A DNA stretch of 64,000 nt from a bacterium (lineage in GTDB: Bacteria > SZUA-182 > SZUA-191 > JAJRXT01), in contig JAJRXT010000129.1 of assembly GCA_024276125.1 (NCBI GenBank), positions 1-64,000 of the forward strand, in the 5' to 3' direction. Position numbers and translations under genes: made by a program. The notes below the pieces were generated by a model, which worked only from the letters and a program-made list of their open reading frames with translations, was not told where the DNA came from and ran no database searches. Shown here in pieces: positions 1 through 64,000 of this stretch (positions are counted from its first letter, which is position 1; each line of letters opens with the position of its first letter).

Positions 1-18
1 GCCCTACTTTAACTTAAG

Positions 19-429
19 TTATATGGAACGTAGGCGCCGAGCCTCGGCAAAGGCCGCCTCAGCTTCAGCCTGTCGCCCTAATTTTTGCAAAGTCTCGGCT
101 TTGTCATTCCAATACTCATCATCATTGGGGTCAATTTCTATTGCTTTATTATAACAGATAACAGCCTCTTCATAATGTTCTAATTTAGCTAAAGCATACC
201 CTTTGTTATGCCAGACGCAGGCATCCTGCGGGTTTATACTGATAGCCTCATCATATGCGGCAATGGCCTGCTCATAGCGTCCTGATTTACGCAAGGTACA
301 CCCTTTGCCACACCAAGCGTAGGCATCTTGCGGGTTTATGTCTATAGCCTTATCATATGCGGTAATTGCCTGCTCATAGCGCCCTAATTCATTCAAGGGT
401 ATCCCTTTGTTATGCCAAGTACCGGCCTC
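19..429 (-). pseudogene. 5'-truncated TPR-repeat protein
   Basis: The frame encodes tandem tetratricopeptide repeats of 34 residues (pattern NKGYALAKLEHYEEAVICYNKAIEIDPN), nearly four units, ending with a short Glu/Ala-rich tail. TPRs are protein-interaction scaffolds; no partner can be inferred. The ORF track starts at the ATG at 396, but TPR sequence (AGTWHNKGIPL) continues in frame upstream to a TAG at 430-432. There it meets a tgtttcggggtg palindrome. So the real gene began further upstream and its 5' part is gone, replaced by repeat DNA. No signal peptide or ribosome binding site belongs to what is left. It might still be translated from the internal ATG, but I read it as a remnant. Confidence 0.75.
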
Positions 430-433
430 CTAT

Positions 434-511
434 GTTTCGGGGTGTCCCACCCCGAAACCAATACAGGGATGCGTTGCCCTTAACAGTTTCGGCTTGTCCC
501 CAAGCCGAAAC
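434..511. repeat. Two palindromes of the GTTTCGG family
   Basis: Two inverted repeats, 434-458 (GTTTCGGGGTG, short loop, CACCCCGAAAC) and 486-511 (GTTTCGGCTTG, loop, CAAGCCGAAAC). Relatives with the same arms recur between many genes, for example near 7.9, 12.9, 20.6, 20.8, 26.2, 34.4 and 37.2 kb. Here the first one abuts the broken end of the TPR gene. Confidence 0.8.
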
Positions 512-597
512 ATCGACAAAAACACTTATTGTGTTATCAGCTTTTTTTACGATCTTACTCATGAAAATTCTATAAAATGGTGCAGTATTACCAGGAA

Positions 598-1755
598 TCA
601 CTCATGTATCACTCGCTGAATAACTACTTTAAAGAGGTTTCCGTTATGGTCGTCTTCAAAATCAATATGAGGATATGCTTTCAACGCACGAATAATGCCG
701 CTTCCCAATCCCCGATAAGGCAGTATTTTGGTAGCATAGGATGCCAAAATCGGATTTCTGATGTTTGAATTTCCTCTTTTGATGTTTTCGATAGTCAGAT
801 TGTTTGGGAGATGTCCCGTACTGATGATTTCCAATCGGTTAGCAAATATAAACAGCCTAACTGGCGCTGAGACAAAATAATCGCGATGAATAAGTGCATT
901 GGCTACCAACTCCTCCAGGGTAATTCTTGGAATCTCCGGCTCCCCAGGGGTATTAACATTTTGTTCTCCCTGAATATGCCGGATGTTTCCAAGAACAAAA
1001 CTCATGCTTTTATGAAAAATATCCCCTAATTTTCCGGTAATATCCTGACTGTCGATGTAGTGTTCCTCATGGATTTCATTGCCGGGAAAAGCTATGGCTT
1101 TGACAATAAAGACAGGTAGTCTTGAACTGGGATTTTTGGCAAAAAGCAAGGCTCCGCTCCTGTTTAATACGCCATCTTTCATTAGGTTCATGTTTTTCAG
1201 TAATTCCGTCAGGGACATATCCTGCTTATCCAGAGATTCACCAAAGTTCCGTTCATAAAAGGTTTTGAAATAGTCAGTGTCCAAGTCAGCTACAGTCAAA
1301 CCGGGAACCGGAATCTCATCGCCATGAATCAAACCTGCGCTCTGATACATTCGCTGAATCTCTTCTCGGGATGTTGCCTTGCGCTTGTCTGATCCACTTT
1401 TGACCCAGATGACCCCGTTTTTGTCCATATAGGGTTTGCTGATACCGTCCGGGGCAACAACCCGCATAACCAGTCCGTCCGGTGCGGTGATGTTTTCCGT
1501 TTGTGGATTGATTGGGGGCCTGACCTGCTGGGATGCCGCATTGGAAACAAGTTGATTCAATCGTCCCATGTCCTTACGTGTCAAACCGGCAAAGGTGCCG
1601 TCATCACTAACACCGATAAATATTGTACCTCCCCCTGAATTGCTGAATGCTACCATTTCCTGAGCCAATGATGTTTCGTTTGTGACATTGGCTTTGAACT
1701 GGTGTTTACTATCTTTACCACGACTGATAATTTCTAGGAGTTCTGTGGTTTCCAT
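598..1755 (-). CDS. AlbA_2 (Schlafen-type) / RecG C-terminal-like ATPase-domain protein
   Basis: This 385-residue protein has an N-terminal AlbA_2 domain (residues about 5-130, with QEMVAFSNSGGGTIFIGVSDDG), the nucleic-acid-binding or nuclease-like domain also found in Schlafens. A C-terminal HATPase_c_4 region (about 255-370) carries EELVANALIHRDYF and GLGSGIIRALKAYPH, as in the COG2865 'RecG-related' family. Known members are called transcriptional regulators or helicase relatives, but function varies. The ATG at 1755 lies inside the 3' end of the upstream PHP-ATPase gene (22-base overlap), with an AGAGGAG ribosome site about 9 bases upstream in that gene. The two genes are therefore almost surely co-translated. 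Pairing with an SMC-like ATPase suggests a defence role; that is inference. Confidence 0.85.
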   Translation of the reverse strand: METTELLEIISRGKDSKHQFKANVTNETSLAQEMVAFSNSGGGTIFIGVSDDGTFAGLTRKDMGRLNQLVSNAASQQVRPPINPQTENITAPDGLVMRVVAPDGISKPYMDKNGVIWVKSGSDKRKATSREEIQRMYQSAGLIHGDEIPVPGLTVADLDTDYFKTFYERNFGESLDKQDMSLTELLKNMNLMKDGVLNRSGALLFAKNPSSRLPVFIVKAIAFPGNEIHEEHYIDSQDITGKLGDIFHKSMSFVLGNIRHIQGEQNVNTPGEPEIPRITLEELVANALIHRDYFVSAPVRLFIFANRLEIISTGHLPNNLTIENIKRGNSNIRNPILASYATKILPYRGLGSGIIRALKAYPHIDFEDDHNGNLFKVVIQRVIHE

Positions 1756-4379
1756 ATTTCGTATCTCCTCTGGCGTTGTCTAAATGCTTCTTCACCGCCT
1801 TCCATAATATCCACGATTTCTTGCTGCAGTTTCGGACAGTCAATGCTGCCGCTTGTCACGTGAACGGTGTCATCAGAATAGGCGCAGGAAATAATTTGTT
1901 CTGCATCGCTAAGCACGGGAAAATTGGCATTATGGGTAGCAAAAATAAATTGCGTCTTTGGCTTGATGCTACATATCAATTTTATTACATCCTCATAAAT
2001 AGTTTGATTGTCCAGATCGTCTTCCGGCTGGTCGATGATAAAAAGATCGTTTTCCTGCTGGCTAAGAACAAAAAGAATTAAAGCTGATGCGCGCTGCCCC
2101 AGCGAATGGTGTTTCAGTTCATTGCCGCGATACTCGATAACAAACCGGTTGGGAACCTGCCATCTCAAAAGAGCAGATAGATTTTCAGTAAAAGATTGCT
2201 CAAAAACCGAAGCCGAAGCAGCAAGCTTGGTTTTGACGTTATCAAATTCTTTGTACATGGCTCCAAAATCGGAAAATTCTTTGATAAGTGATAAAAAAGT
2301 CACCTCCCGGATACGGCTGCCCCTAAAAATATCTTTTATAAAGGTAATGAAGGCGGCCTTGTCACCCTTGAATTCTGCTTTGATTTCAAGCGAAGAATGG
2401 CTGCTGTTAATTTTGTCGAGTTCTGCCTGAATCTCTTTGTATTCATCACGCCAGAGTTCGTTAAGTGCTGCCAGTTCTTGTAACAATTCCTGCTTCAGAC
2501 TTTTATGGACAGATTCCTGCTTATCCAAAGCCTGGAGCATTTGTGACGCTTGCTCCACTGTTTTACGAAGCTCGCGGAATTCATCCAGGCGTATTGCTTG
2601 TAATCCATCTTTTTGCAGTTGTTCAGCCAGTTTTCTTTCAATTTCTGCGAATTCTTCCTTGAGACTATTCTTGAGCTTCTCAAACTCCTCAGCTTTCTTT
2701 TTAAGCTCAACCAGTACCTGCTTACTTGTTGAGAGGGCTTCTCTGATGCTTGCAAAAGATACAATCAACCCGTCATATATGACAAAAAAATCGTCAAAGA
2801 ATTTCTTGCTTTGTTTTGATGTGTAGACACGCTGATTTTTCAAGTCGTCTTCATACTGGTCAATAAAAGATTCCAAATCCTCAAGATAGGATTTGGTAAA
2901 AGAAACAACCTGGGAGCGCTTTATGGAATCTGTATCAAAATCAACCTGCTTTTGCAGTTTTTCTTCCACACTGTGTTCTTTATAAAACCTCAGCCTATAT
3001 TCAGCGTCCAGCTTCTTGTCTTCATATTCATTTTTTCTCTCTTGCATATTGGAGAGTTTTTTCAATCGAGTAACTAGCTCAATAACTTTCCCGCGTTGTG
3101 CCTCGATGCGTGATCGAATCCCGGAAAGCTTCTCGCCGACTAATTTTTCCACCAGATCCTTTTCAAAACCCTCGCCTGTGGCGGATAGGTCTTTCTGTCC
3201 AAAATAAATGGGTTTGTGCAAAATGGTTTCCCGAATGGAGATACCTGGTTGAAGGATATCGTCAATATATACATCTGGTTTTTCCCTGTTTATACGGCGG
3301 ATTTCATATTGCCTGCCCCTTCTGTCAACGGCAGTAATAGTAACTTTGCCTCCACTGCCCAAGACATGGTTGACAAGGCGACTCTTGTACTCTTTGTCGA
3401 GAACCTTTTCCCCGAAAGGAATATCAAGTGTATACCGGATAGCCTCCAGAATGGATGACTTACCGCTTCCGCGGATGCCGATGAGGGTATTGAGTTCCGG
3501 CGCCAGATTGATCGTTTTACCCTTCAGTACGCCGCCGTCAAAAGATACGCTAAGAATGTGAGAATGGGTATAGTGGGGAATTTTCTTGGCAGCTAAGCGG
3601 TTTTTATAGTCAAGCAGAGCATACTTGACTGCTTCAAAGGTGAAATCACCGATTTTCAGATAACAGCGTTTTCCCTGCCCAATTTGATCAATCGCTTTCG
3701 GATCGGAACCTTCCACTTCCGCTGGATAGGCATCGCCAAACCATCCCTGTACTTTTACGCGGCATTTGCGCTCAGACACATCATGGGTTCTGACTTTTTG
3801 AAACGCCAAGCTTCTCTGACGGAAAAATTCATTCTTCCCCAGTTCCTCAAGGCGTCCACCATCCAATTCATGCCACAATCCGCAGTGTACTTCCACATGT
3901 GCAAAAACAAGAAAAAAATCCTTGTGATAGCCTTCCAGTCTTTTGATAGTATCGATTAATCCCGAAGAGCTGCGGCCGTTTTTATTCTCGTATTCTTCCG
4001 GGGTTTTACCTTCAAAAATAATATTCAGAAATTGATTTATATAATACTGACCGTTTGTCAACCATTCATCGTTGAATACAATAAGTGTGTGAATACCATT
4101 AGCTCCGTCATTTACCGACAGTTCCACCCCCGGCAGAAGAAATATCCCCTTTTTCTGTGCAGTTTTCCGTAATGCCTTAAACTCATCGAAATCAAACTTG
4201 TTATGATTGGTAATTACACCAACTTCGATTCCAGCGGACTTGAGCGCATTGATATAGTTTGAATAATAATAGTTTATATCGCTTGAATATGAAAATTCCT
4301 TATCTGCCTTGGTATGCAGGTGAAAATCAGCACGCAGCCAGCGGCTTCCGTTCAAAAAACTATTATTGCAAGATGCCAC
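1734..4379 (-). CDS. PHP-domain plus SMC/ABC-like ATPase, TrlF/Ppl-type
   Basis: The 881-residue protein starts with a PHP phosphoesterase domain: HxH at residues 20-22 (ADFHLHT), then VITNHNKFDF, LLPGVELS and FAHVEVHCG, which would bind metals. Next come a Walker A (IGIRGSGKSS, about residue 300), a long coiled coil (about 420-700), an ABC-type signature (HSLGQRASA), a Walker B (LFIIDQPEDDLDN) and a switch His (ATHNANFP). This layout matches the NCBI 'TrlF family AAA-like ATPase' and, from memory, the one-gene Ppl anti-phage system. The start is a GTG with GAGGA just upstream. The gene is followed by an overlapping AlbA_2 gene. Domain calls are firm; the defence role is inferred. Confidence 0.88.
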   Translation of the reverse strand: MASCNNSFLNGSRWLRADFHLHTKADKEFSYSSDINYYYSNYINALKSAGIEVGVITNHNKFDFDEFKALRKTAQKKGIFLLPGVELSVNDGANGIHTLIVFNDEWLTNGQYYINQFLNIIFEGKTPEEYENKNGRSSSGLIDTIKRLEGYHKDFFLVFAHVEVHCGLWHELDGGRLEELGKNEFFRQRSLAFQKVRTHDVSERKCRVKVQGWFGDAYPAEVEGSDPKAIDQIGQGKRCYLKIGDFTFEAVKYALLDYKNRLAAKKIPHYTHSHILSVSFDGGVLKGKTINLAPELNTLIGIRGSGKSSILEAIRYTLDIPFGEKVLDKEYKSRLVNHVLGSGGKVTITAVDRRGRQYEIRRINREKPDVYIDDILQPGISIRETILHKPIYFGQKDLSATGEGFEKDLVEKLVGEKLSGIRSRIEAQRGKVIELVTRLKKLSNMQERKNEYEDKKLDAEYRLRFYKEHSVEEKLQKQVDFDTDSIKRSQVVSFTKSYLEDLESFIDQYEDDLKNQRVYTSKQSKKFFDDFFVIYDGLIVSFASIREALSTSKQVLVELKKKAEEFEKLKNSLKEEFAEIERKLAEQLQKDGLQAIRLDEFRELRKTVEQASQMLQALDKQESVHKSLKQELLQELAALNELWRDEYKEIQAELDKINSSHSSLEIKAEFKGDKAAFITFIKDIFRGSRIREVTFLSLIKEFSDFGAMYKEFDNVKTKLAASASVFEQSFTENLSALLRWQVPNRFVIEYRGNELKHHSLGQRASALILFVLSQQENDLFIIDQPEDDLDNQTIYEDVIKLICSIKPKTQFIFATHNANFPVLSDAEQIISCAYSDDTVHVTSGSIDCPKLQQEIVDIMEGGEEAFRQRQRRYEIWKPQNS

Positions 4380-4411
4380 AGTTATTCCTCTTCTATTCTG
4401 ATTACCGCTAC

Positions 4412-4420
4412 ATTATACCA
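4412..4420 (-). promoter_or_regulatory. Extended -10 promoter for the PHP-ATPase operon
   Basis: On the minus strand the sequence reads TGGTATAAT, an extended -10 element with a perfect TATAAT, about 33 bases before the GTG start. I see no good -35, which extended -10 promoters do not need. Confidence 0.5.
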
Positions 4421-4715
4421 CATTAACAGCTTGGCGTTTTTCTGGAGAATCTTTTCCGGGATATTGCGGGCTACAGCAATGATGGTGGCGTTTTATGTTT
4501 CTATAAATCTTGTAACATTCTGAATTTATACTGTCATTCTAAAGCGAAGCGAAGAATTTCTCAGACTATGCGAGAAGACCCTTTGCTTCACCCAGGGTGA
4601 CAGTTTAATCTGTCCGCATAACATTTTATCATACTGTTTTAACATCGCCAACCAATTTTTTAAAATTGACATGCAGACCAATAAATGCTACTCTCTGGTT
4701 TAGACTTAGTTTAAA

Positions 4716-4725
4716 TTGCAATTAG
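4716..4725 (+). promoter_or_regulatory. TTGCAATTAG motif upstream of fur
   Basis: The ten bases TTGCAATTAG end 15 bases before the fur ATG. The same ten bases occur at 5597-5606, 37 bases before feoB. Shared placement before two genes of one iron regulon suggests an operator, though it does not look like a classical Fur box. Confidence 0.35.
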
Positions 4726-4740
4726 AGTGCGGACGCAATT

Positions 4741-5190
4741 ATGGATATAACAGAAATAACAGAAGAATTTAAAAAATTCCTCCTGCATAAAAACCTTAAA
4801 TTTACCCCAGAGCGGCAAATTGTGCTTGAGGAAGTCTTTAAGATTCATGATCACTTTGAAGCTGAAGACTTATTGCTTAAAATCAGGCAAAACAGCCGCC
4901 GCGTATCAAGAGGCACTATCTATCGCACGCTGGAGCTGCTGGTGGAAAGCGAATTAGTGCGCAAAGTGGCCTTTATAGAAAAACATACGCATTATGAACA
5001 CGTATACGTACATAAACATCACGAACATTTAATCTGCCTAAAATGTAAAAAAGTAATCGAATTCTTTAGAGAACCCTTAGAAAAAGAGCTGACCCAAGTA
5101 TGCAAAGCCAATCAATTTGTTATGAAAAGCCATAAAATTGAAGTAACAGGCTATTGCAGGGATTGCAATATACAAAAGCCTAAAACATGA
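4741..5190 (+). CDS. fur: Fur-family ferric uptake regulator
   Basis: The 149-residue protein has the Fur winged helix (TPERQIVLEEVFKIHDHFEAEDL, then RVSRGTIYRTLELL), followed by the metal-binding dimerisation half with His-rich EHVYVHKHHEHLICLKC and two CxxC pairs (CLKC, CRDC) for structural zinc. Length and order are normal for the family. It should repress iron uptake genes when Fe(II) is available. Its stop codon overlaps the feoA start (ATGA), so the two are translationally coupled and it probably autoregulates the feo operon. A Zur or PerR role cannot be excluded by sequence, but feo linkage favours iron. Confidence 0.9.
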   Translation: MDITEITEEFKKFLLHKNLKFTPERQIVLEEVFKIHDHFEAEDLLLKIRQNSRRVSRGTIYRTLELLVESELVRKVAFIEKHTHYEHVYVHKHHEHLICLKCKKVIEFFREPLEKELTQVCKANQFVMKSHKIEVTGYCRDCNIQKPKT

Positions 5191-5420
5191 AATATACCCT
5201 AAACGACTTAAAACCGGGCGATACCTGCCGGATTATAAAATTAATAGGCCAAGGCGGATTCAGACGCCGCTTAATGGATTTGGGGCTGGTAAAAGGCGCT
5301 AGGCTCACCCTTAAAAAACTGGCGCCCTTAGGCGATCCTATTGAAATCGAAGTAAAAGGATATAGCCTGTCCCTGCGCCGGGCTGAAGCCGCAAAAATAT
5401 ACGTGGAAATATTAGTCTGA
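5187..5420 (+). CDS. feoA: FeoA ferrous iron transport accessory protein
   Basis: A 77-residue SH3-like protein (LKPGDTCRIIKLIGQGGFRRRL, RLMDLGLVKGARLTL, PIEIEVKGYSLSLRRAEA) typical of FeoA, a small cytoplasmic partner of FeoB. The ATG overlaps the fur stop by four bases. The feoB gene follows after a repeat-filled gap of about 220 bases, so the operon has probably been stretched by insertion. Confidence 0.92.
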   Translation: MKYTLNDLKPGDTCRIIKLIGQGGFRRRLMDLGLVKGARLTLKKLAPLGDPIEIEVKGYSLSLRRAEAAKIYVEILV

Positions 5421-5428
5421 TTATAGCC

Positions 5429-5538
5429 CAATGCTGTTGACTTAAGGTAGTTATCATTCTGAACGAAACGAAGTGGAGTGAAGAATCTGTCCCCGTATAG
5501 CAAGCAGATTCTTCGGCTTTCAGCCTTAGAATGACAGG
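5429..5538. repeat. GTCATTCTGA-family repeat between feoA and feoB
   Basis: Starts with the terminal motif CCAATGCTGTTGACTTAAGG, then TCATTCTGAACGAAACG, inverted AGATTCTTC/GAAGAATCT arms, and ends AGAATGACAG. The element lies within the feo operon. Its right terminal motif is missing. Confidence 0.8.
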
Positions 5539-5596
5539 CTAAGAAAAGTCTTTTAAACAGATATTTTTTTGCCGCATAATTTATACTGTGTCTAAG

Positions 5597-5606
5597 TTGC
5601 AATTAG
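5597..5606 (+). promoter_or_regulatory. TTGCAATTAG motif upstream of feoB
   Basis: Second exact copy of the motif found before fur, 37 bases before the feoB ATG and just after the repeat insertion. It may give feoB its own regulated promoter; this is inference. Confidence 0.35.
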
Positions 5607-5643
5607 TCTCTTCGGGGCTGAATATCAAAAGGAATATCAATAT

Positions 5644-7743
5644 ATGGCGGATAGAAAATATAAAAAAATCACTATAGCGCTTGCCGGTAATCCCAATTCC
5701 GGTAAGACCACCACCTTTAACAGCTTAACCGGCGCCCGCCAGAAAGTGGCCAATTACCCGGGCGTTACCGTAGAAAAAAAAGAAGGCCGGCTTACCTATA
5801 AAGATTATAAAATTAAAGTGGTGGACCTCCCCGGCACATACAGTCTGACCGCTTATTCTATTGACGAGCTAATCGCCCGTAACTTCATATTAAATAAAAG
5901 ACCGCAACTGGTGGTGGATGTAATGGATGCCGCCAATCTGGAGCGGCATCTGTATCTGGCTGTGCAATTTATAGAGCTTGAAATCCCCATGATTATCACC
6001 TTAAATATGATAGATACGGCCAAAGCCAAGGGCTTTGATATAAATGTAGAGCAACTGTCAAAACTCATGGGTATACCCATTATACCGACCGCAGCCAAGA
6101 CCAAAAAGGGATTACCCGAATTATTGGAGCAAATTGTAGATACAGCGGAGCATCCGAAAAAATATAAAAAACCGCAGATAAGCTATGGCGAGGAATTAGA
6201 CGAGGAAATAGATAAATTACAAACGATAATGATTGATGATAATGAGTTATCTCGAAAATTCCCCATTCGATGGTTAGCTATAAAATTATTGGAAAATGAC
6301 AGCCAGGTTATAAAACATATAAAAAATACAGCGCAGCAGCCTGATGTGATATTGGATACCGCTGAAAAAAGCCGGCGGCATATAAAAAGTATTTTCGGCG
6401 AGGATGCGGAGACGATTTTAGTAGACCGCAGATATGGTTTTGTGGAAGGGGCTTATCATGAGGCGGTAAAAAGTACGCCGCAGGAGCGTGTGGATATATC
6501 CGAGGTAATAGACCGCATTCTGACTCATAGGGCGCTTAGCCTGCCCATATTTTTTACTCTGATGTGGATGGTGTACAATCTGGCTTTCGCTGTTACTGAA
6601 GGCCCTACGCGATGGCTGGAGGGTGGAGTATCATTTTTAGGGCATATAGTAGGCGGGGCGCTGCCGGTTGGTTTTTATCGTTCTTTGATTGTAGACGGTA
6701 TTATCGGCGGGGTGGGTAATGTTTTGGTATTATTACCCCCCATATTGGTGTTGTTTTTAGCCATTGCCATATTGGAGGACAGTGGTTATATGTCACGGGT
6801 GGCCTTTATTATGGACAGGATTATGCACCATATCGGCCTGCATGGTAAGTCGGTTATCCCCATGCTAATGGGATTCGGCTGCGCCGTGCCGGCTATTATG
6901 GCCACTAGGACGCTGGCCAGCAAGCGTGACCGTATCGCTACTATGCTTATTATACCATTTATGAGCTGCGGCGCTAAGCTGCCGGTTTATGCGGTATTTA
7001 TTACGGCTTTTTTTAAAAGCAGTGCAGCGGGTAATGTTTTATTCTCAATATATATTCTGGGAATTCTAATGGCTGCTATTGTAGCCAAAATATTTCAGCA
7101 TACTTTATTTACCGGAGAGTCCACGCCCTTTGTAATGGAGCTGCCTCCGTATAGACTGCCGACGGCAAAGGGTCTGCTGATTCATATGTGGCAGCGCTCT
7201 CGATTGTATATAAAAAAAGCGGGTAAGGTAATCCTGCTGGCTTCTGTTGTCTTATGGTTTATGAGTAATATTTCGCTTGCTCCCAAATCAGAGCAAAGCT
7301 TACCCTTAAAACCGGCTGACGCCCAAATGCAGGCTAGTCTAAAATTGAAAAACAGTCTGGCGGGTTATTTGGGGCGGGGGCTGGCGCCGTTTTTAAAACC
7401 GATTGGCTTGGGAGACTGGCGAGTCGGGGTGGCGCTTTTTTCTGGTTTTGTGGCCAAAGAAGTCGTCATCTCCACCATGGCTACGCTATACAGCTTGGAA
7501 GACGTAGGCGAGGATGCGGCGCCGCTTAGGGAGGCTATAGCGAAAGACCCTTTCTTTACTCCATTGAGGGCTTATACCCTGATGGTTTTTGTTCTGCTGT
7601 ATTTACCCTGTATGTCTACCATTGCTATTATGAGAAAAGAAACCGGCGGATGGACCTGGCCGGCTTTTACAATGGTCTATACTACCGCTATTGCATGGAT
7701 AGTATCCTTTGCGGTATACCATGGCGGCAGTTTGTTTTTGTAG
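5644..7743 (+). CDS. feoB: FeoB ferrous iron transporter
   Basis: The 699-residue inner-membrane Fe(II) transporter has an N-terminal G domain with G1 GNPNSGKTT (residues 15-23), G3 DLPGTYSL and G4-like TLNMID. A helical spacer follows, then the membrane part with two nucleoside-recognition 'Gate' halves (GFGCAVPAIMATRTL with the conserved Cys, and FSGFVAKEVVISTMATLY). Length is normal for the compact type. The ATG start is preceded by AGGA about 11 bases upstream. It forms an iron module with fur and feoA. Confidence 0.95.
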   Translation: MADRKYKKITIALAGNPNSGKTTTFNSLTGARQKVANYPGVTVEKKEGRLTYKDYKIKVVDLPGTYSLTAYSIDELIARNFILNKRPQLVVDVMDAANLERHLYLAVQFIELEIPMIITLNMIDTAKAKGFDINVEQLSKLMGIPIIPTAAKTKKGLPELLEQIVDTAEHPKKYKKPQISYGEELDEEIDKLQTIMIDDNELSRKFPIRWLAIKLLENDSQVIKHIKNTAQQPDVILDTAEKSRRHIKSIFGEDAETILVDRRYGFVEGAYHEAVKSTPQERVDISEVIDRILTHRALSLPIFFTLMWMVYNLAFAVTEGPTRWLEGGVSFLGHIVGGALPVGFYRSLIVDGIIGGVGNVLVLLPPILVLFLAIAILEDSGYMSRVAFIMDRIMHHIGLHGKSVIPMLMGFGCAVPAIMATRTLASKRDRIATMLIIPFMSCGAKLPVYAVFITAFFKSSAAGNVLFSIYILGILMAAIVAKIFQHTLFTGESTPFVMELPPYRLPTAKGLLIHMWQRSRLYIKKAGKVILLASVVLWFMSNISLAPKSEQSLPLKPADAQMQASLKLKNSLAGYLGRGLAPFLKPIGLGDWRVGVALFSGFVAKEVVISTMATLYSLEDVGEDAAPLREAIAKDPFFTPLRAYTLMVFVLLYLPCMSTIAIMRKETGGWTWPAFTMVYTTAIAWIVSFAVYHGGSLFL

Positions 7744-8171
7744 CTGCCGACTTTAAAGATCAGCCTGTTAGCCCTTAATAAGGCGGGTTTAAAAACCCGC
7801 GGCTACGAGTTAGTTTTAAGCCGATTTTTCGGCTTGGGTACAAGCCAAAATATATGTTGTAGGGATGTCTCATCCCGAAACACCTGCGCTTTAAGCAATT
7901 AGTTTCGGGGTGAGACACCCCGAAACATAAAGAACATAAAGGTCGGATTCAGGGACGAGCCCGACCTTTATGTTTCTGTATATCCCATGCCAAACATCAA
8001 ACATAAACTCAACCTGCTATAAACATACCCAAACAGACCCTCCAACGGCTAAGCATAATAAATATTTAATGGAATTTTTATTCTAAAACATAATCATAAT
8101 AATAAAGGACCCCCACATATAAAAGTAATGAATTAATATGAAGATTATTGCAGTTAACGTTGGGGTACATT
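7744..8171. repeat. Repeat-filled intergenic region
   Basis: Contains a CGGGTTTAAAAACCCGCGGCTAC palindrome (near 7785), a GTTTCGGGGTGAGACACCCCGAAAC palindrome (about 7901-7926), and a hairpin built on AAAGGTCGG / CCGACCTTT (about 7938-7972). The first part resembles 48.1 kb (GCCGACTTTAAAG ... CGCTACGAGTT). No gene is visible. Some hairpins may terminate feoB transcription. Confidence 0.65.
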
Positions 8172-8393
8172 ATGAAAAAGGGGACATTATTATGCTTTAT
8201 TGGCGTGGCGCTTATTTTTAAGGAATTCTCCGATACTATGGAGATTAAGGGCTCTGTTAATAATTTACTTGATAAAGATTCTGTCGATCCGGCATTGCCC
8301 GCCTTGCCGGATGATGAACCGCAGCCCGGAATGACCTGCACGCTGGTTGTAAATTATAAATTTCAATCTGAACCGGTTTGGAGGTTAGGATAA
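8172..8393 (+). pseudogene. C-terminal remnant of a TonB-dependent receptor
   Basis: The 73 codons from the ATG at 8172 resemble only the last strands of a TonB-dependent outer-membrane receptor: EFSDTMEIKGSVNNLLDKD, then DPALPALPDDEPQPG and a closing VNYKF strand. A whole receptor has about 600-800 residues with plug and barrel; all of that is missing upstream, where repeats sit. The last residues (QSEPVWRLG) extend past the usual terminal aromatic. It directly precedes a periplasmic binding protein and a sensor kinase, a gene order I know from intact receptor operons. I read it as a deletion remnant. Confidence 0.7.
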
Positions 8394-8401
8394 ATTAAGA
8401 G

Positions 8402-9316
8402 ATGAAGAAACGGACTGTATTAGCCCTTATTAACTTTATTTTTTTAACTATATTGTATAAGGGAGTAGTGTGTTCGGCGGAGGTGGTTATTATAAAAAGT
8501 AATGATATAGCCCCTTATAATCTGGCGATAAAGGGATTTAAACAAGTTGTAAAAACTGGTGTTAGGGAATATAATTTAAAAGGAGACGCAAAAAAGACAG
8601 ATAAAATAATGCGGCAGATAAAACAAAAGCGCCCTCAATTGGTTTTTGCTTTAGGCGCCTTGGCTGCCTTGGGCGCTAAGGGAAACTTAAATCACAAGAT
8701 ACCGATAATTTATAGTCTGGTACTGTCTCCTAAAGATAAGGATTTGTCAGGAGATAATATATTTGGTATTTCTATTGAAGCGGATATAAAAAAACAATTT
8801 GAAATGTTAAAAAAAATTATGCCTAATGCCAATAAGATAGGGGTATTGTATAGCCGGCAAACGGAAAATTATATTCGGCATGCCGGGCGCGCCTGCAATA
8901 TATTGGGATTAAAACTTGCTTCTGTAAAGCTTGCATCCTCCCGGGATGTGCCGGATGCAATTGTTAAATTGCTGGCAAGAGTTGATTCATTGTGGCTTAC
9001 TCCTGACAGTATTGTGGCTAATCAGGCATCGCTTAATTATATTCTTCTGCTTACATTAGAAAATAATATTCCTTTTATGGTATACAATAAAAATTTTGTA
9101 AGAGCCGGGGCTCTTTTTTCATGTGGAATAAATTATACTGATATTGGTAAACAGGCCGGTTCATTAGGACGGCAGATTTTAGAAGGTAAAAAAACACCGG
9201 CTGTTTTGTCTTCGTCTACCAAAATAGAATGGGCTATAAATTTGCGGACTGCCCAAAATATGGGACTAAAAATTTCTAACGGCTTGTTAGATAAATTCAA
9301 GTATGTTTACAAGTAA
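8402..9316 (+). CDS. ABC transporter substrate-binding protein (ABC_sub_bind type)
   Basis: A 304-residue secreted protein with a signal peptide (MKKRTVLALINFIFLTILYKGVVCSAE) and the two-lobed fold of Pfam ABC_sub_bind (TrpX/YtrF-like): RPQLVFALGALAALGAK, IPIIYSLVLSPK, NANKIGVLYS, VDSLWLTPDSIV, GALFSCGINYTDIGKQAG. No permease or ATPase gene is adjacent, so it more likely acts as a periplasmic sensor partner of the downstream histidine kinase than in transport; that is inference from context. It starts eight bases after the receptor remnant's stop. The ligand is unknown. Confidence 0.82.
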   Translation: MKKRTVLALINFIFLTILYKGVVCSAEVVIIKSNDIAPYNLAIKGFKQVVKTGVREYNLKGDAKKTDKIMRQIKQKRPQLVFALGALAALGAKGNLNHKIPIIYSLVLSPKDKDLSGDNIFGISIEADIKKQFEMLKKIMPNANKIGVLYSRQTENYIRHAGRACNILGLKLASVKLASSRDVPDAIVKLLARVDSLWLTPDSIVANQASLNYILLLTLENNIPFMVYNKNFVRAGALFSCGINYTDIGKQAGSLGRQILEGKKTPAVLSSSTKIEWAINLRTAQNMGLKISNGLLDKFKYVYK

Positions 9317-9354
9317 GTTACCTTACGTAAAATTATAAGGTAATTGTCATTCTG

Positions 9355-9592
9355 AACGCAACGGAGTGAAGTGAAGAATCTGCCCCCCATATGCGAGCAG
9401 ATTCTTCATTCCGCTTTGCTTCGAGGCTGTGTCGCAATTGCTTAAAACCTGAAAAATGCTCTCAATCTGTCATTCCTGCGAAGGCAGGAATCCAGTATTT
9501 TAAAGAAGTTATGGATTCCCACCTTTGTGGGAATGACAGGAAAAAAGCGGTTTTTCCGGTTATGACACAGCCTCTTTGTTCGAGAATGACAG
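9355..9592. repeat. GTCATTCTGA-family repeat split by an inserted MITE
   Basis: The outer repeat begins TGTCATTCTGAACGCAACGG and ends CGAGAATGACAG, but its right arm is interrupted at 9423-9574 by another element. Removing that element restores a normal repeat end. Confidence 0.8.
9423..9574. mobile_element. MITE A, copy 1 (GAGGCTGTGTC terminal inverted repeats)
   Basis: About 152 bases bounded by GAGGCTGTGTCGCAA and TTATGACACAGCCTC, imperfect inverted repeats typical of IS-derived non-autonomous elements. The interior holds a second palindrome (TCATTCCTGCGAAGGCAGGAATCC ... GGGAATGACAGG). No transposase is present. Other copies lie at 14334, 20655, 28172 and 34126. Confidence 0.8.
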
Positions 9593-9665
9593 TTGCCTTG
9601 TTTAGGCTTGAGATAAACCAACACCTAAATGACAGCGTACGCTATTAACCGTACCAGAAAATAAA

Positions 9666-12409
9666 ATGTTTGGAAAAAGAAAAAAACAGAGAGTGGCTTT
9701 GGGACTACAGCCCAAATTTATGACCTATATTGTTTGCATTATAGTTTTAACCAGCGCTTTGTTTGCCGGACATCATATTCATAAACTGGATACTATCCTA
9801 ACCCGCGAGTTAGAGGAAAAGGGACAAATTATAGCTAACAGCTTGACATATAATACTAAATACGGAGTAATGACCCAAAATACTAAAATCTTAAATAAGT
9901 TGTTGGCCTGGATTATTCAAGAAGAAGATGTCGGCGCTGCGGTAATTTATGATGTTGACGGAGTGGTTTTGGCTAAAAAATCCAGATTCAAACAGAATAT
10001 ACCGATTTTAGTCATAAAGAAATAAAACAGATGGAGTTTAAAAATAACCATCAAATATCTTATGACAAAAACCGTGAAATACCTTTTCTAAACATTTTAA
10101 CTCCTATAAGAACCAACAGTACAGTAAAAAAACAGCCCGATTTAAGCCAGGATGACCGGCTTTTGGAATTGGAACAAAAATTTGAGCCGCCATTTCCACA
10201 AGAAGATACGGGTAAAATAATCGGTTATAGCCAACTCAGCATATCTTTAGAAAAATTAATCTATGAAAAACAGGGAATACTACACGCCGGTTTCCTTATC
10301 GCTCTGACCATTATAGCGGTGGGGACTATTTTTTCCTTTGCCTTTGCCCAGATGATGGTTGGACCTATTCTGGCGATGACGCGCACCACGACGGAAATAG
10401 CCAAAGGCAACCTTAAATTAAGGGTCAATAAATATGCTAAGGATGAAATCGGCGTACTGGGGGAGTGCTTTAACAGCATGGTGGACTCGCTGGAAAAAAG
10501 GGATACTGAAATACAAAAACTAAACAAAAGCTTAGAACAAAAGGTGAAAGAAAGAACTAAAAAATTGGGTATATTAAACATGCAATTACGCCAAGAAAGA
10601 GATAAAACACAAAGCTATTTAGATATTGCCGGAGTAATGATCGTTGTTTTGGATGTTAATTATAATATTATGCTTATAAATAATAAAGGATGTGAGATTC
10701 TAGGATATGAATACAATGAAATTATAGGTGAAAATTGGTTGGATAATTTTATCTTTCCCCAAAACAGGCAGCAACAAAAGACTATTTTTGATGGATTGAT
10801 GGCCGGTGAAATTAAATCATTTGAATATAATGAAGCAGTATTATTAACCAAAGACGGTCAGGAAAGAATTATTTTATGGCATAATTCATTACTAAAAGAT
10901 GAAAATAAAAAGGTGGTGGCAATTTTAGCTTCCGGTGAAGATATTACTAAACGTAAACATGCTGAACAGGAATTAAAGAACTATCGTATTCGCCTTGAAG
11001 ATTTAGTAAAAAAACGTACCGTTGAATTGATAAATATCAACAAACAATTGTTGGAAGAAATAAATGAAAGAAAAAAAGCGGATGATGCCTTGCAGCGCAA
11101 ACATCATATTCAAAGCGCGCTTAATAGTATGTTGAATATCTCCATAAAACCTTATAACTTAGAAGAAATGCTGAATAAGATATTAAAACACATAGTATCC
11201 ATTCCCTGGCTGACTCTGCAATCACGCGGCGCTATCTTTTTGGTTGATAATACTACCGGTAAGCTTGTTATGCAATCTTATTGCAGGCTGCCTGAAAATT
11301 TGCAGATTATGTGCGCTCAAATTCCTTTTGGCAAGTGTCTTTGCGGCAAGGCTGCCATATCTAAAAAAATACAGTTTGCCAATACCCTTGATGAATGCCA
11401 CGAAAACAGAAAAGAGGGAGAGCTGCCTCACGGACATTATTGTATTCCTATTATATCATCAGATAAGATTTTAGGCGTGCTGAACCTTTATGTAAAAGAG
11501 GGGCACCGCCGTACTAAAGATGAAGAGGAATTTTTTATGGCTATTGGTAATGTGCTTGCTGGAATTATCAAACGCAAACAGGCCGAAGAGGGGTTACGTA
11601 AAGCTCGCGATGAATTAGAGCTGAGGGTTGATGAGCGAACGGCTGAATTAAAAACCATTCATGAACAGCTTTTGCATATAGAGAAACTAAGCGCTCTTGG
11701 CAAATTGGCCGCTTCAGTTGCTCATGAATTTAACAATCCGGTGTATGGAATAAGCATGGTTTTAGAAGAATTGGCTGAAAATAAATATTTGGACTTGCGC
11801 GATAAAAAATCCATTTCTCTGGCGATAAGGGAATGCGGTAGAATCTCGCGCCTGATTAACAGTCTTCAGGATTTTTATCGTCCCTCCAGCGGGTTGGCCA
11901 GTTATGTGAATATACACCAGCTAATTGATGATATACTGCATTTTTGCGGCAAAAAACTGAAAATAAGCAAGGTAAAAATCATAAAAGAATTTACAGAAGA
12001 TATGCCTGAGATTTTTGTGGTAACAGATCAAATAAAACAGGTTTTCCTAAATATTATTACCAATGCGGAAGAGGCAATGCCTCTTGTAAGCGGATGTTTG
12101 AGTATTCAAACCAGGGTCTTAAAAGATAAAATACAGGTTATATTTAAGGATAATGGACGCGGAATCAGTAAAAAAAATATGGATAAAATATTTGAGCCGT
12201 TTTTTACTACCAAGGGAACTGTAAAAGGAACCGGCTTGGGACTTTCGGTAAGTTACGGAATTATTAAGGGACATAAAGGCGATATTTTTGTAGAAAGCAA
12301 CTCGGATGCTGGAACTACGTTTACTATTGAGCTACCGATAAAACAAAGTAAACCGCAAGTTGAACAAGCCGTGGCGCCAATGTATTATTCTATGGGCGGC
12401 GGTATTTAA
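9666..12409 (+). pseudogene. Membrane sensor histidine kinase (HAMP-PAS-GAF-HisKA-HATPase), frameshifted
   Basis: Two ORFs (9666-10025 and 10031-12409) together encode one kinase. The first has membrane helix 1 (IVCIIVLTSALFAGHHI) and a periplasmic sensor; the second continues it in another frame with helix 2 (about 10283-10370), HAMP, a coiled coil, PAS (about 10610-10960), GAF, and a kinase core with H-box SVAHEFNNPVYG, N-box NIITNAEEAM, G1 DNGRGIS and G2 GTGLGLSVSYG. In the second frame coding sense (TEYTDFSHKEIKQ) extends upstream of its ATG, so the frame switch lies at about 9975-10000, near an A6 run. This is either a real frameshift or a read error. It probably senses through the adjacent binding protein; no response regulator is adjacent. 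Confidence 0.85.
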
Positions 12410-12463
12410 GGCGTAAGTTCCCTGCGCCAATTAGGGGGATTCCCCCTTCGCTTCCGTTGGTCT

Positions 12464-12922
12464 CTACCCCCTTTTTTCCGCAAAGAAATTTTTTATTAAT
12501 TTCCGCGATGAGCCGGCTAATACGCCCGATATAACCTCTATTCGGTGGTTAAGCTTATTATTTTGTACAATATTAAATATAGAGCCGGCAGCCCCCCATT
12601 TAGGGTCGTCAGCTCCATATATCAGGGCTGATATACGCGCAAGCACCATGGCTCCCGCACACATAGGGCAGGGCTCTATGCTAACGTATAATTTGGCGCC
12701 TGATAACCGCCAGCCTCCCAATTTTTGCGCAGCCTGACGCAGCGCCAGTATTTCAGCATGCGCCGTGGGGTCGTTACTTTGCTCTCTTAGGTTATATGCT
12801 GCGGCAATTACCTGATCATTCTTTGCGATTACCGCACCCACCGGCACTTCGCCTATACGATAAGCTTTTTGCGCTTCCTCCAGCGCAAACTGCATGAATT
12901 TTATGTTATTGTTGTCGTGCAT
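12464..12922 (-). CDS. tadA: tRNA-specific adenosine deaminase TadA
   Basis: A cytidine/deoxycytidylate-deaminase-fold enzyme that converts A34 to inosine in tRNA-Arg(ACG). It has the zinc motif HAE (PTAHAEILAL) with the catalytic Glu, and PCPMCAGAM. IYGADDPKWGAAGSIFNI is typical of TadA. I place the start at the ATG at 12922 (MHDNNNIKFMQFALEEA; 152 residues), not at 12970 as in the ORF track. The longer version would begin inside a GTTTCGGCATG palindrome (12942-12970) and add 16 residues without family similarity. Confidence 0.92.
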   Translation of the reverse strand: MHDNNNIKFMQFALEEAQKAYRIGEVPVGAVIAKNDQVIAAAYNLREQSNDPTAHAEILALRQAAQKLGGWRLSGAKLYVSIEPCPMCAGAMVLARISALIYGADDPKWGAAGSIFNIVQNNKLNHRIEVISGVLAGSSRKLIKNFFAEKRG

Positions 12923-12941
12923 TGTTTGTAGCCGTTTTTTA

Positions 12942-12970
12942 ATGTTTCGGCATGTCTTGTGCCGAAACAT
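12942..12970. repeat. ATGTTTCGGCA palindrome
   Basis: Inverted repeat with arms ATGTTTCGGCA and TGCCGAAACAT just upstream of tadA. It is the GTTTCGG family again and shows that the longer tadA ORF start is an artefact. Confidence 0.8.
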
Positions 12971-13009
12971 TAAAACCCATCCCTTGTACGGATACTATAC
13001 GGTTTATTT

Positions 13010-13038
13010 GTAGGGGCGGGTTTCAAACCCGCCCCTAC
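13010..13038. repeat. Perfect palindrome GTAGGGGCGGGTTT...
   Basis: A 29-base near-perfect inverted repeat (GTAGGGGCGGGTTT / AAACCCGCCCCTAC). The same sequence recurs exactly at 44967-44995 and in part at 52646, 55246 and 62690. It lies between the glycosyltransferase end and tadA and may act as a transcription stop, although it has no T-tract. Confidence 0.8.
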
Positions 13039-13050
13039 GGGGTAATAAAA

Positions 13051-14114
13051 TCAATAACATTTATCCAATACCTCACCCCAAATGCCGGTCAGATTATTCA
13101 AAGAATACTCGTATTTATAATCAACTCGTATTTTTAACGCATTTTGAGCTAGTTGACTATAAAGCCCTTTATCCGTAAGCAGGCCTGCAATAGCGCCGGC
13201 AAACGCATCAGGACTAGGTTGCTCTACCAGTATAGCATTTACCCTGTTTTTAGCTACAGTAGCAATATCGCCTACATTTGATACAATAACCGGCAGCCCG
13301 CAGGACAAGGCCTCAATCATAGCCATGGGCAGTCCTTCTGTTCTGGAGGTAAGCATAAAGATTTTCGCCTTGCAAAGATAATCCGCTACATTACTTTGTG
13401 TCCCCAAAAAACAAACATTATCGGTTATACCTAGCTTATCCGCCAATGATACAAGCGTATCTTTCAATTTACCGTCTCCCACTATAGCAAGTCGAATATC
13501 GGGTATTTTGGATTTAACTGTCGCTACGCTTTTAAGCAGAATATCCATTCTTTTATCAGCTACCAGCGAACCTATGGTTATTAAATCATATTCCGGCGTT
13601 TTTTGCTTTGGAGAATATTTTCTAAAATCAAATACATTAGGCGGTATAAATATCTTTTGGGCGGCTATACCGCTTTTCATTAAATATGTTCTGGAATTAT
13701 CGCCTCTTACTCCGATAAAATCAGTTTTTTTAAGTAGAGTAAGCCATAAGTTACCATGTTTTGGTCTTATGATATTCCAAAATAAATCAGTTCCCAGAAG
13801 TAATTGAGCGGTTTTTTTATTTAAAAAAAGCCCAAAAGGGCAATGTATATTCCATGAGGAAAAAAGTATATACCAATTAACAGACCAAAATTTATTTTCA
13901 GGCATAAATAAATTAAAGTAATTATCCTGTATAACTCGCAAAAAATTATATTGCCGGCTAAGAATGCCGGCGGACAAAAACAGATTATCTTATTAGCGGC
14001 GATATTCCGACGGCGCACAATATAGATTTTATCCACTTTAGGGGATGCAATAAGCTGCGCCAGTTTGGATAGCAGCTTGGCGTTACTTAACCCGCAGGCG
14101 ATTAATATATTCAT
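13051..14114 (-). pseudogene. GT4-type glycosyltransferase, frameshifted at a T7 tract
   Basis: Two overlapping minus-strand ORFs form one glycosyltransferase. ORF 14114-13821 gives the N-terminal Rossmann start (MNILIACGLSNAKLLSKLAQ) up to HGIYIALLGFF. ORF 13977-13051 gives the rest in another frame, from LNKKTAQLLLGTDLFW through the GT4 half (ITIGSLVADKRMDILLKS, VGDGKLKD, VCFLGTQSNVADYL, SRTEGLPMAMIEALSCGLPVI). The junction is a T7 run on the coding strand (13823-13829): one extra T would give GFFLNKKTAQ and restore a single frame of about 350 residues, the usual size. Phase variation, transcriptional slippage, decay and sequencing error all fit. It stands beside asnB and an SGNH gene and likely serves surface polysaccharide synthesis. 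Confidence 0.82.
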
Positions 14115-14581
14115 TGGCAGCTTGCCTTATACGAAACAGGTAATATATGACTACAGAGGACACAAAGTGTCACAGAGAAAAATAAACAAACCAATGTTTC
14201 GGATTGAGGACAAACCGAAACATCTGATAATAGGTTTTAAAAGCCTGTCATTCTGAGGCCTAAAGCCGAAGAATCTGCTCGCTATTGCAGGGGGAGATTC
14301 TTCATTTCGCTTCGCTTCACTTCGAGGCTGTGTCGTAAGCCCTTTCGATAAGATTTACCGTCTATATGTAGTAGGTTTGCAAAAACTTACCTGCCGCATA
14401 TGGTAGTCGACCTACCCAAAATTGAGTTATGACACAGCCTCTTCATTCAGAATGACAGCTACCTTAAGTCAACAGCATTGGGCCTAGCCCGTATTATGAA
14501 AGAAATATACTTGCACACGTTATCTGATAGCTGTTTAATCCACCCTGCAATGGTGTTGTTAGTTTTTTTGCGTAACATCAG
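14115..14581. repeat. Repeat-filled intergenic region with nested MITE
   Basis: An outer GTCATTCTGA-family repeat (about 14246-14458) carries an inserted MITE A copy and ends at CTACCTTAAGTCAACAGCATTGGGC, the outer family's terminal motif. No gene is seen between the glycosyltransferase start and the asnB end. Confidence 0.75.
14334..14441. mobile_element. MITE A, copy 2, with a different interior
   Basis: Has the same ends as copy 1 (GAGGCTGTGTCGTAA ... TTATGACACAGCCTC) but is only 108 bases long. Its core has nothing in common with copy 1. Sharing ends but not middles is what elements mobilised in trans look like. Confidence 0.75.
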
Positions 14582-16504
14582 TTAATAATAGTCCCTAAGC
14601 TCAAAAGACGGATTCTCAAAATCATTATTGTCTATAAACATCTGATGCCATATCTCAAGCCCGATAAGCATCCATAAAAACATATAATGCCAGCGCATAC
14701 GAGGATGCGGCGGGTAATTTAAAATCTTTTTTATGTATTCATAATTAAACAGGCCGCGTTGTTTAATCCGCTTTGGGGTTAATATCGCCTCAGCCGTAGA
14801 TTTTAGGTCTTTTTTGAATTGATGATAGGGATTTATCGCAAAACCCCATTTTTTCTTACCTATAATATCAGCCGGCAAAAAAGGCTGCATCGCTTGTTTG
14901 AAGATATATTTTGTATGCTTACCTTTTATTTTTAGTTCAGCCGGTATACCAAAGGCGAATTCAACCAAATCTTTATCCAGAAAAGGCGCTCTTACCTCTA
15001 ATGAATTAGCCATGGACATACGGTCTTCGTTTAATAGGAAATCATTTACCAGCTTTGTATTAAACTCCGCCAGTAATACCTGATCTAAGTAGCCCCGTTT
15101 GTCGGATGCAAAATATGGCGCATATAGTTCTTTTACCCTTCTTAGCTTCTTATAATCATAGCCTTTTTGATAAATATGCGAAAAATTGGCGTCTTCATAA
15201 TCCCAAACATTGCGCAAAATAAGATAATATCGGCGCCTGTCACCCAATGATAAGAGCATCTGTACGCCCCTGCTGTATTCATCCCACTGTAAGTAACCCG
15301 ATTTATCCTGCAATGAAAAGATAAATTTATCCAAATTTGTAAGGACATATTTAGATACCAACTGCGGCATAATTGCATGAAATGGTTGAGATTGGGCAAT
15401 AAAGCGATTGGTAACATAACCCGCAAAAAGTTCATCCCCGCCTAATCCGCCTTGCACTGCCTTTACATATTGTGAGGCGAATTTTGATATAAGATAGCCT
15501 TGTAACAGATTTACCTTTGGTTCTTCAGCATGCCAGATGACTTTAGGCAGGTATTTTAGGGGGTTAGGGGCGATATTTATTTCATGATGCTTGGTATTAA
15601 AGCGCTTGGCGATAATCTTGGCGTCAGATAGCTCATCAGTCGGTTCGCCGAATGCCATACAAAATGTATTTATCTGCGCATTGGTCAGCTTGCTCATAAG
15701 CGCAACAATAGAGCTTGAATCCATGCCGCCGGATAAATATACTCCCACAGGCACGTCGCTTAAAAGCTGGCGTTTTATAGCTTGACTTAGATAATGTACA
15801 ATACCGTCCTGATAATCGGATATACTATAGCCGGTAACTAGCTTTGGTTTAAGCTGCCAGTATTTTTTTATTTTTATTTTTTCTGATTGATATGTAAGCA
15901 GACTTGAAGGCGGTAGTTTTTTTATATCGCAAAACAAGGTGTCTTCATTGGGGATAAAGCGCAGATTTAAAAAATAATGCAACGCTTGAGCATCAAGCTT
16001 TCGTTCTATGTGTTTATTTAATAGGAGGGCTTTTATTTCTGAAGCAAAAAAAAGATAACCGTTTTTAAAAAAATAATAAAGCGGTTTAATCCCGAATTGG
16101 TCTCTTGCAAGCAGGAGCTTCCTGCTTTTTTTATCCCACAGAGCAAAGCTGAAAATACCGTTTAAGCCGGCGGCCATATCCTCGCCGTATTCTTCGTATA
16201 AATGTACTAATATTTCCGTATCTGATGATGTATAAAACTTATGCCCCTTAGCCTCCAGCTTGCGTTTAATCTCAGGGAAATTGTAAATCTCACCGTTATA
16301 GACTACGCATATGCTTTTATCTTCATTGTATATAGGCTGATGCCCGCCCGCAAGATCAATAATACTTAACCGGCAGTGCCCCAATGAAACATGCTCGTTT
16401 TCATAATAACCAGTATCATCCGGCCCGCGATGAGCCAATATACGAATCATCCGTTTTAATAAGGCGTTATCTTTTAATCCGGTAAATCCGCAAATTCCAC
16501 ACAT
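14582..16504 (-). CDS. asnB: Asparagine synthetase, glutamine-hydrolysing (AsnB type)
   Basis: The 640-residue protein has a class II glutaminase domain starting with the nucleophile Cys2 (MCGICGF), then RGPDDTG, HCRLSIIDL, YNGEIYNF and ARDQFGIKPLYY. The ATP-pyrophosphatase synthetase domain has PP-loop SGGMDSSS and, later, RAPFLDKDLVEFAFG and KKWGFAINPYH. It amidates Asp to Asn, or a related carboxyl group. Homologues inside polysaccharide loci can amidate sugar acids. With a glycosyltransferase downstream and an SGNH protein upstream on the same strand, a role in surface glycan synthesis is plausible but unproven. All key motifs look intact. Confidence 0.92.
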   Translation of the reverse strand: MCGICGFTGLKDNALLKRMIRILAHRGPDDTGYYENEHVSLGHCRLSIIDLAGGHQPIYNEDKSICVVYNGEIYNFPEIKRKLEAKGHKFYTSSDTEILVHLYEEYGEDMAAGLNGIFSFALWDKKSRKLLLARDQFGIKPLYYFFKNGYLFFASEIKALLLNKHIERKLDAQALHYFLNLRFIPNEDTLFCDIKKLPPSSLLTYQSEKIKIKKYWQLKPKLVTGYSISDYQDGIVHYLSQAIKRQLLSDVPVGVYLSGGMDSSSIVALMSKLTNAQINTFCMAFGEPTDELSDAKIIAKRFNTKHHEINIAPNPLKYLPKVIWHAEEPKVNLLQGYLISKFASQYVKAVQGGLGGDELFAGYVTNRFIAQSQPFHAIMPQLVSKYVLTNLDKFIFSLQDKSGYLQWDEYSRGVQMLLSLGDRRRYYLILRNVWDYEDANFSHIYQKGYDYKKLRRVKELYAPYFASDKRGYLDQVLLAEFNTKLVNDFLLNEDRMSMANSLEVRAPFLDKDLVEFAFGIPAELKIKGKHTKYIFKQAMQPFLPADIIGKKKWGFAINPYHQFKKDLKSTAEAILTPKRIKQRGLFNYEYIKKILNYPPHPRMRWHYMFLWMLIGLEIWHQMFIDNNDFENPSFELRDYY

Positions 16505-16603
16505 TATAAGAGTATACCATAATTGCTTAAGATCTGTAATACCAGGTTAGGTCTTTGCATTTTTTGTCATTAATGTGTGAAAACTCCTGATTATTAGTAT
16601 AAA

Positions 16604-17977
16604 TTATTTTATTAATTTATCTTGTATAATTTTGTTATAAAAATTCGTAGCCACTACGTTGTTGCCTTCTGTGCTGAAATGTACAAAATCAGTGAAATAA
16701 TTTGATTCGCTTAACAATTTGGCATTATCCAATATGGGAACTTGCAGTCTTTTGGCCAACTGTTTTACATCATGGTTATATTTTGTAAATCCTTCCAAGA
16801 CTCCCTTAAAAGTCAGGCATTCCTGCATATCCGTTGCATTACGCGCAGCCTTTTCATTATGAGCATAAGTAGCCAATAATATTTGTGCATTATTAATACG
16901 ACAAAGCCCTATTATAGAGGTTATGTTTCTTATATAAGCATTTAACCCGCCCTCTGTTATAGAGTCATATCTTTTAAGTCCCCACTTATGAATAACTGTT
17001 CTTATCCTTTGAGCGAAGATACTATAATTCATAAAAAAATGTTCAATAGTGCCGGGGGTTATCATCCCGGTTTTCCAATGCGAATAATCGCTTTTAAAAT
17101 TTGGCCAGCGATTTGTTTTTAGATCGTTTTGTAATTCAAAAAATATCACTAAATCAGGGGAAATATCCAGCGCTCTAAGCTCCAGATTAATTAAACATTC
17201 AGCAGTCGTCCAGCCGGCTACGGCTGTATTTATAACTTGAATATTTTTATCAGGAAAATCCGCTCGCAGTAAATCTTGTAATTGTTTTGACCAGCAAGCA
17301 TCATACCCCACGTCTAAACCATAAGCCGCCGACCCCCCTAAAATAACGATTCTATATGTATTTGCAGGCTTTTTTATGGTAACATCAGGGTCACATCTAA
17401 AGTTGTAACGTTCAACAAGTAACTTGGTTTCATCATTAAGCGGTTTATATACCAGTCCAAGGTATGGGTGGGAAATAGCAGCGGCATGTCCAAAATTACA
17501 AGCCCAGCCTTTATTCCCATATAATAACCATATGTGCATTCTGGCGGCAAATTCAGCCAGAAGAAAGATACTTGTAATTAATATGAGAGTAAAAAACAGT
17601 TTTTTACCGCAAGAAAGCTGAAGCTGCGGTTGAGTATTCGCAGTAAGTTTTGTCGTTTTATTTTCTGTCGGTTTGTTTGTTTGTTTAATAGGTCTTTTAT
17701 TGAGCCATGGTTTTAGTAAATAGATTACAATTCCTGGAAGAATAAAAAATATAATGGATATTGCCAGTACAAAACCATTAAGGTACTCTCTAAAGACAAT
17801 ATAATGGTAGTAAAAATGATACGAAGAAATAGCGAATAAACCCGTTAATAAAAGAGCAAGAACCCATCCCTTCTTAGAAAAACCCTCTTTAATTAAAAAA
17901 ATAGCTTTAAAAGCCAGATAAAAAATTAATAATAATTCTATAAAGATAGTAATAGAACTGGCTAAGAGTCTGCTCAT
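16604..17977 (-). CDS. Membrane-anchored SGNH/GDSL hydrolase
   Basis: The 457-residue protein opens with three or four hydrophobic segments (within residues 5-95 and again about 128-148), separated by a Thr/Lys/Asn-rich linker. An SGNH esterase domain follows: block I ILGGSAAYG with the nucleophile Ser, a GWTTAE region, FELQNDLKTN as block III, and block V FVHFSTEGN with the catalytic Asp-His spacing. Such proteins deacetylate or acylate surface glycans, or act on lipids, at the periplasmic face. It is encoded upstream of asnB on the same strand. Substrate unknown. Confidence 0.8.
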   Translation of the reverse strand: MSRLLASSITIFIELLLIFYLAFKAIFLIKEGFSKKGWVLALLLTGLFAISSYHFYYHYIVFREYLNGFVLAISIIFFILPGIVIYLLKPWLNKRPIKQTNKPTENKTTKLTANTQPQLQLSCGKKLFFTLILITSIFLLAEFAARMHIWLLYGNKGWACNFGHAAAISHPYLGLVYKPLNDETKLLVERYNFRCDPDVTIKKPANTYRIVILGGSAAYGLDVGYDACWSKQLQDLLRADFPDKNIQVINTAVAGWTTAECLINLELRALDISPDLVIFFELQNDLKTNRWPNFKSDYSHWKTGMITPGTIEHFFMNYSIFAQRIRTVIHKWGLKRYDSITEGGLNAYIRNITSIIGLCRINNAQILLATYAHNEKAARNATDMQECLTFKGVLEGFTKYNHDVKQLAKRLQVPILDNAKLLSESNYFTDFVHFSTEGNNVVATNFYNKIIQDKLIK

Positions 17978-18062
17978 TTGTACTTTTAACCTTTATTTAC
18001 AGATGATTAAGCTAGGATTATACGGAGGTGTTGTGCCCAAATTAATTTGATATCAACGCCCC

Positions 18063-18269
18063 TTATACCCTGTCGATGTAGCTTATTTTGGCGCCGCATT
18101 TCGGGCAGAAATATTTTTTGAAGATGCGCCCCTTTTTACAGTTATCCGGCAGGCAGTCAAAACACACATAAGTGTCGCATTTATCGCAATGATACATTGT
18201 GGTCATGGTATATACGCCGGTTTCTTTGCCGCAATAGGAGCAGGCTTCTTTTTTTACCTCTTCAGACAT
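18063..18269 (-). CDS. Small zinc-ribbon protein
   Basis: A 68-residue cytoplasmic protein with four Cys pairs: CSYCGKETG, CDKCDTYVCFDC and CPKCGAK. They would hold two zinc ions. I recognise no named family; such proteins are often nucleic-acid or protein-interaction adaptors. Start ATG with an AAGGA-type site upstream (minus-strand AAGGAAAAGGATT). It stands alone between repeats. Confidence 0.7.
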   Translation of the reverse strand: MSEEVKKEACSYCGKETGVYTMTTMYHCDKCDTYVCFDCLPDNCKKGRIFKKYFCPKCGAKISYIDRV

Positions 18270-18331
18270 AATCCTTTTCCTTGTTTGGTAATTTAACCCA
18301 AGTTGCCACCTATGGTAAAGTTGTTCATTTT

Positions 18332-18417
18332 TGTCATTCTGAGGCCGAAGGCCGAAGAATCTCCTCCAGCAATAGCGAGTAGATTCTTCACTCCACTTTG
18401 TTTCGTTCAGAATGACA
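18332..18417. repeat. GTCATTCTGA-family repeat
   Basis: A compact 86-base copy: TGTCATTCTGAGGCCGAAGG, GAAGAATCT, GCGAGTAGATTCTTC and closing TTCAGAATGACA. Its left flank (AACCCAAGTTGCCACCTATGG) matches the right end, in inverted form, of the element at 22446-22647. Confidence 0.8.
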
Positions 18418-18491
18418 TGATTAAAACCTATTATAGAAACTTAAAAGTCGGCGGCTGCATTGGTATATTGGATATTTTTAAGCCGATTGTC

Positions 18492-19652
18492 CTATTTACC
18501 CATTCCAACGTGCTGCTGCTGCTGGAAAACCTTACCCTCGCTTTTTATGGCCGGTGCGATGATTAGCTCTGTTACCTGCATCTCTCGTATATTTTGGGCG
18601 CCGCAGTTCCCCATTGAAGTTCTTAATGCGCCGATTAAATTTTGAGAACCATCATCTAATACCGCCGGTCCGAACAAAATTTGTTTTAAAGAACCAGTGC
18701 TGCCTACTTTGATTCTGGTGCCTCTGGGAAGATTTGCATGCGGAGTGGCCATTCCCCAATGATGTCCGCGCCCCGGCGCTTCGTGCGTTTTAGCAAAAGC
18801 AGAACCCACCATAGCCGCATCCGCGCCGCTGGCGAATGCCTTGCAGATATCCCCGCCGGTACTCATGCCGCCGTCTGTAATAATCGGCACATATCGGCCT
18901 GACTGTTTGTAATAAAAGTCGCGGGCAGCAGCCGCATCAGCGGTTGCTGTAACTTGCGGTACTCCTATACCCAGCACCCCGCGGGTGGTGCAGGCCGCGC
19001 CCGGTCCTACGCCTATTAACAGGCCGTCTATTCCGGTCTGCATAAGCTCCAGCGTAGTATTATAAGTCACGCAATTCCCGACTATAATAGGAATAGAGAG
19101 CATTTTCTTTAATTTAGTAAAATCAACCGTTTCGTATTCGGTGGATATATGTCGAACGGTAGTTACTGTAGACTGTACTACCAATATATCAGCGCCGGCG
19201 TCTTCGGCTATTTTACCCAATTCATAAGCCCGCTGCGGAATAGTAGATACTACCGCCGGTACCCCTGCGCTCTTTATTTCTTTTATTCTGGAGGTGATCA
19301 GCTCTTTTTTTATAGGCTCAGTATATAAAGTTTGCAGAATATGAGTCGCCTCATCAGCAGAAGTATTGATGATTTTTTCTACTATTTCATACGGGTTTTC
19401 ATAACGAACATAAACCCCCTCCAGATTCATAACCGCTATTCCGCCTAATTTACCCATAGCAATCGCAAATTTGGGGTCTACCACTCCGTCCATAGCGGCG
19501 GCTAAAAGAGGAATATCAAATTTAATCCCCCCTACTTCCCAGTGAATATCCACTTCATTTGGATTTATGGTTACAGAACCCGGCACCAGCGCCACCTCAT
19601 CGAATCCATAACAACGCCTGGCCTTTCTGCCACGGCCAACCCACATACCCAT
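18492..19652 (-). CDS. GuaB3-family IMP dehydrogenase-related protein
   Basis: The 386-residue TIM-barrel protein has IMPDH/GMP-reductase signatures: start MGMWVGRGRKARRCYGFDEVALVP, PLLAAAMDGVVDPKFAIAMGKLGGIAVM, the catalytic-loop Cys in GPGAACTTRG, and the phosphate-binding DGGMSTGGDICKAFASGADAAMVGSAFAKT. No CBS domains interrupt the barrel. These features match the GuaB3 family (TIGR01304), not canonical GuaB; its exact purine-nucleotide reaction has been debated, and I recall a report of XMP reductase activity in cyanobacteria. A GGAAGGGG ribosome site precedes the ATG. Monocistronic by spacing. Confidence 0.87.
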   Translation of the reverse strand: MGMWVGRGRKARRCYGFDEVALVPGSVTINPNEVDIHWEVGGIKFDIPLLAAAMDGVVDPKFAIAMGKLGGIAVMNLEGVYVRYENPYEIVEKIINTSADEATHILQTLYTEPIKKELITSRIKEIKSAGVPAVVSTIPQRAYELGKIAEDAGADILVVQSTVTTVRHISTEYETVDFTKLKKMLSIPIIVGNCVTYNTTLELMQTGIDGLLIGVGPGAACTTRGVLGIGVPQVTATADAAAARDFYYKQSGRYVPIITDGGMSTGGDICKAFASGADAAMVGSAFAKTHEAPGRGHHWGMATPHANLPRGTRIKVGSTGSLKQILFGPAVLDDGSQNLIGALRTSMGNCGAQNIREMQVTELIIAPAIKSEGKVFQQQQHVGMGK

Positions 19653-19765
19653 AAAATTTCCCCTTCCTTCTTTTTGGTATAATTAAAACCTAACCACTAT
19701 AGAACAGTGGTGTTATTTTTTCACATTATTTTATACAAATTTAAACATTACCTGTTATTTAGGTC

Positions 19766-20557
19766 TTATATTTTACATTTTTTAGTCTGCTCGCGATAGT
19801 CTTGTGCCTCTATTTCCATTTCCTGACACATCTCATGTAATCTGGAGCGCAGCCTAACCCCAATACGATCAGCTAGGGTCTCTTCGTCTTTTTTCTTAGG
19901 ATTATCCATCCAATTAGAAGTAATAATGGTGATTAAACTGTCATTATAGCGTTTATTTATAATATAATTTACTATATCCCGCACCCAATCGGAAATTTTC
20001 CAGGCGCCCAAGTCATCAAGTACCAAGATTTCTTTGGTTATTACCGGCTCTAAAACCGAAAATTCCGATATGGGAGAGTTTGGATCATAGCTAAAACGTA
20101 TATCTTTTAATAAATCCCTGAAATCATAAAATAGGCATGGTATGCCTTTGCATAAGGTAAGCTCGCTTATTATAGCAACAGCCAGATGTGTCTTTCCAGC
20201 CCCGCAATTACCCATAAAAAATAATCCCTTACTCAAGTTCGGATATTTCCTGACAAATGTTTTGGCTAATTGACAAGAGCCTGATAAGTGGTGATTAAGT
20301 TTTTTATTCTTTCCATATCCCTCGTGGACTGTAAAATTATCCAGCCGGCAATGGCGGAATTTTTTGGGTATTTTGGCGTCTTTGTACAAATCCTGCCGCT
20401 TTTGTTCCAAATAGCAGTCACAGCGGTTTACTACCGACTTATCGTCTATAATATTTACTTCCCAACCGGTGCCGCCGCAATGCTTGCAGATAGATTCATC
20501 CGGCTCGTCAATCGGGACGGGATTCTTTATGTTTTTTATGAAAGATTGAATGTCCAT
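19766..20557 (-). CDS. DnaC-like replicative helicase loader ATPase
   Basis: The 263-residue protein begins with a zinc-binding segment (CKHCGGTGW ... CDCYLEQKR), then an AAA+ core: Walker A GNCGAGKTHLA, Walker B ILVLDDLGAW, sensor-1 ITSNW, and an arginine-rich LRSRLHEMC. This is the DnaC/DnaI/IstB family that loads the replicative helicase or serves transposases. No IstA transposase is adjacent, and the neighbour at 20887-21549 is a typical DnaC-linked hypothetical, so I favour a primosomal role. Confidence 0.83.
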   Translation of the reverse strand: MDIQSFIKNIKNPVPIDEPDESICKHCGGTGWEVNIIDDKSVVNRCDCYLEQKRQDLYKDAKIPKKFRHCRLDNFTVHEGYGKNKKLNHHLSGSCQLAKTFVRKYPNLSKGLFFMGNCGAGKTHLAVAIISELTLCKGIPCLFYDFRDLLKDIRFSYDPNSPISEFSVLEPVITKEILVLDDLGAWKISDWVRDIVNYIINKRYNDSLITIITSNWMDNPKKKDEETLADRIGVRLRSRLHEMCQEMEIEAQDYREQTKKCKI

Positions 20558-20886
20558 GCTGTTGTATTTAATGTGCTTTAGGCATAAAACTAGTTAATTT
20601 TATTAAATCGTATGTTTCGGGGTGTCTCACCCCGAAACTAATTGCTCACCGCAAGAAGACTGTGTCACAACCAGAAAAATCGCTTTTTTTCTGTCATTTC
20701 TGCGGAGACAGGAACCCATAACTCATTGAAAAGGCTGGATTCCTACATCAGCAGGAATGATTGGTTGAGAGCATTTTTATGGTTATAAACAGTTGTGACA
20801 CAGCCTCCATATGTTTCGGGGTGAGACACCCCGAAACATAAACATAACTCTAATAGCCATTTTCATAAATGCCGGCTTGCCCCGCC
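20558..20886. repeat. MITE A flanked by two GTTTCGGGGTG palindromes
   Basis: Palindromes at about 20614-20638 (GTTTCGGGGTGTCTCACCCCGAAAC) and 20813-20837 (GTTTCGGGGTGAGACACCCCGAAAC) bracket a MITE A copy. The block separates dnaC-like from its likely partner. No gene within. Confidence 0.75.
20655..20807. mobile_element. MITE A, copy 3
   Basis: Ends GAAGACTGTGTCACAACC and GGTTATAAACAGTTGTGACACAGCCTC. The interior TCATTTCTGCGGAGACAGG ... GCAGGAATGA is the same palindrome class as copy 1, in similar orientation. Confidence 0.75.
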
Positions 20887-21549
20887 TTACAATTGATACA
20901 TCTCGAATTGCGGCACATTATACTCTTGGCTTATCATATCGTCAAGCAATTCTTCGCAGGTGATCTTATATGCCTCCGGCAGCATTTGCCGGCGATAGCC
21001 TTTCAGGGTTCGTTCTACCTTGCTTTTTAACTCTGCCAATTCGGTTTGCGGCAGGTTGGCTTTAACTTCTTTTAATGTTGCTCGTCTAATAGCAAGCAAC
21101 GTCAACTCCGCCTCGGCTAGCGATGTTTTTTTGTTTTCCAATTCGCCTAATAGATTATAAGTTTTTTGCCAGATAAAAAAAAGGGGGTCGCCTTTTATTA
21201 AGTTATTTTTTAGCGTTTTTTTTAGTTTTAATATATGTTCTTTTATAAATTGATTATCATTGTTCGGTGAATTATCTTCTATTGTGGTTGAACCCACATA
21301 TTGCTGTTTGAAAAAACGCCAGGATTTATTTACCTGAGTTTTGCAGTAGGCCAGGAAATTTATCTCTTCTTTTATTTCTGTTTTATTGTTAAATGTATTA
21401 TCAATGCCTCGCAGTATGACCCTAAGCGGTATGCCTTGCTCTTCCCACTCGTTCATAATCTGCCAGTCTTTGGGCGATAGTATCAGTCCGCTCCCCCTTT
21501 TTTTTAGAAAATATCGTTCTATCTCTGCGTAGTAAGTCATATCAAACAA
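20887..21549 (-). CDS. Hypothetical protein linked to the DnaC-like loader
   Basis: A 220-residue soluble protein with a distinctive N-terminus (YYAEIERYFLKKRGSGLILSPKDWQIMNEWEEQGIPLRVILRGID). I recall this from hypothetical proteins encoded next to DnaC-like ATPases in several phyla, but it has no named function. The middle (about 85-130) is Lys/Asn rich and probably disordered; the C-terminal part is helical. Same strand as the dnaC-like gene, with a repeat block inserted between. A primosome or helicase-loading role is inferred only from context. Confidence 0.65.
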   Translation of the reverse strand: MFDMTYYAEIERYFLKKRGSGLILSPKDWQIMNEWEEQGIPLRVILRGIDNTFNNKTEIKEEINFLAYCKTQVNKSWRFFKQQYVGSTTIEDNSPNNDNQFIKEHILKLKKTLKNNLIKGDPLFFIWQKTYNLLGELENKKTSLAEAELTLLAIRRATLKEVKANLPQTELAELKSKVERTLKGYRRQMLPEAYKITCEELLDDMISQEYNVPQFEMYQL

Positions 21550-21615
21550 AAACGTATATTTATTTTTCGGCGTATCTTTGACCGAAAATTTGTTGGCAAC
21601 AATGTGTTTTTATAT

Positions 21616-22395
21616 TTAGGGGTTTTTATCCCCTTGGTTTCGCTGGTGAATATAATACAGCCCCTGTAAGGTAAGCCACGGCTCTATTATATTTATATAT
21701 TTGGAATAATGCCCTATTTTATCAGCTAATCCGCCGGTGGCTACCACTTTGGGTATTCCGCCCAGTTCGGCGCCGATACGTTCTATCATTCCGTCAACTG
21801 AGCTGATACAGCCGTAGAATAAACCGGAATGCAGGCTGTCTACGGTGTTTTTACCGATTACGGTATCAGGCTTTATGACGTCTACTTTTGGCAGTTGGGC
21901 TGTATAGCTGTATAGCGCTTGCGCTGAAATCTCAACGCCAGGACAGATTGCCCCTCCCAGATAATTACCTTTAGAGTTTAGCGCGCAAAAAGTGGTAGCA
22001 GTACCGAAATCTACGATAATCAGGGGAGCGCCATGTTGTTTATATGCGGCAACGGCATTTACCAGCCTGTCTGCGCCAACCTCTTTAAGATTATCATAGC
22101 ATATCTGAAGCCCTAAATCTACAGATGAATCTACCAATAGCGGGCTAAGTTTGAAATAGCGCCTGCACATACTAACTAGTGAATCGGTCAGCGGCGGTAC
22201 TACTGAAGAGATAACGGCGCTTTTTAGCTGGGAGATATAATCTGTTTCCGCCTTTAACAGCTGCAAAAAAAGCGCTCCCATCTCATCTGCCGACTGCGGA
22301 TAGCGAGTGGAAATACGCCAATGATTTATCAATTGTCCCTTGGCAAATACGCCAATTACAATAGTAGTATTGCCTAAATCAATAGCTAATAACAT
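21616..22395 (-). CDS. coaX: Type III pantothenate kinase
   Basis: The 259-residue ASKHA-fold kinase catalyses the first step of coenzyme A synthesis. Motifs: phosphate-1 LLAIDLGNTTIVIGVF at the N-terminus, SSVVPPLT, the pantothenate region VGADRLVNAVAAY, phosphate-2 IIVDFGTATTFCAL, GGAICPGVEIS, and adenosine-binding VVATGGLA. All family landmarks are intact and the length is standard. It is separated from birA by a repeat element of about 200 bases; coaX and birA are often neighbours. Confidence 0.95.
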   Translation of the reverse strand: MLLAIDLGNTTIVIGVFAKGQLINHWRISTRYPQSADEMGALFLQLLKAETDYISQLKSAVISSVVPPLTDSLVSMCRRYFKLSPLLVDSSVDLGLQICYDNLKEVGADRLVNAVAAYKQHGAPLIIVDFGTATTFCALNSKGNYLGGAICPGVEISAQALYSYTAQLPKVDVIKPDTVIGKNTVDSLHSGLFYGCISSVDGMIERIGAELGGIPKVVATGGLADKIGHYSKYINIIEPWLTLQGLYYIHQRNQGDKNP

Positions 22396-22445
22396 GTTTA
22401 TAATTTTATCTTTAGATATTGTTTTTGTGGTTGGTTTAGATAGTA

Positions 22446-22647
22446 TAACCCAAGTTGTTACCTATAGGTTTATTTTTGAAATATTTGGTTTTACATACCC
22501 GTCATTTAAAACGAAGCGAAGCCCTTCGCTTTGCTCGAGGATAAACTCCGTGAAGAATCTGCTCGCTGTTGCGGGGGGAGATTCTTCAGCCTTCGGCTTC
22601 AGAATGACAAAAATGGATAACTTTACCATAGGCAGCAACTTGGGTTA
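22446..22647. mobile_element. MITE-like element built around a GTCATTCTGA repeat
   Basis: A 202-base unit with inverted ends (TAACCCAAGTTGTTACCTATAGG and CCATAGGCAGCAACTTGGGTTA). It encloses a GTCATT...GAATGACA core (22501-22609), so the same core is carried with different outer ends in different places. Confidence 0.7.
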
Positions 22648-22775
22648 GTATATGAGTCCAGTTTTTTCTTATGTAGCCGCGGGTTTTTAAACCCGCCATT
22701 GCGGGAGTCTTTCCCGATACGCCAAATAGGCCGACCTAAAGGTCGGCGACTACATGTTCTGCTATCTGTTATTTT

Positions 22776-23618
22776 CTATTGCCAGCCGGAATAAATGGCG
22801 TCCATGTGTTGTTGTTGTGTATAGTTTATGGTTATACGGCCTTGGTTTATCCTGCGGATAATTTCACCGGTTCTTATTATTAAGTCTGCGTTTTTATCTA
22901 TTCCCAGCACTTCTCCTTCAAAACGCTGCCCCAATGATACGACTTCAACCCAGCCTCCCGGGCACTGAACCAGTTTTTGCAGGCGTTTCCATAACTGGTC
23001 AAATCCTTCATTACAATATATTATATACCATTTTTCCAATTTTATTAATAGTTCTTTAATTAATTCTTCCCGCGAAAATTCTTTTTTGCTTTGTATGGCA
23101 ATTGAGGTGGCTGCATCTACGCCCTTTGGCGGGAACATCTTAAGCGTGTGATTTACGTTTATACCTATTCCGACAACAAGATGTTTTACTTTTTCTTTTT
23201 TCCACTGCGTTTCCACTAGGATACCGGCCAGCTTGCGCCCGTTTACTATAACGTCATTAGGCCATTTTATGCCGGATTTTATACCGGTATGCGAGTTTAT
23301 CGCTTCACAGGCGGCAATGGCGGCCAGCAGCGTTATCTGGCGGATATTTTCCACCAAAGTTTTCGGCCTTAGTATAATGGAAATATATATACCTACTTTG
23401 GGCGGTGAAAACCACTTCCGGCCATGGCGCCCGCGTCCTTTGGTTTGGCTGTCGGCTATTATTACCGTTCCTTCCGGGGCGCCTTCTTGGGCTAAGGTCA
23501 TAGCTGTTTCATTGGTGGAGTCGACTTCCTTAAAGGAAAATATTCTTGAGCCTATTATTCTAGTCGGCAGGCAATATAAGACAGTCGGTAATTTTAGTAA
23601 ACTATAATTACTTTGCAT
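22776..23618 (-). CDS. birA: Biotin-[acetyl-CoA-carboxylase] ligase
   Basis: The 280-residue enzyme attaches biotin to the carboxylase carrier protein. It has FKEVDSTNETA, the biotinyl-AMP loop GRGRHGRKWFSPP, IKWPNDVIVNGRKLAGILVE, GIGINVN, and the C-terminal SH3-like domain (GQRFEGEVLGIDKNADLII). There is no N-terminal helix-turn-helix, so it is a class I ligase without repressor function. The first 25 residues before RIFSFKEVDSTN are weakly conserved and the start is uncertain. Confidence 0.93.
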   Translation of the reverse strand: MQSNYSLLKLPTVLYCLPTRIIGSRIFSFKEVDSTNETAMTLAQEGAPEGTVIIADSQTKGRGRHGRKWFSPPKVGIYISIILRPKTLVENIRQITLLAAIAACEAINSHTGIKSGIKWPNDVIVNGRKLAGILVETQWKKEKVKHLVVGIGINVNHTLKMFPPKGVDAATSIAIQSKKEFSREELIKELLIKLEKWYIIYCNEGFDQLWKRLQKLVQCPGGWVEVVSLGQRFEGEVLGIDKNADLIIRTGEIIRRINQGRITINYTQQQHMDAIYSGWQ

Positions 23619-23702
23619 GAAGTTATACTCTTAATGTTAGTTATACTGCAAAAGTTCATAAACTGTGATTTGTAAATATCAACAGTCCTTATGAAACAAG
23701 AA

Positions 23703-23745
23703 GTCAGGAGTCAGAATTCAGAAGAAAACGTCACTGACTCCTGAC
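23703..23745. repeat. Inverted repeat GTCAGGAGTCAG
   Basis: Perfect 12-base arms GTCAGGAGTCAG (23703-23714) and CTGACTCCTGAC (23734-23745) around a 19-base loop. A further AATTCAGAA/TTCTAAATT flank extends the symmetry. Confidence 0.85.
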
Positions 23746-24024
23746 TCCTAGATTCTAAATTCCTCTTACCTGAATCACTATTTATGGGCTTCTTGAGTAT
23801 AGTGTTTAGGGAAATTAAGATGTTTATGGATACTTTATCTTGTGGAAATAGCTAATAAGAACAACTAAAACGGTATGTTGTATAAAACAGGGCTTTATCT
23901 TGAACGTGCCATCTCTTTGTCCACAATATGTAGTACATATCTAGCACATGTTAACTAGATGGCTTAAAATTGTCAAGTAAAAAATAGAATTTTGTCAAAA
24001 AAATAAAAATTTTTGTTTTATCCG

Positions 24025-24054
24025 TTGACACAACCCGTACTTTTAGACTAAACT
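24025..24054 (+). promoter_or_regulatory. Sigma70-like promoter of the exopolysaccharide locus
   Basis: A perfect -35 TTGACA (24025-24030), an 18-base spacer and TAAACT (4 of 6) as the -10, about 90 bases before the wza-like start. The long 5' leader leaves room for control. Confidence 0.45.
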
Positions 24055-24144
24055 AATTTAGTCTATATCTGCTGTAGCTTGCGGCGGATGTTCTTAAATA
24101 AGCATATAAAACAATTAGTTAACAGTCTTTAGGTGGTTTAGTAA

Positions 24145-24768
24145 ATGAAAAAAAGTATTATTTTTGTCCTGATTACGTTTTTTAGTTTTGTCGGTGGGAT
24201 GCGTCAGTATAATCTGATTCCGCTAAATTGTGCAGTTGCTGATGATAGCTCTGCTGTTGCGGCTAAAGATGAGGTAAGTAATGATTATCTGCTTCAGATT
24301 GCGGATGTGCTTAGTATAGAGGTTTGGAAGGATGATAATTTGACCAAAAAGGTTTTTGTAAGGCCTGACGGTAAAATATCATTTCCGCTTATTGGCGATG
24401 TTTTAGCTAAAGGGCGTTCAGTGGAGGAGTTACGTGCGGAAATAACTCAAAAACTTACCGAATATATCCCTGATGTAGCGGTTACTGTAATTGTAAATCA
24501 AATAAGCGCTACTGCTTACAAGGCTTATGTATTGGGTAAGGTCAATCAGCCGGGTGAATACGAGATAAAAGAAGATACCAGGGTTATCCAGCTTTTGTCT
24601 ATGGCTAAGGGCTTGATTACATTTGCTTCTCCTGAAAAAATTATAATTATAAGGCAGCAAGTGCAGGCACAGGTAAAAATTGATTTTAATTATGAACAAT
24701 TCGTAGATAAAGGCGAACTTAGCCAGAATATAAAATTAAAACCGGATGATGTGATAATAGTGCCCTAG
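24145..24768 (+). CDS. Polysaccharide export protein (Wza/EpsE type)
   Basis: The 207-residue protein has an N-terminal signal segment (MKKSIIFVLITFFSFVGG), a Poly_export domain (about 46-118; YLLQIADVLSIEVWKDDNLT, VFVRPDGKISFPLIGDV) and one SLBB domain (about 128-205; AYVLGKVNQPGEYEI). It would form the outer-membrane or periplasmic channel for polysaccharide. It is shorter than E. coli Wza and lacks a clear lipobox, like the forms in XrtA-type exopolysaccharide loci. First gene of the locus. Confidence 0.88.
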   Translation: MKKSIIFVLITFFSFVGGMRQYNLIPLNCAVADDSSAVAAKDEVSNDYLLQIADVLSIEVWKDDNLTKKVFVRPDGKISFPLIGDVLAKGRSVEELRAEITQKLTEYIPDVAVTVIVNQISATAYKAYVLGKVNQPGEYEIKEDTRVIQLLSMAKGLITFASPEKIIIIRQQVQAQVKIDFNYEQFVDKGELSQNIKLKPDDVIIVP

Positions 24769-24930
24769 TGCGAATAATTCGGGAGTTAATCTGACGCAAT
24801 GGTTACCTTTTGTGTTTCGGCATGTTTGATATTTCGGCTTGTCTTGCGCCGAAACCGGTAAGACGATGTATTTGCATAACAGTTTCGACTTCAGGAGAAG
24901 CCGAAATATAAACAAATCGGATAAATATAT

Positions 24931-26103
24931 ATGTATTTTTCTAATGTAAAATTGTATATAAGGTTAATGGCGGCTTTATTGTGCCTGCTGATTTTATTGT
25001 GTGTTCCCGGCGCTGCTTCGGCCAAGGATATTGTGGTTGAGCCTAAGCTTAATCAGGGATTCAAGTATAATGATAACCTTTTTTTGGATGATTCTCATGA
25101 AGTTGATGATTTTATTTCAGATACCCTGTTTGAGTTGAAATTGGGACATAGTAATGACACCTCAAATACTAAGATAAAAGCCCTTTGGGAGGGCTATAAA
25201 TATATGGATAATGATGATCTGGATACCATTGACCAGTATTACGAGCTTGATTTGAACTACCGCTTTGTTCCTAAAGTGAGATTTGAGCTTTTGAGTTATT
25301 ATTTAAATGACACCTATCAGGCGCAAAGCTATCAATTGGAAGAAGAGGGAGGGATTTTGCTTATACAGGAGGAGCGGGAAAAATATAATATAAGCCCCGG
25401 CATAAACTTTGAGCTTACCGAACTTGTGGCATTAAAACTGGAATACAATTTTAGCAATAACCGCTATACCGGCTCTAAGCTGGAAGATTATAAATTAAAT
25501 AAAGAATTAGCTGAACTTAAAATCCGCTTAAAGGATGAGAAAACCAGCCTGATTACCAGAGTTGATCATGGTTATTATGATTTTAAGAGCGGTTTTTTCA
25601 GGAATTATAATTTTATGACCGGGTTGAAATATCAATTACTGGAAAATGCCTCTTTTGAGTTTTTTGGAGGTTTTAGATATACAGATATAGATTTTACTTC
25701 CAAAAAAGAAAATGAAGTGGGATTTATTGCCGATGCAGCCTTAGATGTAGATTTGGAAAATGTGTCGTTTAACATTTGGGGCAGCCGGAAACTAATCGGC
25801 AGCGCTATTGGTAAACCATTATTAAGAAATGCGGTAGGCATTAAAATTACGCATAATTTTTCTGAAACATTCAGCGCTTTTTTAGAAGGAAAATTTTACG
25901 AAGATGAAAAAACCGGTTCTTTATCGAAGACAAAATATAATATATTTATAATCAAACCGGCGATAAGGTATTATATTAATAAATCCGTTTTCTGTGATCT
26001 TAGATATAGATTTGTTGGTATGGAAGATGATGTTGATAATTCAAATGCTTATAGTAATGAAGTTACCGCTTCTGTAACCTTTGATTTGGCAAATCTTTTT
26101 TAG
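24931..26103 (+). CDS. Outer-membrane beta-barrel protein of the exopolysaccharide locus
   Basis: The 390-residue protein has a signal peptide (ending CVPGAASA) and then alternating amphipathic strands rich in Tyr, Phe and Asp with periodic turns (FELLSYYLND, VALKLEYNFSNNRYTG, ASFEFFGGFRYTD). It ends in ASVTFDLANLF, a terminal Phe as outer-membrane proteins have. It resembles the beta-barrels found beside Wza in PEP-CTERM/XrtA polysaccharide loci. Likely an export pore or secretion partner. The 160-base gap after wza holds GTTTCGG palindromes. Confidence 0.75.
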   Translation: MYFSNVKLYIRLMAALLCLLILLCVPGAASAKDIVVEPKLNQGFKYNDNLFLDDSHEVDDFISDTLFELKLGHSNDTSNTKIKALWEGYKYMDNDDLDTIDQYYELDLNYRFVPKVRFELLSYYLNDTYQAQSYQLEEEGGILLIQEEREKYNISPGINFELTELVALKLEYNFSNNRYTGSKLEDYKLNKELAELKIRLKDEKTSLITRVDHGYYDFKSGFFRNYNFMTGLKYQLLENASFEFFGGFRYTDIDFTSKKENEVGFIADAALDVDLENVSFNIWGSRKLIGSAIGKPLLRNAVGIKITHNFSETFSAFLEGKFYEDEKTGSLSKTKYNIFIIKPAIRYYINKSVFCDLRYRFVGMEDDVDNSNAYSNEVTASVTFDLANLF

Positions 26104-26302
26104 TGTCGCGTCAAGTTTAAATTGACGGTTAAATCTGTCGGCTGGAGTTATTCCCCCTTTGATGTTTCGGCTTGTCTTGCGCCGAAACCGTTGAGGGCGT
26201 ATATAACTGTTTCGGTTTGGGGACAAACTGATACATCAAACACTAGTCTGCTTTATTAAATCAGATAAAACAAACTTAATCTAAAAACAAGGAGATTAAC
26301 TT

Positions 26303-27754
26303 ATGAAGCGGTTATCTCAAAGTGGGTTATTGGGACTGTTTGCGGCTGTATTGGCGGTTTCTTTGGCAGTTGAGGCACAGGCGGCAGCGCTTCATGTACC
26401 TGCTGATTATGCGCGTATTCAGGATGCTATAAATGCGGCTGTAAGCGGTGTTCATAATGTATTGGTGGATGACGGAGTTTATTCAGAGAGGATAACTTTT
26501 GGCGGTAAAGCTATAATTGTGGCTTCAGTAAATGGGGCGCAAAATACCATTATTGACGCGCAGGGGCTGGGTTCGGCGGTTGTATTCAGTAATAGCGAGG
26601 CTAATAATTCGGTATTGAACGGCTTTACCGTAAGGGGCGGGGCTGCAACCTATGGCGGAGGTATTTACTGTATGGGGGCTTCGCCTACTATTGTAGATTG
26701 TATTATTCAAAATAATACCGCCTCATATGGCGGAGGCATTGCTTGTAATCAAAACGCTTCGCCTGAAATTATAAATGTAATGATTTTAAATAATAACGCA
26801 CAGGATAGCGGCGGCGGTATTTATGCCGAGGCCAATTCCATGCCGCAGATTACAGGTTGTGTTATCAGCGCTAATGTTTCCGCTGGAAATGGCGGAGGTA
26901 TAGTTTGTTATCATTCTTCTTCTATTGGGATTGTTAACTCTAATATCGTTAATAATACGGCGGGGGGAGACGGCGGGGCGGTTTGCGCGCAATGGGGCAG
27001 CTATCCAAGTATTACAAATTGTACTATAGGCAATAATGCAGCCGCCGGTAATGGCGGGGCGCTTTATGCGGCCTTTTCTTCTGTTTATAATGTAACAAGC
27101 AGTATCCTTTGGGGAGATAGCGCTGGCGGTATTCCTAATGAGATTTCACTAGGAGCTACCGGCGCAGGGGCGTCTGTAAGCTATAGCGACATTGAAAACG
27201 GCTGGAGCGGTACTGGTAATATCAATACCGACCCGCTGTTTGCGGGAGCTGGCGATTATCATTTGACAGCTTTATCTCCATGTATTGATGCGGGTTTGCC
27301 GGCAGCCTATCCGCCTGACGATATAGACGGTGATCTGCGTCCGCAGGGTGCCGGTTATGATATGGGCGCTGATGAATATACGGAATATACGGTGAGGACT
27401 GCGGTTACTATCGGACAGCTTTATACTGAAGATGCTGCCGGTGACTGGAATATGGCATTCTCGTCAGGCGAGGCTGTTACTATAAATGAAGGTATAACTA
27501 TAGATGGAGACCCTGGGCTGCTATATGATTTACAGGTGCGCTATTTTCTAACCGATGCTTCGGGCAAAAGCTCTCTGTTGGGCGCTCGTTTATATCGCAA
27601 TTATAGTCCGGGGATATATTATATATATCTAACCGCTGAAATACCGCCGGGCGCTACTGTGGGTTTGGCCGGGGTGCGTAGCGCTGCGCTGCTTGCTCAA
27701 GGCGGGAATTTACTTGATAGAAGTACACTGGCCGGTTATGTAAATATTGAGTAA
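26303..27754 (+). CDS. Secreted right-handed beta-helix protein with C-terminal 116-residue module
   Basis: The 483-residue protein has a signal peptide (to VEAQAAA), a beta-helix of pectate-lyase type (about 30-300) with repeated YGGGIYCMGASPTIVDCII-like rungs, and the usual closing DPLFAGAGDYHLTALSPCIDAG ... GYDMGADEY. Its last 116 residues are the module also found in five proteins at 50-62 kb. A strong AAGGAGATT ribosome site precedes the ATG. Likely surface or matrix polysaccharide binding or cleavage. I see no catalytic residues I can name. Confidence 0.8.
   Translation: MKRLSQSGLLGLFAAVLAVSLAVEAQAAALHVPADYARIQDAINAAVSGVHNVLVDDGVYSERITFGGKAIIVASVNGAQNTIIDAQGLGSAVVFSNSEANNSVLNGFTVRGGAATYGGGIYCMGASPTIVDCIIQNNTASYGGGIACNQNASPEIINVMILNNNAQDSGGGIYAEANSMPQITGCVISANVSAGNGGGIVCYHSSSIGIVNSNIVNNTAGGDGGAVCAQWGSYPSITNCTIGNNAAAGNGGALYAAFSSVYNVTSSILWGDSAGGIPNEISLGATGAGASVSYSDIENGWSGTGNINTDPLFAGAGDYHLTALSPCIDAGLPAAYPPDDIDGDLRPQGAGYDMGADEYTEYTVRTAVTIGQLYTEDAAGDWNMAFSSGEAVTINEGITIDGDPGLLYDLQVRYFLTDASGKSSLLGARLYRNYSPGIYYIYLTAEIPPGATVGLAGVRSAALLAQGGNLLDRSTLAGYVNIE
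27404..27751 (+). other. 116-residue repeated module, copy 1
   Basis: Encodes VTIGQLYTEDAAGDW ... RYFLTDASGKSSLL ... YRNYSPG ... LLAQGGNLLDRSTLAGYVNIE at the very C-terminus of the beta-helix protein. Its length (116) and end motif match the six other copies. Confidence 0.9.
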
Positions 27755-27784
27755 CTCATGTTACGCAAAATCTAAGAAAATACC

Positions 27785-27976
27785 GTAGGGTGGATTAAGG
27801 GGTTTTATATAGATGATATACATCATAAATTAAAGATAATAAAATTATACAATGATTACTCCGAATCCACCACACCTAGCGGTGAGCATTGGTGGTGGAC
27901 CCGCAATTATTTAGAAAACGTAAGCCCAACATATTTTATATAGGCTCTTTTCTTATATAGGCTTGATCCACCCTAC
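27785..27976. mobile_element. MITE B, copy 1 (GTAGGGTGGATTAAG ends)
   Basis: 192 bases with ends GTAGGGTGGATTAAGGGG and GGCTTGATCCACCCTAC; the middle has CCGAATCCACCACAC and GGTGGTGGACCC. A 199-base relative is at 44517-44715 and a half copy at 29595-29690. No transposase ORF. Confidence 0.75.
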
Positions 27977-28171
27977 ATGTAAAAGCAAGTTTTGCGTAAT
28001 ATGAGTGAGTAATATTCTGTTTTGTGTTTATAGCGATAATGCCGCTTGGTATTAGACGGTTTTTGTTTAAATGAGTTATTTATTTGATCTTGACTTTATT
28101 AATACTATGGCGCAATAATATAGCAGAAGTCTAAAAGACAAGTAATGTTGAATGTTCCTTGAACTTTATTT

Positions 28172-28343
28172 GAGATTGTGCCGTAACTGCGTAGAATCTG
28201 AAAAATGCTTTCAACCTGTTATTTCTGCGGAGGCATGAATCCAGTTTTTTAAGTAACTTATGGATTCTCGTTTTCCGTTTTCATGAGGACAAGCTTTACG
28301 GGAATGACATGAAAAAACAAATTTTCTGATTATGACACAGTCC
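28172..28343. mobile_element. MITE A, copy 4 (diverged)
   Basis: Ends GAGATTGTGCCGTAACTGCG and CTGATTATGACACAGTC, with TTATTTCTGCGGAGGCATGAATCC and ACGGGAATGACATG inside. Clearly related to copies 1 and 5, but more mutated. Confidence 0.7.
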
Positions 28344-28444
28344 GCGAAGCGTATTCGCAAAAGAACAATTCGTTTCGGCTTGAGACAAACCGAAACATAT
28401 AAATGAGATATTCCGAAACATTGATTTTATAAGAGAGGGAATTT

Positions 28445-29095
28445 ATGAGAGGATTATTTGAAAAAAGGATTGTTTTTGTATTGCTGGCTGCTATTTGTTT
28501 GTTTGGCTGTGTAGAGACCAAAACTTTGGTTAAAAGCGATGTGCCGGTAGCGAATATAGAAGTGCAGAAGGTTGATGAGGTGTTACCGAATATTGATATA
28601 TCGGGCGCTAAGGAAAACAGTATTGTGGTTAATACGCGTTTTTTGGCTGAAGATAAGGTGGCTATAGATTTTTTGGCGTATAAAATAAATGTGGAACCTG
28701 TTTTCGGAACAGCGATTAATTTGAGCTATGATTCTGGTATATTGGAATATGTCAGCTATAAAAGGGGTAATTTCCTTGAGCAGGCCGGTGAAGATATAGG
28801 TGTTTCCAAACCGACGTATATGATAAGCACAACCGATGCTCCCGCATCTTCGGCGCAAGCCGGTAATACTGCGGCTAAGGGTTTAATTATTGGAGCTACT
28901 TTGTTTAGAGGGACGCCGGGAGTTATTGGTACCGGCCGTTTAATCAGCTTGCTTTTTAATATTCAGCCGAAAACTGCTACCCAATTATTTTTTAGCAAAA
29001 AAAAATTAAAAAATTTAAAAGCCGGAGATATTAGTGGAATAATTTGGCCGGATAAAATCATCATAGGTAAAGAGAGTGTGCTTGAAGGAAGCTAA
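28445..29095 (+). CDS. Cohesin-like domain lipoprotein
   Basis: A 216-residue protein with a lipoprotein signal (LLAAICLFGC, lipobox Cys at about residue 26) and a beta-sandwich resembling cohesin-type domains (INLSYDSGILEYVSYKRGNFLEQ ... TGRLISLLFNIQPKT). Such lipoproteins occur in XrtA-type polysaccharide loci, where they may hold matrix proteins at the surface. GAGAGGG lies upstream. The specific partner is unknown; the secreted module proteins are candidates. Confidence 0.68.
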   Translation: MRGLFEKRIVFVLLAAICLFGCVETKTLVKSDVPVANIEVQKVDEVLPNIDISGAKENSIVVNTRFLAEDKVAIDFLAYKINVEPVFGTAINLSYDSGILEYVSYKRGNFLEQAGEDIGVSKPTYMISTTDAPASSAQAGNTAAKGLIIGATLFRGTPGVIGTGRLISLLFNIQPKTATQLFFSKKKLKNLKAGDISGIIWPDKIIIGKESVLEGS

Positions 29096-29890
29096 ACGCA
29101 ATAAAAATTTTTGCGGCTTATGAGCCACTGTTTGCGCTTAGGCAGTGTTTTAAATATATCTTTAAAATGTTGAAGTTTATTTTGGATGATAGAATATCGC
29201 TTTGTTTTATAAGTAATTTTGGTGTTTTTTTGTTAAAATTTGCGAATCTTCAGGTTAAAACCGTTTACTGCTTAGGAAATTTTTAGGTTTGATATGTAGA
29301 TATTTTGTGCTACTATAATATTATATGTACCTAAAGAAGCGGCTATTTTATTCTGAATTATGAACACACCACTCGTGTTGGAGCAACCCTACCGCATTTT
29401 ACTGTCCCTGTTGGTCTTTAGGTTTTAGCCCCTCGAAAAAAATAAGGACTTATCCATATAATAACGTGAGTCTGATATAAGAAATGTTTACATGTTATTA
29501 TATCTCAAGTGATTGATGCAAATTTTTCCTGTAGAGGGCGGGGTTTGTTCTGATGCTGTTGATAGGTTAGGCAAAAAAATATAACACTGCTGCTGTAGAG
29601 TGGATTAAGGGGGCTTGTGCAATAGATGTAAATCGCAAATTAAAGAGCCTTGCACTGTATGTTGACTACCCCGAATCCACCACACTTGCACTTGTTTATA
29701 AGCCAACTTAAGGCTACTGTCATTCTGAGGCTGGAAGCCGAAGAATCTGTGCGCATATGCAGGGAGATTCTTCACTCCACTCCGTTTCGTTCAGAATGAC
29801 AATTTTCTTTAGAACAAAGATACAGAATTAAATATGTTTTAATATGGGGTATAACAAAACCTAAAATTTAGGCTGGAGATTAAATAAATC
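29096..29890. other. Long noncoding stretch before the wzz-like gene
   Basis: 795 bases without a gene. It contains a possible promoter (TTGATA at 29289, TATAAT at about 29314, 19-base spacer), half of a MITE B (29595-29690), and a GTCATTCTGA-family repeat (29719-29801) whose left flank AACTTAAGG is the usual terminal motif. The 29330-29560 part is unexplained. Confidence 0.55.
29595..29690. mobile_element. MITE B, copy 2 (left half only)
   Basis: Starts GTAGAGTGGATTAAGGGGG and ends near CCCCGAATCCACCACACTT, where copy 1 continues for another hundred bases. Probably a deletion derivative. Confidence 0.6.
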
Positions 29891-31621
29891 GTGGAAATGA
29901 GATTTGGAGCCAAAAATCATAGTAAAGATTTTTGGTTAAGAAGAAGAAAACAGTTGATTATTCCTTTTTTGGTTATCAGCTTATTGGCGCTTGGCATAGC
30001 TTTATGGTTGCCGCCGGTATATACATCTAAAGTTTCCCTGCTGGTTGAGCATTCACAGGTTCCGGGTAATTTGGTTGATATAAGTTTTAGTGAATTTGTA
30101 GAGCATCGAGTGCAATATATTACTCAAAAAATCATGAGCCGCAGTAATTTGCTTAATATTATTAAAAAATATAACCTATATAGTAATATGCGCGCTGATA
30201 ATTCTATGCAGCAGATAGTGGATAAGATGAGAGATGATATTACATTAGAGACGGTAAGCAGTCAACTGATTAATAAAAGTACAAGTAAACCAATGGATTC
30301 GATTATTGCTTTTAGTATTTCCTATGAGGGCGAGCAGCCGTTGATTACTCAAAAGGTGGCCAGCGAACTGGCCTCTTTATATCTGAGCGAAAATGAAAAA
30401 CAGACCAAGCAAGCGGTTTCTTCTACCACTACTTTTTTAGAAAAAGAGCTGAAATCCCTAAATGATAAGATTGTAAGATCAGAGATCAAATTAGCGGCTT
30501 TCAAGGAAGAACATGTTGGTGAGATGCCCGATGACCTAGTTATAATTGTTGAGGCTATCAGGGAATACGGCAGGGGTATTGCCGAGGTTAACCAGAGGAT
30601 GAATTCACTAAAAGACCGCCGGATTTATTTAAAATCTCAACTTGCGTTGACAGAGCCGGTGTTACCTCAAACTGAGGCGCCTGCGCCAAGATATATAGGG
30701 AAAAAGACTGATGTCAACACTAAGTTGGAAGATATGAAACTAAACTATTTGGAACTTGCGGCTACGGTTTCTGAGAAACATCCCGATATGATAAAGATGG
30801 ACAAGGAATTACAAGAGTTGGAAGATAAAGTTAACCAAAAGCAGGACTTAGAGGGAAAGCTCAGCCTGCTTGAGGAATTAAAGGCTGAAGTTATACTGTT
30901 GCGGGCAAAGTTTTCTGACAAACACCCGGATGTGAAAAAAATGGAACGCGATGTTATTCTGCTACAAGAAGACATCGATAATTTAAAACAAGATGGTTTT
31001 CTTGCAACTGAAACAAAAGAAGAGGCACAAGAACAGGAAGTGGTTTATAATCCTGTTTATTTAAGTTTAAATGATCAAATTACCGCTTTGGAGATAGAAA
31101 TTAAAAGCCTGATGGAAAGAAGTGATGAATTAAGAATACTTCGGTAAGAATTTCGCGGGAAACTTAGTCTAATACCTAAAGTGGAACAACAATATCTTTC
31201 CTTGGTTCGTGATTACAATACTACTCAAAAAAGATATGATGAGACATTAGAGAGCTTGATGGATGCTCGTTCTGCGGTGGAAATGGAACAGCTCCAGCGC
31301 GGTAAGACCTTTACTGTCATGGACCCTGCCAATTATCCTGAAAAGGAAACAGCGCCTAATAGGGGGCTGATAATATTTATCGGTTTGATCGCCGCTTTGG
31401 GGATAAGTATAATTTTTGCGACTATAGCCGATTTTACCGATACAGCGATAAATACGGTGGATGAGTTGTTGGCTGCCGTTCCTGCTCCGGTTTTAGGGCT
31501 TATTCCGGTTATTGAAACCAGGGGTGATGTTAAAATGCGCAGGGTAAGGAAAGCGATTCAATATATGTTGCTGGTGGCAACCGGTGTGGCAATTGCAGTT
31601 TATTTTATTATGGTCTTTTGA
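29891..31621 (+). pseudogene. Wzz/GumC-type chain-length determinant with in-frame TAA
   Basis: Two ORFs (29891-31147 and 31181-31621) are in the same frame, parted only by TAA at 31145-31147. Sense continues on both sides: DELRILR-stop-EFRGKLSLIPKVEQQYLSLVRDYN. The protein has helix 1 (LVISLLALGIALWLPP), a Wzz domain, long coiled coil, the conserved KVEQ-YL-L-RDY stretch, MDPANYPEK and helix 2 (LIIFIGLIAALGISIIF), plus a third hydrophobic C-terminus. Start GTG at 29891 or ATG at 29897. It would set polymer length with the CpsD-like kinase. As it stands, the product lacks its second membrane anchor unless the stop is read through. Confidence 0.85.
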
Positions 31622-31814
31622 TTTTTTTTTATAGCGAGCGTTCAAATTAATGTTATAGTAGTTTCCTCCTTTTAGCTGTAGTCATTAGCTCTGACCTGCT
31701 TATAGAATTTGGTGGGTTTTCTCCTAAGATTCCCACAAAAACAAAACTTGCCTAAAGGGCGCGTTGTTGTTCTATCTCACATAAACAAACAATCAAAATA
31801 AAGAGTGTGTTTTT

Positions 31815-32606
31815 ATGATGCATTTATGTCCTAAATATGTTCAAACAAGGGTGGAGCCTGTTGACCCTAAACATTTGCTGGAACAAAGGTTGGTAACAAC
31901 CTTAAATGGTATACCAGTAGGAAATGAGTATAAACTGATTCGTACCAGGATTATTCAGCAGATTATAAAAGACAAGGCTAACACTATAATGATAACCAGC
32001 CCTTCCGCCGGTGAGGGGAAGACTGTTACTGCGGCCAATTTGGCGGTTACTTTTGCCAAAGAACTGGGGCATACGGTTTTGCTAATAGATTGTAATCTGA
32101 CTAATCCGTATCTGGCTGATATGTTTAATTTAAGAAGACAATCCGTTTCCGTGCAGAACGATGGCGGCGCGCCGGATTATTTTGCGCGGGATAAGTCCCG
32201 GGTATCAGAGATGTTTAATTTAAAAAGTGAAGCCGGTTTAGTTGACTGTCTGCTGGATGATATGCCGTTAAAAGAGACGCTGGTTAATCCGGGGATTGAC
32301 AAATTACTGATTTTACCTGCCGGCAAGAGGATATTAAATTCGGCGGAATTGTTGAATTCTTATAAAATGAGTGCGTTGTTAAAGGATATAAAGGGCAGGT
32401 ATAAGGACAGGTTTATAATAATTGACGGGCCTCCTGTTTTAAGGAATGCAGATGCAATAATACTTTCTAATTATGTTGACGGCATTATATTGGTAGTTGA
32501 AGCGGGTAAAACCAGGGTTGATCAACTACAAGAAGCGGCAGACCTTTTGATGGACAAAAGAATTTTAGGCACGATTTTAAATAAGGCCAAGTATAACAGG
32601 AACTAG
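31815..32606 (+). CDS. CpsD/CapB-type tyrosine-kinase-like ATPase
   Basis: A 263-residue cytoplasmic P-loop protein with Walker A TSPSAGEGKTVTAANLA, Walker A' VLLIDCNLTNPYLAD and Walker B FIIIDGPPVLRNAD, as in BY-kinases that pair with Wzz proteins. Two features differ from the standard type. The A' motif reads DCNLTNP instead of the usual D-x-D-[LM]-R. The C-terminus (TILNKAKYNRN) has no tyrosine cluster. So it resembles the kinase-like partners in XrtA loci that may not autophosphorylate. No stop or frameshift here. Confidence 0.82.
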   Translation: MMHLCPKYVQTRVEPVDPKHLLEQRLVTTLNGIPVGNEYKLIRTRIIQQIIKDKANTIMITSPSAGEGKTVTAANLAVTFAKELGHTVLLIDCNLTNPYLADMFNLRRQSVSVQNDGGAPDYFARDKSRVSEMFNLKSEAGLVDCLLDDMPLKETLVNPGIDKLLILPAGKRILNSAELLNSYKMSALLKDIKGRYKDRFIIIDGPPVLRNADAIILSNYVDGIILVVEAGKTRVDQLQEAADLLMDKRILGTILNKAKYNRN

Positions 32607-32617
32607 CCTCGCTATTT

Positions 32618-34054
32618 ATGGGTACAAGCAAAAGAATTGCTAAAAATTCCAGTGTGAAATTTTTGGCTACAATTATTTCTATAGCCATAAATATAATGGC
32701 TATGAGTCTGTTGGGCAAGTATTTGGGTGTAGCGGGTTATGGGGATTATTCCTTCTGGTACGCTATGGTCTTTATCATACAGTTTTTCTCTGATTTGGGT
32801 TTGCAGACGATAATTGTACGTGAGATTGCCAGAACGCCGGATAAGCTGTCGGTTTATTTCGGGGATGCAATTGTTCTTAAGGGGTTTTTGTCGGTTATTG
32901 TGCTTGTTTTGGTGTGGGTTGGCGCCAGCTTGTTTTTGAGCGCCGATAAGCTGTTATTGGCTATGGTGGTTGCTGGGGTTGCTGTTATTGCCATATCCGA
33001 GGATATTTCTATCTGGATATTCCGCGGGATAGAGCGTATGGAATATGAAGCCTTGCTGGTACTTGTTACTCAGGGCTGCTGGATAGGTTTTATCTGGCTT
33101 TTTATAAAGTTAAAGCTTGGTTTGGTTTATCTTTTGGGAGCCAGCCTGCTAGCGTTTGCGATAAGGAGTCTAACCGGTTTTGTTTTACTTTATGCCAAAG
33201 GGATTGTACCTGAATTTTCTTTTGATATTAAGCGTTACAGCTTTTTATTAAAGGAATCCTGGCCGGTTGGTATATCTTTTATTGTTTTTGTAGTCTATCA
33301 AAAGATGGATACGGTTTTATTAAAGTGGCTTTCGGATGCGCAAAGTGTGGCCTATTTTAATGTTGCTTTGCTGCTTTCTTCTGCTTTTTCTTTTATTTAA
33401 GTGGTTTTTAGCACTTCTATTTACCCTGTTTTTTCTAGTTTTGCGTATTCTGCAAAGGAACGTCTGCCGAAGTTTTATAAGGTTATCTCCAAGTATCAGC
33501 TTATCGTCAGCTTAGCTATTGCGGCAGGTTTGTTTGTATTAGCCGATCAACTTGTTTTGTTGGTCTTTAATAAAGATTTTTTGGCTTCCGGTACAAATAT
33601 CAGGCTGCTTTGCCTGGTCCTACCGGTAGTCTTTTTTAATATGATGTTTAAATTTATTTTGTCCGCCGCCAATTTGCAAAGGACTTTTTTAAAAAGTGTG
33701 GGTATTGGCGTGCTGGTCAATTTTGCCGTTGCGGTTGTTTTTATACCTTTTTTAAAGTCAATAGGCGCTTGTATTGCTTATATGGTAAGTCAGGTGGTGG
33801 TTTTTGCCATAAATTATAAAGCCATGTCTAGGGAGATTGCCGAGTTAAATCCCATGGAGCTTGCATTAAAACCCTTTATTTGCGCTCTTATTATGGGTGT
33901 GGCGCTTTTTAGTTTGGGGAGTATGAATATATTTTTAAAAGCGCCTATAGGTATGCTGGTTTATCTGGCGGCTCTTATGGCATTTAAAACATTTTCGTCT
34001 GAGGAAATAGAAGGTTTTAAGAGGATTTTATTTTCCCGGAGTTCCAAGGCCTAA
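32618..34054 (+). pseudogene. Wzx-type oligosaccharide flippase with in-frame TAA
   Basis: ORFs 32618-33400 and 33401-34054 share one frame and are parted by TAA at 33398-33400. Together they make a flippase of about 478 residues and a dozen or so helices: start RIAKNSSVKFLATIISIAINIMAMSLLGKYLGVAGYGDYSF, middle SWPVGISFIVFVVYQKMDTVLL, then AFSFI-stop-VVFSTSIYPVFSSF, where the family usually has an unbroken PVFS helix. It would move lipid-linked repeat units across the inner membrane. The ORF track's GTG start for the second half is an artefact. It follows cpsD by 11 bases. Confidence 0.85.
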
Positions 34055-34598
34055 GGTTAGCTGTTGTTGGGGGAACAATGTTCCCCAATGCTGTTGACTT
34101 AAGGCGCCTGTCATTATTTAACGGAGAGGCTGTGTCGCAACTGTTTACAACCTGAAAAATGCTCTCAATCTGTCATTCCTGCGAAGGCAGGAATTCAGTA
34201 TTTTCAAGAAGTTATGGATTTCAGTTTTCACGGGAATGACAGTAAATAAGCGGTTTTTCCGGTTGTGACACAGTCTTGGAGCGAAGAATTTCCCCCTGCA
34301 ATAGCGAGTAGATTCTTCGGCCGAAGGCCTTAGAATGACAGGCGAAGAAAAGTCTTTTAAACACAAAATGTTTTTATGTTTCAAGGTGTCTCACCCCGAA
34401 ACACACCTAGCGGTGAGCATTGGTTTCGGGGTGAGACACCCTGAAACATACACATAAACAGGTTGAAACATCGAATTGTCATTCTGAACGAAACGGAGTG
34501 AAGAATCTTATTGCTGTTAGCGGGGGGATTCCGGCCTGCGGCCTCAGAATGACAGATAAATTGGTCGGGGCGGATGCGCCCTTTTGGTGAAAGATTAA
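34055..34598. repeat. Dense nested-repeat region
   Basis: Starts with the terminal motif CAATGCTGTTGACTTAAGG. A GTCATT-family repeat (about 34110-34339) follows, split by MITE A copy 5; then two GTTTCGGGGTG palindromes (34378-34447) and a second GTCATTCTGA repeat (about 34477-34553). No gene inside; ORF 34145-34384 on the minus strand is repeat sequence. Confidence 0.8.
34126..34276. mobile_element. MITE A, copy 5
   Basis: Ends GAGGCTGTGTCGCAACTG and GGTTGTGACACAGTC. The interior is almost the same as copy 1 (AACCTGAAAAATGCTCTCAATCTGTCATTCCTGCGAAGG), so these two moved recently or were homogenised. Confidence 0.8.
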
Positions 34599-35978
34599 AT
34601 GGAAATAGGTTTAATAGCGGGTATTATTTTTATATTTGTTTTTGTATATACCAATATTTTATTGCTTGGTTGGGGTAAAGTTGCGCCTGACAAATTGCTT
34701 TTATTTTATTTGGTGGTAGGCTTACCATTAACGTATACTGCGAAGATAACGCCGAATTATCCGCTTAATGTCGGTGTTTCGGATATGGCGGTTTTTGCTA
34801 TAGGGATATATTTGCTGGTTAAGTTTTTTAAAGGTAAAACGCTTAATTTCCCGATAGTTTCGCTTTTATGTGTCTTTTTATGGTGGGTAGTGCTTTCTTA
34901 TCTGATTGGTATGTATAAGCTTAAGTTGGAGATTAATGATTTAACCGTTTATGCGGAGCTAAGTAAATTTTTAATCCTTTATTTATATTTTTATGCGGTG
35001 GTGAATCTTTTAAAAGACAGGCAAAACCTGATTTTTGTAACTAAAACCTGGCTGTGGATTAGTGTGATAATCTCATTATTTGGGATTGCCGGCTCGCTTT
35101 TATTTACGGTTTTTCATATAAGCACGTCTCTTGCGGCCGGTTATAGAGCCACGGGAACATTTCAGAACCCTAATATGTTTGCCTCTTATGTATCGCTTAG
35201 TTTTTATATTGGGTATTTATATTATGAACTTACAGGTAGAAGGCACAATTTTTGCTACATATTGTTTGCAATATTGGGTATGGCGGTCTTTTTTACCGCT
35301 TCCAGAGGGGCGTTGATAGCTTTATTCGGAGGCGTTTTCTTGCTGTTCTTGTCTAGGCTGCATCATTGGTGGCTGGCTAAGGTGTCTATCTGTTTGGTTA
35401 GTATAGCTCTTTTAACTTTGGTCTATGTTTCGGCCAATAAGATTGGTATGCCCCAGTTGACTCGTCTTATATCTATTACCGATGTTGGCAGTCATGATTA
35501 TGAAAAAAGGTATTCTTTGTGGGAGCCGTCTATAAAATTGTGGGAAGCAAACTATATTACAGGGGTTGGCCGCGGAAATTTCGGCAGATTCGATGTTGCC
35601 AGCGCTGAGAAGAAGGAGAAAAATCGCCCGCGTATACATAATACCTATTTATCATTGCTTTGTGAAACCGGTACCATTGGTCTTTTATTATATTTAGCGA
35701 TTATCGGATATTTTGTTTTGGGCGCCTTTTTACCCATTTTTTCAAGAGGGGTTCAATCTGAGAACTATTTTGTGTTTAGCATTTTGTTTTGTGCATTAAT
35801 TACTATTATAATTCACTGAACGATAACCAATGTAGAGAATTTTAAGGGATATTGGGTGTTAATGGGGATTGTTTATTGCAGCAGACAAATTTTATTGGGT
35901 AAAAGCAGGTTGTTTGTTCGTCCGCATTTGGGGGCGCCGGATATTGCGGCTTACAATTATAATGGAAGAATATTCTAA
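34599..35978 (+). pseudogene. O-antigen ligase/polymerase (Wzy_C) with in-frame TGA
   Basis: The 34599-35819 ORF gives ten or so membrane helices and the Wzy_C loop (YRATGTFQNPNMFASYVSLS, RYSLWEPSIKLWEANYITGVGRGNFG, NTYLSLLCETGTIGLLLYLAIIG). TGA at 35817-35819 stops it at ALITIIIH, but the same frame goes on for 52 codons, TITNVENFKGYWVLMG, to TAA at 35976-35978. NxENFKG-WVL is what I expect at the end of this family. The downstream aminotransferase starts ten bases later, which fits the longer gene. It would polymerise or ligate repeat units at the periplasmic face. Confidence 0.82.
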
Positions 35979-35987
35979 GGCCTTGTT

Positions 35988-37187
35988 ATGAGAATAAGAG
36001 ATGATTTTCTGCCGTATCATTGCGCATCTATTGATGATGATGAAATAGCTGAGGTTACGGCCTGCCTGAAATCGGGCTGGCTTACTACGGGGCCTCGTAC
36101 CATGAGCTTTGAGCGGGAATTTAAGCATTATGTCGGTTGCCGGCATGCTGTGGCGGTTAATTCCGGTACGGCGGCCTTGCATCTGGCTTTGGATGTTATT
36201 GGCTTAAAAAATGGAGATGAGGTACTCTTGCCTACGCTGACCTTTGCCGCAACAGCCGAGGTTGTCTGTTATTTTAATGCGCGTCCGGCGCTTATTGATA
36301 TTGAGCCGGAAACCTTTAATATATACCCTGAAAAAATTAAAGAGTATATAGCCTCCAAAAGCCCTGCTGAAAGAAACAAGATAAAGGCCATAATTCCGGT
36401 ACATTTTGCGGGACTGCCTTGCGATATGGATAAAATAGAAGAGATTGCCGCAACATATGATTTAAAAATAATCGAAGATGCGGCTCATGCGCTTCCTACG
36501 TTATATAAGGGTAAGAAGGTAGGTACAATAGGCGATATTACCGCTTTTTCCTTTTACGCTAATAAGAACATTACTACCGGCGAAGGCGGTATGATTACTA
36601 CTGATAATGATGAATGGGCGGATAAATTCAGGATATTACGCTTACATGGAATAAGTAAAGACGCCTGGAGCCGATATGATAAAAACGGTAAATTCTTCTA
36701 TGATATTATCCGGCCGGGTTATAAATATAATCTTACTGATATTGCAGCCTCTTTAGGTATACATCAGTTAAAAAAATCTGACAAATTTTGGCAGCGCAGG
36801 CGCGATATTGCCAAATTATATGCCGGCGGGCTTGACTCGATACCAGAGGTTATACTGCCGCAGGCCGCTTTAAATGTTGCATGCGGCACTCAAACCGCAT
36901 GGCATTTATATGTTATTCACTTGAGACTTGAGCAATTGACTATTTCACGAAACTGCTTTGTGGAGGAATTAAAAGCCAGAAATATCGGCGCAAGCGTGCA
37001 TTTTATGCCCCTGCATCTTAGCTCGTATTATATGAAAGCGTTTAATTATAAAAAAGGGGATTTTCCCGTAGCTGAGGATTTTTTTACTCGCTGTATTTCA
37101 CTGCCGATTTATCCAAAGATGAAGAACGAGGATATAGAATATGTGGTAGAAGCAATAGCTGATATTGTAAGACAGTATCAAAAATAA
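35988..37187 (+). CDS. DegT/DnrJ/EryC1/StrS-type sugar aminotransferase
   Basis: The 399-residue PLP enzyme has AVNSGTAALHLAL, LPTLTFAATAEVV, IEDAAHALPTLYKGKKVGTIGDITAFSFYANKNITTGEGGMI (the catalytic Lys is in YANKN), GYKYNLTDIAASLGIHQL and a normal C-terminus. It aminates a 4-keto nucleotide sugar, glutamate being the usual donor. With the nearby CapD-like 4,6-dehydratase and PglC-like transferase it suggests a UDP-4-amino-4,6-dideoxy-GlcNAc (bacillosamine-like) route. This enzyme looks intact, unlike the dehydratase. Confidence 0.9.
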   Translation: MRIRDDFLPYHCASIDDDEIAEVTACLKSGWLTTGPRTMSFEREFKHYVGCRHAVAVNSGTAALHLALDVIGLKNGDEVLLPTLTFAATAEVVCYFNARPALIDIEPETFNIYPEKIKEYIASKSPAERNKIKAIIPVHFAGLPCDMDKIEEIAATYDLKIIEDAAHALPTLYKGKKVGTIGDITAFSFYANKNITTGEGGMITTDNDEWADKFRILRLHGISKDAWSRYDKNGKFFYDIIRPGYKYNLTDIAASLGIHQLKKSDKFWQRRRDIAKLYAGGLDSIPEVILPQAALNVACGTQTAWHLYVIHLRLEQLTISRNCFVEELKARNIGASVHFMPLHLSSYYMKAFNYKKGDFPVAEDFFTRCISLPIYPKMKNEDIEYVVEAIADIVRQYQK

Positions 37188-37479
37188 CAGCAGGTAACTT
37201 AATGGAAGCAAACTTATGTTATGTTTCAGGGTGTCTCACTCCGAAACATAAGATATAAGGATGAGCAACTTGCTTCGGCATGAGACATACCGAAGCATAG
37301 CTATATTGTAATGAAAAGCTTTTTTAAAACCTGTCATTCTGAGGCCGAAGAATCTACTTGCATATGTGAGGAGATTCTTCACTTCACTTCACTTACGTTA
37401 CGTTCAGAATGACAGTCCTCTTAAGTCAACAGCATTGGGCGTATAGTCTTGGTAGGTACAATTTAACGTAAACTGGATT
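37188..37479. repeat. Repeat-filled gap
   Basis: GTTTCAGGGTGTCTCACTCCGAAAC palindrome (about 37220-37246), a CTTCGGCATGAGACATACCGAAGC palindrome, and a GTCATTCTGA repeat (about 37335-37414) closing with CTCTTAAGTCAACAGCATTGGGC. No gene seen. Confidence 0.75.
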
Positions 37480-39441
37480 ATGGTGAACATGAAATTATTT
37501 AAGACGCAACGCATTAATAGGTTTTTATTAAAAGAGATCGGCAAACCGAAATTTGGGATGTTGTTTTTTCACGTACTTATTTTTAGTTTTTCTTATATAT
37601 TTGCTTTTTTATTGCGCTTTGACGGGGTTATTCCTACTCCCTATCTACTTAATATACCCAAAACAATCTTTTTGGTAATATTTATACGTTTTGTGTTTTT
37701 TAGTTATTATGATATGTTTAATATCTTGTGGGGCTATATAAGTTATCGCGATTTGGTTAAAACATTAAAGGCGGTGACTTATAGTTCTGTTGTGATTGTT
37801 TTGGCGATGGTGGCTATCGGGGTGCGTCCTCCTTCCCGCTCGGTTGTGTTGCTGGACTGGTTTGTGCTGATTTTTATGGTGGGCGGAATAAGGATGCTTG
37901 CGCGTTATATGAGAGAACGCCTGGGAGCGCCTAAAACAAAAAATACGGGCAGGAAAAAGGTTTTAATAGTGGGAAAACTGGAGAATACGGAGTTTTTAAT
38001 AAAAGATATTGAATATAATTCTTCGTCTCCCTATGTTTTGGCGGCTATTATTGAAGAAGATGATTTGAAAAAAGGCTATTCTTTTAGCGGCATACCTATA
38101 CTGGGCGGTCTTTGTGATATGGACAATATTCTGTCTAAAAACCAGATAGATGAGGTATTAATCCATTTGCCGGATGCTGATAAAACTGTACTAAACCAAA
38201 TAGCCTTAACATGTGATAAGCATAAAAAGAATTATAAATTTTTACCGAAGGTATCAGATGGATTCAGCCCGCCAAAGAAATTGGAGGTGATTAGTGAAAG
38301 ACAGGAATTAAAGGTTGAGGCGCTTATTGATAGAAAACAAATTCGTTTTGAAACTGAGGGGATTAGAAGATTTATTGAAGATAAGGTGGTTTTTGTAACC
38401 GGCGCCGGCGGGTCCATCGGGTCTAAATTATGCGAATACATCGCCCGGTTTAATCCTAAGCTGCTTATTTTACATGAGCGTTTTGAAAATAATCTATATA
38501 ATATTGAGTTAAAATTATCTGAGGAATTTCCCGATTTAAGAATAAAGCCTCTGTTGGGTACAATTAATGATTTTTACGGGCTAAAGAAATTTTTAACCAA
38601 AGTTCCTACGGATATAATTTTTCATGTAGGCGCCTATAAACATGTTCCCTTGCTGGAGAAAAACCCTGTTGAGGGGGTTTATAATAATATTTTGGGTACT
38701 AGGAGCGTAGCGCTGGCCGCAGAGCAGACCGGCGTTAAAAAATTTGTATCTATTTCAACGGATAATGCGGTATCGCCGAGTTGTGTAATGGGTCTTACCA
38801 AGCGCATTGTAGAGATGTATATACAGGCGTTAAATACTACCAGTCACACTAAATTCATTACTGTGCGTTTTGGTAATGTATTAAACAGTGTTGGCAGCGT
38901 GGTGCCGCGTTTTATAAAACAGATCACAAAGGGCGGGCCTATTACCATTACTCATCCTGATATGGATAGATATTTTATGACAATCCCTGAGGCGGTTTAC
39001 TTAATTTTGAAAAGCGCTATTATGGGTTAAGGGGGCGAGGTATTTGTTCTGGAAATGGGAAAGCCTATAAAAATTTATGATTTAGCCAAAAGATTAATTA
39101 ACCTGCATGGAAAAACATTGGACGATGATATTGGAATTACTTTTGTGGGTACCAGACCGGGCGAAAAACTTAGCGAGGAGTTGTTTAATTCTCATGAACA
39201 TAAATTTCCGACTGCCTGTAAAATGATTAATATGGCCAAATCAGAACCTATAGATTATGAAGTTATAAATAAACAAATCCTTATATTGCAGGAACTTGTG
39301 CAAAAAAGAAATGAGCGTGTCTTGGTCGACATGCTAAATAAAATAGTTTTAAGAGATTATCCGGTATTGGATGATTATGATGATACCAAAAAGGTTGAGT
39401 TGGACCTGCCGGGTTTAAAGTATGGGGGAAGCATTGGGTAA
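37480..39441 (+). pseudogene. CapD/PglF-type nucleotide-sugar 4,6-dehydratase with in-frame TAA and altered active site
   Basis: ORFs 37480-39030 and 39055-39441 share a frame, parted by TAA at 39028-39030. Sense runs through it: KSAIMG-stop-GGEVFVLEMGKPIKIYDLAKRL, a stretch the family usually keeps as G[QEK]GGE[IV]FVLDMG. Layout: four N-terminal helices, a CoA-binding-like Rossmann domain (KKVLIVGKLENTEF), then the dehydratase domain with VTGAGGSIGSKL. The catalytic segment reads STDNAVSPSCVMGLTKR where relatives have STDKAVxPTNVMGATKR, so the active-site Lys is Asn here. Stop plus lost Lys make loss of function likely. It would make UDP-4-keto-6-deoxy sugar for the adjacent aminotransferase. 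Confidence 0.87.
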
Positions 39442-41095
39442 AAGTAAGGTTTTTGTAATTGGTTTGGATGGAGCGAGCTTTGATTTGCTGGCGCCATGGA
39501 TGCAGCAAGGTAAACTGCCGAATTTGGCTAATATCCTTAGGCAGGGTACAAGCGGCGTATTGCAATCGGTTATTCCTCCGATAACTACGCCGGCTTGGGT
39601 TTCGTTTCAAACTGGAAAGAATCCGGCTAAGCATGGCTTGTTTTCCTGGGTTAAACGCGAGGCGGACAGCTATCGCGTGGCGCCGTTTAATTCGAGTAAT
39701 ATTGGAGCAGAGACGATTAGCTCCATGTTGAGCCGTCATGGTCGTCGGGTAGGGTTGATTAATGTTCCCTGCACCTTTCCGCCGGCTCCTGTAAATGGAT
39801 TTGTAGTAACCGGTTTAGAGACGCCTAACAGAAACAGTAATTATACTTATCCTGAAAAACTGGCGCATGAATTAATAGATAGATTTGATTATGAAATTGA
39901 GCGTACGCAAAAATATAAACAGGGTAATGAGGATAGTTTTATCCAGGCGGTGGAATCGGTTGAGCATAAGCGAGCTAAAGCTGTATTATATATGATGGAT
40001 AAATATGAGTGGGATTTTTTTATGACCGTCTTTAGAGGAACGGATATTTTATCCCATGCCTTCTGGCGTTTTACCGATCCGGAACATCCTAGATACGATG
40101 CTCAATTAGCCGAAAAATATGGAAATGTACTGCTTAATCATTATCAGGGTATGGATAAAATAGTCGGTGAATTGGCGGCTAGGCTGGATGATGATACTGA
40201 TGTTATTATTATGTCTGATCACGGTTCGGGGCCTACTTGGCGCTATGTATATCTGGATAATTATTTTATTAAATTGGGAATAACCAAATTAAAAAGAAGC
40301 CTTTATACTGATGTACGCTATAGTTTATTCAAAATGGGGCTTACGCCGAAAAATATTTTAAAGCTATTATCCGCCCTTGGATTACGCAACTTAAGCCGCC
40401 GCCTGCTTCCCGGTGATTTGCGGGCTAAGATCAATTCTCATATGACGCTGAATTCCAATATAGACTGGAGCCGTACCAAGGCATACACCATGGGTGGAGT
40501 GGGGCAGATATATATAAATCTAAAATGGCGCGAGCCGCAAGGGTGTGTGGAGGCCGGCGCTGAATATGATGAGCTGACGGCTTATATTAAAGAACAGCTT
40601 TATAAATTAACCGATCCGGGGACCGGTCAAAAAATGGTTAAACGGATATTGGATAAAAACGAGCTTCCCGGCGGAGCCGAGGGCTTTCCCACTCCTGATC
40701 TTTATGTGGAATGGGTGAATGATTTGTATGCTGATCTGGGTATATTGGGTTATTCCAGCGAGCTTATGTCTGAGTATTTAACTGAGCCTTCCGGCGGGCA
40801 TACTATGCGTGGAATATTTATAGCTAAAGGCCCCAGCTATAGACAGGCTGAACAAGTTACTAACGCTAAGATTACAGACGTACTGCCCTGTATCCTGTAC
40901 GGATTGGGTCTGCCCATACCTGATGATCTGGACGGAGCGCTCTTAAAAGATGCTTTCAGACCGGAGCTGCTTGCACAGCGTCCCGTGGAATATGAGAAGA
41001 CAAACTATAAAAAACAGGATGATGAGTATTCATATTCCCAAGACGAGCGGGATGAGGTAAAAGAACGGCTGAAAGCTCTGGGATATATTGCCTGA
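39422..41095 (+). CDS. Type I phosphodiesterase/alkaline-phosphatase-family protein
   Basis: The 557-residue alkaline-phosphatase-superfamily protein has metal-site motifs FVIGLDGASFDLL, PPITTPAWVSFQTGKNPAKHGLFSW (with the probable nucleophile Thr), RGTDILSHAFWRFTDPEH, VIIMSDHGSG and GGHTMRGIFIAKG. There is no signal peptide, so it is likely cytoplasmic. Such genes are frequent in exopolysaccharide loci and their substrate is unknown. The ATG overlaps the end of the capD-like frame by 20 bases, which argues for co-transcription and supports reading the dehydratase as one gene to 39441. Confidence 0.84.
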   Translation: MGEALGKSKVFVIGLDGASFDLLAPWMQQGKLPNLANILRQGTSGVLQSVIPPITTPAWVSFQTGKNPAKHGLFSWVKREADSYRVAPFNSSNIGAETISSMLSRHGRRVGLINVPCTFPPAPVNGFVVTGLETPNRNSNYTYPEKLAHELIDRFDYEIERTQKYKQGNEDSFIQAVESVEHKRAKAVLYMMDKYEWDFFMTVFRGTDILSHAFWRFTDPEHPRYDAQLAEKYGNVLLNHYQGMDKIVGELAARLDDDTDVIIMSDHGSGPTWRYVYLDNYFIKLGITKLKRSLYTDVRYSLFKMGLTPKNILKLLSALGLRNLSRRLLPGDLRAKINSHMTLNSNIDWSRTKAYTMGGVGQIYINLKWREPQGCVEAGAEYDELTAYIKEQLYKLTDPGTGQKMVKRILDKNELPGGAEGFPTPDLYVEWVNDLYADLGILGYSSELMSEYLTEPSGGHTMRGIFIAKGPSYRQAEQVTNAKITDVLPCILYGLGLPIPDDLDGALLKDAFRPELLAQRPVEYEKTNYKKQDDEYSYSQDERDEVKERLKALGYIA

Positions 41096-41393
41096 GATAA
41101 TCGTTAAAGAGTCCATTTTTCTCTTTGTAGCCGCGGGTTTTTAAACCCGCCCCTAATGGCAATGTTGTTGACTTAAGGCGCTGGATAATATTTGTTTTAA
41201 TAGCTGTCATTCTGAACGAAGCGGAGCGCAGTGAAGAATCTTCTCACGTAGGCTGTAGATTCTTCGGCCTTTGGCTTCAGAATGACAGGCTAACAAAGAT
41301 TTTCTTGTAAAATTAATAGCCTACAATAACATTGGTTTCTAACAGACTGATCTTTCGGTCGGCGCCTACATTTGTGCTTAACTAAAACAATCA
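41096..41393. repeat. Repeat-filled gap
   Basis: Holds GTAGCCGCGGGTTTTTAAACCCGCCCC (about 41129-41155), a terminal motif AATGTTGTTGACTTAAGGCG, a GTCATTCTGA repeat (about 41206-41288) and a diverged AGACTGATCTTTCGGTCGGC hairpin. No gene seen. Confidence 0.7.
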
Positions 41394-42602
41394 ATGAAAA
41401 AAAAAATTAAAGTAGTTCATTTAAGTAATTTTGATGTGGGTATTCAGATTCATATGCGCAATCAGATGCTCTATCTAAGAAAACAGGGCTATGATATATC
41501 CATAATTTGTAATCCCGGGCAAATTGTAAAAGGCGATATGTATACTCCGGACGGTATATTTGTAAAAGCTATTGCCTTCTCACATAAGATTACCCCTTTT
41601 AAGGATTTGGCTGCGCTTTTTAAATTAATTTCCTATTTCCGCAAAGAAAAATTCGATATTGTACACACCCATACCATAAAGCCCGGGTTATATGGACGGC
41701 TGGCCGCCCGAATAGCCGGAGTACCTATTGTTCTTCATACTATTCACGGCTTTCATTTTCATGATGAGATGCACCCTTTGGCTGTTTTTATATATAAATG
41801 GGTGGAGAAATTCGGCGCTTTTTTTTCCGATTTAATATTTTCGCAAAATAGAGAAGATATTGCTGTCGCCGAAAAAAGCGGGATAGCCCCTGCCGGTAAG
41901 TTAAAATATTTGGGAAACGGTATTGATATAGATACTTTTAATCCGGCTAGGGTCAGCCCTGCTCTGGTGAGCAAAAAACGCAGTGAATTGGGGTTTAGCG
42001 AATCGGATAAGATAGTATGTATGGTGGGCAGGCTGGTTGCTGAGAAGGGATTCAGGGAATATTGCGAGGCTGTGCGCATTATATCTAAAAAAGGACTGCC
42101 GATTAAATTTATTGCCATTGGAGCGGTACATCATAAAGCCGGCGCATTAGACCCTCGGGAGTTAATCAAGAAAAATAAACTTGAGGATACCATGTTTTTT
42201 TTAGGCCGGCGCAATGATGTAGCCGATATCATGGCGGCGGTTGATCTGGTGGCGCTACCTTCTTATGCCGAGGGCATACCGCGGGTTTTGATGGAAGCCG
42301 GCGCAATGGGTAAGCCGGTGGTGGGCACTGATGTACGGGGTACGCGCGAGATTGTGAAGGATAATATAACCGGCAGGCTGATACCGGTTAAGGATGCGGT
42401 GAGTCTCGCGGATGCTATAGTGGAAATTATATCTGATCCGAATAAAATGCAGAATATGGGAGCCGCCGCCCGGGAATTGGCGCTTGATATGTTTGATGAG
42501 CGTATATATTTCAGGCGGACGGATAGGGAATATCGACGTTTGGTTAAAGATAAAATATCAGAAGATAAATTAGAAGGACTCAAACCGATTTTGGTGAAAT
42601 AG
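41394..42602 (+). CDS. GT4-family glycosyltransferase
   Basis: The 402-residue GT-B enzyme has an N-terminal domain KKKIKVVHLSNFDVGIQIH, FDIVHTHTIKPGLYGRLAAR and VLHTIHGFHFHDE, and a C-terminal nucleotide-sugar domain with YLGNGIDIDTFNP, MVGRLVAEKGFREYCEA, FLGRRNDVADIMAAVDLVALPSYAEGIPRVLMEAGAMGKPVVGT. The E-x7-E motif is present. It extends the lipid-linked repeat unit. The donor sugar cannot be told. Intact, unlike several neighbours. Confidence 0.9.
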   Translation: MKKKIKVVHLSNFDVGIQIHMRNQMLYLRKQGYDISIICNPGQIVKGDMYTPDGIFVKAIAFSHKITPFKDLAALFKLISYFRKEKFDIVHTHTIKPGLYGRLAARIAGVPIVLHTIHGFHFHDEMHPLAVFIYKWVEKFGAFFSDLIFSQNREDIAVAEKSGIAPAGKLKYLGNGIDIDTFNPARVSPALVSKKRSELGFSESDKIVCMVGRLVAEKGFREYCEAVRIISKKGLPIKFIAIGAVHHKAGALDPRELIKKNKLEDTMFFLGRRNDVADIMAAVDLVALPSYAEGIPRVLMEAGAMGKPVVGTDVRGTREIVKDNITGRLIPVKDAVSLADAIVEIISDPNKMQNMGAAARELALDMFDERIYFRRTDREYRRLVKDKISEDKLEGLKPILVK

Positions 42603-42620
42603 GATAGGGCGGGGTTACTT

Positions 42621-42780
42621 CCAATGCTGTTGACTTAAGGAAATTTTGTGCTTAAAAAAACTTTTCTTAGTCTGTCATTCTGAGGCTGGAAGCCGAAGAA
42701 TCTTATTGCATATAGAGACAGATTCTTCACTCCACTTTGTTTCGTTCAGAATGACAGCTACCTTAAGTTAACAGCATTGA
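42621..42780. mobile_element. Complete element of the GTCATTCTGA family
   Basis: The best full-length copy: 160 bases with terminal inverted repeats CCAATGCTGTTGACTTAAGG (42621-42640) and CCTTAAGTTAACAGCATTGA (42761-42780). It encloses TGTCATTCTGAGG ... GAAGAATCT ... AGATTCTTC ... AGAATGACAG. It shows that the dispersed repeats are one MITE-like unit with defined ends. Another full copy is at 55692-55852. Confidence 0.85.
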
Positions 42781-42852
42781 GGCTTGTCCTCTCCCATTGA
42801 TTCTGGCGGGGACAAGCCGCCGCCTCTACAGGTTAATAATAAGGGAAACACC

Positions 42853-43749
42853 TTGAATTTAGAATATATGAGGCAATTCTACGAACGTTCCGGTTATAAA
42901 GTTATTAAAAGTAAAAATTTTTATTGGCTGGAGATGAGTAATAACTTTTATCAGGCTATGCCTCCTTCAGGAATTATAGAACCTGAGCCTGCGGAAATAC
43001 AGGAATTGTTTCGTAAACACCGTATATGGGGTTTAAAATACAGTACCAAAAGCGCTGGATTGGGTCAGGAGGGTTATTTATACTGCTGTTATGATAAAAC
43101 CTATGATTTTAAAAATATGGGCGCCAGTACCAGAAGGAATATGAGGAAGGCGCTTAAAAAATGTAGTGTTGAACCTATTGATTTTGATTATCTGGCTAAA
43201 GAGGGTTTTAAATTAAATACTGATACTCTGGGCAGGCAGAAGCGTCATGATCCGGCTTTTTTAGATTATAAGCGCTGGAGCGCTATGTGCCGCGCCGGTA
43301 AGGATACTGCCGGGGCTGAAGTTTGGGGGACATTGGTTGACGGCAAATTGGCCTCATATATGATTGCTTTTCAGGTGGGTAAGGTGTTTGAAATACTGCA
43401 TCTTATGTCGCGAAGCGATTTTAGGGCTTATTATCCCAATTATGCTCTATTGTATACAGTGTTAAATAATGTACTCAACAAAAGGCCGGAGGTTGTTTGT
43501 GTATGCGGCGGGACCAAATCTATAAGACCGATTAAAGGGGTAAATGATTATAAATTAAGGGTGGGTTTTGATAAAAAACCGGCTAATTTTGTCGTAATAT
43601 TAAATCCATGGTTGAAATTCTTTTTACTTAACAAGCTTAGTCAACTGACTTTTCAGGGTATGTTTAAGCTTTTTCCTAAAAACGATCGGGTGCGCCTAGC
43701 CTATGGTATGGTCGGTATGGCTCATGAATCCGGCGGTTTTTATAAGTAA
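42853..43749 (+). CDS. FemAB/GNAT-type aminoacyl- or acyltransferase
   Basis: A protein of about 298 residues similar to the FemAB-like GNAT proteins of exopolysaccharide loci: TRRNMRKALKKCSVEPI, GKLASYMIAFQVGKVFEILHLMSRSDFRAYYPNYALLYTVLNNVL, VCGGTKSIRPIKGVNDYKLRVGF. It probably transfers an acyl or aminoacyl group to a sugar or carrier lipid. I start it at TTG 42853, 7 bases after AAGGGA; ATG 42868 is possible. The ORF-track start at 42784 lies in repeat DNA (ACAAGCCGCCGCCTCTACAGG). Confidence 0.72.
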   Translation: MNLEYMRQFYERSGYKVIKSKNFYWLEMSNNFYQAMPPSGIIEPEPAEIQELFRKHRIWGLKYSTKSAGLGQEGYLYCCYDKTYDFKNMGASTRRNMRKALKKCSVEPIDFDYLAKEGFKLNTDTLGRQKRHDPAFLDYKRWSAMCRAGKDTAGAEVWGTLVDGKLASYMIAFQVGKVFEILHLMSRSDFRAYYPNYALLYTVLNNVLNKRPEVVCVCGGTKSIRPIKGVNDYKLRVGFDKKPANFVVILNPWLKFFLLNKLSQLTFQGMFKLFPKNDRVRLAYGMVGMAHESGGFYK

Positions 43750-43755
43750 TTCGGT

Positions 43756-44376
43756 ATGAATAATTTGTATCAATTTTTAAAACGTGGTCTGGATATTTTT
43801 AGCGCCGGTTTCGGATTGATTCTTTTAATGCCGATATGGGTTATTCTTATCTTGCTGGTTAAGCTGGATTCAGATGGCCCCGTGTTTTATTCGGCTGCCA
43901 GAGTCGGTAAAGGCGGCAGAGAATTCGGTCTGTTAAAGTTTAGAACCATGATAAAGGATGCGGATAAAATAGGTCCTCAGGTGACTTATGGCGCCGATAC
44001 TCGCATTACAAAAGCCGGCAGATGGCTGCGCAGGTTGAAACTGGATGAGACGCCTCAGTTGATTAATGTATTAAAAGGCGATATGAGTCTGGTGGGACCC
44101 CGGCCGGAATCCCCGTTTTTTGTGAAACATTATAGCCGGCAAGACCGTAATGTCCTTTCCGTAAAACCGGGGATGACAAGTCTGGCTTGGGTTAGGCTGC
44201 ATAATGACTTTGACGAAGAAAATACCTTTGAGGCTGAAAATTGGAAAGAGCATTATTTAAATGTTTCCATGCCGCGTAAACTGGCGGTGGATATGGAGTA
44301 TATAGAAAAAAGGTCTTTTTGCGGGGATATAAAGATAATTTTACAGACGGTTTTTGCGCCTTTTTTAGATAAATGA
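43756..44376 (+). CDS. Small phosphoglycosyl transferase (PglC/WcaJ-C type)
   Basis: The 206-residue monotopic PGT starts with an amphipathic/re-entrant helix (RGLDIFSAGFGLILLMPIWVILILLVKLDSDGPVFY), then RVGKGGREFGLLKFRTM, LRRLKLDETPQLINVLKGDMSLVGPRPE with the catalytic Asp-Glu pair, and the KPGMTSLAWV segment. It moves a phospho-sugar from a UDP-sugar to undecaprenyl phosphate, the first membrane step. The short form without extra helices is typical of PglC, the bacillosamine-using enzyme, which fits the dehydratase and aminotransferase nearby. Starts six bases after the FemAB-like gene. Confidence 0.92.
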   Translation: MNNLYQFLKRGLDIFSAGFGLILLMPIWVILILLVKLDSDGPVFYSAARVGKGGREFGLLKFRTMIKDADKIGPQVTYGADTRITKAGRWLRRLKLDETPQLINVLKGDMSLVGPRPESPFFVKHYSRQDRNVLSVKPGMTSLAWVRLHNDFDEENTFEAENWKEHYLNVSMPRKLAVDMEYIEKRSFCGDIKIILQTVFAPFLDK

Positions 44377-45085
44377 TGTTTTTTAAATTTGTTATGTACG
44401 AAAAGGGCGTTTCTTAGCCTGTCATTCTGAGGCCGTAGGCCGAAGAATCTGCCTCCGCTATTGAACGGGAGATTCTTCACTCCGCCTTGCTTCATTCAGA
44501 ATGACAGTTTAAAAATGTAGGGTGGAACAAGCCCATATTGGAAATAAGACTACAAAAAAAATATGTTAAGCCTGCGTTTTTTATAGTTGCGGTTCCACCA
44601 TCGTTATTTTATAACTAATTGTAATTGTGGTGGATTCGGGGTGATTTTTAGGCTGTTGGGCGTTCTTTACTTTTTTAAGATAATCTGTTATATAAGACCC
44701 CTTAATCCACCCTACGGCTGCGGCAAGGTTTTTGTCCTTTTTGCTAAAATACCTTAAGTCAACAGCATTAAGTTCTCCCTCCGCGATTGAACGGGAGATT
44801 CTTCACTCCGCTTCGCTTTATTCAGAATGACAGGGTTAGGACGCTATAGTAACCTGAGTTCGACATAATAAAAACTAAAATGTTTTTATATATCAGCTAG
44901 TTGGTGTTTTGTATAGATTTGATTGACGTAAAATTTTTGTAGAAGAGTGACATATCTCCTCTCGCTGTAGGGGCGGGTTTCAAACCCGCCCCTACAAGAT
45001 AACAAAATCAAGAACTTTTATGTCGAACTTACGTTATAGTAGTTTCGGCTTTGAGATAAGAAACATAGACAGGAATAAAAACAAT
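44377..45085. repeat. Long repeat block
   Basis: Contains a GTCATTCTGA repeat (about 44419-44507), MITE B copy 3 (44517-44715), a partial GTCATT repeat beginning at CCTTAAGTCAACAGCATTAAG (about 44752-44832), and the 29-base palindrome at 44967-44995. Next comes TATGTCGAACTTACGTTATAG, which recurs near 47.0 and 55.9 kb. No gene. Confidence 0.75.
44517..44715. mobile_element. MITE B, copy 3
   Basis: 199 bases, ends GTAGGGTGGAACAAGCCC and CCCCTTAATCCACCCTAC, with GGTTCCACCATCG and GGTGGATTCGGGG inside. The middle is inverted relative to copy 1. Confidence 0.75.
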
Positions 45086-46069
45086 ATGTCTACATGGAAT
45101 ATAAGGCAGTTTACTGCCTCCGATATAGAAAATATCATTGAATTGATTAATCTGGTACAGCCGCACGCTCCCTTTACCGAAGAACGCTGGCGCTGGGAAT
45201 ACATGAGTAATATTGATTATCCGGCCAAAGCTTGGATTGCTGAAGACAAGGGTAAGATTGTCGGGCTATACGGTCTTACGCCTTTTAAGTGGCAGGTTGA
45301 CGGGCAGGAGGCTAAGTGCTATGTGCCGGTGGATGCTATGACTCATCCTGATTACAGACGCATGGGAATGCACGCGGCCATGCTTAAAGCGGATATGGAG
45401 CATATTCATGAGTCCGGTATTCCCCTATGTTATGTATTACCCAATGAAAAATCATTAAAAGGAGCGCTTAATAATAATTGGCGTTGTGTGTTTGAAATAC
45501 CCTTCATACAAAAAGAATTATCCAAAGAGGTTGTTTCAAAAAAAATAAAATCAGATACTTCCATAAATATTGTAGAAGTAAAGCATTTTGATGCGGGCGT
45601 GGACAGGTTGTGGGATCAGGTAAGCGGTATTTTCACCTATGTTTGCGAGCGCAAGGCGGCTTATCTCAACTGGCGCTACGTGAAAAAGCCGGATGATGAT
45701 TATCGTATTTTTATAGCCTATGACGGCGGTTTGGTTTTAGGATATATGGTCTATAAAAAATTTGATAAAGATACTGTGGGTAGTAAATCACATATTGTGG
45801 ATTTGCTTATAAACCCTATGCGGTCGGAACTAATTGAATTTTTTATTGACAAAGCTGTTTTTTTATCTACAATAGATAAAAGCGTTAGTCTTTCCGCCTG
45901 GATGTTACAGCAGGCGCCTTATTTTGATTCTTTTATAAATAGGGGCTTTATAAAACAAAAGACGGAGCGGTTTTTATTGGCATATGTTAATCCCAAAATG
46001 CTATCGTGGGAGCAAGCCTTAAATAATGGTAATTGGTATGTGACTATGGGGGATTCGGATGTATACTAG
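45086..46069 (+). CDS. GNAT-family N-acetyltransferase
   Basis: From the ATG at 45086, 327 residues. The N-terminal GNAT half has STWNIRQFTASDIENIIELI, AKAWIAEDKGKIVGLYGLTP and the acetyl-CoA loop VDAMTHPDYRRMGMHAAMLKA; the C-terminal half has a second GNAT-like fold (RKAAYLNWRYVKKPDDDYRIFIAY). It resembles acetyltransferases that decorate exopolysaccharide. The ORF-track start at 45020 falls in a dispersed repeat (TATGTCGAACTTACG). The end overlaps the PIG-L gene by 11 bases, so they are coupled. Confidence 0.82.
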   Translation: MSTWNIRQFTASDIENIIELINLVQPHAPFTEERWRWEYMSNIDYPAKAWIAEDKGKIVGLYGLTPFKWQVDGQEAKCYVPVDAMTHPDYRRMGMHAAMLKADMEHIHESGIPLCYVLPNEKSLKGALNNNWRCVFEIPFIQKELSKEVVSKKIKSDTSINIVEVKHFDAGVDRLWDQVSGIFTYVCERKAAYLNWRYVKKPDDDYRIFIAYDGGLVLGYMVYKKFDKDTVGSKSHIVDLLINPMRSELIEFFIDKAVFLSTIDKSVSLSAWMLQQAPYFDSFINRGFIKQKTERFLLAYVNPKMLSWEQALNNGNWYVTMGDSDVY

Positions 46070-46715
46070 GGCTATAAAAAATGTGTTGGTTTTTGTAGCT
46101 CATGCTGATGATGAAACCTTAGGCTGCGGCGGATATATTCCGCTTTTAATAAAGCGCGGCTGCCGTGTTGACGTATTGATTGCCTCAGACGGGCTGCTTA
46201 TTGCTCGTGATGGAGCGCCGAATAATCGCCCGCATGTTTATGATGCGGCTAAGGTGTTGGGATTGTTGCCGGAGAACCTTTATTTTTTGGATTTACCCGA
46301 TCAGGGATTTGAAGCATTTTTGATTAAAGATATTGTGAATAAAATTAAACAATTCAAATTTGACCCCGATATGATTATTACTCATTCGGCAGGCGATTTA
46401 AATCGTGACCATAGGATTGTCCATGAGGCGGCCTTGGTTTACGGCAGGTCTATAGATAAACGTATCTCTCTTTTGGGCTGTGAGATTCCCGCGCAGGCTG
46501 AATATTTTGCAGGAGCCTTTACGGCCAATTTTTACGTGAATATAGAAGAGAGCATTCAATTAAAACAACAGGCCTTCACCTGCTATCCTAATGAAATCCA
46601 TCCTTTTCCTCATCCTTTTTCTATAGAAGGCATTCAAACAAAAGCTAAGCAGCGCGGTATGGAGATTGGATGTAATTATGCCGAAGGCTATAGAGTTATT
46701 CGTTGGTTTGATTAA
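46059..46715 (+). CDS. PIG-L/LmbE-family N-deacetylase
   Basis: The 218-residue zinc enzyme has the AHxDDE motif (FVAHADDETLGCGGYIPLL) and THSAGDLNRDHRIVHEAAL with the third metal His. Family members remove N-acetyl groups from GlcNAc-containing lipids and metabolites. Coupling with the preceding acetyltransferase suggests acetyl-group exchange on a glycan or its precursor; this is inference from context. Intact and of normal length. Confidence 0.9.
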   Translation: MYTRAIKNVLVFVAHADDETLGCGGYIPLLIKRGCRVDVLIASDGLLIARDGAPNNRPHVYDAAKVLGLLPENLYFLDLPDQGFEAFLIKDIVNKIKQFKFDPDMIITHSAGDLNRDHRIVHEAALVYGRSIDKRISLLGCEIPAQAEYFAGAFTANFYVNIEESIQLKQQAFTCYPNEIHPFPHPFSIEGIQTKAKQRGMEIGCNYAEGYRVIRWFD

Positions 46716-47054
46716 TCTGTGAGCAGTTTTTTCCCTAAAAATAATTTTTTGATTTTTGTTGGTATTCAAGGACATTAATTTGTGGTTTTGGGTCTTTTTT
46801 AGTTTATGTTTGTCATTTTGAGGCCGCAGGCCGAAGAATCTCCCGTCCGTACGCGTGCAAATTCTTCACTGCGCTTTGCTTCTCATTCTTCAGCTTTCAG
46901 CCGAAGAATCTCCCCCCGCAACAGCGAGTAGATTCTTCACTGTGCTTCGCTTCGTTTAAGAATGACCGTTAGCTTAAGTCAACAGCATTGGGGGCTTGTT
47001 CCCTACAGTATAACAAAATCAACAAGTTTTATGTAGAACTTAAGGTTATCTCTT
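46716..47054. repeat. Two tandem GTCATT-family repeats
   Basis: At 46810-46966 one repeat (TTTGTCATTTTGAGGCCGCAGG...) runs straight into a second AAGAATCT...AGATTCTTC unit, closing GCTTAAGTCAACAGCATTGGGGG. The right part (TATAACAAAATCAACAAGTTTTATGTAGAACTTAAGG) resembles 45.0 kb. No gene. Confidence 0.75.
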
Positions 47055-47753
47055 ATGAGCCGCTTATACAAATTAACAGCTCTTATTACCTCGCGCTTTA
47101 TACACATAAGCAGGCAGTATATGTATAAATTACCTTTGGTACGCGTGTCTGCCCTTAGCGCTACTATGCCGGAAGGGATTGTTGCAGAGAGGGTTACGCC
47201 GGCTAATGTACATAAAATCAGCCCATGGAAAGGCGCTTCATATGTACGTAAATTCAGACGTTATTTAAACCGCGGGGATGTGGGGATATATTTATTTAAA
47301 GACAATCAAGTGGTTTCATACTATTGGGCTAAAATAACGCAGGGCGTTCCCGCTTTTTTTTCTCATGATATGATTGATTCCGGCGAGGTATTATTACATC
47401 GCTTGGAAGTAAACCCGAATTTTAGGGGTTTGGGGTTTGGTACATATACTACGTACAGATTGCTTCAGCTTATATATGATGAGAGCGAGCATAAAAAGGA
47501 TAAGCAGATCTGCGTGAGCGTTATGCGGGATAATTATACTAATCAGCACATACTTACCAAATTTGGTTTTACCAAGGTAAAGCATGTCTTTTTGGTTGTT
47601 TTGTGCAGTAGTCTGGTCTTTGCCAATGAACGCTATTTAACCGGCGCAAGCGGCATTAAAATAAGATTTAGGATACCGGAGTCGTTTTGGGCGCCGGCTT
47701 TTAATTCTATAAGGTCTTGTTTTGTTTTTATGGATAAGGGAGTCTGGATTTAA
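47055..47753 (+). CDS. GNAT-like acetyltransferase
   Basis: The 232-residue protein has a GNAT core (RRYLNRGDVGIYLFKDNQVVSYYWAKI, then LLHRLEVNPNFRGLGFGTYTTYRLLQLIY with the acetyl-CoA loop RGLGFGTY, and SVMRDNYTNQHILTKFGFTKV). The C-terminal extension is hydrophobic. Third acyltransferase-like gene in the locus. Substrate unknown. Confidence 0.75.
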   Translation: MSRLYKLTALITSRFIHISRQYMYKLPLVRVSALSATMPEGIVAERVTPANVHKISPWKGASYVRKFRRYLNRGDVGIYLFKDNQVVSYYWAKITQGVPAFFSHDMIDSGEVLLHRLEVNPNFRGLGFGTYTTYRLLQLIYDESEHKKDKQICVSVMRDNYTNQHILTKFGFTKVKHVFLVVLCSSLVFANERYLTGASGIKIRFRIPESFWAPAFNSIRSCFVFMDKGVWI

Positions 47754-48216
47754 TTTAATAGTATATGAATTACATTTTTCCCCTTTGTAGCTGCCGACCT
47801 TTAGGTCGGCAGCTACGACAGGTTATGTTTCTATAATAACCTGAGTTCGACATAAGAGTTGTTGAATTAAGGAAATTGTCATTCTGAACGAAACGGAGTG
47901 GAGTGAAGAATCTGCCCGCAACAGCGAGCAGATTCTTCGGCCTGCGGCCTCAGAATGACAGACTAAAAGAGACTTTTCAGTGTCAACGTATCTTAAGTCA
48001 ACAACATTGCCGTAATTTGGGAGGGGACAAGCCTCTCCCTTACTGTAAATCTATGTTAATTGTTTGATATGTAAGAGTCTTATACTCTTATTCTGCCGAC
48101 TTTAAAGCTCGGATTGTTAGCCCTCAAGAGGGCGGGTTTAAAAACCCGCCGCTACGAGTTTGTTTTGAGTTTGATGGCCGGCCTAAAGGTTGGCATCTAC
48201 AGACATAGGATTTAAA
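47754..48216. repeat. Repeat-filled gap
   Basis: GCTGCCGACCTTTAGGTCGGCAGC hairpin (about 47789-47812), a GTCATTCTGA repeat (47878-47960) closing TCTTAAGTCAACAACATTG, and GCCGACTTTAAAGCTCGG ... GGCGGGTTTAAAAACCCGCCGCTACGAGTTTG, a near copy of 7.75 kb. No gene. Confidence 0.75.
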
Positions 48217-50037
48217 TTGAATTTTAAGCGTAAATTACCGATTATAGCTGTTTTAGCGTCTATTATGTTGCTTATCGTTTGGGGCGGGCGGCTTTATGCC
48301 TTGGCTGGCCGCGTAGAAGCGCCCAAGCAAGCAGCTATTATGGAGGTGTTTTATCCTGAACAGTTGTCCGTAAATCTACCGGAGGAATCATTTTCCCCAA
48401 CTAAATTATGGGGCGCTGCCCCTGAGTTGAAAATAAGAGCAACTCCGGGCGAGATAGATTAAATGGTATTCGGTATTAGGGGCTTGGAGGATTTGGGGAA
48501 AATCCGTATAAGTTTTTTAGGCGCGCCCAGATATATTGTCTCCGGTTTGGCGGGTGATTTAAGGCTGGTGACTAAAATACCTCGTTCGTCTAGGTGGATG
48601 TCTATGCTGGGCGATGATAATAGCGCCGAGCGGCTTGTGCCTGATATTTTGGTTTATAATGAAGAGGGCTTTTACCGGCAGGTTGATAACTGGTCAAAGG
48701 GACAGCTTATTTCTATTAATGACCGCGATTTTGTATATACTGAAATTAAAAAAAACAAGGCTAAATACTTTGTGCTGAACGTAAAATTACCGTCGGATAT
48801 TACGCCCGGGATATATGAGCTTTTAGTAAGGCTGGAGAGCGTCACTTTCAGCATGATAAAAAAAGAGATTACCATAAAACTTGAGGTTTTGCCTTTTGCT
48901 CTTGATCCTGCGGATAAATATATACTGGCGATGTCTAATGATTTTGGTACTCCGAGAAGTAAATATTTTGAGGCGGCGCTTATCGATCAGAGCGAACATG
49001 GTATGAATGCTACGCGCATGAGGCGTTTGGTGAATAAAGATGATCCTGAAAAATACTATCAAATACTTAAAAAAAATGGATTTCATACTGTTATGCACGA
49101 TGATGCTCCCGTTAATAAAGACGCAGCCGTACATAAGCGTTATGGCATTAAGCAAATTTTTTACGGAATAGACGAGCCGCAGCCCAAACGACGATTTAAT
49201 AATTCATGGAACAGGATGCTGAAACATCTGGAATTATCGCGGCGGATTCATCAAATGGGCGGTTTGGTGGGTACCTCCCTGCCTTATTTATTCGGGGTGC
49301 AATTGCGTGTTCCGGGCAGTTCGGTTTATGTAAAATTACCCTCTCATAAGCTAAAACAAAAAAATCTGTTTGAACCGCTTGACTGGGCGAATTATCCTTT
49401 AGCTGTACAAAAATTGGGGATAAAAAGAAGACGTCCGCTAAATCAGGATTTATGGCAGTATATTAAAGGACTCCAGCAGGAATATGAAACCGGTCAAATA
49501 GAACCAAACGGCAAACCCTCATCCAAACATTCATGGAGCGAGACATATTATCTGCCCTTGGGCTTTTTAAGATATCCATTTTATGCCCGCCTGTTATATG
49601 GTTTTTATTTGTTTAATTCTCACTTAGACGGCGTTTGTGCCTGGACGTATTATCGCCCCAAAGGCAATCCATTTGATGATTCCGACGGGATTGACGCCAC
49701 CTTGGCATATCCCACACTTGAAGGGGCTATTGCTTCTACATATTGTTGGGAGGCTGTAAGTAAAGGCGTAAATGATTTGCGCTATGCCCTAACAGCACAA
49801 AAATTAATAAAAGAATTGAAAAAAATTAAAAGCGCAAGTAAAAGTGAACTGGCTTATAAATTGGAAAAAGAATTTCTGCGTATTCTGGCTCCTTTTAAGT
49901 CTTTGGAAATACGCGATGATACAGATACAAAACGAATTGATAAGGTTTTTTCTAATAAGGATTTGCAGCGGGCAAGGGAGAAGTTAATTGGTATTATCTT
50001 AAAAGCTTCTCAGAGTTTAGGGACGGCCCTTAAGTAA
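48217..50037 (+). pseudogene. DUF4091-like glycoside-hydrolase-type protein with in-frame TAA
   Basis: ORFs 48190-48462 and 48463-50037 are in one frame, parted by TAA at 48460-48462 (ATPGEID-stop-MVFGIRGLEDLGKIRISF). The second ORF's ATG follows the stop directly and lies in the middle of a beta-domain, so it is not a natural start. The N-terminus is a signal-anchor (KRKLPIIAVLASIMLLIVWGG). The rest matches proteins with DUF4091 (CAWTYYRPKGNPFDDSDGIDATLAYPTLEGAIASTYCWEAVSKGVNDLRYALTAQKLI), likely TIM-barrel glycosidases on the periplasmic side. I prefer TTG 48217 over 48190, which lies in repeat DNA. Confidence 0.72.
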
Positions 50038-50579
50038 AAAGTGTTTGATAAGGGGTAGCCGTCATTCAGAATGACAAGTTAACAGGCAGTATCTACAAGC
50101 GGTTATATTATGCACCTTTATTCGGCTTCAAGGAGGTGGTTTTTATAGATTAGGCTTATCAAGTTTGAAAAGAAGTTTGTAGCAGTTAGATTCAAGAGAA
50201 GTTTTTTTAGGTCTTTGTCCAGATATAGAAAATTATATAATCTATTGTGGGCAATCCTCTGCTGGCTAAAGGCCGACAGGGGGGTGGATAGATGTGGTAG
50301 CGGCTAGTAATAATTATTTCGCCGCGGGTAGTTTGTCCCTTCTTTTTTTGGTGTTTGAACGAAAAGTTGAAAACAGCTAATGGTAAACCTACTTGTTGTA
50401 AGCTGGATAGTTTTACAGGGTTCTCTTTTTTGTTAATAAAGAAAAGACGATATTGTTTTTTAGCGTATGTTGATGTGAAGCGGGATTTGGAATTTAGATG
50501 GGGCTAAAAAAAACGAGCAACTTTGAGATGGTCGGCAGTAGTAATTTAGTTGTCTACTAACTTTTAGGAGGAAAATTGT
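50038..50579. other. Noncoding leader of the surface-protein region
   Basis: 542 bases with only a tiny fragment of the GTCATT repeat (GTCATTCAGAATGACAAG, about 50061). The rest is unique sequence. It ends with TTTTAGGAGGAAAATTGT before the ATG, a strong ribosome site. No other gene or known RNA motif recognised. Confidence 0.55.
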
Positions 50580-52610
50580 ATGAAAAGAACAGCGCTTCTG
50601 GGTTTATGTTTGTTGAGCCTATTGGCCTTTCTACCTGCCGCAGCCAGCGCAGCTTCTCCATCTGTTTCCTGGGTTCGTACCCATGATAGCGGTATAGATG
50701 ACTGGGCGGCCAGCGGCGGCGTAGTTGTGGATAAGGCGGGCGATATTGTGGTGGTTGGTCATGAGGGGATGATTGCTGATCTGCGTATTATAAAATACGA
50801 TACAGACGGTAATGAGAAATGGAATAGGCTATTTGACGGCGGCGGGGATGATTGGGCGACCGCTTCAGGGACTGTGTTAATCGATTCTGCGAATAATGTA
50901 GTAATTTCAGGTACCACTTGCGGCCCTGCTCCTGATTGGTTGAATTCTTATTTTGTGGTTAAATACGATGCAGATGGTAATTTATTGTGGAGTAATGTTC
51001 AATATTTAGGTAATTATGCCTGGGCCTGGGCTGCCAGCCTTGATGCCAATGATGATGTAGTGTTGTTAGGTTCAGCGTATAATGGGGCTGATTATGATTT
51101 TATGACCATGAAGTTTAGTTCAGCGGGCGCCTTTTTGTGGTCACAAACTTTTGACAGCGCTGCTGATGATTGGTGCGGCTGGGGCGTTGATATTGATTCG
51201 GCTAATAATATTTTGGTTACCGGTTCATTTTTTAATGGCGCCAATACTGATATATGTACTATAAAATATGACCCAAGCGGCGCTCTTGTTTGGGCGCAGG
51301 CATATGACAGCGGTAGTAAGGACGGCGGCTTTACGGTTACGGTTGATTCAATGGATAATGTTATTGTAGCCGGTTATTTTGATAATTCAGTGACTTCTGA
51401 CGTAAGACTTTTAAAATACAATTCCGCTGGAGCCTTGCTCTGGGAGCTTTCATATGATGATGGGGTCAATGAATATTTATATGAGGTGAAAACCGATTCG
51501 GCTGACCGGATAGTGCTTGCCTGCAGTTCTGATAATGGACTGAACAAGGATTATAGCGTGATAAAGTATACCGCTGGCGGCAGTATTTTGTGGAGCAAGA
51601 TTTATGATGGCGGTACAAACGAAAGATTCTGGAATCTGGCTATAGATGCTAGAAATTACATAGTAATTACCGGTGAGTCAATAAATACTGTTACCGGCAA
51701 TGCAGATATTTGTACTGTAATGTATGATCCCGGCGGCGGAGAGTGCTGGGTTGCTACCGTTGATAAAGGCGTTGATGATTATGGTACTGGAGTAGCCATT
51801 GATCAATATGCTAATGTTATTGTTTTAGGCTCTACGTTTAATGGCACGGATTACGATTTTTATATTTCAAAATACGATAGAATCTATGTGGAAGCGGAAC
51901 AAGTGTTCACTAAGGATGTAACAGGCGCTTGGAATGCTGTAGTTGCACCCGATGATACGGTAAAGGTTAATCTGGCAATAACCATACATGGTAATCCGGC
52001 TGAAGAGTATAGTTTTCAGCTTCGCACCTTTTTTGTGGATGCGCTTGGAACACAAAGCCTGATGCGTTCAAAAACATATGGAGGCTATGCTCCAGGAACA
52101 TATTATGTGGCCTTTGATTGCACAATACCGGCGGCAATCGCTACCGGTAAGGGAGAGATTCTAAATGTAGTTGCCTTGGGTCATGCTGATTGTGTGTTTG
52201 ACAGAAAAAAAACATCCTGTTACGTGCATTATCCCAGCGGTAGTATGTTGACGGCTGGCAGTATAGATCAGGTATACACGGAAGATGCGACGCCGCATTG
52301 GAGCGCTATTTTTGCGCCTGGCGATAATCTTAGCGTTAATCTGGCGGTTAATATAGAGGGTGACCCTTCAAAGTTATATGACTTTAATATCCGTACATTT
52401 CTTACTGATGCAGACGGGGTTGAAAGTTTGCTGGCAAATCGTACTTATGGGGGCGCTACACCAGGGACATTTTATCTTTCCAGGGATGCTGTAATGCCTG
52501 CTGCGGCAGCCAGCGGTCGGGCTACTTTAAGTCATGTACTTTTTGTTGCTGAGCAAGGCGGTCCGATTGCCGTTCGTGATCGGCTGGTTAATTATGTAAA
52601 TGTAGAGTAA
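50580..52610 (+). CDS. Secreted SBBP-repeat propeller protein with two C-terminal modules
   Basis: A 676-residue exported protein (signal peptide to PAAASAASPS). Residues about 28-430 are eight or so tandem repeats of about 50 residues of the SBBP type (WVRTHDSGIDDWAASGGVVVDKAGDIVVVG, ...YDPSGALVWAQAYDSGSKDGGF), probably a beta-propeller. The last 240 residues are two diverged copies of the 116-residue module. The double module is unique here. AGGAGG gives strong initiation. Extracellular adhesion or matrix role is likely; no enzyme motif seen. Confidence 0.82.
   Translation: MKRTALLGLCLLSLLAFLPAAASAASPSVSWVRTHDSGIDDWAASGGVVVDKAGDIVVVGHEGMIADLRIIKYDTDGNEKWNRLFDGGGDDWATASGTVLIDSANNVVISGTTCGPAPDWLNSYFVVKYDADGNLLWSNVQYLGNYAWAWAASLDANDDVVLLGSAYNGADYDFMTMKFSSAGAFLWSQTFDSAADDWCGWGVDIDSANNILVTGSFFNGANTDICTIKYDPSGALVWAQAYDSGSKDGGFTVTVDSMDNVIVAGYFDNSVTSDVRLLKYNSAGALLWELSYDDGVNEYLYEVKTDSADRIVLACSSDNGLNKDYSVIKYTAGGSILWSKIYDGGTNERFWNLAIDARNYIVITGESINTVTGNADICTVMYDPGGGECWVATVDKGVDDYGTGVAIDQYANVIVLGSTFNGTDYDFYISKYDRIYVEAEQVFTKDVTGAWNAVVAPDDTVKVNLAITIHGNPAEEYSFQLRTFFVDALGTQSLMRSKTYGGYAPGTYYVAFDCTIPAAIATGKGEILNVVALGHADCVFDRKKTSCYVHYPSGSMLTAGSIDQVYTEDATPHWSAIFAPGDNLSVNLAVNIEGDPSKLYDFNIRTFLTDADGVESLLANRTYGGATPGTFYLSRDAVMPAAAASGRATLSHVLFVAEQGGPIAVRDRLVNYVNVE
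51888..52235 (+). other. 116-residue repeated module, copy 2
   Basis: VEAEQVFTKDVTGAW ... VNLAITIHGNPAEEYSF ... RTFFVDALGTQSLM ... YGGYAPGTYYVAF ... CYVHYP. One of the two most diverged copies; it lacks the LLAQG and LAGYVN end, having LGHADCVFDRKK and CYVHY instead. Confidence 0.75.
52257..52607 (+). other. 116-residue repeated module, copy 3
   Basis: GSIDQVYTEDATPHW ... RTFLTDADGVESLL ... YGGATPGTFYLS ... RDRLVNYVNVE, 117 residues, at the protein's C-terminus. It pairs with copy 2 by sharing TYGG where others have YRNY, so the two probably arose by internal duplication. Confidence 0.85.
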
Positions 52611-52914
52611 ATATTTTGTTTGATACGGAAGTTAGTTTGATTTCTGTAGGGGCGGGTTTCAAACCCGCCCTTTGTATCTTGAAATTTGTGTTTTATTTTT
52701 CGGGGTGAGACATCCCTAAAAATATGACTTTTTATAACTGTCATTCTGAGGGAGGCGCAAGCCGACCGAAGAATCTGCTTGCATATGGGAGTAGATTCTT
52801 CACTCCGTTGCGTTCAGAATGACAGTTCTCTTAAGTCAACGGCATTGGCGGCTAAAGGCGGGTAATCCGCACCCTAGCTACGCTAAATTTTATTATTTTA
52901 TCAGGTAATCGTAT
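52611..52914. repeat. Repeat-filled gap before iorA
   Basis: Has GTAGGGGCGGGTTTCAAACCCGCCC (52646-52670) and a GTCATTCTGAGGGAGGCGCAAGCC repeat (about 52739-52823) closing CTCTTAAGTCAACGGCATTGG. No gene. Confidence 0.75.
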
Positions 52915-54645
52915 ATGAAAAAATTGTTGTCCGGCAATGAAGCTATTGCCCGCGGGAGTTATGAGGCCGGAGTTAGGTTTGCGACTGCTTATCACGGTAC
53001 TCCCAGCACTGAAATATTGGAAGAATTGGCAAAATATGATCAAGTTTGCGCTGAATGGTCGATTAATGAAAAGGTAGCCTTGGAAAAAGGAATAGGCGCC
53101 GGTTTGGGCGGAGCAAGGAGTTTGGTTGCCATGAAGCACGTAGGGTTGAATGTAGCAAGCGATCCATTTATGATTTTAGCTTATACCGGCGTGTGCGCGG
53201 GTATTGTCATTGTAAGCGCTGATGACCCTTATATGCACAGCTCTCAAAGCGAGCAGGATAACCGGAATTATGCCAAGTTTGCTAAAGCGCCTATGTTAGA
53301 GCCGGCGGACAGCCAGGAGGCTAAAGATTTTACCAAACTGGCTTTTGATTTAAGCGAAAAATTCGATACTCCGGTTATGCTTAGGACTACTACCAGGATT
53401 TCTCATTCAAAATCCGTGGTAGAGCTTGGCGAAAGACATGAAGTAATCCACCCGCCGTTTGATAAGGATGTGGCTAAATATGTGATGATTCCGGTTTTTG
53501 CCCGTAAAAGGCGCCTTATTATGGAAAATCGTATGCAGCAGATAGCCGGTTTAGTTGAAACGATTGGGTGTAACAGGGTAGAATATAATAATCGGCGCTT
53601 GGGTATAATATGCAGTGGAATTGTCTATCTGTATGTAAAAGAGGTAGTACCGCAGGCCTCTATACTTAAGTTGGGTGTAACTTATCCATTGCCGCAAAAT
53701 AAGATCAAAGAATTTTGTGCATCGGTGGATAAAGTCTATGTTATAGAAGAGCTTGATCCATTTTTGGAAGAGCAGATAAGGGCTATGGGATGCTCAGTTA
53801 TCGGAAAAGAAGCGATACCCTCAGTGGGCGAGCTTAATCCTGATATAATAGCGGATGCTTTGGGGATAAGGCGTAAGGCTGCCGATGTTTCGGATAAATC
53901 ACACTTACCGGCCAGACCGCCTAGTTTTTGTCCCGGCTGTGCTTATCGCGGGGTGTTTTATTTCTTAAAGAAATTAAAAGTTAGGGTAATGGGCGATATT
54001 GGCTGCTATACTTTGGGAGCGCTGCCTCCTTTAGAGGCGATTGACGCTGTTTTTTGTATGGGGGCGAGCATTGGCTGCGCTTTGGGTTTTGAAAAGGCGG
54101 TGAGTGATCCCGATGTAAAAGCGGTGGCTGTAATTGGCGATTCCACTTTTTTTCATTCTGGTATTACAGCTCTTATTGATGTAATTTACAATAAGGGAGT
54201 TGGTACGGTTATTGTTTTGGATAATCATACTACTGCTATGACCGGTTTTCAGGATCATCCGGGCACGGGCAAGACTCTTAAAAGAGAGGGTTCTCAGGCG
54301 GTTGATTTAGTCAAATTGGGTGAGGCGGTCGGTTTTAAAAGGGTGATAACATTTGACCCATATGATATGGATACTGTTTATAAGGTATTAAAAGAGGAAA
54401 TTAAAAGGGAAGAACCCTCGCTTATTATTTCAAAACGAAGCTGTTTATTGCTGGATAAAAAAAGGAAATATCAAAAGCGTAAAATAGATGCGGCAAAGTG
54501 TAATGGCTGCGGGGTTTGTCTTGGGCTGGGGTGTCCGGCTTTGGGTGAAACAGATAATAAAAAAGTAAAAATAGAACCTGTAATGTGTAATGGCTGTCCT
54601 GTTTGTGAATATGTATGCCGGCAGGGGGCTATTGAGAGTGCTTAA
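52915..54645 (+). CDS. iorA: Indolepyruvate ferredoxin oxidoreductase, alpha subunit
   Basis: The 576-residue protein has a pyrimidine-binding domain with GNEAIARGSYEAGVRFATAYHGTPSTEI and SADDPYMHSSQSEQDNR, a TPP domain with FCPGCAYRGVFYFLKK, GDIGCYTLGALPPLEAIDAVFCMGASIGCALGF and GDSTFFHSGITALIDVIYN, and a C-terminal 2[4Fe-4S] ferredoxin part (CNGCGVCLGLGCPAL, CNGCPVCEYVC). With IorB it oxidatively decarboxylates aryl pyruvates to aryl-acetyl-CoA, reducing ferredoxin, in anaerobic amino-acid metabolism. Slightly shorter than archaeal IorA but all motifs are present. Confidence 0.95.
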   Translation: MKKLLSGNEAIARGSYEAGVRFATAYHGTPSTEILEELAKYDQVCAEWSINEKVALEKGIGAGLGGARSLVAMKHVGLNVASDPFMILAYTGVCAGIVIVSADDPYMHSSQSEQDNRNYAKFAKAPMLEPADSQEAKDFTKLAFDLSEKFDTPVMLRTTTRISHSKSVVELGERHEVIHPPFDKDVAKYVMIPVFARKRRLIMENRMQQIAGLVETIGCNRVEYNNRRLGIICSGIVYLYVKEVVPQASILKLGVTYPLPQNKIKEFCASVDKVYVIEELDPFLEEQIRAMGCSVIGKEAIPSVGELNPDIIADALGIRRKAADVSDKSHLPARPPSFCPGCAYRGVFYFLKKLKVRVMGDIGCYTLGALPPLEAIDAVFCMGASIGCALGFEKAVSDPDVKAVAVIGDSTFFHSGITALIDVIYNKGVGTVIVLDNHTTAMTGFQDHPGTGKTLKREGSQAVDLVKLGEAVGFKRVITFDPYDMDTVYKVLKEEIKREEPSLIISKRSCLLLDKKRKYQKRKIDAAKCNGCGVCLGLGCPALGETDNKKVKIEPVMCNGCPVCEYVCRQGAIESA

Positions 54646-55234
54646 AAAAAAGAATTATAAAATGGATACAAAAAGTGTTTCTATCGTTGGTATAGGCGGT
54701 CAGGGTATTATTATGGCCAGCGAAATAGTTGCTTGCGCTTTGATGCTCGCTGGTTTTGACGTTAAAAAAAATGAAATAAAGGGTATGTCGCAGATGGGCG
54801 GCAGCGTTAGCTCTTGTCTTAGATTTGGTCAAAAGGTGTATTCTCCGCTGCCTCAAAACGGGCAGACTGATATTTTATTGTCTTTTGAACTAATTGAAGC
54901 CTGCCGCAGCATAGACTGCTTAAGAGCGGATGCTCCGGCGATTATAAATAATTTTAAGCTTAATCCTATGGGCAGCTCCAATTGTGAATTGGATTTAATT
55001 GGGCAGTTAAGGCAGAGCGGGCGGAATATAATTTTGGTGGATGGTATAAAGCTGGCCTTAGAAGCGGGGAATATTAAGGCGGTAAATGTGGCCTTATTGG
55101 GAGTTTTGGCTAATTATTTATCATTAGAAAAAGATGTTTGGCTTCAGGCTGTTGCACAATTGGCGCCTAAAAAAACTTATAAGATAAATGAAAAAGCTTT
55201 TATGCTGGGTTATCAGAATGACAGTTGTGTCTAA
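54638..55234 (+). CDS. iorB: Indolepyruvate ferredoxin oxidoreductase, beta subunit
   Basis: The gamma-type domain of 2-oxoacid oxidoreductases: SVSIVGIGGQGIIMASEIVACALMLAGFDVKKNEIKGMSQMGGSVSSCLRFG, LLSFELIEACRS. Partner of IorA. I start it at GTG 54638 (199 residues), ten bases after a CAGGGGG site and overlapping iorA by eight bases; ATG 54662 (191 residues) is an alternative without a ribosome site. The ORF-track start at 54590 lies well inside iorA. Confidence 0.9.
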   Translation: MLKKKNYKMDTKSVSIVGIGGQGIIMASEIVACALMLAGFDVKKNEIKGMSQMGGSVSSCLRFGQKVYSPLPQNGQTDILLSFELIEACRSIDCLRADAPAIINNFKLNPMGSSNCELDLIGQLRQSGRNIILVDGIKLALEAGNIKAVNVALLGVLANYLSLEKDVWLQAVAQLAPKKTYKINEKAFMLGYQNDSCV

Positions 55235-55407
55235 GTAGATGCGGGTTTTTAAACCCGCCCCATGGGGCTGAGCTTTTTGGCCGGCGGCTACAATAGCCCG
55301 CACCGGCAGGCGCGCTAATTTGAAAAAACAAGTAATAACTAATTAGTTGAGTTGTATGATAACTTTAGTGGTAAAAATAAAAAGGTCAAAAAATAGTTAC
55401 TTTTTTC

Positions 55408-55436
55408 TTGCAAAATGCTTGTCCAGCCTATATTAT
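55408..55436 (+). promoter_or_regulatory. Sigma70-like promoter
   Basis: TTGCAA, 17-base spacer, TATTAT (5 of 6 to the -10). It lies about 540 bases before the next gene, so its target is uncertain; the repeat element would be in the leader. Confidence 0.35.
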
Positions 55437-55691
55437 ATTAATATAAAGTAATATATTCTTTTCCAGAAAAAATCAGAGCCTAAAATTGAAGGAAGTTTCT
55501 TTCCTCTTTTGCTTTAATTGGAAAGAAGGGAATACTCTTGTCAGCCGCTCTTGTGGTGATAAGTGTTCCTTGATTAACTTGTTGTATCGGCTGTTTATTT
55601 TAATAACGTGAGTTCGACATAAAATTTGTTGAATTCATTAAACTGTAGGGGCGGCGGCTTATCCCCGCCCATGATTTGGGAGGGGATAAAC

Positions 55692-55852
55692 TCCAATGCC
55701 ATTAAGTTAAGGAAATTGTCGTTCTTAAACGAAACGAAGTGGAGTGAAGAATCTGTATGCGTATGCGAGTAGATTCTTCGGCCTCCGGCCTCAGAATGAC
55801 AGGCTAAGAAGAGCTTTTCATTATAGTATAAAGCTTAAGTTAACGGCATTGG
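55692..55852. mobile_element. Complete element of the GTCATTCTGA family
   Basis: 161 bases with terminal repeats CCAATGCCATTAAGTTAAGG and CTTAAGTTAACGGCATTGG, enclosing TGTCGTTCTTAAACGAAACG ... GAAGAATCT ... AGATTCTTC ... AGAATGACAGG. Second full-length copy, in line with 42621-42780. Confidence 0.8.
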
Positions 55853-55980
55853 GGATAAACTCCTCCCCTACAGTAAATTTATATCAATTGATTGATATAT
55901 AAAACCTTTTAGTGTTCTTATGTCGATCTCACGTTTTAATCAGCAGCCTTTAAGTTGTTTGTGTAGGGGAGGTGAGTTTG

Positions 55981-56460
55981 TTGTTTTCTAGTGGTAAGAA
56001 GTTATTTGTTTTTTTTGTGTGCGTAGGTTGTTTACTCGTATTTACTAAAGGCTCTTTTGCAGAAGATAAATCTGAAACTGATCAGAATAAAGGCGGTGAA
56101 GTTGTTTATCAGGCCTGCCTGCCGGGTTCTGTTTATAATGTTTCTTTAAGTCGCGGCGGTCGATTTATAATGCAGGATTGTTTTCATTTTGAAATGGACG
56201 GGACTTTTTTCAAACAGTCGCATACTTGTAGCGCTTCTACTTATTTGATGTGTAATGATATTGCAGGAATAAAATGTTATTTTACAGCGCAGTTGTTGTT
56301 TCCGGGTACTACCCTGATTGTTGACGGGACTGTTTCGGCTGATTGTCAGAGCATTGAAGGCACTGTCTTGGACGCTGCCAGAAACAGGGTTTTTGATTTT
56401 ACCGGCGTAAAAAGTGTGAACTGCACTTTGGGGCAAACCGGCATAGATACTTGTGACTAA
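55981..56460 (+). CDS. Secreted Cys-containing protein of unknown function
   Basis: About 159 residues with a signal peptide (KKLFVFFVCVGCLLVFTKGSFAE) and a mature part with seven Cys (YQACLPGS, MQDCFHFEMDG, HTCSAS, YLMCND, IKCYFTAQ, ADCQS, VNCTLGQTG and a C-terminal TCD), likely disulphide bonded. I recognise no family; the beta-rich pattern and 'VDGTVSADCQSIEGTVLDAARN' suggest a small beta-sandwich. The GTG at 55972 of the ORF track overlaps the GGGGAGG ribosome site, so TTG 55981 (or 55978) fits better. No 116-residue module. Confidence 0.65.
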   Translation: MFSSGKKLFVFFVCVGCLLVFTKGSFAEDKSETDQNKGGEVVYQACLPGSVYNVSLSRGGRFIMQDCFHFEMDGTFFKQSHTCSASTYLMCNDIAGIKCYFTAQLLFPGTTLIVDGTVSADCQSIEGTVLDAARNRVFDFTGVKSVNCTLGQTGIDTCD

Positions 56461-56826
56461 GATTTGTTGAATATGTTTCGGTATGTCCCATGCCGACTTT
56501 TTATAACTGTCATTCTGAGGGAGGCGCAAGCCGACCGAAGAATCTGCTTGGATATGCTAGTAGATTCTTCGCTTCAGAATGACAAACTTAAAACCTATTA
56601 TAGAAACACACCTAGCGCTTAAGCAATTGTTTTGGGGTGAGACACCCAGAAACATAACCCGCAGCAGAAGGTGCGATATGTTAATTGTAGAGGAAATTCC
56701 ATTTTATTGTAGATGCCGACTTTTATATCGGCCTGTCAAAGGTACAACAAACTTTAAGACCGGCGTAAGCGATACTCGACCTAAAGTTCGGCATCTACAG
56801 AAATTCGCGCCAAAGGTGTGCTAATT
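56461..56826. repeat. Repeat-filled gap
   Basis: GTCATTCTGAGGGAGGCGCAAGCC repeat (about 56507-56583), followed by ACTTAAAACCTATTATAGAAAC (also at 18.42 kb), an imperfect GTTTTGGGGTGAGACACCCAGAAAC palindrome, and GATGCCGACTTTTATATCGGC ... CGACCTAAAGTTCGGCATC. The ORFs here are repeat translations. Confidence 0.7.
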
Positions 56827-56855
56827 TAATTAGGAGGTGATCCTCGGGCTAATTA
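56827..56855 (+). promoter_or_regulatory. Hairpin enclosing a perfect Shine-Dalgarno sequence
   Basis: TAATTAG + GAGG, loop TGAT, CCTC + GGG bulge + CTAATTA: an 11-pair stem. It contains AGGAGGTGAT, a full complement to the usual 16S 3' end, but no ORF with a good start follows; the next gene has its own AGGAGG at 56909. Either a leader peptide or structural RNA element. Purpose unknown. Confidence 0.4.
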
Positions 56856-56921
56856 GGATTTGTATTTATTGGGAAGTGGTTTTAATTTAAATGTAGTTTT
56901 TTTTTAACAGGAGGCATTATT

Positions 56922-58739
56922 TTGAAAAATAAATCTTTAAAATTTGCGGTGATGTCAATTGCTGCTGCGATGTTATTAAGCAGTTCTCTGGCATTTGCCG
57001 GCGGGGCGGCCTCAGACAGCGCCGGTCCCGGCGCCGGCGGGGCGCGTATAAACGATAATACAGCGGCTGGTACAGTTACTTATACCGGTCAGAACACGCC
57101 TATTCCGGCTACTGTAGGGATGACTTACAATACGGATACCGGTTCTTTGTGGCTTTTTGAACATTCTACTCAAAATGTTTGGGAGTATAATTTGGCTGGA
57201 TTGCCTACGGGAGGCGGTTTTACTTGGCCTTATGCAGAAGCTGATCCGGCTCATGGTTTAACCTTTAATCCGGTAACCGGTACATTTTTTGCCTCAAGCG
57301 CCAGTAGTGCAACGGTAACAGAATCGGATTATGCCGGAAACCCGCTTAGCCTTTTCCAAACCAGCAGATCAGATCAGACCGGTATTGCCGCTAATCATAA
57401 TACCGGCAATCTGTATGTTACCCAATACGCCGCTGGTACTATTGAAGAATATACCTCAGCCGGCGTCTTGGCGGGTACATTTGCCGCTATGACCACCCCT
57501 CTGGGGATGCACTATGATCCTTGTACAGATCATCTGTGTGCTGTACATAACAATGGAACAGATTTGATTGAAATGGACCTTACAGGCACTATTTTGGCTA
57601 CGTATAATCTGCCGGCTATAATTGGAGTGTCCGTAAGAATCCGCGGTTTGGCCTTTGATTATGACAATGGTTTCTTTTACGCAGCAAATGAGTTGGACGG
57701 CGTCTTATATCAGCTTAAGTATGATGTATCCTGCGGCGGCGGTATTCCTGCCGGTGTTGATATTGATCAGCTCTATACTTTTGATGGAACCGGCGCATGG
57801 AGTGCGGAGTTTGCTCCCGGCGATGTGATAACCGTAAATGAAGCTATTACTATTGTAGGCGATCCTGCTCAGGTTTATGATATGCAGGTGCGTTATTACT
57901 TTACTGATGCCGCTGGTAACAATTTCTTGTTAGGCAAACAATTATATCGTAATTATAGTCCCGGTACTGTGTATGTATCCTTAACCGGCGCTGTACCTGC
58001 AAATGCAGCTCCCGGCAGAGGCGCTGTAAGAAACGCCGCTCTGCTGGCACAAGGTCCTGTTTTGCTTGACAGAGGTACTTTGGCCGGATATGTGAACATT
58101 AGCGGAGCCGGCGGAGCCTATGGATTTGTTGAGGACTTTAATGACGGCGCAGCCGATAATTGGGTAGACGACGGCAGCGGACGTTGGAGTGTGACTAATG
58201 AGTATGTAATGAGTGGAAACAGCTCTCTTACTTGGGGAACTAGCTCTTACAATGACACTTACAGTGACTTTGTTTATGAAGTGAGCTTACAAAAGACCGC
58301 TGGTGACGGGACATCCATGGGGTTGTTGTTTAGGGAAAATGACTACTTCGGCGCCGCTGGGGATGGCTATGGTTTTTGGATTACTAGCACTGGAGACTGT
58401 AGCGTTTGGAAACACGTAGGCGGCGTTTCCAGCACCCTAGTGCCTTGGACTGCGTCAGCATTTATAAATCAGGGTCTGGGCGCTTGGAATACACTCGCAG
58501 TGGATGTCAATGGCAGTACCTTGACTTTTTACATTAATGGTAACCTGTTGACCTCTCTTGTGGACAGCTCTTTTGCTTCCGGTAAGGCTGGCGTGGCCGT
58601 CTATGATAGTTCACCGGATGTGGTGCATTATGATAATGCCTCATTGACCTGCGGCGGCGGTCCTGCTGCGGTTGCTCCGGTTGCGGTTACTCCTATTGAT
58701 CCGGTTGCTGCTGGTATTCAGGAACACATTTCCGAGTAG
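56922..58739 (+). CDS. Secreted propeller-module-LamG-like surface protein
   Basis: The 605-residue exported protein (signal MKNKSLKFAVMSIAAAMLLSSSLAFAGG) starts at TTG, with AGGAGG seven bases upstream. Residues about 45-275 are a propeller of NHL/SMP-30 style repeats (MTYNTDTGSLWLFEHST, GIAANHNTGNLYVTQY, GLAFDYDNGFFYAANELDGVLYQL). Then comes a 116-residue module and a LamG/concanavalin-like domain (EDFNDGAADNWVDDGSGRWSV ... VVHYDNASL). A Pro/Ala/Val-rich tail follows. No catalytic site seen. The last two domains also occur in the next two genes. Confidence 0.8.
   Translation: MKNKSLKFAVMSIAAAMLLSSSLAFAGGAASDSAGPGAGGARINDNTAAGTVTYTGQNTPIPATVGMTYNTDTGSLWLFEHSTQNVWEYNLAGLPTGGGFTWPYAEADPAHGLTFNPVTGTFFASSASSATVTESDYAGNPLSLFQTSRSDQTGIAANHNTGNLYVTQYAAGTIEEYTSAGVLAGTFAAMTTPLGMHYDPCTDHLCAVHNNGTDLIEMDLTGTILATYNLPAIIGVSVRIRGLAFDYDNGFFYAANELDGVLYQLKYDVSCGGGIPAGVDIDQLYTFDGTGAWSAEFAPGDVITVNEAITIVGDPAQVYDMQVRYYFTDAAGNNFLLGKQLYRNYSPGTVYVSLTGAVPANAAPGRGAVRNAALLAQGPVLLDRGTLAGYVNISGAGGAYGFVEDFNDGAADNWVDDGSGRWSVTNEYVMSGNSSLTWGTSSYNDTYSDFVYEVSLQKTAGDGTSMGLLFRENDYFGAAGDGYGFWITSTGDCSVWKHVGGVSSTLVPWTASAFINQGLGAWNTLAVDVNGSTLTFYINGNLLTSLVDSSFASGKAGVAVYDSSPDVVHYDNASLTCGGGPAAVAPVAVTPIDPVAAGIQEHISE
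57753..58103 (+). other. 116-residue repeated module, copy 4
   Basis: GVDIDQLYTFDGTGAW ... VNEAITIVGDPAQVYDM ... RYYFTDAAGNNFLLGK ... LLAQGPVLLDRGTLAGYVNIS. Bases 57834-57949 are identical to 62353-62468 in copy 7. Confidence 0.92.
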
Positions 58740-58775
58740 TTTTGGTTGTTGTTAATTAGTTTGATATGGGGCGGG

Positions 58776-58810
58776 AGAGCCGGCGGTAAAGTTATTTCCG
58801 GCTCTCTTTT
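58776..58810 (+). terminator. Rho-independent terminator
   Basis: Stem AGAGCCGG (58776-58783) and CCGGCTCT (58798-58805) with a 14-base loop, followed by CTTTTA. It sits 37 bases after the stop of the propeller protein and before the next gene, so the surface genes are separate units. Confidence 0.75.
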
Positions 58811-58841
58811 ACCATATTTACTTGAGGAGACCAGGGCCGAA

Positions 58842-59996
58842 ATGAGAAAAATGCTTTATATCGCAATTAGCGCATTTGTAGTTTTAGGGGTAATTAGCAG
58901 CGCTTATGCCGTAAGTTCTGACGCTGTGGTTTTTGAAGGCGATAGCGGACAGGTTGTAGTACAAGATGCGCCTGATATGCTTTCGATTGATGCAATAGTT
59001 GCACCCGAAATCAATATTGACGAAATATATACCTTAGATGCAGCCGGCGCTTGGAGTGCGGAATTTGATCCCGGCGATGAGTTAACCGTAAACGAAGCGA
59101 TTACAATTGCAGGCGATCCGGCTCAGGTTTATGATATGCAGGTGCGTTATTACTTTACAGATGCAGCCGGTAATGATTTCTTGTTAGGCAAACAATTATA
59201 TCGTAATTATGCTCCCGGTACTGTGTACGTATCCTTAACCGGCGCTGTACCGGTAAATGCCGTCCCCGGCAGGGGCGCTGTGAGAAACGCCGCCTTATTG
59301 GCTCAAGGCGCTACTTTACTTGATAGAGGTACTTTAGCCGGTTATATTAATGTTGGCGATGGATGCGGATTTACCGAGGATTTTAATGACGGCGCTGCCG
59401 ATAACTGGGTTGATGACGGCAGCGGACGCTGGGGTGTTGCCGGCGGCGAGTATGTGATGACGGGAACCGGCGCTATATGGGCTAATACAAGCTATATGGA
59501 AACCGGTAATCAGGATTTTGCCGATTTTAGCTATCAGGTTGATATAAATAAAATATCCGGTAATGAATTATCTTCTATGGGGGTTATTTTCAGATCAGAT
59601 GGCGCAGCTCCTAAAGCCGGCAATGGTTATGCTTTTTACATTACTGCATACGGTGATTATTCCTTGTGGGAATATACTGAGGGAGCGGTAACAGCCCTTA
59701 TTCCATGGACAAATTCTCCGTTGATCAATACTGGAATAGGCGCTGTAAATACCGTAAAGGCAACTGCCTGCGGAGCCAATATCGAGCTTTATGTTAATGG
59801 TTCGTATTTAAACGGAGTAACTAATACCGCTCATGCTTTCGGTCTTGTCGGTCTTCAGGTTTATGACGCATCAATGGATGTGGTTTTGTTTGATAATGCG
59901 TCTTTGGTTTGCGCATGTTCCATGCCGTATGCCGGCGCTAAAGTAAAAAGCGGCGCTGTAAATGCTGCTGTTGGTGATGACAGCTCATCTCGGTAG
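58842..59996 (+). CDS. Secreted module plus LamG-like surface protein
   Basis: From ATG 58842, 384 residues: signal peptide RKMLYIAISAFVVLGVISSAYA, a short linker, the 116-residue module (about 56-171), and a LamG-like beta-sandwich (about 178-360; EDFNDGAADNWVDDGSGRWGV, SSMGVIFRSDGAAPKAGNGYAFYI, LYVNGSYLNG). The tail is Ala/Ser rich. Probably a small glycan-binding matrix protein. The ORF-track start at 58746 includes the terminator and is wrong. Closest relative is the next gene (60277). Confidence 0.82.
   Translation: MRKMLYIAISAFVVLGVISSAYAVSSDAVVFEGDSGQVVVQDAPDMLSIDAIVAPEINIDEIYTLDAAGAWSAEFDPGDELTVNEAITIAGDPAQVYDMQVRYYFTDAAGNDFLLGKQLYRNYAPGTVYVSLTGAVPVNAVPGRGAVRNAALLAQGATLLDRGTLAGYINVGDGCGFTEDFNDGAADNWVDDGSGRWGVAGGEYVMTGTGAIWANTSYMETGNQDFADFSYQVDINKISGNELSSMGVIFRSDGAAPKAGNGYAFYITAYGDYSLWEYTEGAVTALIPWTNSPLINTGIGAVNTVKATACGANIELYVNGSYLNGVTNTAHAFGLVGLQVYDASMDVVLFDNASLVCACSMPYAGAKVKSGAVNAAVGDDSSSR
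59007..59354 (+). other. 116-residue repeated module, copy 5
   Basis: EINIDEIYTLDAAGAW ... AITIAGDPAQVYDM ... LLAQGATLLDRGTLAGYINV. Long identical runs with copies 4 and 7 (for example CAGGTTTATGATATGCAGG). Confidence 0.92.
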
Positions 59997-60128
59997 TTAT
60001 AGTGAGTTAGACTTATTAAACGCAGGATATTATGAAGTGTTTGGGTGATGGTTGCCTTTTATGATTATTATTATCTGTAATGGCTATTGAGTTCTCTTGC
60101 GAAACCAAAGCTATTTAATTTTATTAGC

Positions 60129-60212
60129 TGTCATTCTGAACGAAACGAAGTGGAGTGAAGAAGCTGCCCACGTATGCTCACAGATCCTTCGGCCTACGGC
60201 CTCAGAATGACA
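60129..60212. repeat. GTCATTCTGA-family repeat
   Basis: 84 bases, TGTCATTCTGAACGAAACG ... GGCCTCAGAATGACA, in the gap between two paralogous surface-protein genes (59997-60276). Slightly decayed (GAAGAAGCT, AGATCCTTC). Confidence 0.8.
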
Positions 60213-60276
60213 GAATGTAATTATTTTCGGAGTTAACTCTAGTAGCGCATTATCTATCAAGGAGACTAAGACTAAA

Positions 60277-61422
60277 ATGAGAAAAATGCTTTATATGGCA
60301 GTTAGCGCATTTGTAGTTTTAGGAGTTATGAGTAGCGCATATGCTGGAATGGATGTAGAAGGCGAGGTTGGAAAAATAGTTATTAAAGAGGCAGCCGAAG
60401 CGGGAGCGCTGATTGTGCCGGAGGTTAAAATTGATCAACTTTATACTCAGGATGCTGGCGGTAATTGGAGCGTAGGTTTTAGCGCGGCAGATGAGATAAC
60501 CATAAATGAAATAATTACCATTACAGGCGATCCAGGCCGGCTTTATAATTTAAAGGTTTGCTATTTCTTTACGGATTCAGCGGGTAATGATTATTTATTA
60601 GGGAAACAAGTATACCGCAATTATCCCCCCGGCGCTGTTTATGTACATCTGAGTACGCCAGTACCGCTTGGCGTGACTAGTTGTAGGGGAACGCTTAGGA
60701 ATGCCGCTGTTTTAAGTTACGGCGATGTTGTGCTTGATAAGGGGACTTTAGCGGCTAAGATAAAGATTGCCGGATGTTGTCCGGGCGGGTTTAATGAAGA
60801 TTTTAATGACGGTATTGCCGATAACTGGATTGATGATGCAACAGGACGCTGGGATGCAGCCGGCGGAGAGTATGTAATGACCGGTAATAGTTCAGGATGG
60901 GCGAATACAAGCTATAAGCAGTTTGGTAATCAGGATTTTGCTGATTTTAGTTATCAGGTTGATGTAAAAAAGACGGCTGGATATGAGTCTGATTCAATGG
61001 GGATTATTTTTAGAGCAGACGGGGCGGCTCCTAAGGCTGCCAATGCTTATGCCTTCTACATTAGCGCAGATGGTGAGTATTCCTTATGGAAATACACTAA
61101 CGGGACTTTTTCTAACTTGATTCCATGGACAGTGTCGCCATTATTAAATATTGGAATTGGCGCCGTTAATAATATCAGGGTATCTGCCAGCGGAGCTAAT
61201 ATATCTCTTTATGTGAATGGTTCATATTTGGACGGGGCGGTTGATTCTACTCATACCTCTGGCATGGTTGGGTTTCAGTTATATGAAGCAACAAACGATG
61301 TAGTGGTCTATGATAACGCAGTGTTGATATGCGGGGCTCCGCCCATGCCTGGCGGCAGGGCTGGTGAGCCTAGCGGTAGTACATTGATTGCTAGAGGGGG
61401 TGGTGATAGCGGTTGTAGGTAA
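60277..61422 (+). CDS. Secreted module plus LamG-like surface protein (paralogue)
   Basis: A 381-residue paralogue of the previous gene with nearly the same signal (RKMLYMAVSAFVVLGVMSSAYA). The module spans 49-164 (DQLYTQDAGGNW ... KGTLAAKIKIAG, the end altered), followed by a LamG-like domain (EDFNDGIADNWIDDATGRWDA, SDSMGIIFRADGAAPKAANAYAFYI). The tail is Gly/Ser rich with a late Cys. AAGGAGA precedes the ATG. Tandem duplication followed by divergence is evident. Ligand unknown. Confidence 0.82.
   Translation: MRKMLYMAVSAFVVLGVMSSAYAGMDVEGEVGKIVIKEAAEAGALIVPEVKIDQLYTQDAGGNWSVGFSAADEITINEIITITGDPGRLYNLKVCYFFTDSAGNDYLLGKQVYRNYPPGAVYVHLSTPVPLGVTSCRGTLRNAAVLSYGDVVLDKGTLAAKIKIAGCCPGGFNEDFNDGIADNWIDDATGRWDAAGGEYVMTGNSSGWANTSYKQFGNQDFADFSYQVDVKKTAGYESDSMGIIFRADGAAPKAANAYAFYISADGEYSLWKYTNGTFSNLIPWTVSPLLNIGIGAVNNIRVSASGANISLYVNGSYLDGAVDSTHTSGMVGFQLYEATNDVVVYDNAVLICGAPPMPGGRAGEPSGSTLIARGGGDSGCR
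60421..60768 (+). other. 116-residue repeated module, copy 6
   Basis: EVKIDQLYTQDAGGNW ... ITITGDPGRLYNL ... FFTDSAGNDYLLGK ... GTLAAKIKI. Exactly 116 residues. The end motif LAAKIKI replaces LAGYVNI. Confidence 0.9.
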
Positions 61423-61617
61423 TTTTTAAGTAGTTATAGTTTAGTTGTACAGTTTTTTTAAAGTTGTAGCTATGCGGGGTTTTAAACCCGCATATTGGCC
61501 GACCTAAAGGCTGGTTTTGGGGTAAGATATCCCCAAGCATAAAAGATTAGGCTGCTACAATGGATGGTTCGCACTAAATGTGCGGTATGTTTTTTATTGT
61601 TTTATGGAGGTTTTATT

Positions 61618-62631
61618 ATGAAGATGAAAAAATTATTGGGTATGGCGGTTAGCGTATTTGCCGTTTTCGGTCTTTTAAGCAGCGCATATGCCGGAAATTT
61701 TGATGGAGCAGCGGTTGAAGGTGATACCCAGCGGGCGGTTATAGAAGAGACGCCGGACATAATTGCGCCTCCGCCGGGCGCTACAATTATTAATTTTGAT
61801 GATACTGTTGAACCGTGTGTGTTTGCTTCTACTGTAGCGCTTAGGGCTAAATATGCTGCGCAGGGCGTTACATTCAGCGGCGCTGCACCCTTAGACGGCG
61901 GCGCTATCTTAGATGAATGCGGTAATTTTGGCGTTAGCGGTCACAGCTCTCCCAATTTTTTAGCCATTAATTGCGGGTCAAGCCTGTCAGACGGCGGTAT
62001 TCCTCAGAATCCAGAATATTTAGATTTTAATCCGCCGGTTGATTATGTACAGATTAATGCGGGTTCCGGTTCAGGCGCCGGTACTACTGTTATCATGAAT
62101 GCCTATGATGCAGCCGGTAATTTGATTGGTTCTGACAGCTTAATTATGGCTAGCGTTCTGGATACTTTAAGTATTGCCGCAGCCGGTATATCCAGAGTGG
62201 AGATTACCTCTGCTGCCTGTATTCTTGTATTGGATGATTTGGCATTTACTTCAGGCTCTGTAGTTGTGCCGCAAGTAGATATTGATCAATTATACACTGA
62301 AGATGCCAATGGGCAATGGAATGTGATTTTTGCTCCGGGAAATACTATTGAAGTAAATGAAGCTATTACTATTGTAGGCGATCCTGCTCAGGTTTATGAT
62401 ATGCAGGTGCGTTATTACTTTACTGATGCCGCTGGTAACAATTTCTTGTTAGGCAAACAATTATATCGCGATTATGCGCCGGGCACTTATTATGTAGCTT
62501 TATCTGCGATAGTACCGGCAGGCGCCGCAGCCGGCAGGGCTGCCGTAAGAAACGCCGCTTTGTTGGCGCAAGGCGCTACCTTGCTTGACAGGGGTACATT
62601 GGCTGGCTATGTAAATATTGTTACTCCATAG
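61618..62631 (+). CDS. Secreted beta-sandwich protein with C-terminal module
   Basis: From ATG 61618, 337 residues: signal peptide KMKKLLGMAVSVFAVFGLLSSAYAG, a beta domain (about 45-215; ATIINFDDTVEPCVF ... YAAQGVTFSG ... YVQINAGSGSGAGTTVIMNAYDAAGNLIG ... RVEITS) of the kind seen in exported 'choice-of-anchor' proteins, then the module at the C-terminus. GGAGG is seven bases before the start; the ORF-track start at 61564 lacks one. Its module DNA is partly identical to that of the gene at 56922 while the N-terminal domain is unrelated. Confidence 0.78.
   Translation: MKMKKLLGMAVSVFAVFGLLSSAYAGNFDGAAVEGDTQRAVIEETPDIIAPPPGATIINFDDTVEPCVFASTVALRAKYAAQGVTFSGAAPLDGGAILDECGNFGVSGHSSPNFLAINCGSSLSDGGIPQNPEYLDFNPPVDYVQINAGSGSGAGTTVIMNAYDAAGNLIGSDSLIMASVLDTLSIAAAGISRVEITSAACILVLDDLAFTSGSVVVPQVDIDQLYTEDANGQWNVIFAPGNTIEVNEAITIVGDPAQVYDMQVRYYFTDAAGNNFLLGKQLYRDYAPGTYYVALSAIVPAGAAAGRAAVRNAALLAQGATLLDRGTLAGYVNIVTP
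62272..62619 (+). other. 116-residue repeated module, copy 7
   Basis: QVDIDQLYTEDANGQW ... AITIVGDPAQVYDM ... NNFLLGKQLYRDYAPGTYYVAL ... LLDRGTLAGYVNI, then VTP and stop. It shares a 116-base identity block with copy 4. Confidence 0.92.
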
Positions 62632-62996
62632 TTGTTGGTTTAACAGGTATTTTGATAGTATAGGGAATTCTCTTTTCCCCTCTTCTGTATGGGCGGGTTT
62701 TAAACCCGCCCATACAGACCGACCTAAAGGTCGACATCTACAAGATGTTGTTTGCGCTGTATATGCGGGGGGGGCTTCGGCTTCCAGTCTCAAGAATGAC
62801 AAACACAGGAATAAACCGTCTTGTGCTTGAACTCTAAATGAATATTTGTTATGCTGGTTATATAAAAAAATAAGGGGGTGAACAAATAATACGGTATAAT
62901 TAAGTCATGCTATCAATATTGTGTAGCAGTTTTTTTGGTGGGGAGTTTTTGTTTTTGCTCCCTTAGTGTTTTATTTTTTTATTGTTGGAGGTTTGT
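62632..62996. repeat. Repeat remnants and leader of the protease gene
   Basis: GGGCGGGTTTTAAACCCGCCC palindrome (about 62691-62711), GACCGACCTAAAGGTCGAC hairpin, a fragment of the GTCATT repeat (TCAAGAATGACAAAC), and GGGGAGTTTTTGTTTTTGCTCCC, a weak hairpin. GGAGG precedes the next start. No gene. Confidence 0.65.
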
Positions 62997-64000
62997 ATGA
63001 AGTTTATGTCAGGATTTAAAAAATATGGTCTTATGTTGACCATGGGGGCTTTTATCAGCCTGATGTGTTTGCCTGCTGCTAAGGCAGAGGTTGGCGTTGC
63101 AAGCTCGGTTCAGCCGGCTTATTCTTCTTCTCGGATATTGGTAAGATTTAGAGAGGGCAACACTAATGCAGGCGGAGCCAGCGCTTCTGCTGTTGCATCG
63201 GCGTTAGCATCGGTAAGCGGTGTAGTGACCCGCACCTATAGAGTTCCCGGTTTAAAGCTGGTAGAACTTAGCGGCAATGTATCTGTAAATGATGCAATCA
63301 ATACTTTAAGCGCTAATTCAAGCGTATTATACGCATCGCCTGATTACAGAGTAACTACTCAGGCTATACCTAGTGATCCCAGCTTTGGTTTACTTTGGGG
63401 AATGAATAACACCGGTCAGACCGGCGGCACTCCTGACGCGGATATTGACGCGCCGGAGGCTTGGGACTTGAGTACCGGCAGCAGCAGTATTGTAGTAGGC
63501 GTAATTGATACAGGCGTTGATTATACTCATCCTGATTTAGCCGCTAATATGTGGACTAATCCTGGCGAGGTTCCGGGTGATGGTATTGATAATGACGGTA
63601 ATGGTTACATTGACGATGTACACGGTATCAATGCAATTACCGGCACTGGCGATCCTATGGATGATCATTATCATGGTACGCATTGTGCCGGTACTATCGG
63701 CGGCGTGGGTGATAATGCTATCGGCGTAGCCGGCGTTAATTGGAACGTATCCATTATGGCTCTTAAGTTTCTGGATGCGTCCGGCAGCGGTTGGACAGCC
63801 GATGCGATTACTTGCGTAGATTATGCCGCCGCTATGGGAGCTAACCTAACCAGCAATAGCTGGGGAGGCGGAGGTTTTAGTCAGGCGCTTAAGGATTCCA
63901 TTGAAGCTGCCAATATGTTATTTGTAGCAGCAGCCGGTAATTCTGGCGTTGATACTGATCTTACTCCTCATTATCCGTCTTCTTACACTTCTCCTCAGGT
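62997..64000 (+). CDS. Subtilisin-like serine protease (S8), 3' end outside window
   Basis: Not in the ORF track because it runs off the window. ATG 62997, GGAGG eight bases upstream. Signal peptide ending LPAAKAEV, an inhibitor-I9-like propeptide (SRILVRFREGN ... GLKLVELSGNVSVNDAINTL ... VLYASPDYRV), then the catalytic domain with Asp (VVGVIDTGVDYTHPDL), His (HYHGTHCAGTIGG) and oxyanion Asn (VAAAGNSG); the Ser would lie beyond the end. GDGIDNDGNGYIDDVHG is a Ca-binding-like insert typical of bacterial exported subtilases. It may carry the 116-residue module at its missing C-terminus, or process the neighbours. Confidence 0.9.
   Translation, partial: MKFMSGFKKYGLMLTMGAFISLMCLPAAKAEVGVASSVQPAYSSSRILVRFREGNTNAGGASASAVASALASVSGVVTRTYRVPGLKLVELSGNVSVNDAINTLSANSSVLYASPDYRVTTQAIPSDPSFGLLWGMNNTGQTGGTPDADIDAPEAWDLSTGSSSIVVGVIDTGVDYTHPDLAANMWTNPGEVPGDGIDNDGNGYIDDVHGINAITGTGDPMDDHYHGTHCAGTIGGVGDNAIGVAGVNWNVSIMALKFLDASGSGWTADAITCVDYAAAMGANLTSNSWGGGGFSQALKDSIEAANMLFVAAAGNSGVDTDLTPHYPSSYTSPQ

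Follow-up and report, generated by a model that had tools for sequence, protein, structure and literature searches.

Two overlapping genes on the minus strand were confirmed at positions 598-4379 by an ORF check of the window, the 64-kb stretch of DNA that was analysed. The features of the locus, listed in the direction of transcription with the basis of each assignment, are as follows.

4412..4420, minus strand: candidate extended -10 element TGGTATAAT, 32 bp 5' of the trlF GTG, putative in function (sequence reading)
4385..4391, minus strand: Shine-Dalgarno sequence AGAGGAA 5' of the trlF GTG (sequence reading)
1734..4379, minus strand: trlF, a TrlF-family protein of 881 aa with a GTG start, PHP plus SMC/Rad50-like ATPase split by a coiled coil (NF045780, AF2, Foldseek)
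3690..4343, minus strand: PHP domain of TrlF, aa ~13-230, with H20, H22, H59, E86, H97, H161 and D226 (conservation in 70 paired TrlF; 2anu)
3453..3479, minus strand: Walker A GIRGSGKSS of TrlF, aa 301-309 (G304, G306, K307 and S308 invariant in paired TrlF)
2400..3167, minus strand: coiled-coil arm of TrlF, aa ~405-660 (AF2 model)
2091..2105, minus strand: ABC signature SLGQR of TrlF, aa 759-763 (S, G and Q invariant in paired TrlF)
2016..2042, minus strand: Walker B/D-loop region FIIDQPEDD of TrlF, aa 780-788 (DQPE invariant)
1929..1937, minus strand: H-loop THN of TrlF, aa 815-817 (invariant in paired TrlF)
1765..1771, minus strand: Shine-Dalgarno sequence AGAGGAG, within trlF and 9 nt 5' of the trlG ATG (sequence reading)
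1734..1755, minus strand: trlF/trlG overlap, 22 bp (ORF coordinates and relatives)
598..1755, minus strand: trlG, a Schlafen-core (AlbA_2) plus HATPase_c_4 protein of 385 aa with an ATG start (Pfam, AF2, Foldseek)
1714..1716, minus strand: TrlG codon 14, AAA, Lys; Glu in all 69 other aligned TrlG proteins with a letter there (alignment)
1375..1713, minus strand: SLFN_AlbA_2 domain of TrlG, aa 15-127 (Pfam; the profile matches human SLFN12/14 in PDB)
817..819, minus strand: Thr codon ACG at TrlG position 313, where 70 of 71 proteins have Pro (alignment)
673..867, minus strand: HATPase_c_4 (GHKL-like) domain of TrlG, aa 297-361 (Pfam)

The sequence-only reading of the larger protein as a TrlF-type PHP-ATPase was borne out: the NCBIfam TrlF model NF045780, which has a cut-off of 350 bits, scored 577 bits over residues 10-874, placing the protein in the TrlF family. 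Pfam recognised SMC_N (E=3.4e-8) and AAA_21 (E=3.9e-9), the family profile matched the PHP-type structure TM0559 (2anu) along with SMC/Rad50 structures, and Foldseek searches with an AF2 model (pLDDT 86.5) returned SMC heads, MukB, Wadjet JetC and Rad50. The PHP domain was weak by Pfam (E=0.0024, below the cut-off), and its seven metal ligands are nearly invariant among the 70 paired TrlF proteins; the usual last PHP His is K228 in the window TrlF, as it is Lys in most paired TrlF. In common with Ppl, TrlF joins a PHP domain and an SMC/ABC-type ATPase in one protein, and the Ppl models align to its C-terminal ATPase half with 130 bits in PADLOC and 144 bits in NCBIfam. However, membership of this one-gene system was rejected, as TrlF reached 144.5 bits on NF042955 against a cut-off of 1000.

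The partner was likewise identified as the AlbA_2-HATPase_c_4 protein that had been proposed, with Pfam matches to SLFN_AlbA_2 (E=9.5e-21) and HATPase_c_4 (E=1.3e-11), the latter immediately preceded by an N-box-like ExxxNAxxHRDY motif (aa 282-293) in which E282, N286, H290 and R291 are invariant. A Schlafen-core (AlbA_2) fold was recovered both by the TrlG profile, which matches SLFN12/14/8, and by Foldseek with an AF2 model (pLDDT 89.5), the matches comprising 3lmm, SLFN14 (5.9e-6), SLFN11/5/12/13, the SAMD9 tRNase domain and histidine kinases. The Schlafen nucleases SLFN11/13/14 possess an E/E/D catalytic triad, the first Glu of which aligns with TrlG position 14. This triad is not present in the window TrlG, which has K14, Q19 and D51; across TrlG proteins, E14 is found in 69/70, position 19 is E in 27/70 and Q in 43/70, and D51 is found in 48/71. 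Because the triad is loosely kept in TrlG and the window protein carries K14, RNase activity is doubtful, and E14K may impair the window copy.

With T313, the window TrlG departs twice from columns that are otherwise invariant; in a set of 44, only L004 does so as often and none more often. A possible, if doubtful, consequence is that E14K/P313T abolishes activity and that the pair is a relic in its host genome, expressed but harmless, which would be compatible with the explanation preferred below for the family. While the solitary state of the window module, lacking an RM or BREX partner, would fit such a relic, both ORFs are full length and coupled, L004 likewise has two such deviations and a single-base metagenome assembly error is possible. 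Furthermore, pN/pS of the window pair against relatives was ~0.13-0.20 with synonymous sites saturated (L003, which is out of frame, was left out of the TrlG comparison), and long-term purifying selection on the window pair is thus indicated.

Translational coupling of the two genes, as originally proposed, is consistent with the 22-bp overlap and the AGAGGAG preceding trlG. Because overlap is found in 54 of the 67 adjacent trlF-trlG pairs in the family survey, it is a family trait rather than chance, and SD-like 4-mers precede trlG in 61/69 relatives. The proposal of a separate extended -10 promoter stood in part: the motif is present at 4412-4420, but such motifs are no commoner in the window than expected by chance (7 versus 5.9 in shuffles), and therefore a promoter for trlF at this site is only plausible.

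The pairing itself proved to be conserved elsewhere, an observation that is new here. Of the 42 testable TrlF loci in the window's clade, 38 are followed immediately by TrlG, usually with an overlap of 13-22 bp, a coupling that sets TrlF apart from single-gene Ppl; over the whole family, TrlG follows in 70/105 TrlF. TrlF and TrlG distances are correlated (Mantel r = 0.97, 0/999 permutations). Strict obligate pairing was ruled out by TrlG relatives (44-55% identity) found without TrlF and by deep TrlF branches that lacked TrlG in the family survey. At one locus (L250), TrlF is reduced to a TrlF-like C-terminal tail beside a TrlG relative.

The pair is the trlF-trlG of the published TRL operon and has thus already been described. 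In Photorhabdus, the "temperature restricting locus" trlR-trlF-trlG, located between polA and dsbA and taken as a temperature response, is switched on by a temperature shift and required for growth arrest at 36 C, and trlG mutations relieve this heat-induced arrest (PMC7554251). Selection for temperature tolerance gave operon mutations in trlG and none in trlF (PMC7554251), a pattern that implicates TrlG in the arrest of growth and suggests that trlF is perhaps dispensable for it. The authors proposed life-cycle synchronisation and IS-element restraint as functions, and phages are not mentioned (PMC7554251). A literature search for the pair under other names returned nothing besides this study, and no report of phage protection was found for any TrlFG member. 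The S16N substitution in Photorhabdus TrlG falls in the same GEDS motif as in the window TrlG only if the numbering agrees.

The window shares with TRL of P. laumondii and of Y. ruckeri pYR3 the TrlF family, the TrlG architecture and the gene order, trlF being followed directly by a trlG with AlbA_2 (aa 14-128 in TRL, 15-127 in the window) and HATPase_c_4 (298-365 and 297-361, respectively). The order and overlap on pYR3 (L257) are those of the window, and identity to the Y. ruckeri proteins is ~63% for TrlG and 55% for TrlF. Unlike TRL, the window locus lacks trlR (HTH_73), there being no minus-strand ORF of at least 80 aa in the 361-bp gap from trlF toward fur, and it differs in host phylum, in neighbours and in TrlG K14.

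The link to defence genes held for the TrlFG family, but not in the window. PglX, HsdS, N6_Mtase, ResIII and PglZ were among the PADLOC/Pfam matches of the 100 nearest neighbours. By local profiles, no fewer than 21 of the 62 paired loci left after removal of redundancy lie next to genes of BREX (13) or of type I RM (8), a count that excludes the MT_ seeds, several of which are not methylases (one GMP synthase-like, one ABC transporter-like), and in which HsdM/HsdS-type labels are uncertain, as these profiles cross-match PglX and other methylases. The pair is repeatedly nested in type I RM, type III RM and BREX operons: HsdR-TrlF-TrlG-HsdS-AAA-HsdM on E. coli/Klebsiella plasmids and in a Tn7-like element (type I RM), Mod-TrlF-TrlG-Res in type III RM, and PglX-TrlF-TrlG-PglZ-BrxL in BREX 1. 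The two nearest relatives of the window pair (L002 and L003) lie inside BREX 3 operons. The window pair itself is flanked by Fur and FeoA/B genes, so that housekeeping neighbours, named at the outset as an argument against defence, are found here and not across the family. A defence island in the window was ruled out, as 0/41 other ORFs matched PADLOC; PglZ was not found in the genome, ruling out a split BREX operon elsewhere in it.

The distribution of trlFG is patchy and mobile. Carriers comprise 38 of 5,426 E. coli genomes, none of 14 control genomes and none of eight same-class relatives of the host, and the pair occurs on plasmids including IncC, in one Tn7-like element and on E. coli chromosomes. 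A temperature or stress growth regulator with no role in defence, the view of the Photorhabdus authors, accords with temperature-shift induction, with the need for the operon in arrest at 36 C (PMC7554251) and with the fur/feo setting of the window pair. However, it is a very improbable account of a module that recurs in RM and BREX operons and as plasmid and Tn7-like cargo, because a regulator of one host's life cycle is not expected to travel in this way.

Precedents for guards that combine an ATPase with a tRNase beside RM or BREX exist in PrrC, RloC and PARIS. In PrrC and RloC, an anticodon nuclease (HEPN-type domain) resides within the ATPase protein. TrlFG resembles these systems, of which prrC lies inside type I RM operons and RloC responds to DNA breaks, in tying an ABC/Rad50-like ATPase to a translation-stopping RNase, which in TrlFG is predicted. 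It differs in keeping the Schlafen-core partner as a protein of its own and in having a PHP domain on the ATPase as well; no HEPN-type anticodon nuclease domain was detected in TrlF by Pfam or PADLOC, its N-terminal domain being PHP and its partner AlbA_2. PARIS (AriA/AriB), found beside BREX, pairs an ABC-type ATPase sensor with a tRNA nuclease (PMC12839542) and, like TrlFG with its putative nuclease, has two components, whereas AriB is a Toprim nuclease and AriA is OLD-type, with no PHP described. Identity with PARIS was rejected, as AriA models gave only 24 bits on TrlF and the Toprim partner is absent. For Menshen (NsnABC), no Nsn model appeared among the profile matches, an observation that counts only if the model collection includes one. 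RNases combining Schlafen, a minimal histidine kinase and wHTH accompany BREX, with Schlafen RNases beside BREX in 1,017 taxa (PMC12839542). TrlG shares their Schlafen and histidine-kinase-like make-up, and its relatives occur in BREX operons; a PHP, histidinol or TrlF partner gave 0 matches in the main text of that study.

By analogy, the best reading of TrlFG would be a guard of the PrrC/RloC/PARIS kind. Because its relatives lie repeatedly inside RM and BREX operons, trlFG is probably a growth-stopping fail-safe for when those defences come under attack. We infer a defence role, with TrlF as sensor and RNA as target. TrlF would sense a signal made by an intruder, whether DNA ends, a collapse of the nucleotide pool or the inhibition of a modification-based defence, and would then release TrlG, with its Schlafen core and GHKL-type nucleotide-binding domain, which would stop growth, possibly by cleaving tRNA or rRNA. 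That the window TrlF-TrlG, a TRL operon without trlR, is a horizontally acquired two-gene module for guard-type growth-arrest defence, with TrlF as sensor and TrlG as effector, is given a probability of roughly 0.55. Several observations run against the guard reading: the loosely kept triad, K14 in the window, the polA/dsbA setting in Photorhabdus, the lack of trlF mutations there, the window pair's lack of defence neighbours, a genome without PglZ, and TrlG relatives without TrlF.

An unlikely alternative reverses the roles: as a Ppl-like DNA nuclease, TrlF would be the effector, with its PHP exonuclease under the control of the SMC-like ATPase and of NTP levels. TrlG would then act as a regulator that binds DNA or RNA, or as a sensor of nucleotides, and would not be the toxin. 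The nearly invariant PHP metal ligands, the loose conservation of the TrlG nuclease triad and the absence of TrlG beside many TrlF would agree with this arrangement, which is opposed by the Photorhabdus mutations in trlG and not trlF (PMC7554251), by Lys as the last PHP ligand in most paired TrlF and by a Ppl score far under the cut-off. Extending the guard reading more tentatively to the family, trlFG may be a portable fail-safe, repeatedly inserted among the genes of unrelated modification-based defences (type I RM, type III RM, BREX 1 and BREX 3), that couples a PHP-SMC sensor for sabotage of these systems, or for DNA ends that they produce, to a separate Schlafen effector, and the temperature limit of Photorhabdus may reflect heat misfiring of an immune toxin.

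Until now, a single insect pathogen has provided all that is known of TrlFG, as a brake on growth set by temperature. Its position as a guest of RM and BREX operons suggests a testable mechanism, guard-type immunity via a Schlafen effector, and would connect a sensor of the PHP-SMC type with the Schlafen proteins of antiviral immunity in animals. The failure of some Photorhabdus to grow at 36 C could then serve as a test of immune auto-activation, and the presence of trlFG on IncC plasmids and E. coli chromosomes makes the system open to study in laboratory strains.

Two overlapping genes are indeed present, as the sequence-only reading had claimed, at the left end of the window, which lies on contig C79 of a 2.98-Mb genome in 159 contigs. 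The pair and its surroundings are as follows.

1734-4379, minus strand: trlF ORF of 881 aa, GTG start at 4379, stop at 1734
598-1755, minus strand: trlG ORF of 385 aa, running from an ATG at 1755 down to 598
Left of the pair: TPR-repeat gene extending almost to the contig end
198-419: 102-bp tandem repeat, which is DNA of the TPR-repeat gene
Right of the pair: fur and feoA/feoB
50580-62631: several adjacent genes with a common repeated domain, VDIDQLYTxDAxGxW...RGTLAGYVNI, apparently encoding secreted or surface proteins

The overlap is 22 bp, and an AGAGGAG lies within trlF, 9 nt upstream of the trlG ATG. The sequence TGGTATAAT is found 32 bp upstream of the trlF GTG; motifs of this type are no commoner in the window than in shuffled sequence. 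A second AlbA_2 gene of the same genome lies on contig C71 (4509-4901).

TrlF is a firm member of the NCBIfam TrlF family (577 bits, cut-off 350), whose name matches the temperature restricting locus (TRL) of Photorhabdus laumondii, trlR–trlF–trlG (PMC7554251). Membership of Ppl, which the large ATPase had been said to resemble, was rejected, its 144.5 bits falling far below the Ppl cut-off of 1000. Photorhabdus TrlG has the same domain layout as the window copy, with AlbA_2 at 14-128 and HATPase_c_4 at 298-365, while trlR is present in the Photorhabdus TRL and absent from the window. Photorhabdus grows at 36 C once trlG has been hit by a point mutation, a stop or an IS insertion, as happened independently many times, or once the whole operon is deleted; transcription of the operon goes up with temperature (PMC7554251). 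The text of that paper never mentions phage. It names Y. ruckeri pYR3 as a carrier of the same operon; this copy (locus L257) shares 55% identity with the window's TrlF and about 63% with its TrlG. The operon and the TrlF family are already known.

To assess how well the pairing is conserved, 36 public-genome loci and further loci from three sampled phyla were examined, together with larger stretches around these and a tree of 108 TrlF proteins. The pairing recurs elsewhere: in the window's clade of 44, TrlG is directly downstream in 38, missing in 4, and 2 loci are truncated where their contigs end. In the family as a whole TrlG is present in 70 of 105 testable cases, and in 0/16 of a deep branch. 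Most adjacent pairs (54/67) overlap, chiefly by 8, 13, 19 or 22 bp. TrlF and TrlG distances are strongly correlated (Mantel r = 0.97, 64 pairs, 0/999 permutations; r = 0.94 inside the window's clade), and selection on both genes is purifying overall. The reverse pairing is weaker than that of TrlF with TrlG: TrlG relatives sampled from the phylum of genome G042 had an upstream TrlF in 3 loci and only a TrlF-like tail in 1, while 5 had no TrlF and 1 was cut by a contig end. TrlG thus also belongs to other contexts. The tail-only locus type is seen in L250 (1163-1513), where a TrlF-like C-terminal tail directly precedes an intact TrlG and the upstream protein has a HATPase_c_4-like stretch. E. 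coli plasmid pKGu016_1 (L202, 4848-7469) has a TrlF that lacks TrlG and whose DNA is about 68% alike over parts; its neighbours are vapBC and a broken HEPN nuclease, and similar partial matches occur in more than 100 E. coli records.

The defence setting expected for the pair was found in relatives, nested in restriction-modification (RM) and BREX operons. Gene orders include HTH–HsdR–TrlF–TrlG–HsdS–AAA–HsdM in E. coli, Mod–TrlF–TrlG–Res in type III RM, PglX–TrlF–TrlG–PglZ–BrxL in BREX 1, and PglXI–TrlF–TrlG–BrxHI/BrxHII–PglZ–BrxA in BREX 3. In locus L173 the pair lies between a Mod match of 672 aa and a Res match of 874 aa, and L175 has a similar order. L002 and L003, the two loci most closely related to the window's pair, belong to the BREX 3 type, PADLOC having verified the upstream part of the first and the downstream part of the second. 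By local profiles, BREX or type I RM genes adjoin at least 21 of 62 non-redundant paired loci, a lower bound since many contigs end nearby. In L187, L190, L193, L016, L034 and L140, TrlF has no TrlG but still adjoins genes of BREX (PglZ/BrxL) or of type I RM, so it may be a guest even on its own. The window copy differs from these nested relatives, as none of its 41 other ORFs matches PADLOC and PglZ is absent from its genome.

Distribution is patchy. TrlF was absent from 14 control genomes and from 8 same-class relatives of the host, and scored above the cut-off in 28/399, 27/395 and 16/399 genomes of three phyla; relatives at 72-79% identity occur in other phyla. TrlF is carried on conjugative plasmids, and the pair is found in 38 of 5,426 E. 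coli genomes. On the E. coli AR_0137 chromosome (L203, 2721-19802), a Tn7-like TnsABCD element at yhiN carries the pair, and IncC plasmids hold near-identical copies of its HTH-HsdR-TrlF-TrlG-HsdS-AAA-HsdM cargo. An IMG/VR contig classed as viral (L205) also has the pair (42% and 39% identity).

Pfam assigns SMC_N, AAA_21 and a weak PHP to TrlF. Its model (pLDDT 86.5) matches SMC heads, MukB, Wadjet JetC and Rad50, and conservation covers the PHP ligands (H20, H22, H59, E86, H97, H161, D226) as well as every ABC motif. TrlG, AlbA_2 plus HATPase_c_4 by Pfam, gave an AlphaFold2 model (pLDDT 89.5) that in structure comparison matches 3lmm, SLFN14, SLFN11, SLFN5, SLFN13 and the SAMD9 tRNase domain, and histidine kinases more weakly; a profile of 45 TrlG relatives matches SLFN12, SLFN14, SLFN8, SLFN5 and SLFN11. 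Position 14 aligns with the first of the catalytic Glu residues in Schlafen nucleases, within TESTHVEFK of SLFN14. It is Glu in all 69 other aligned TrlG proteins with a letter there and Lys in the window (AAA, 1714-1716, minus strand); position 313, Pro in 70/71, is Thr (817-819, minus strand). These changes, E14K and P313T, reflect either inactivation or an assembly error. The other two triad positions vary across the family (Q or E at 19; D, K or N at 51). With K14 in the window copy and a triad loosely kept, RNase activity of this TrlG is doubtful, and family members are putative, unproven RNases.

Joining the genetics, in which TrlG stops growth, with the domains, an SMC/Rad50-like ATPase bearing PHP and a Schlafen core carrying a GHKL domain, and with the guest position in modification-based defences, the most economical reading is a guard: TrlF would sense a phage-made signal or failure of a host defence system and then release TrlG, which would arrest growth. 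We infer phage defence as the function, TrlF as the sensor, RNA as the target, and heat sensitivity as auto-activation. Working precedents are PrrC, which resides within type I RM and is released upon inhibition of the RM enzyme; RloC, which is activated by DNA breaks; and PARIS, an ATPase with a tRNase near BREX (PMC12839542). Bacterial Schlafen RNases beside BREX were reported in 1,017 taxa, the main text making no mention of a PHP or TrlF partner (PMC12839542). In the literature searched, neither a defence reading of TrlF-TrlG nor a report that the whole pair is repeatedly nested in RM/BREX operons was found.

The pair is a known operon with a new reading; its interest is moderate at this locus and greater for the family-level pattern. 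If the module is immune, it would be an ATPase sensor with an RNase guard of a known sort, in a new combination of parts.
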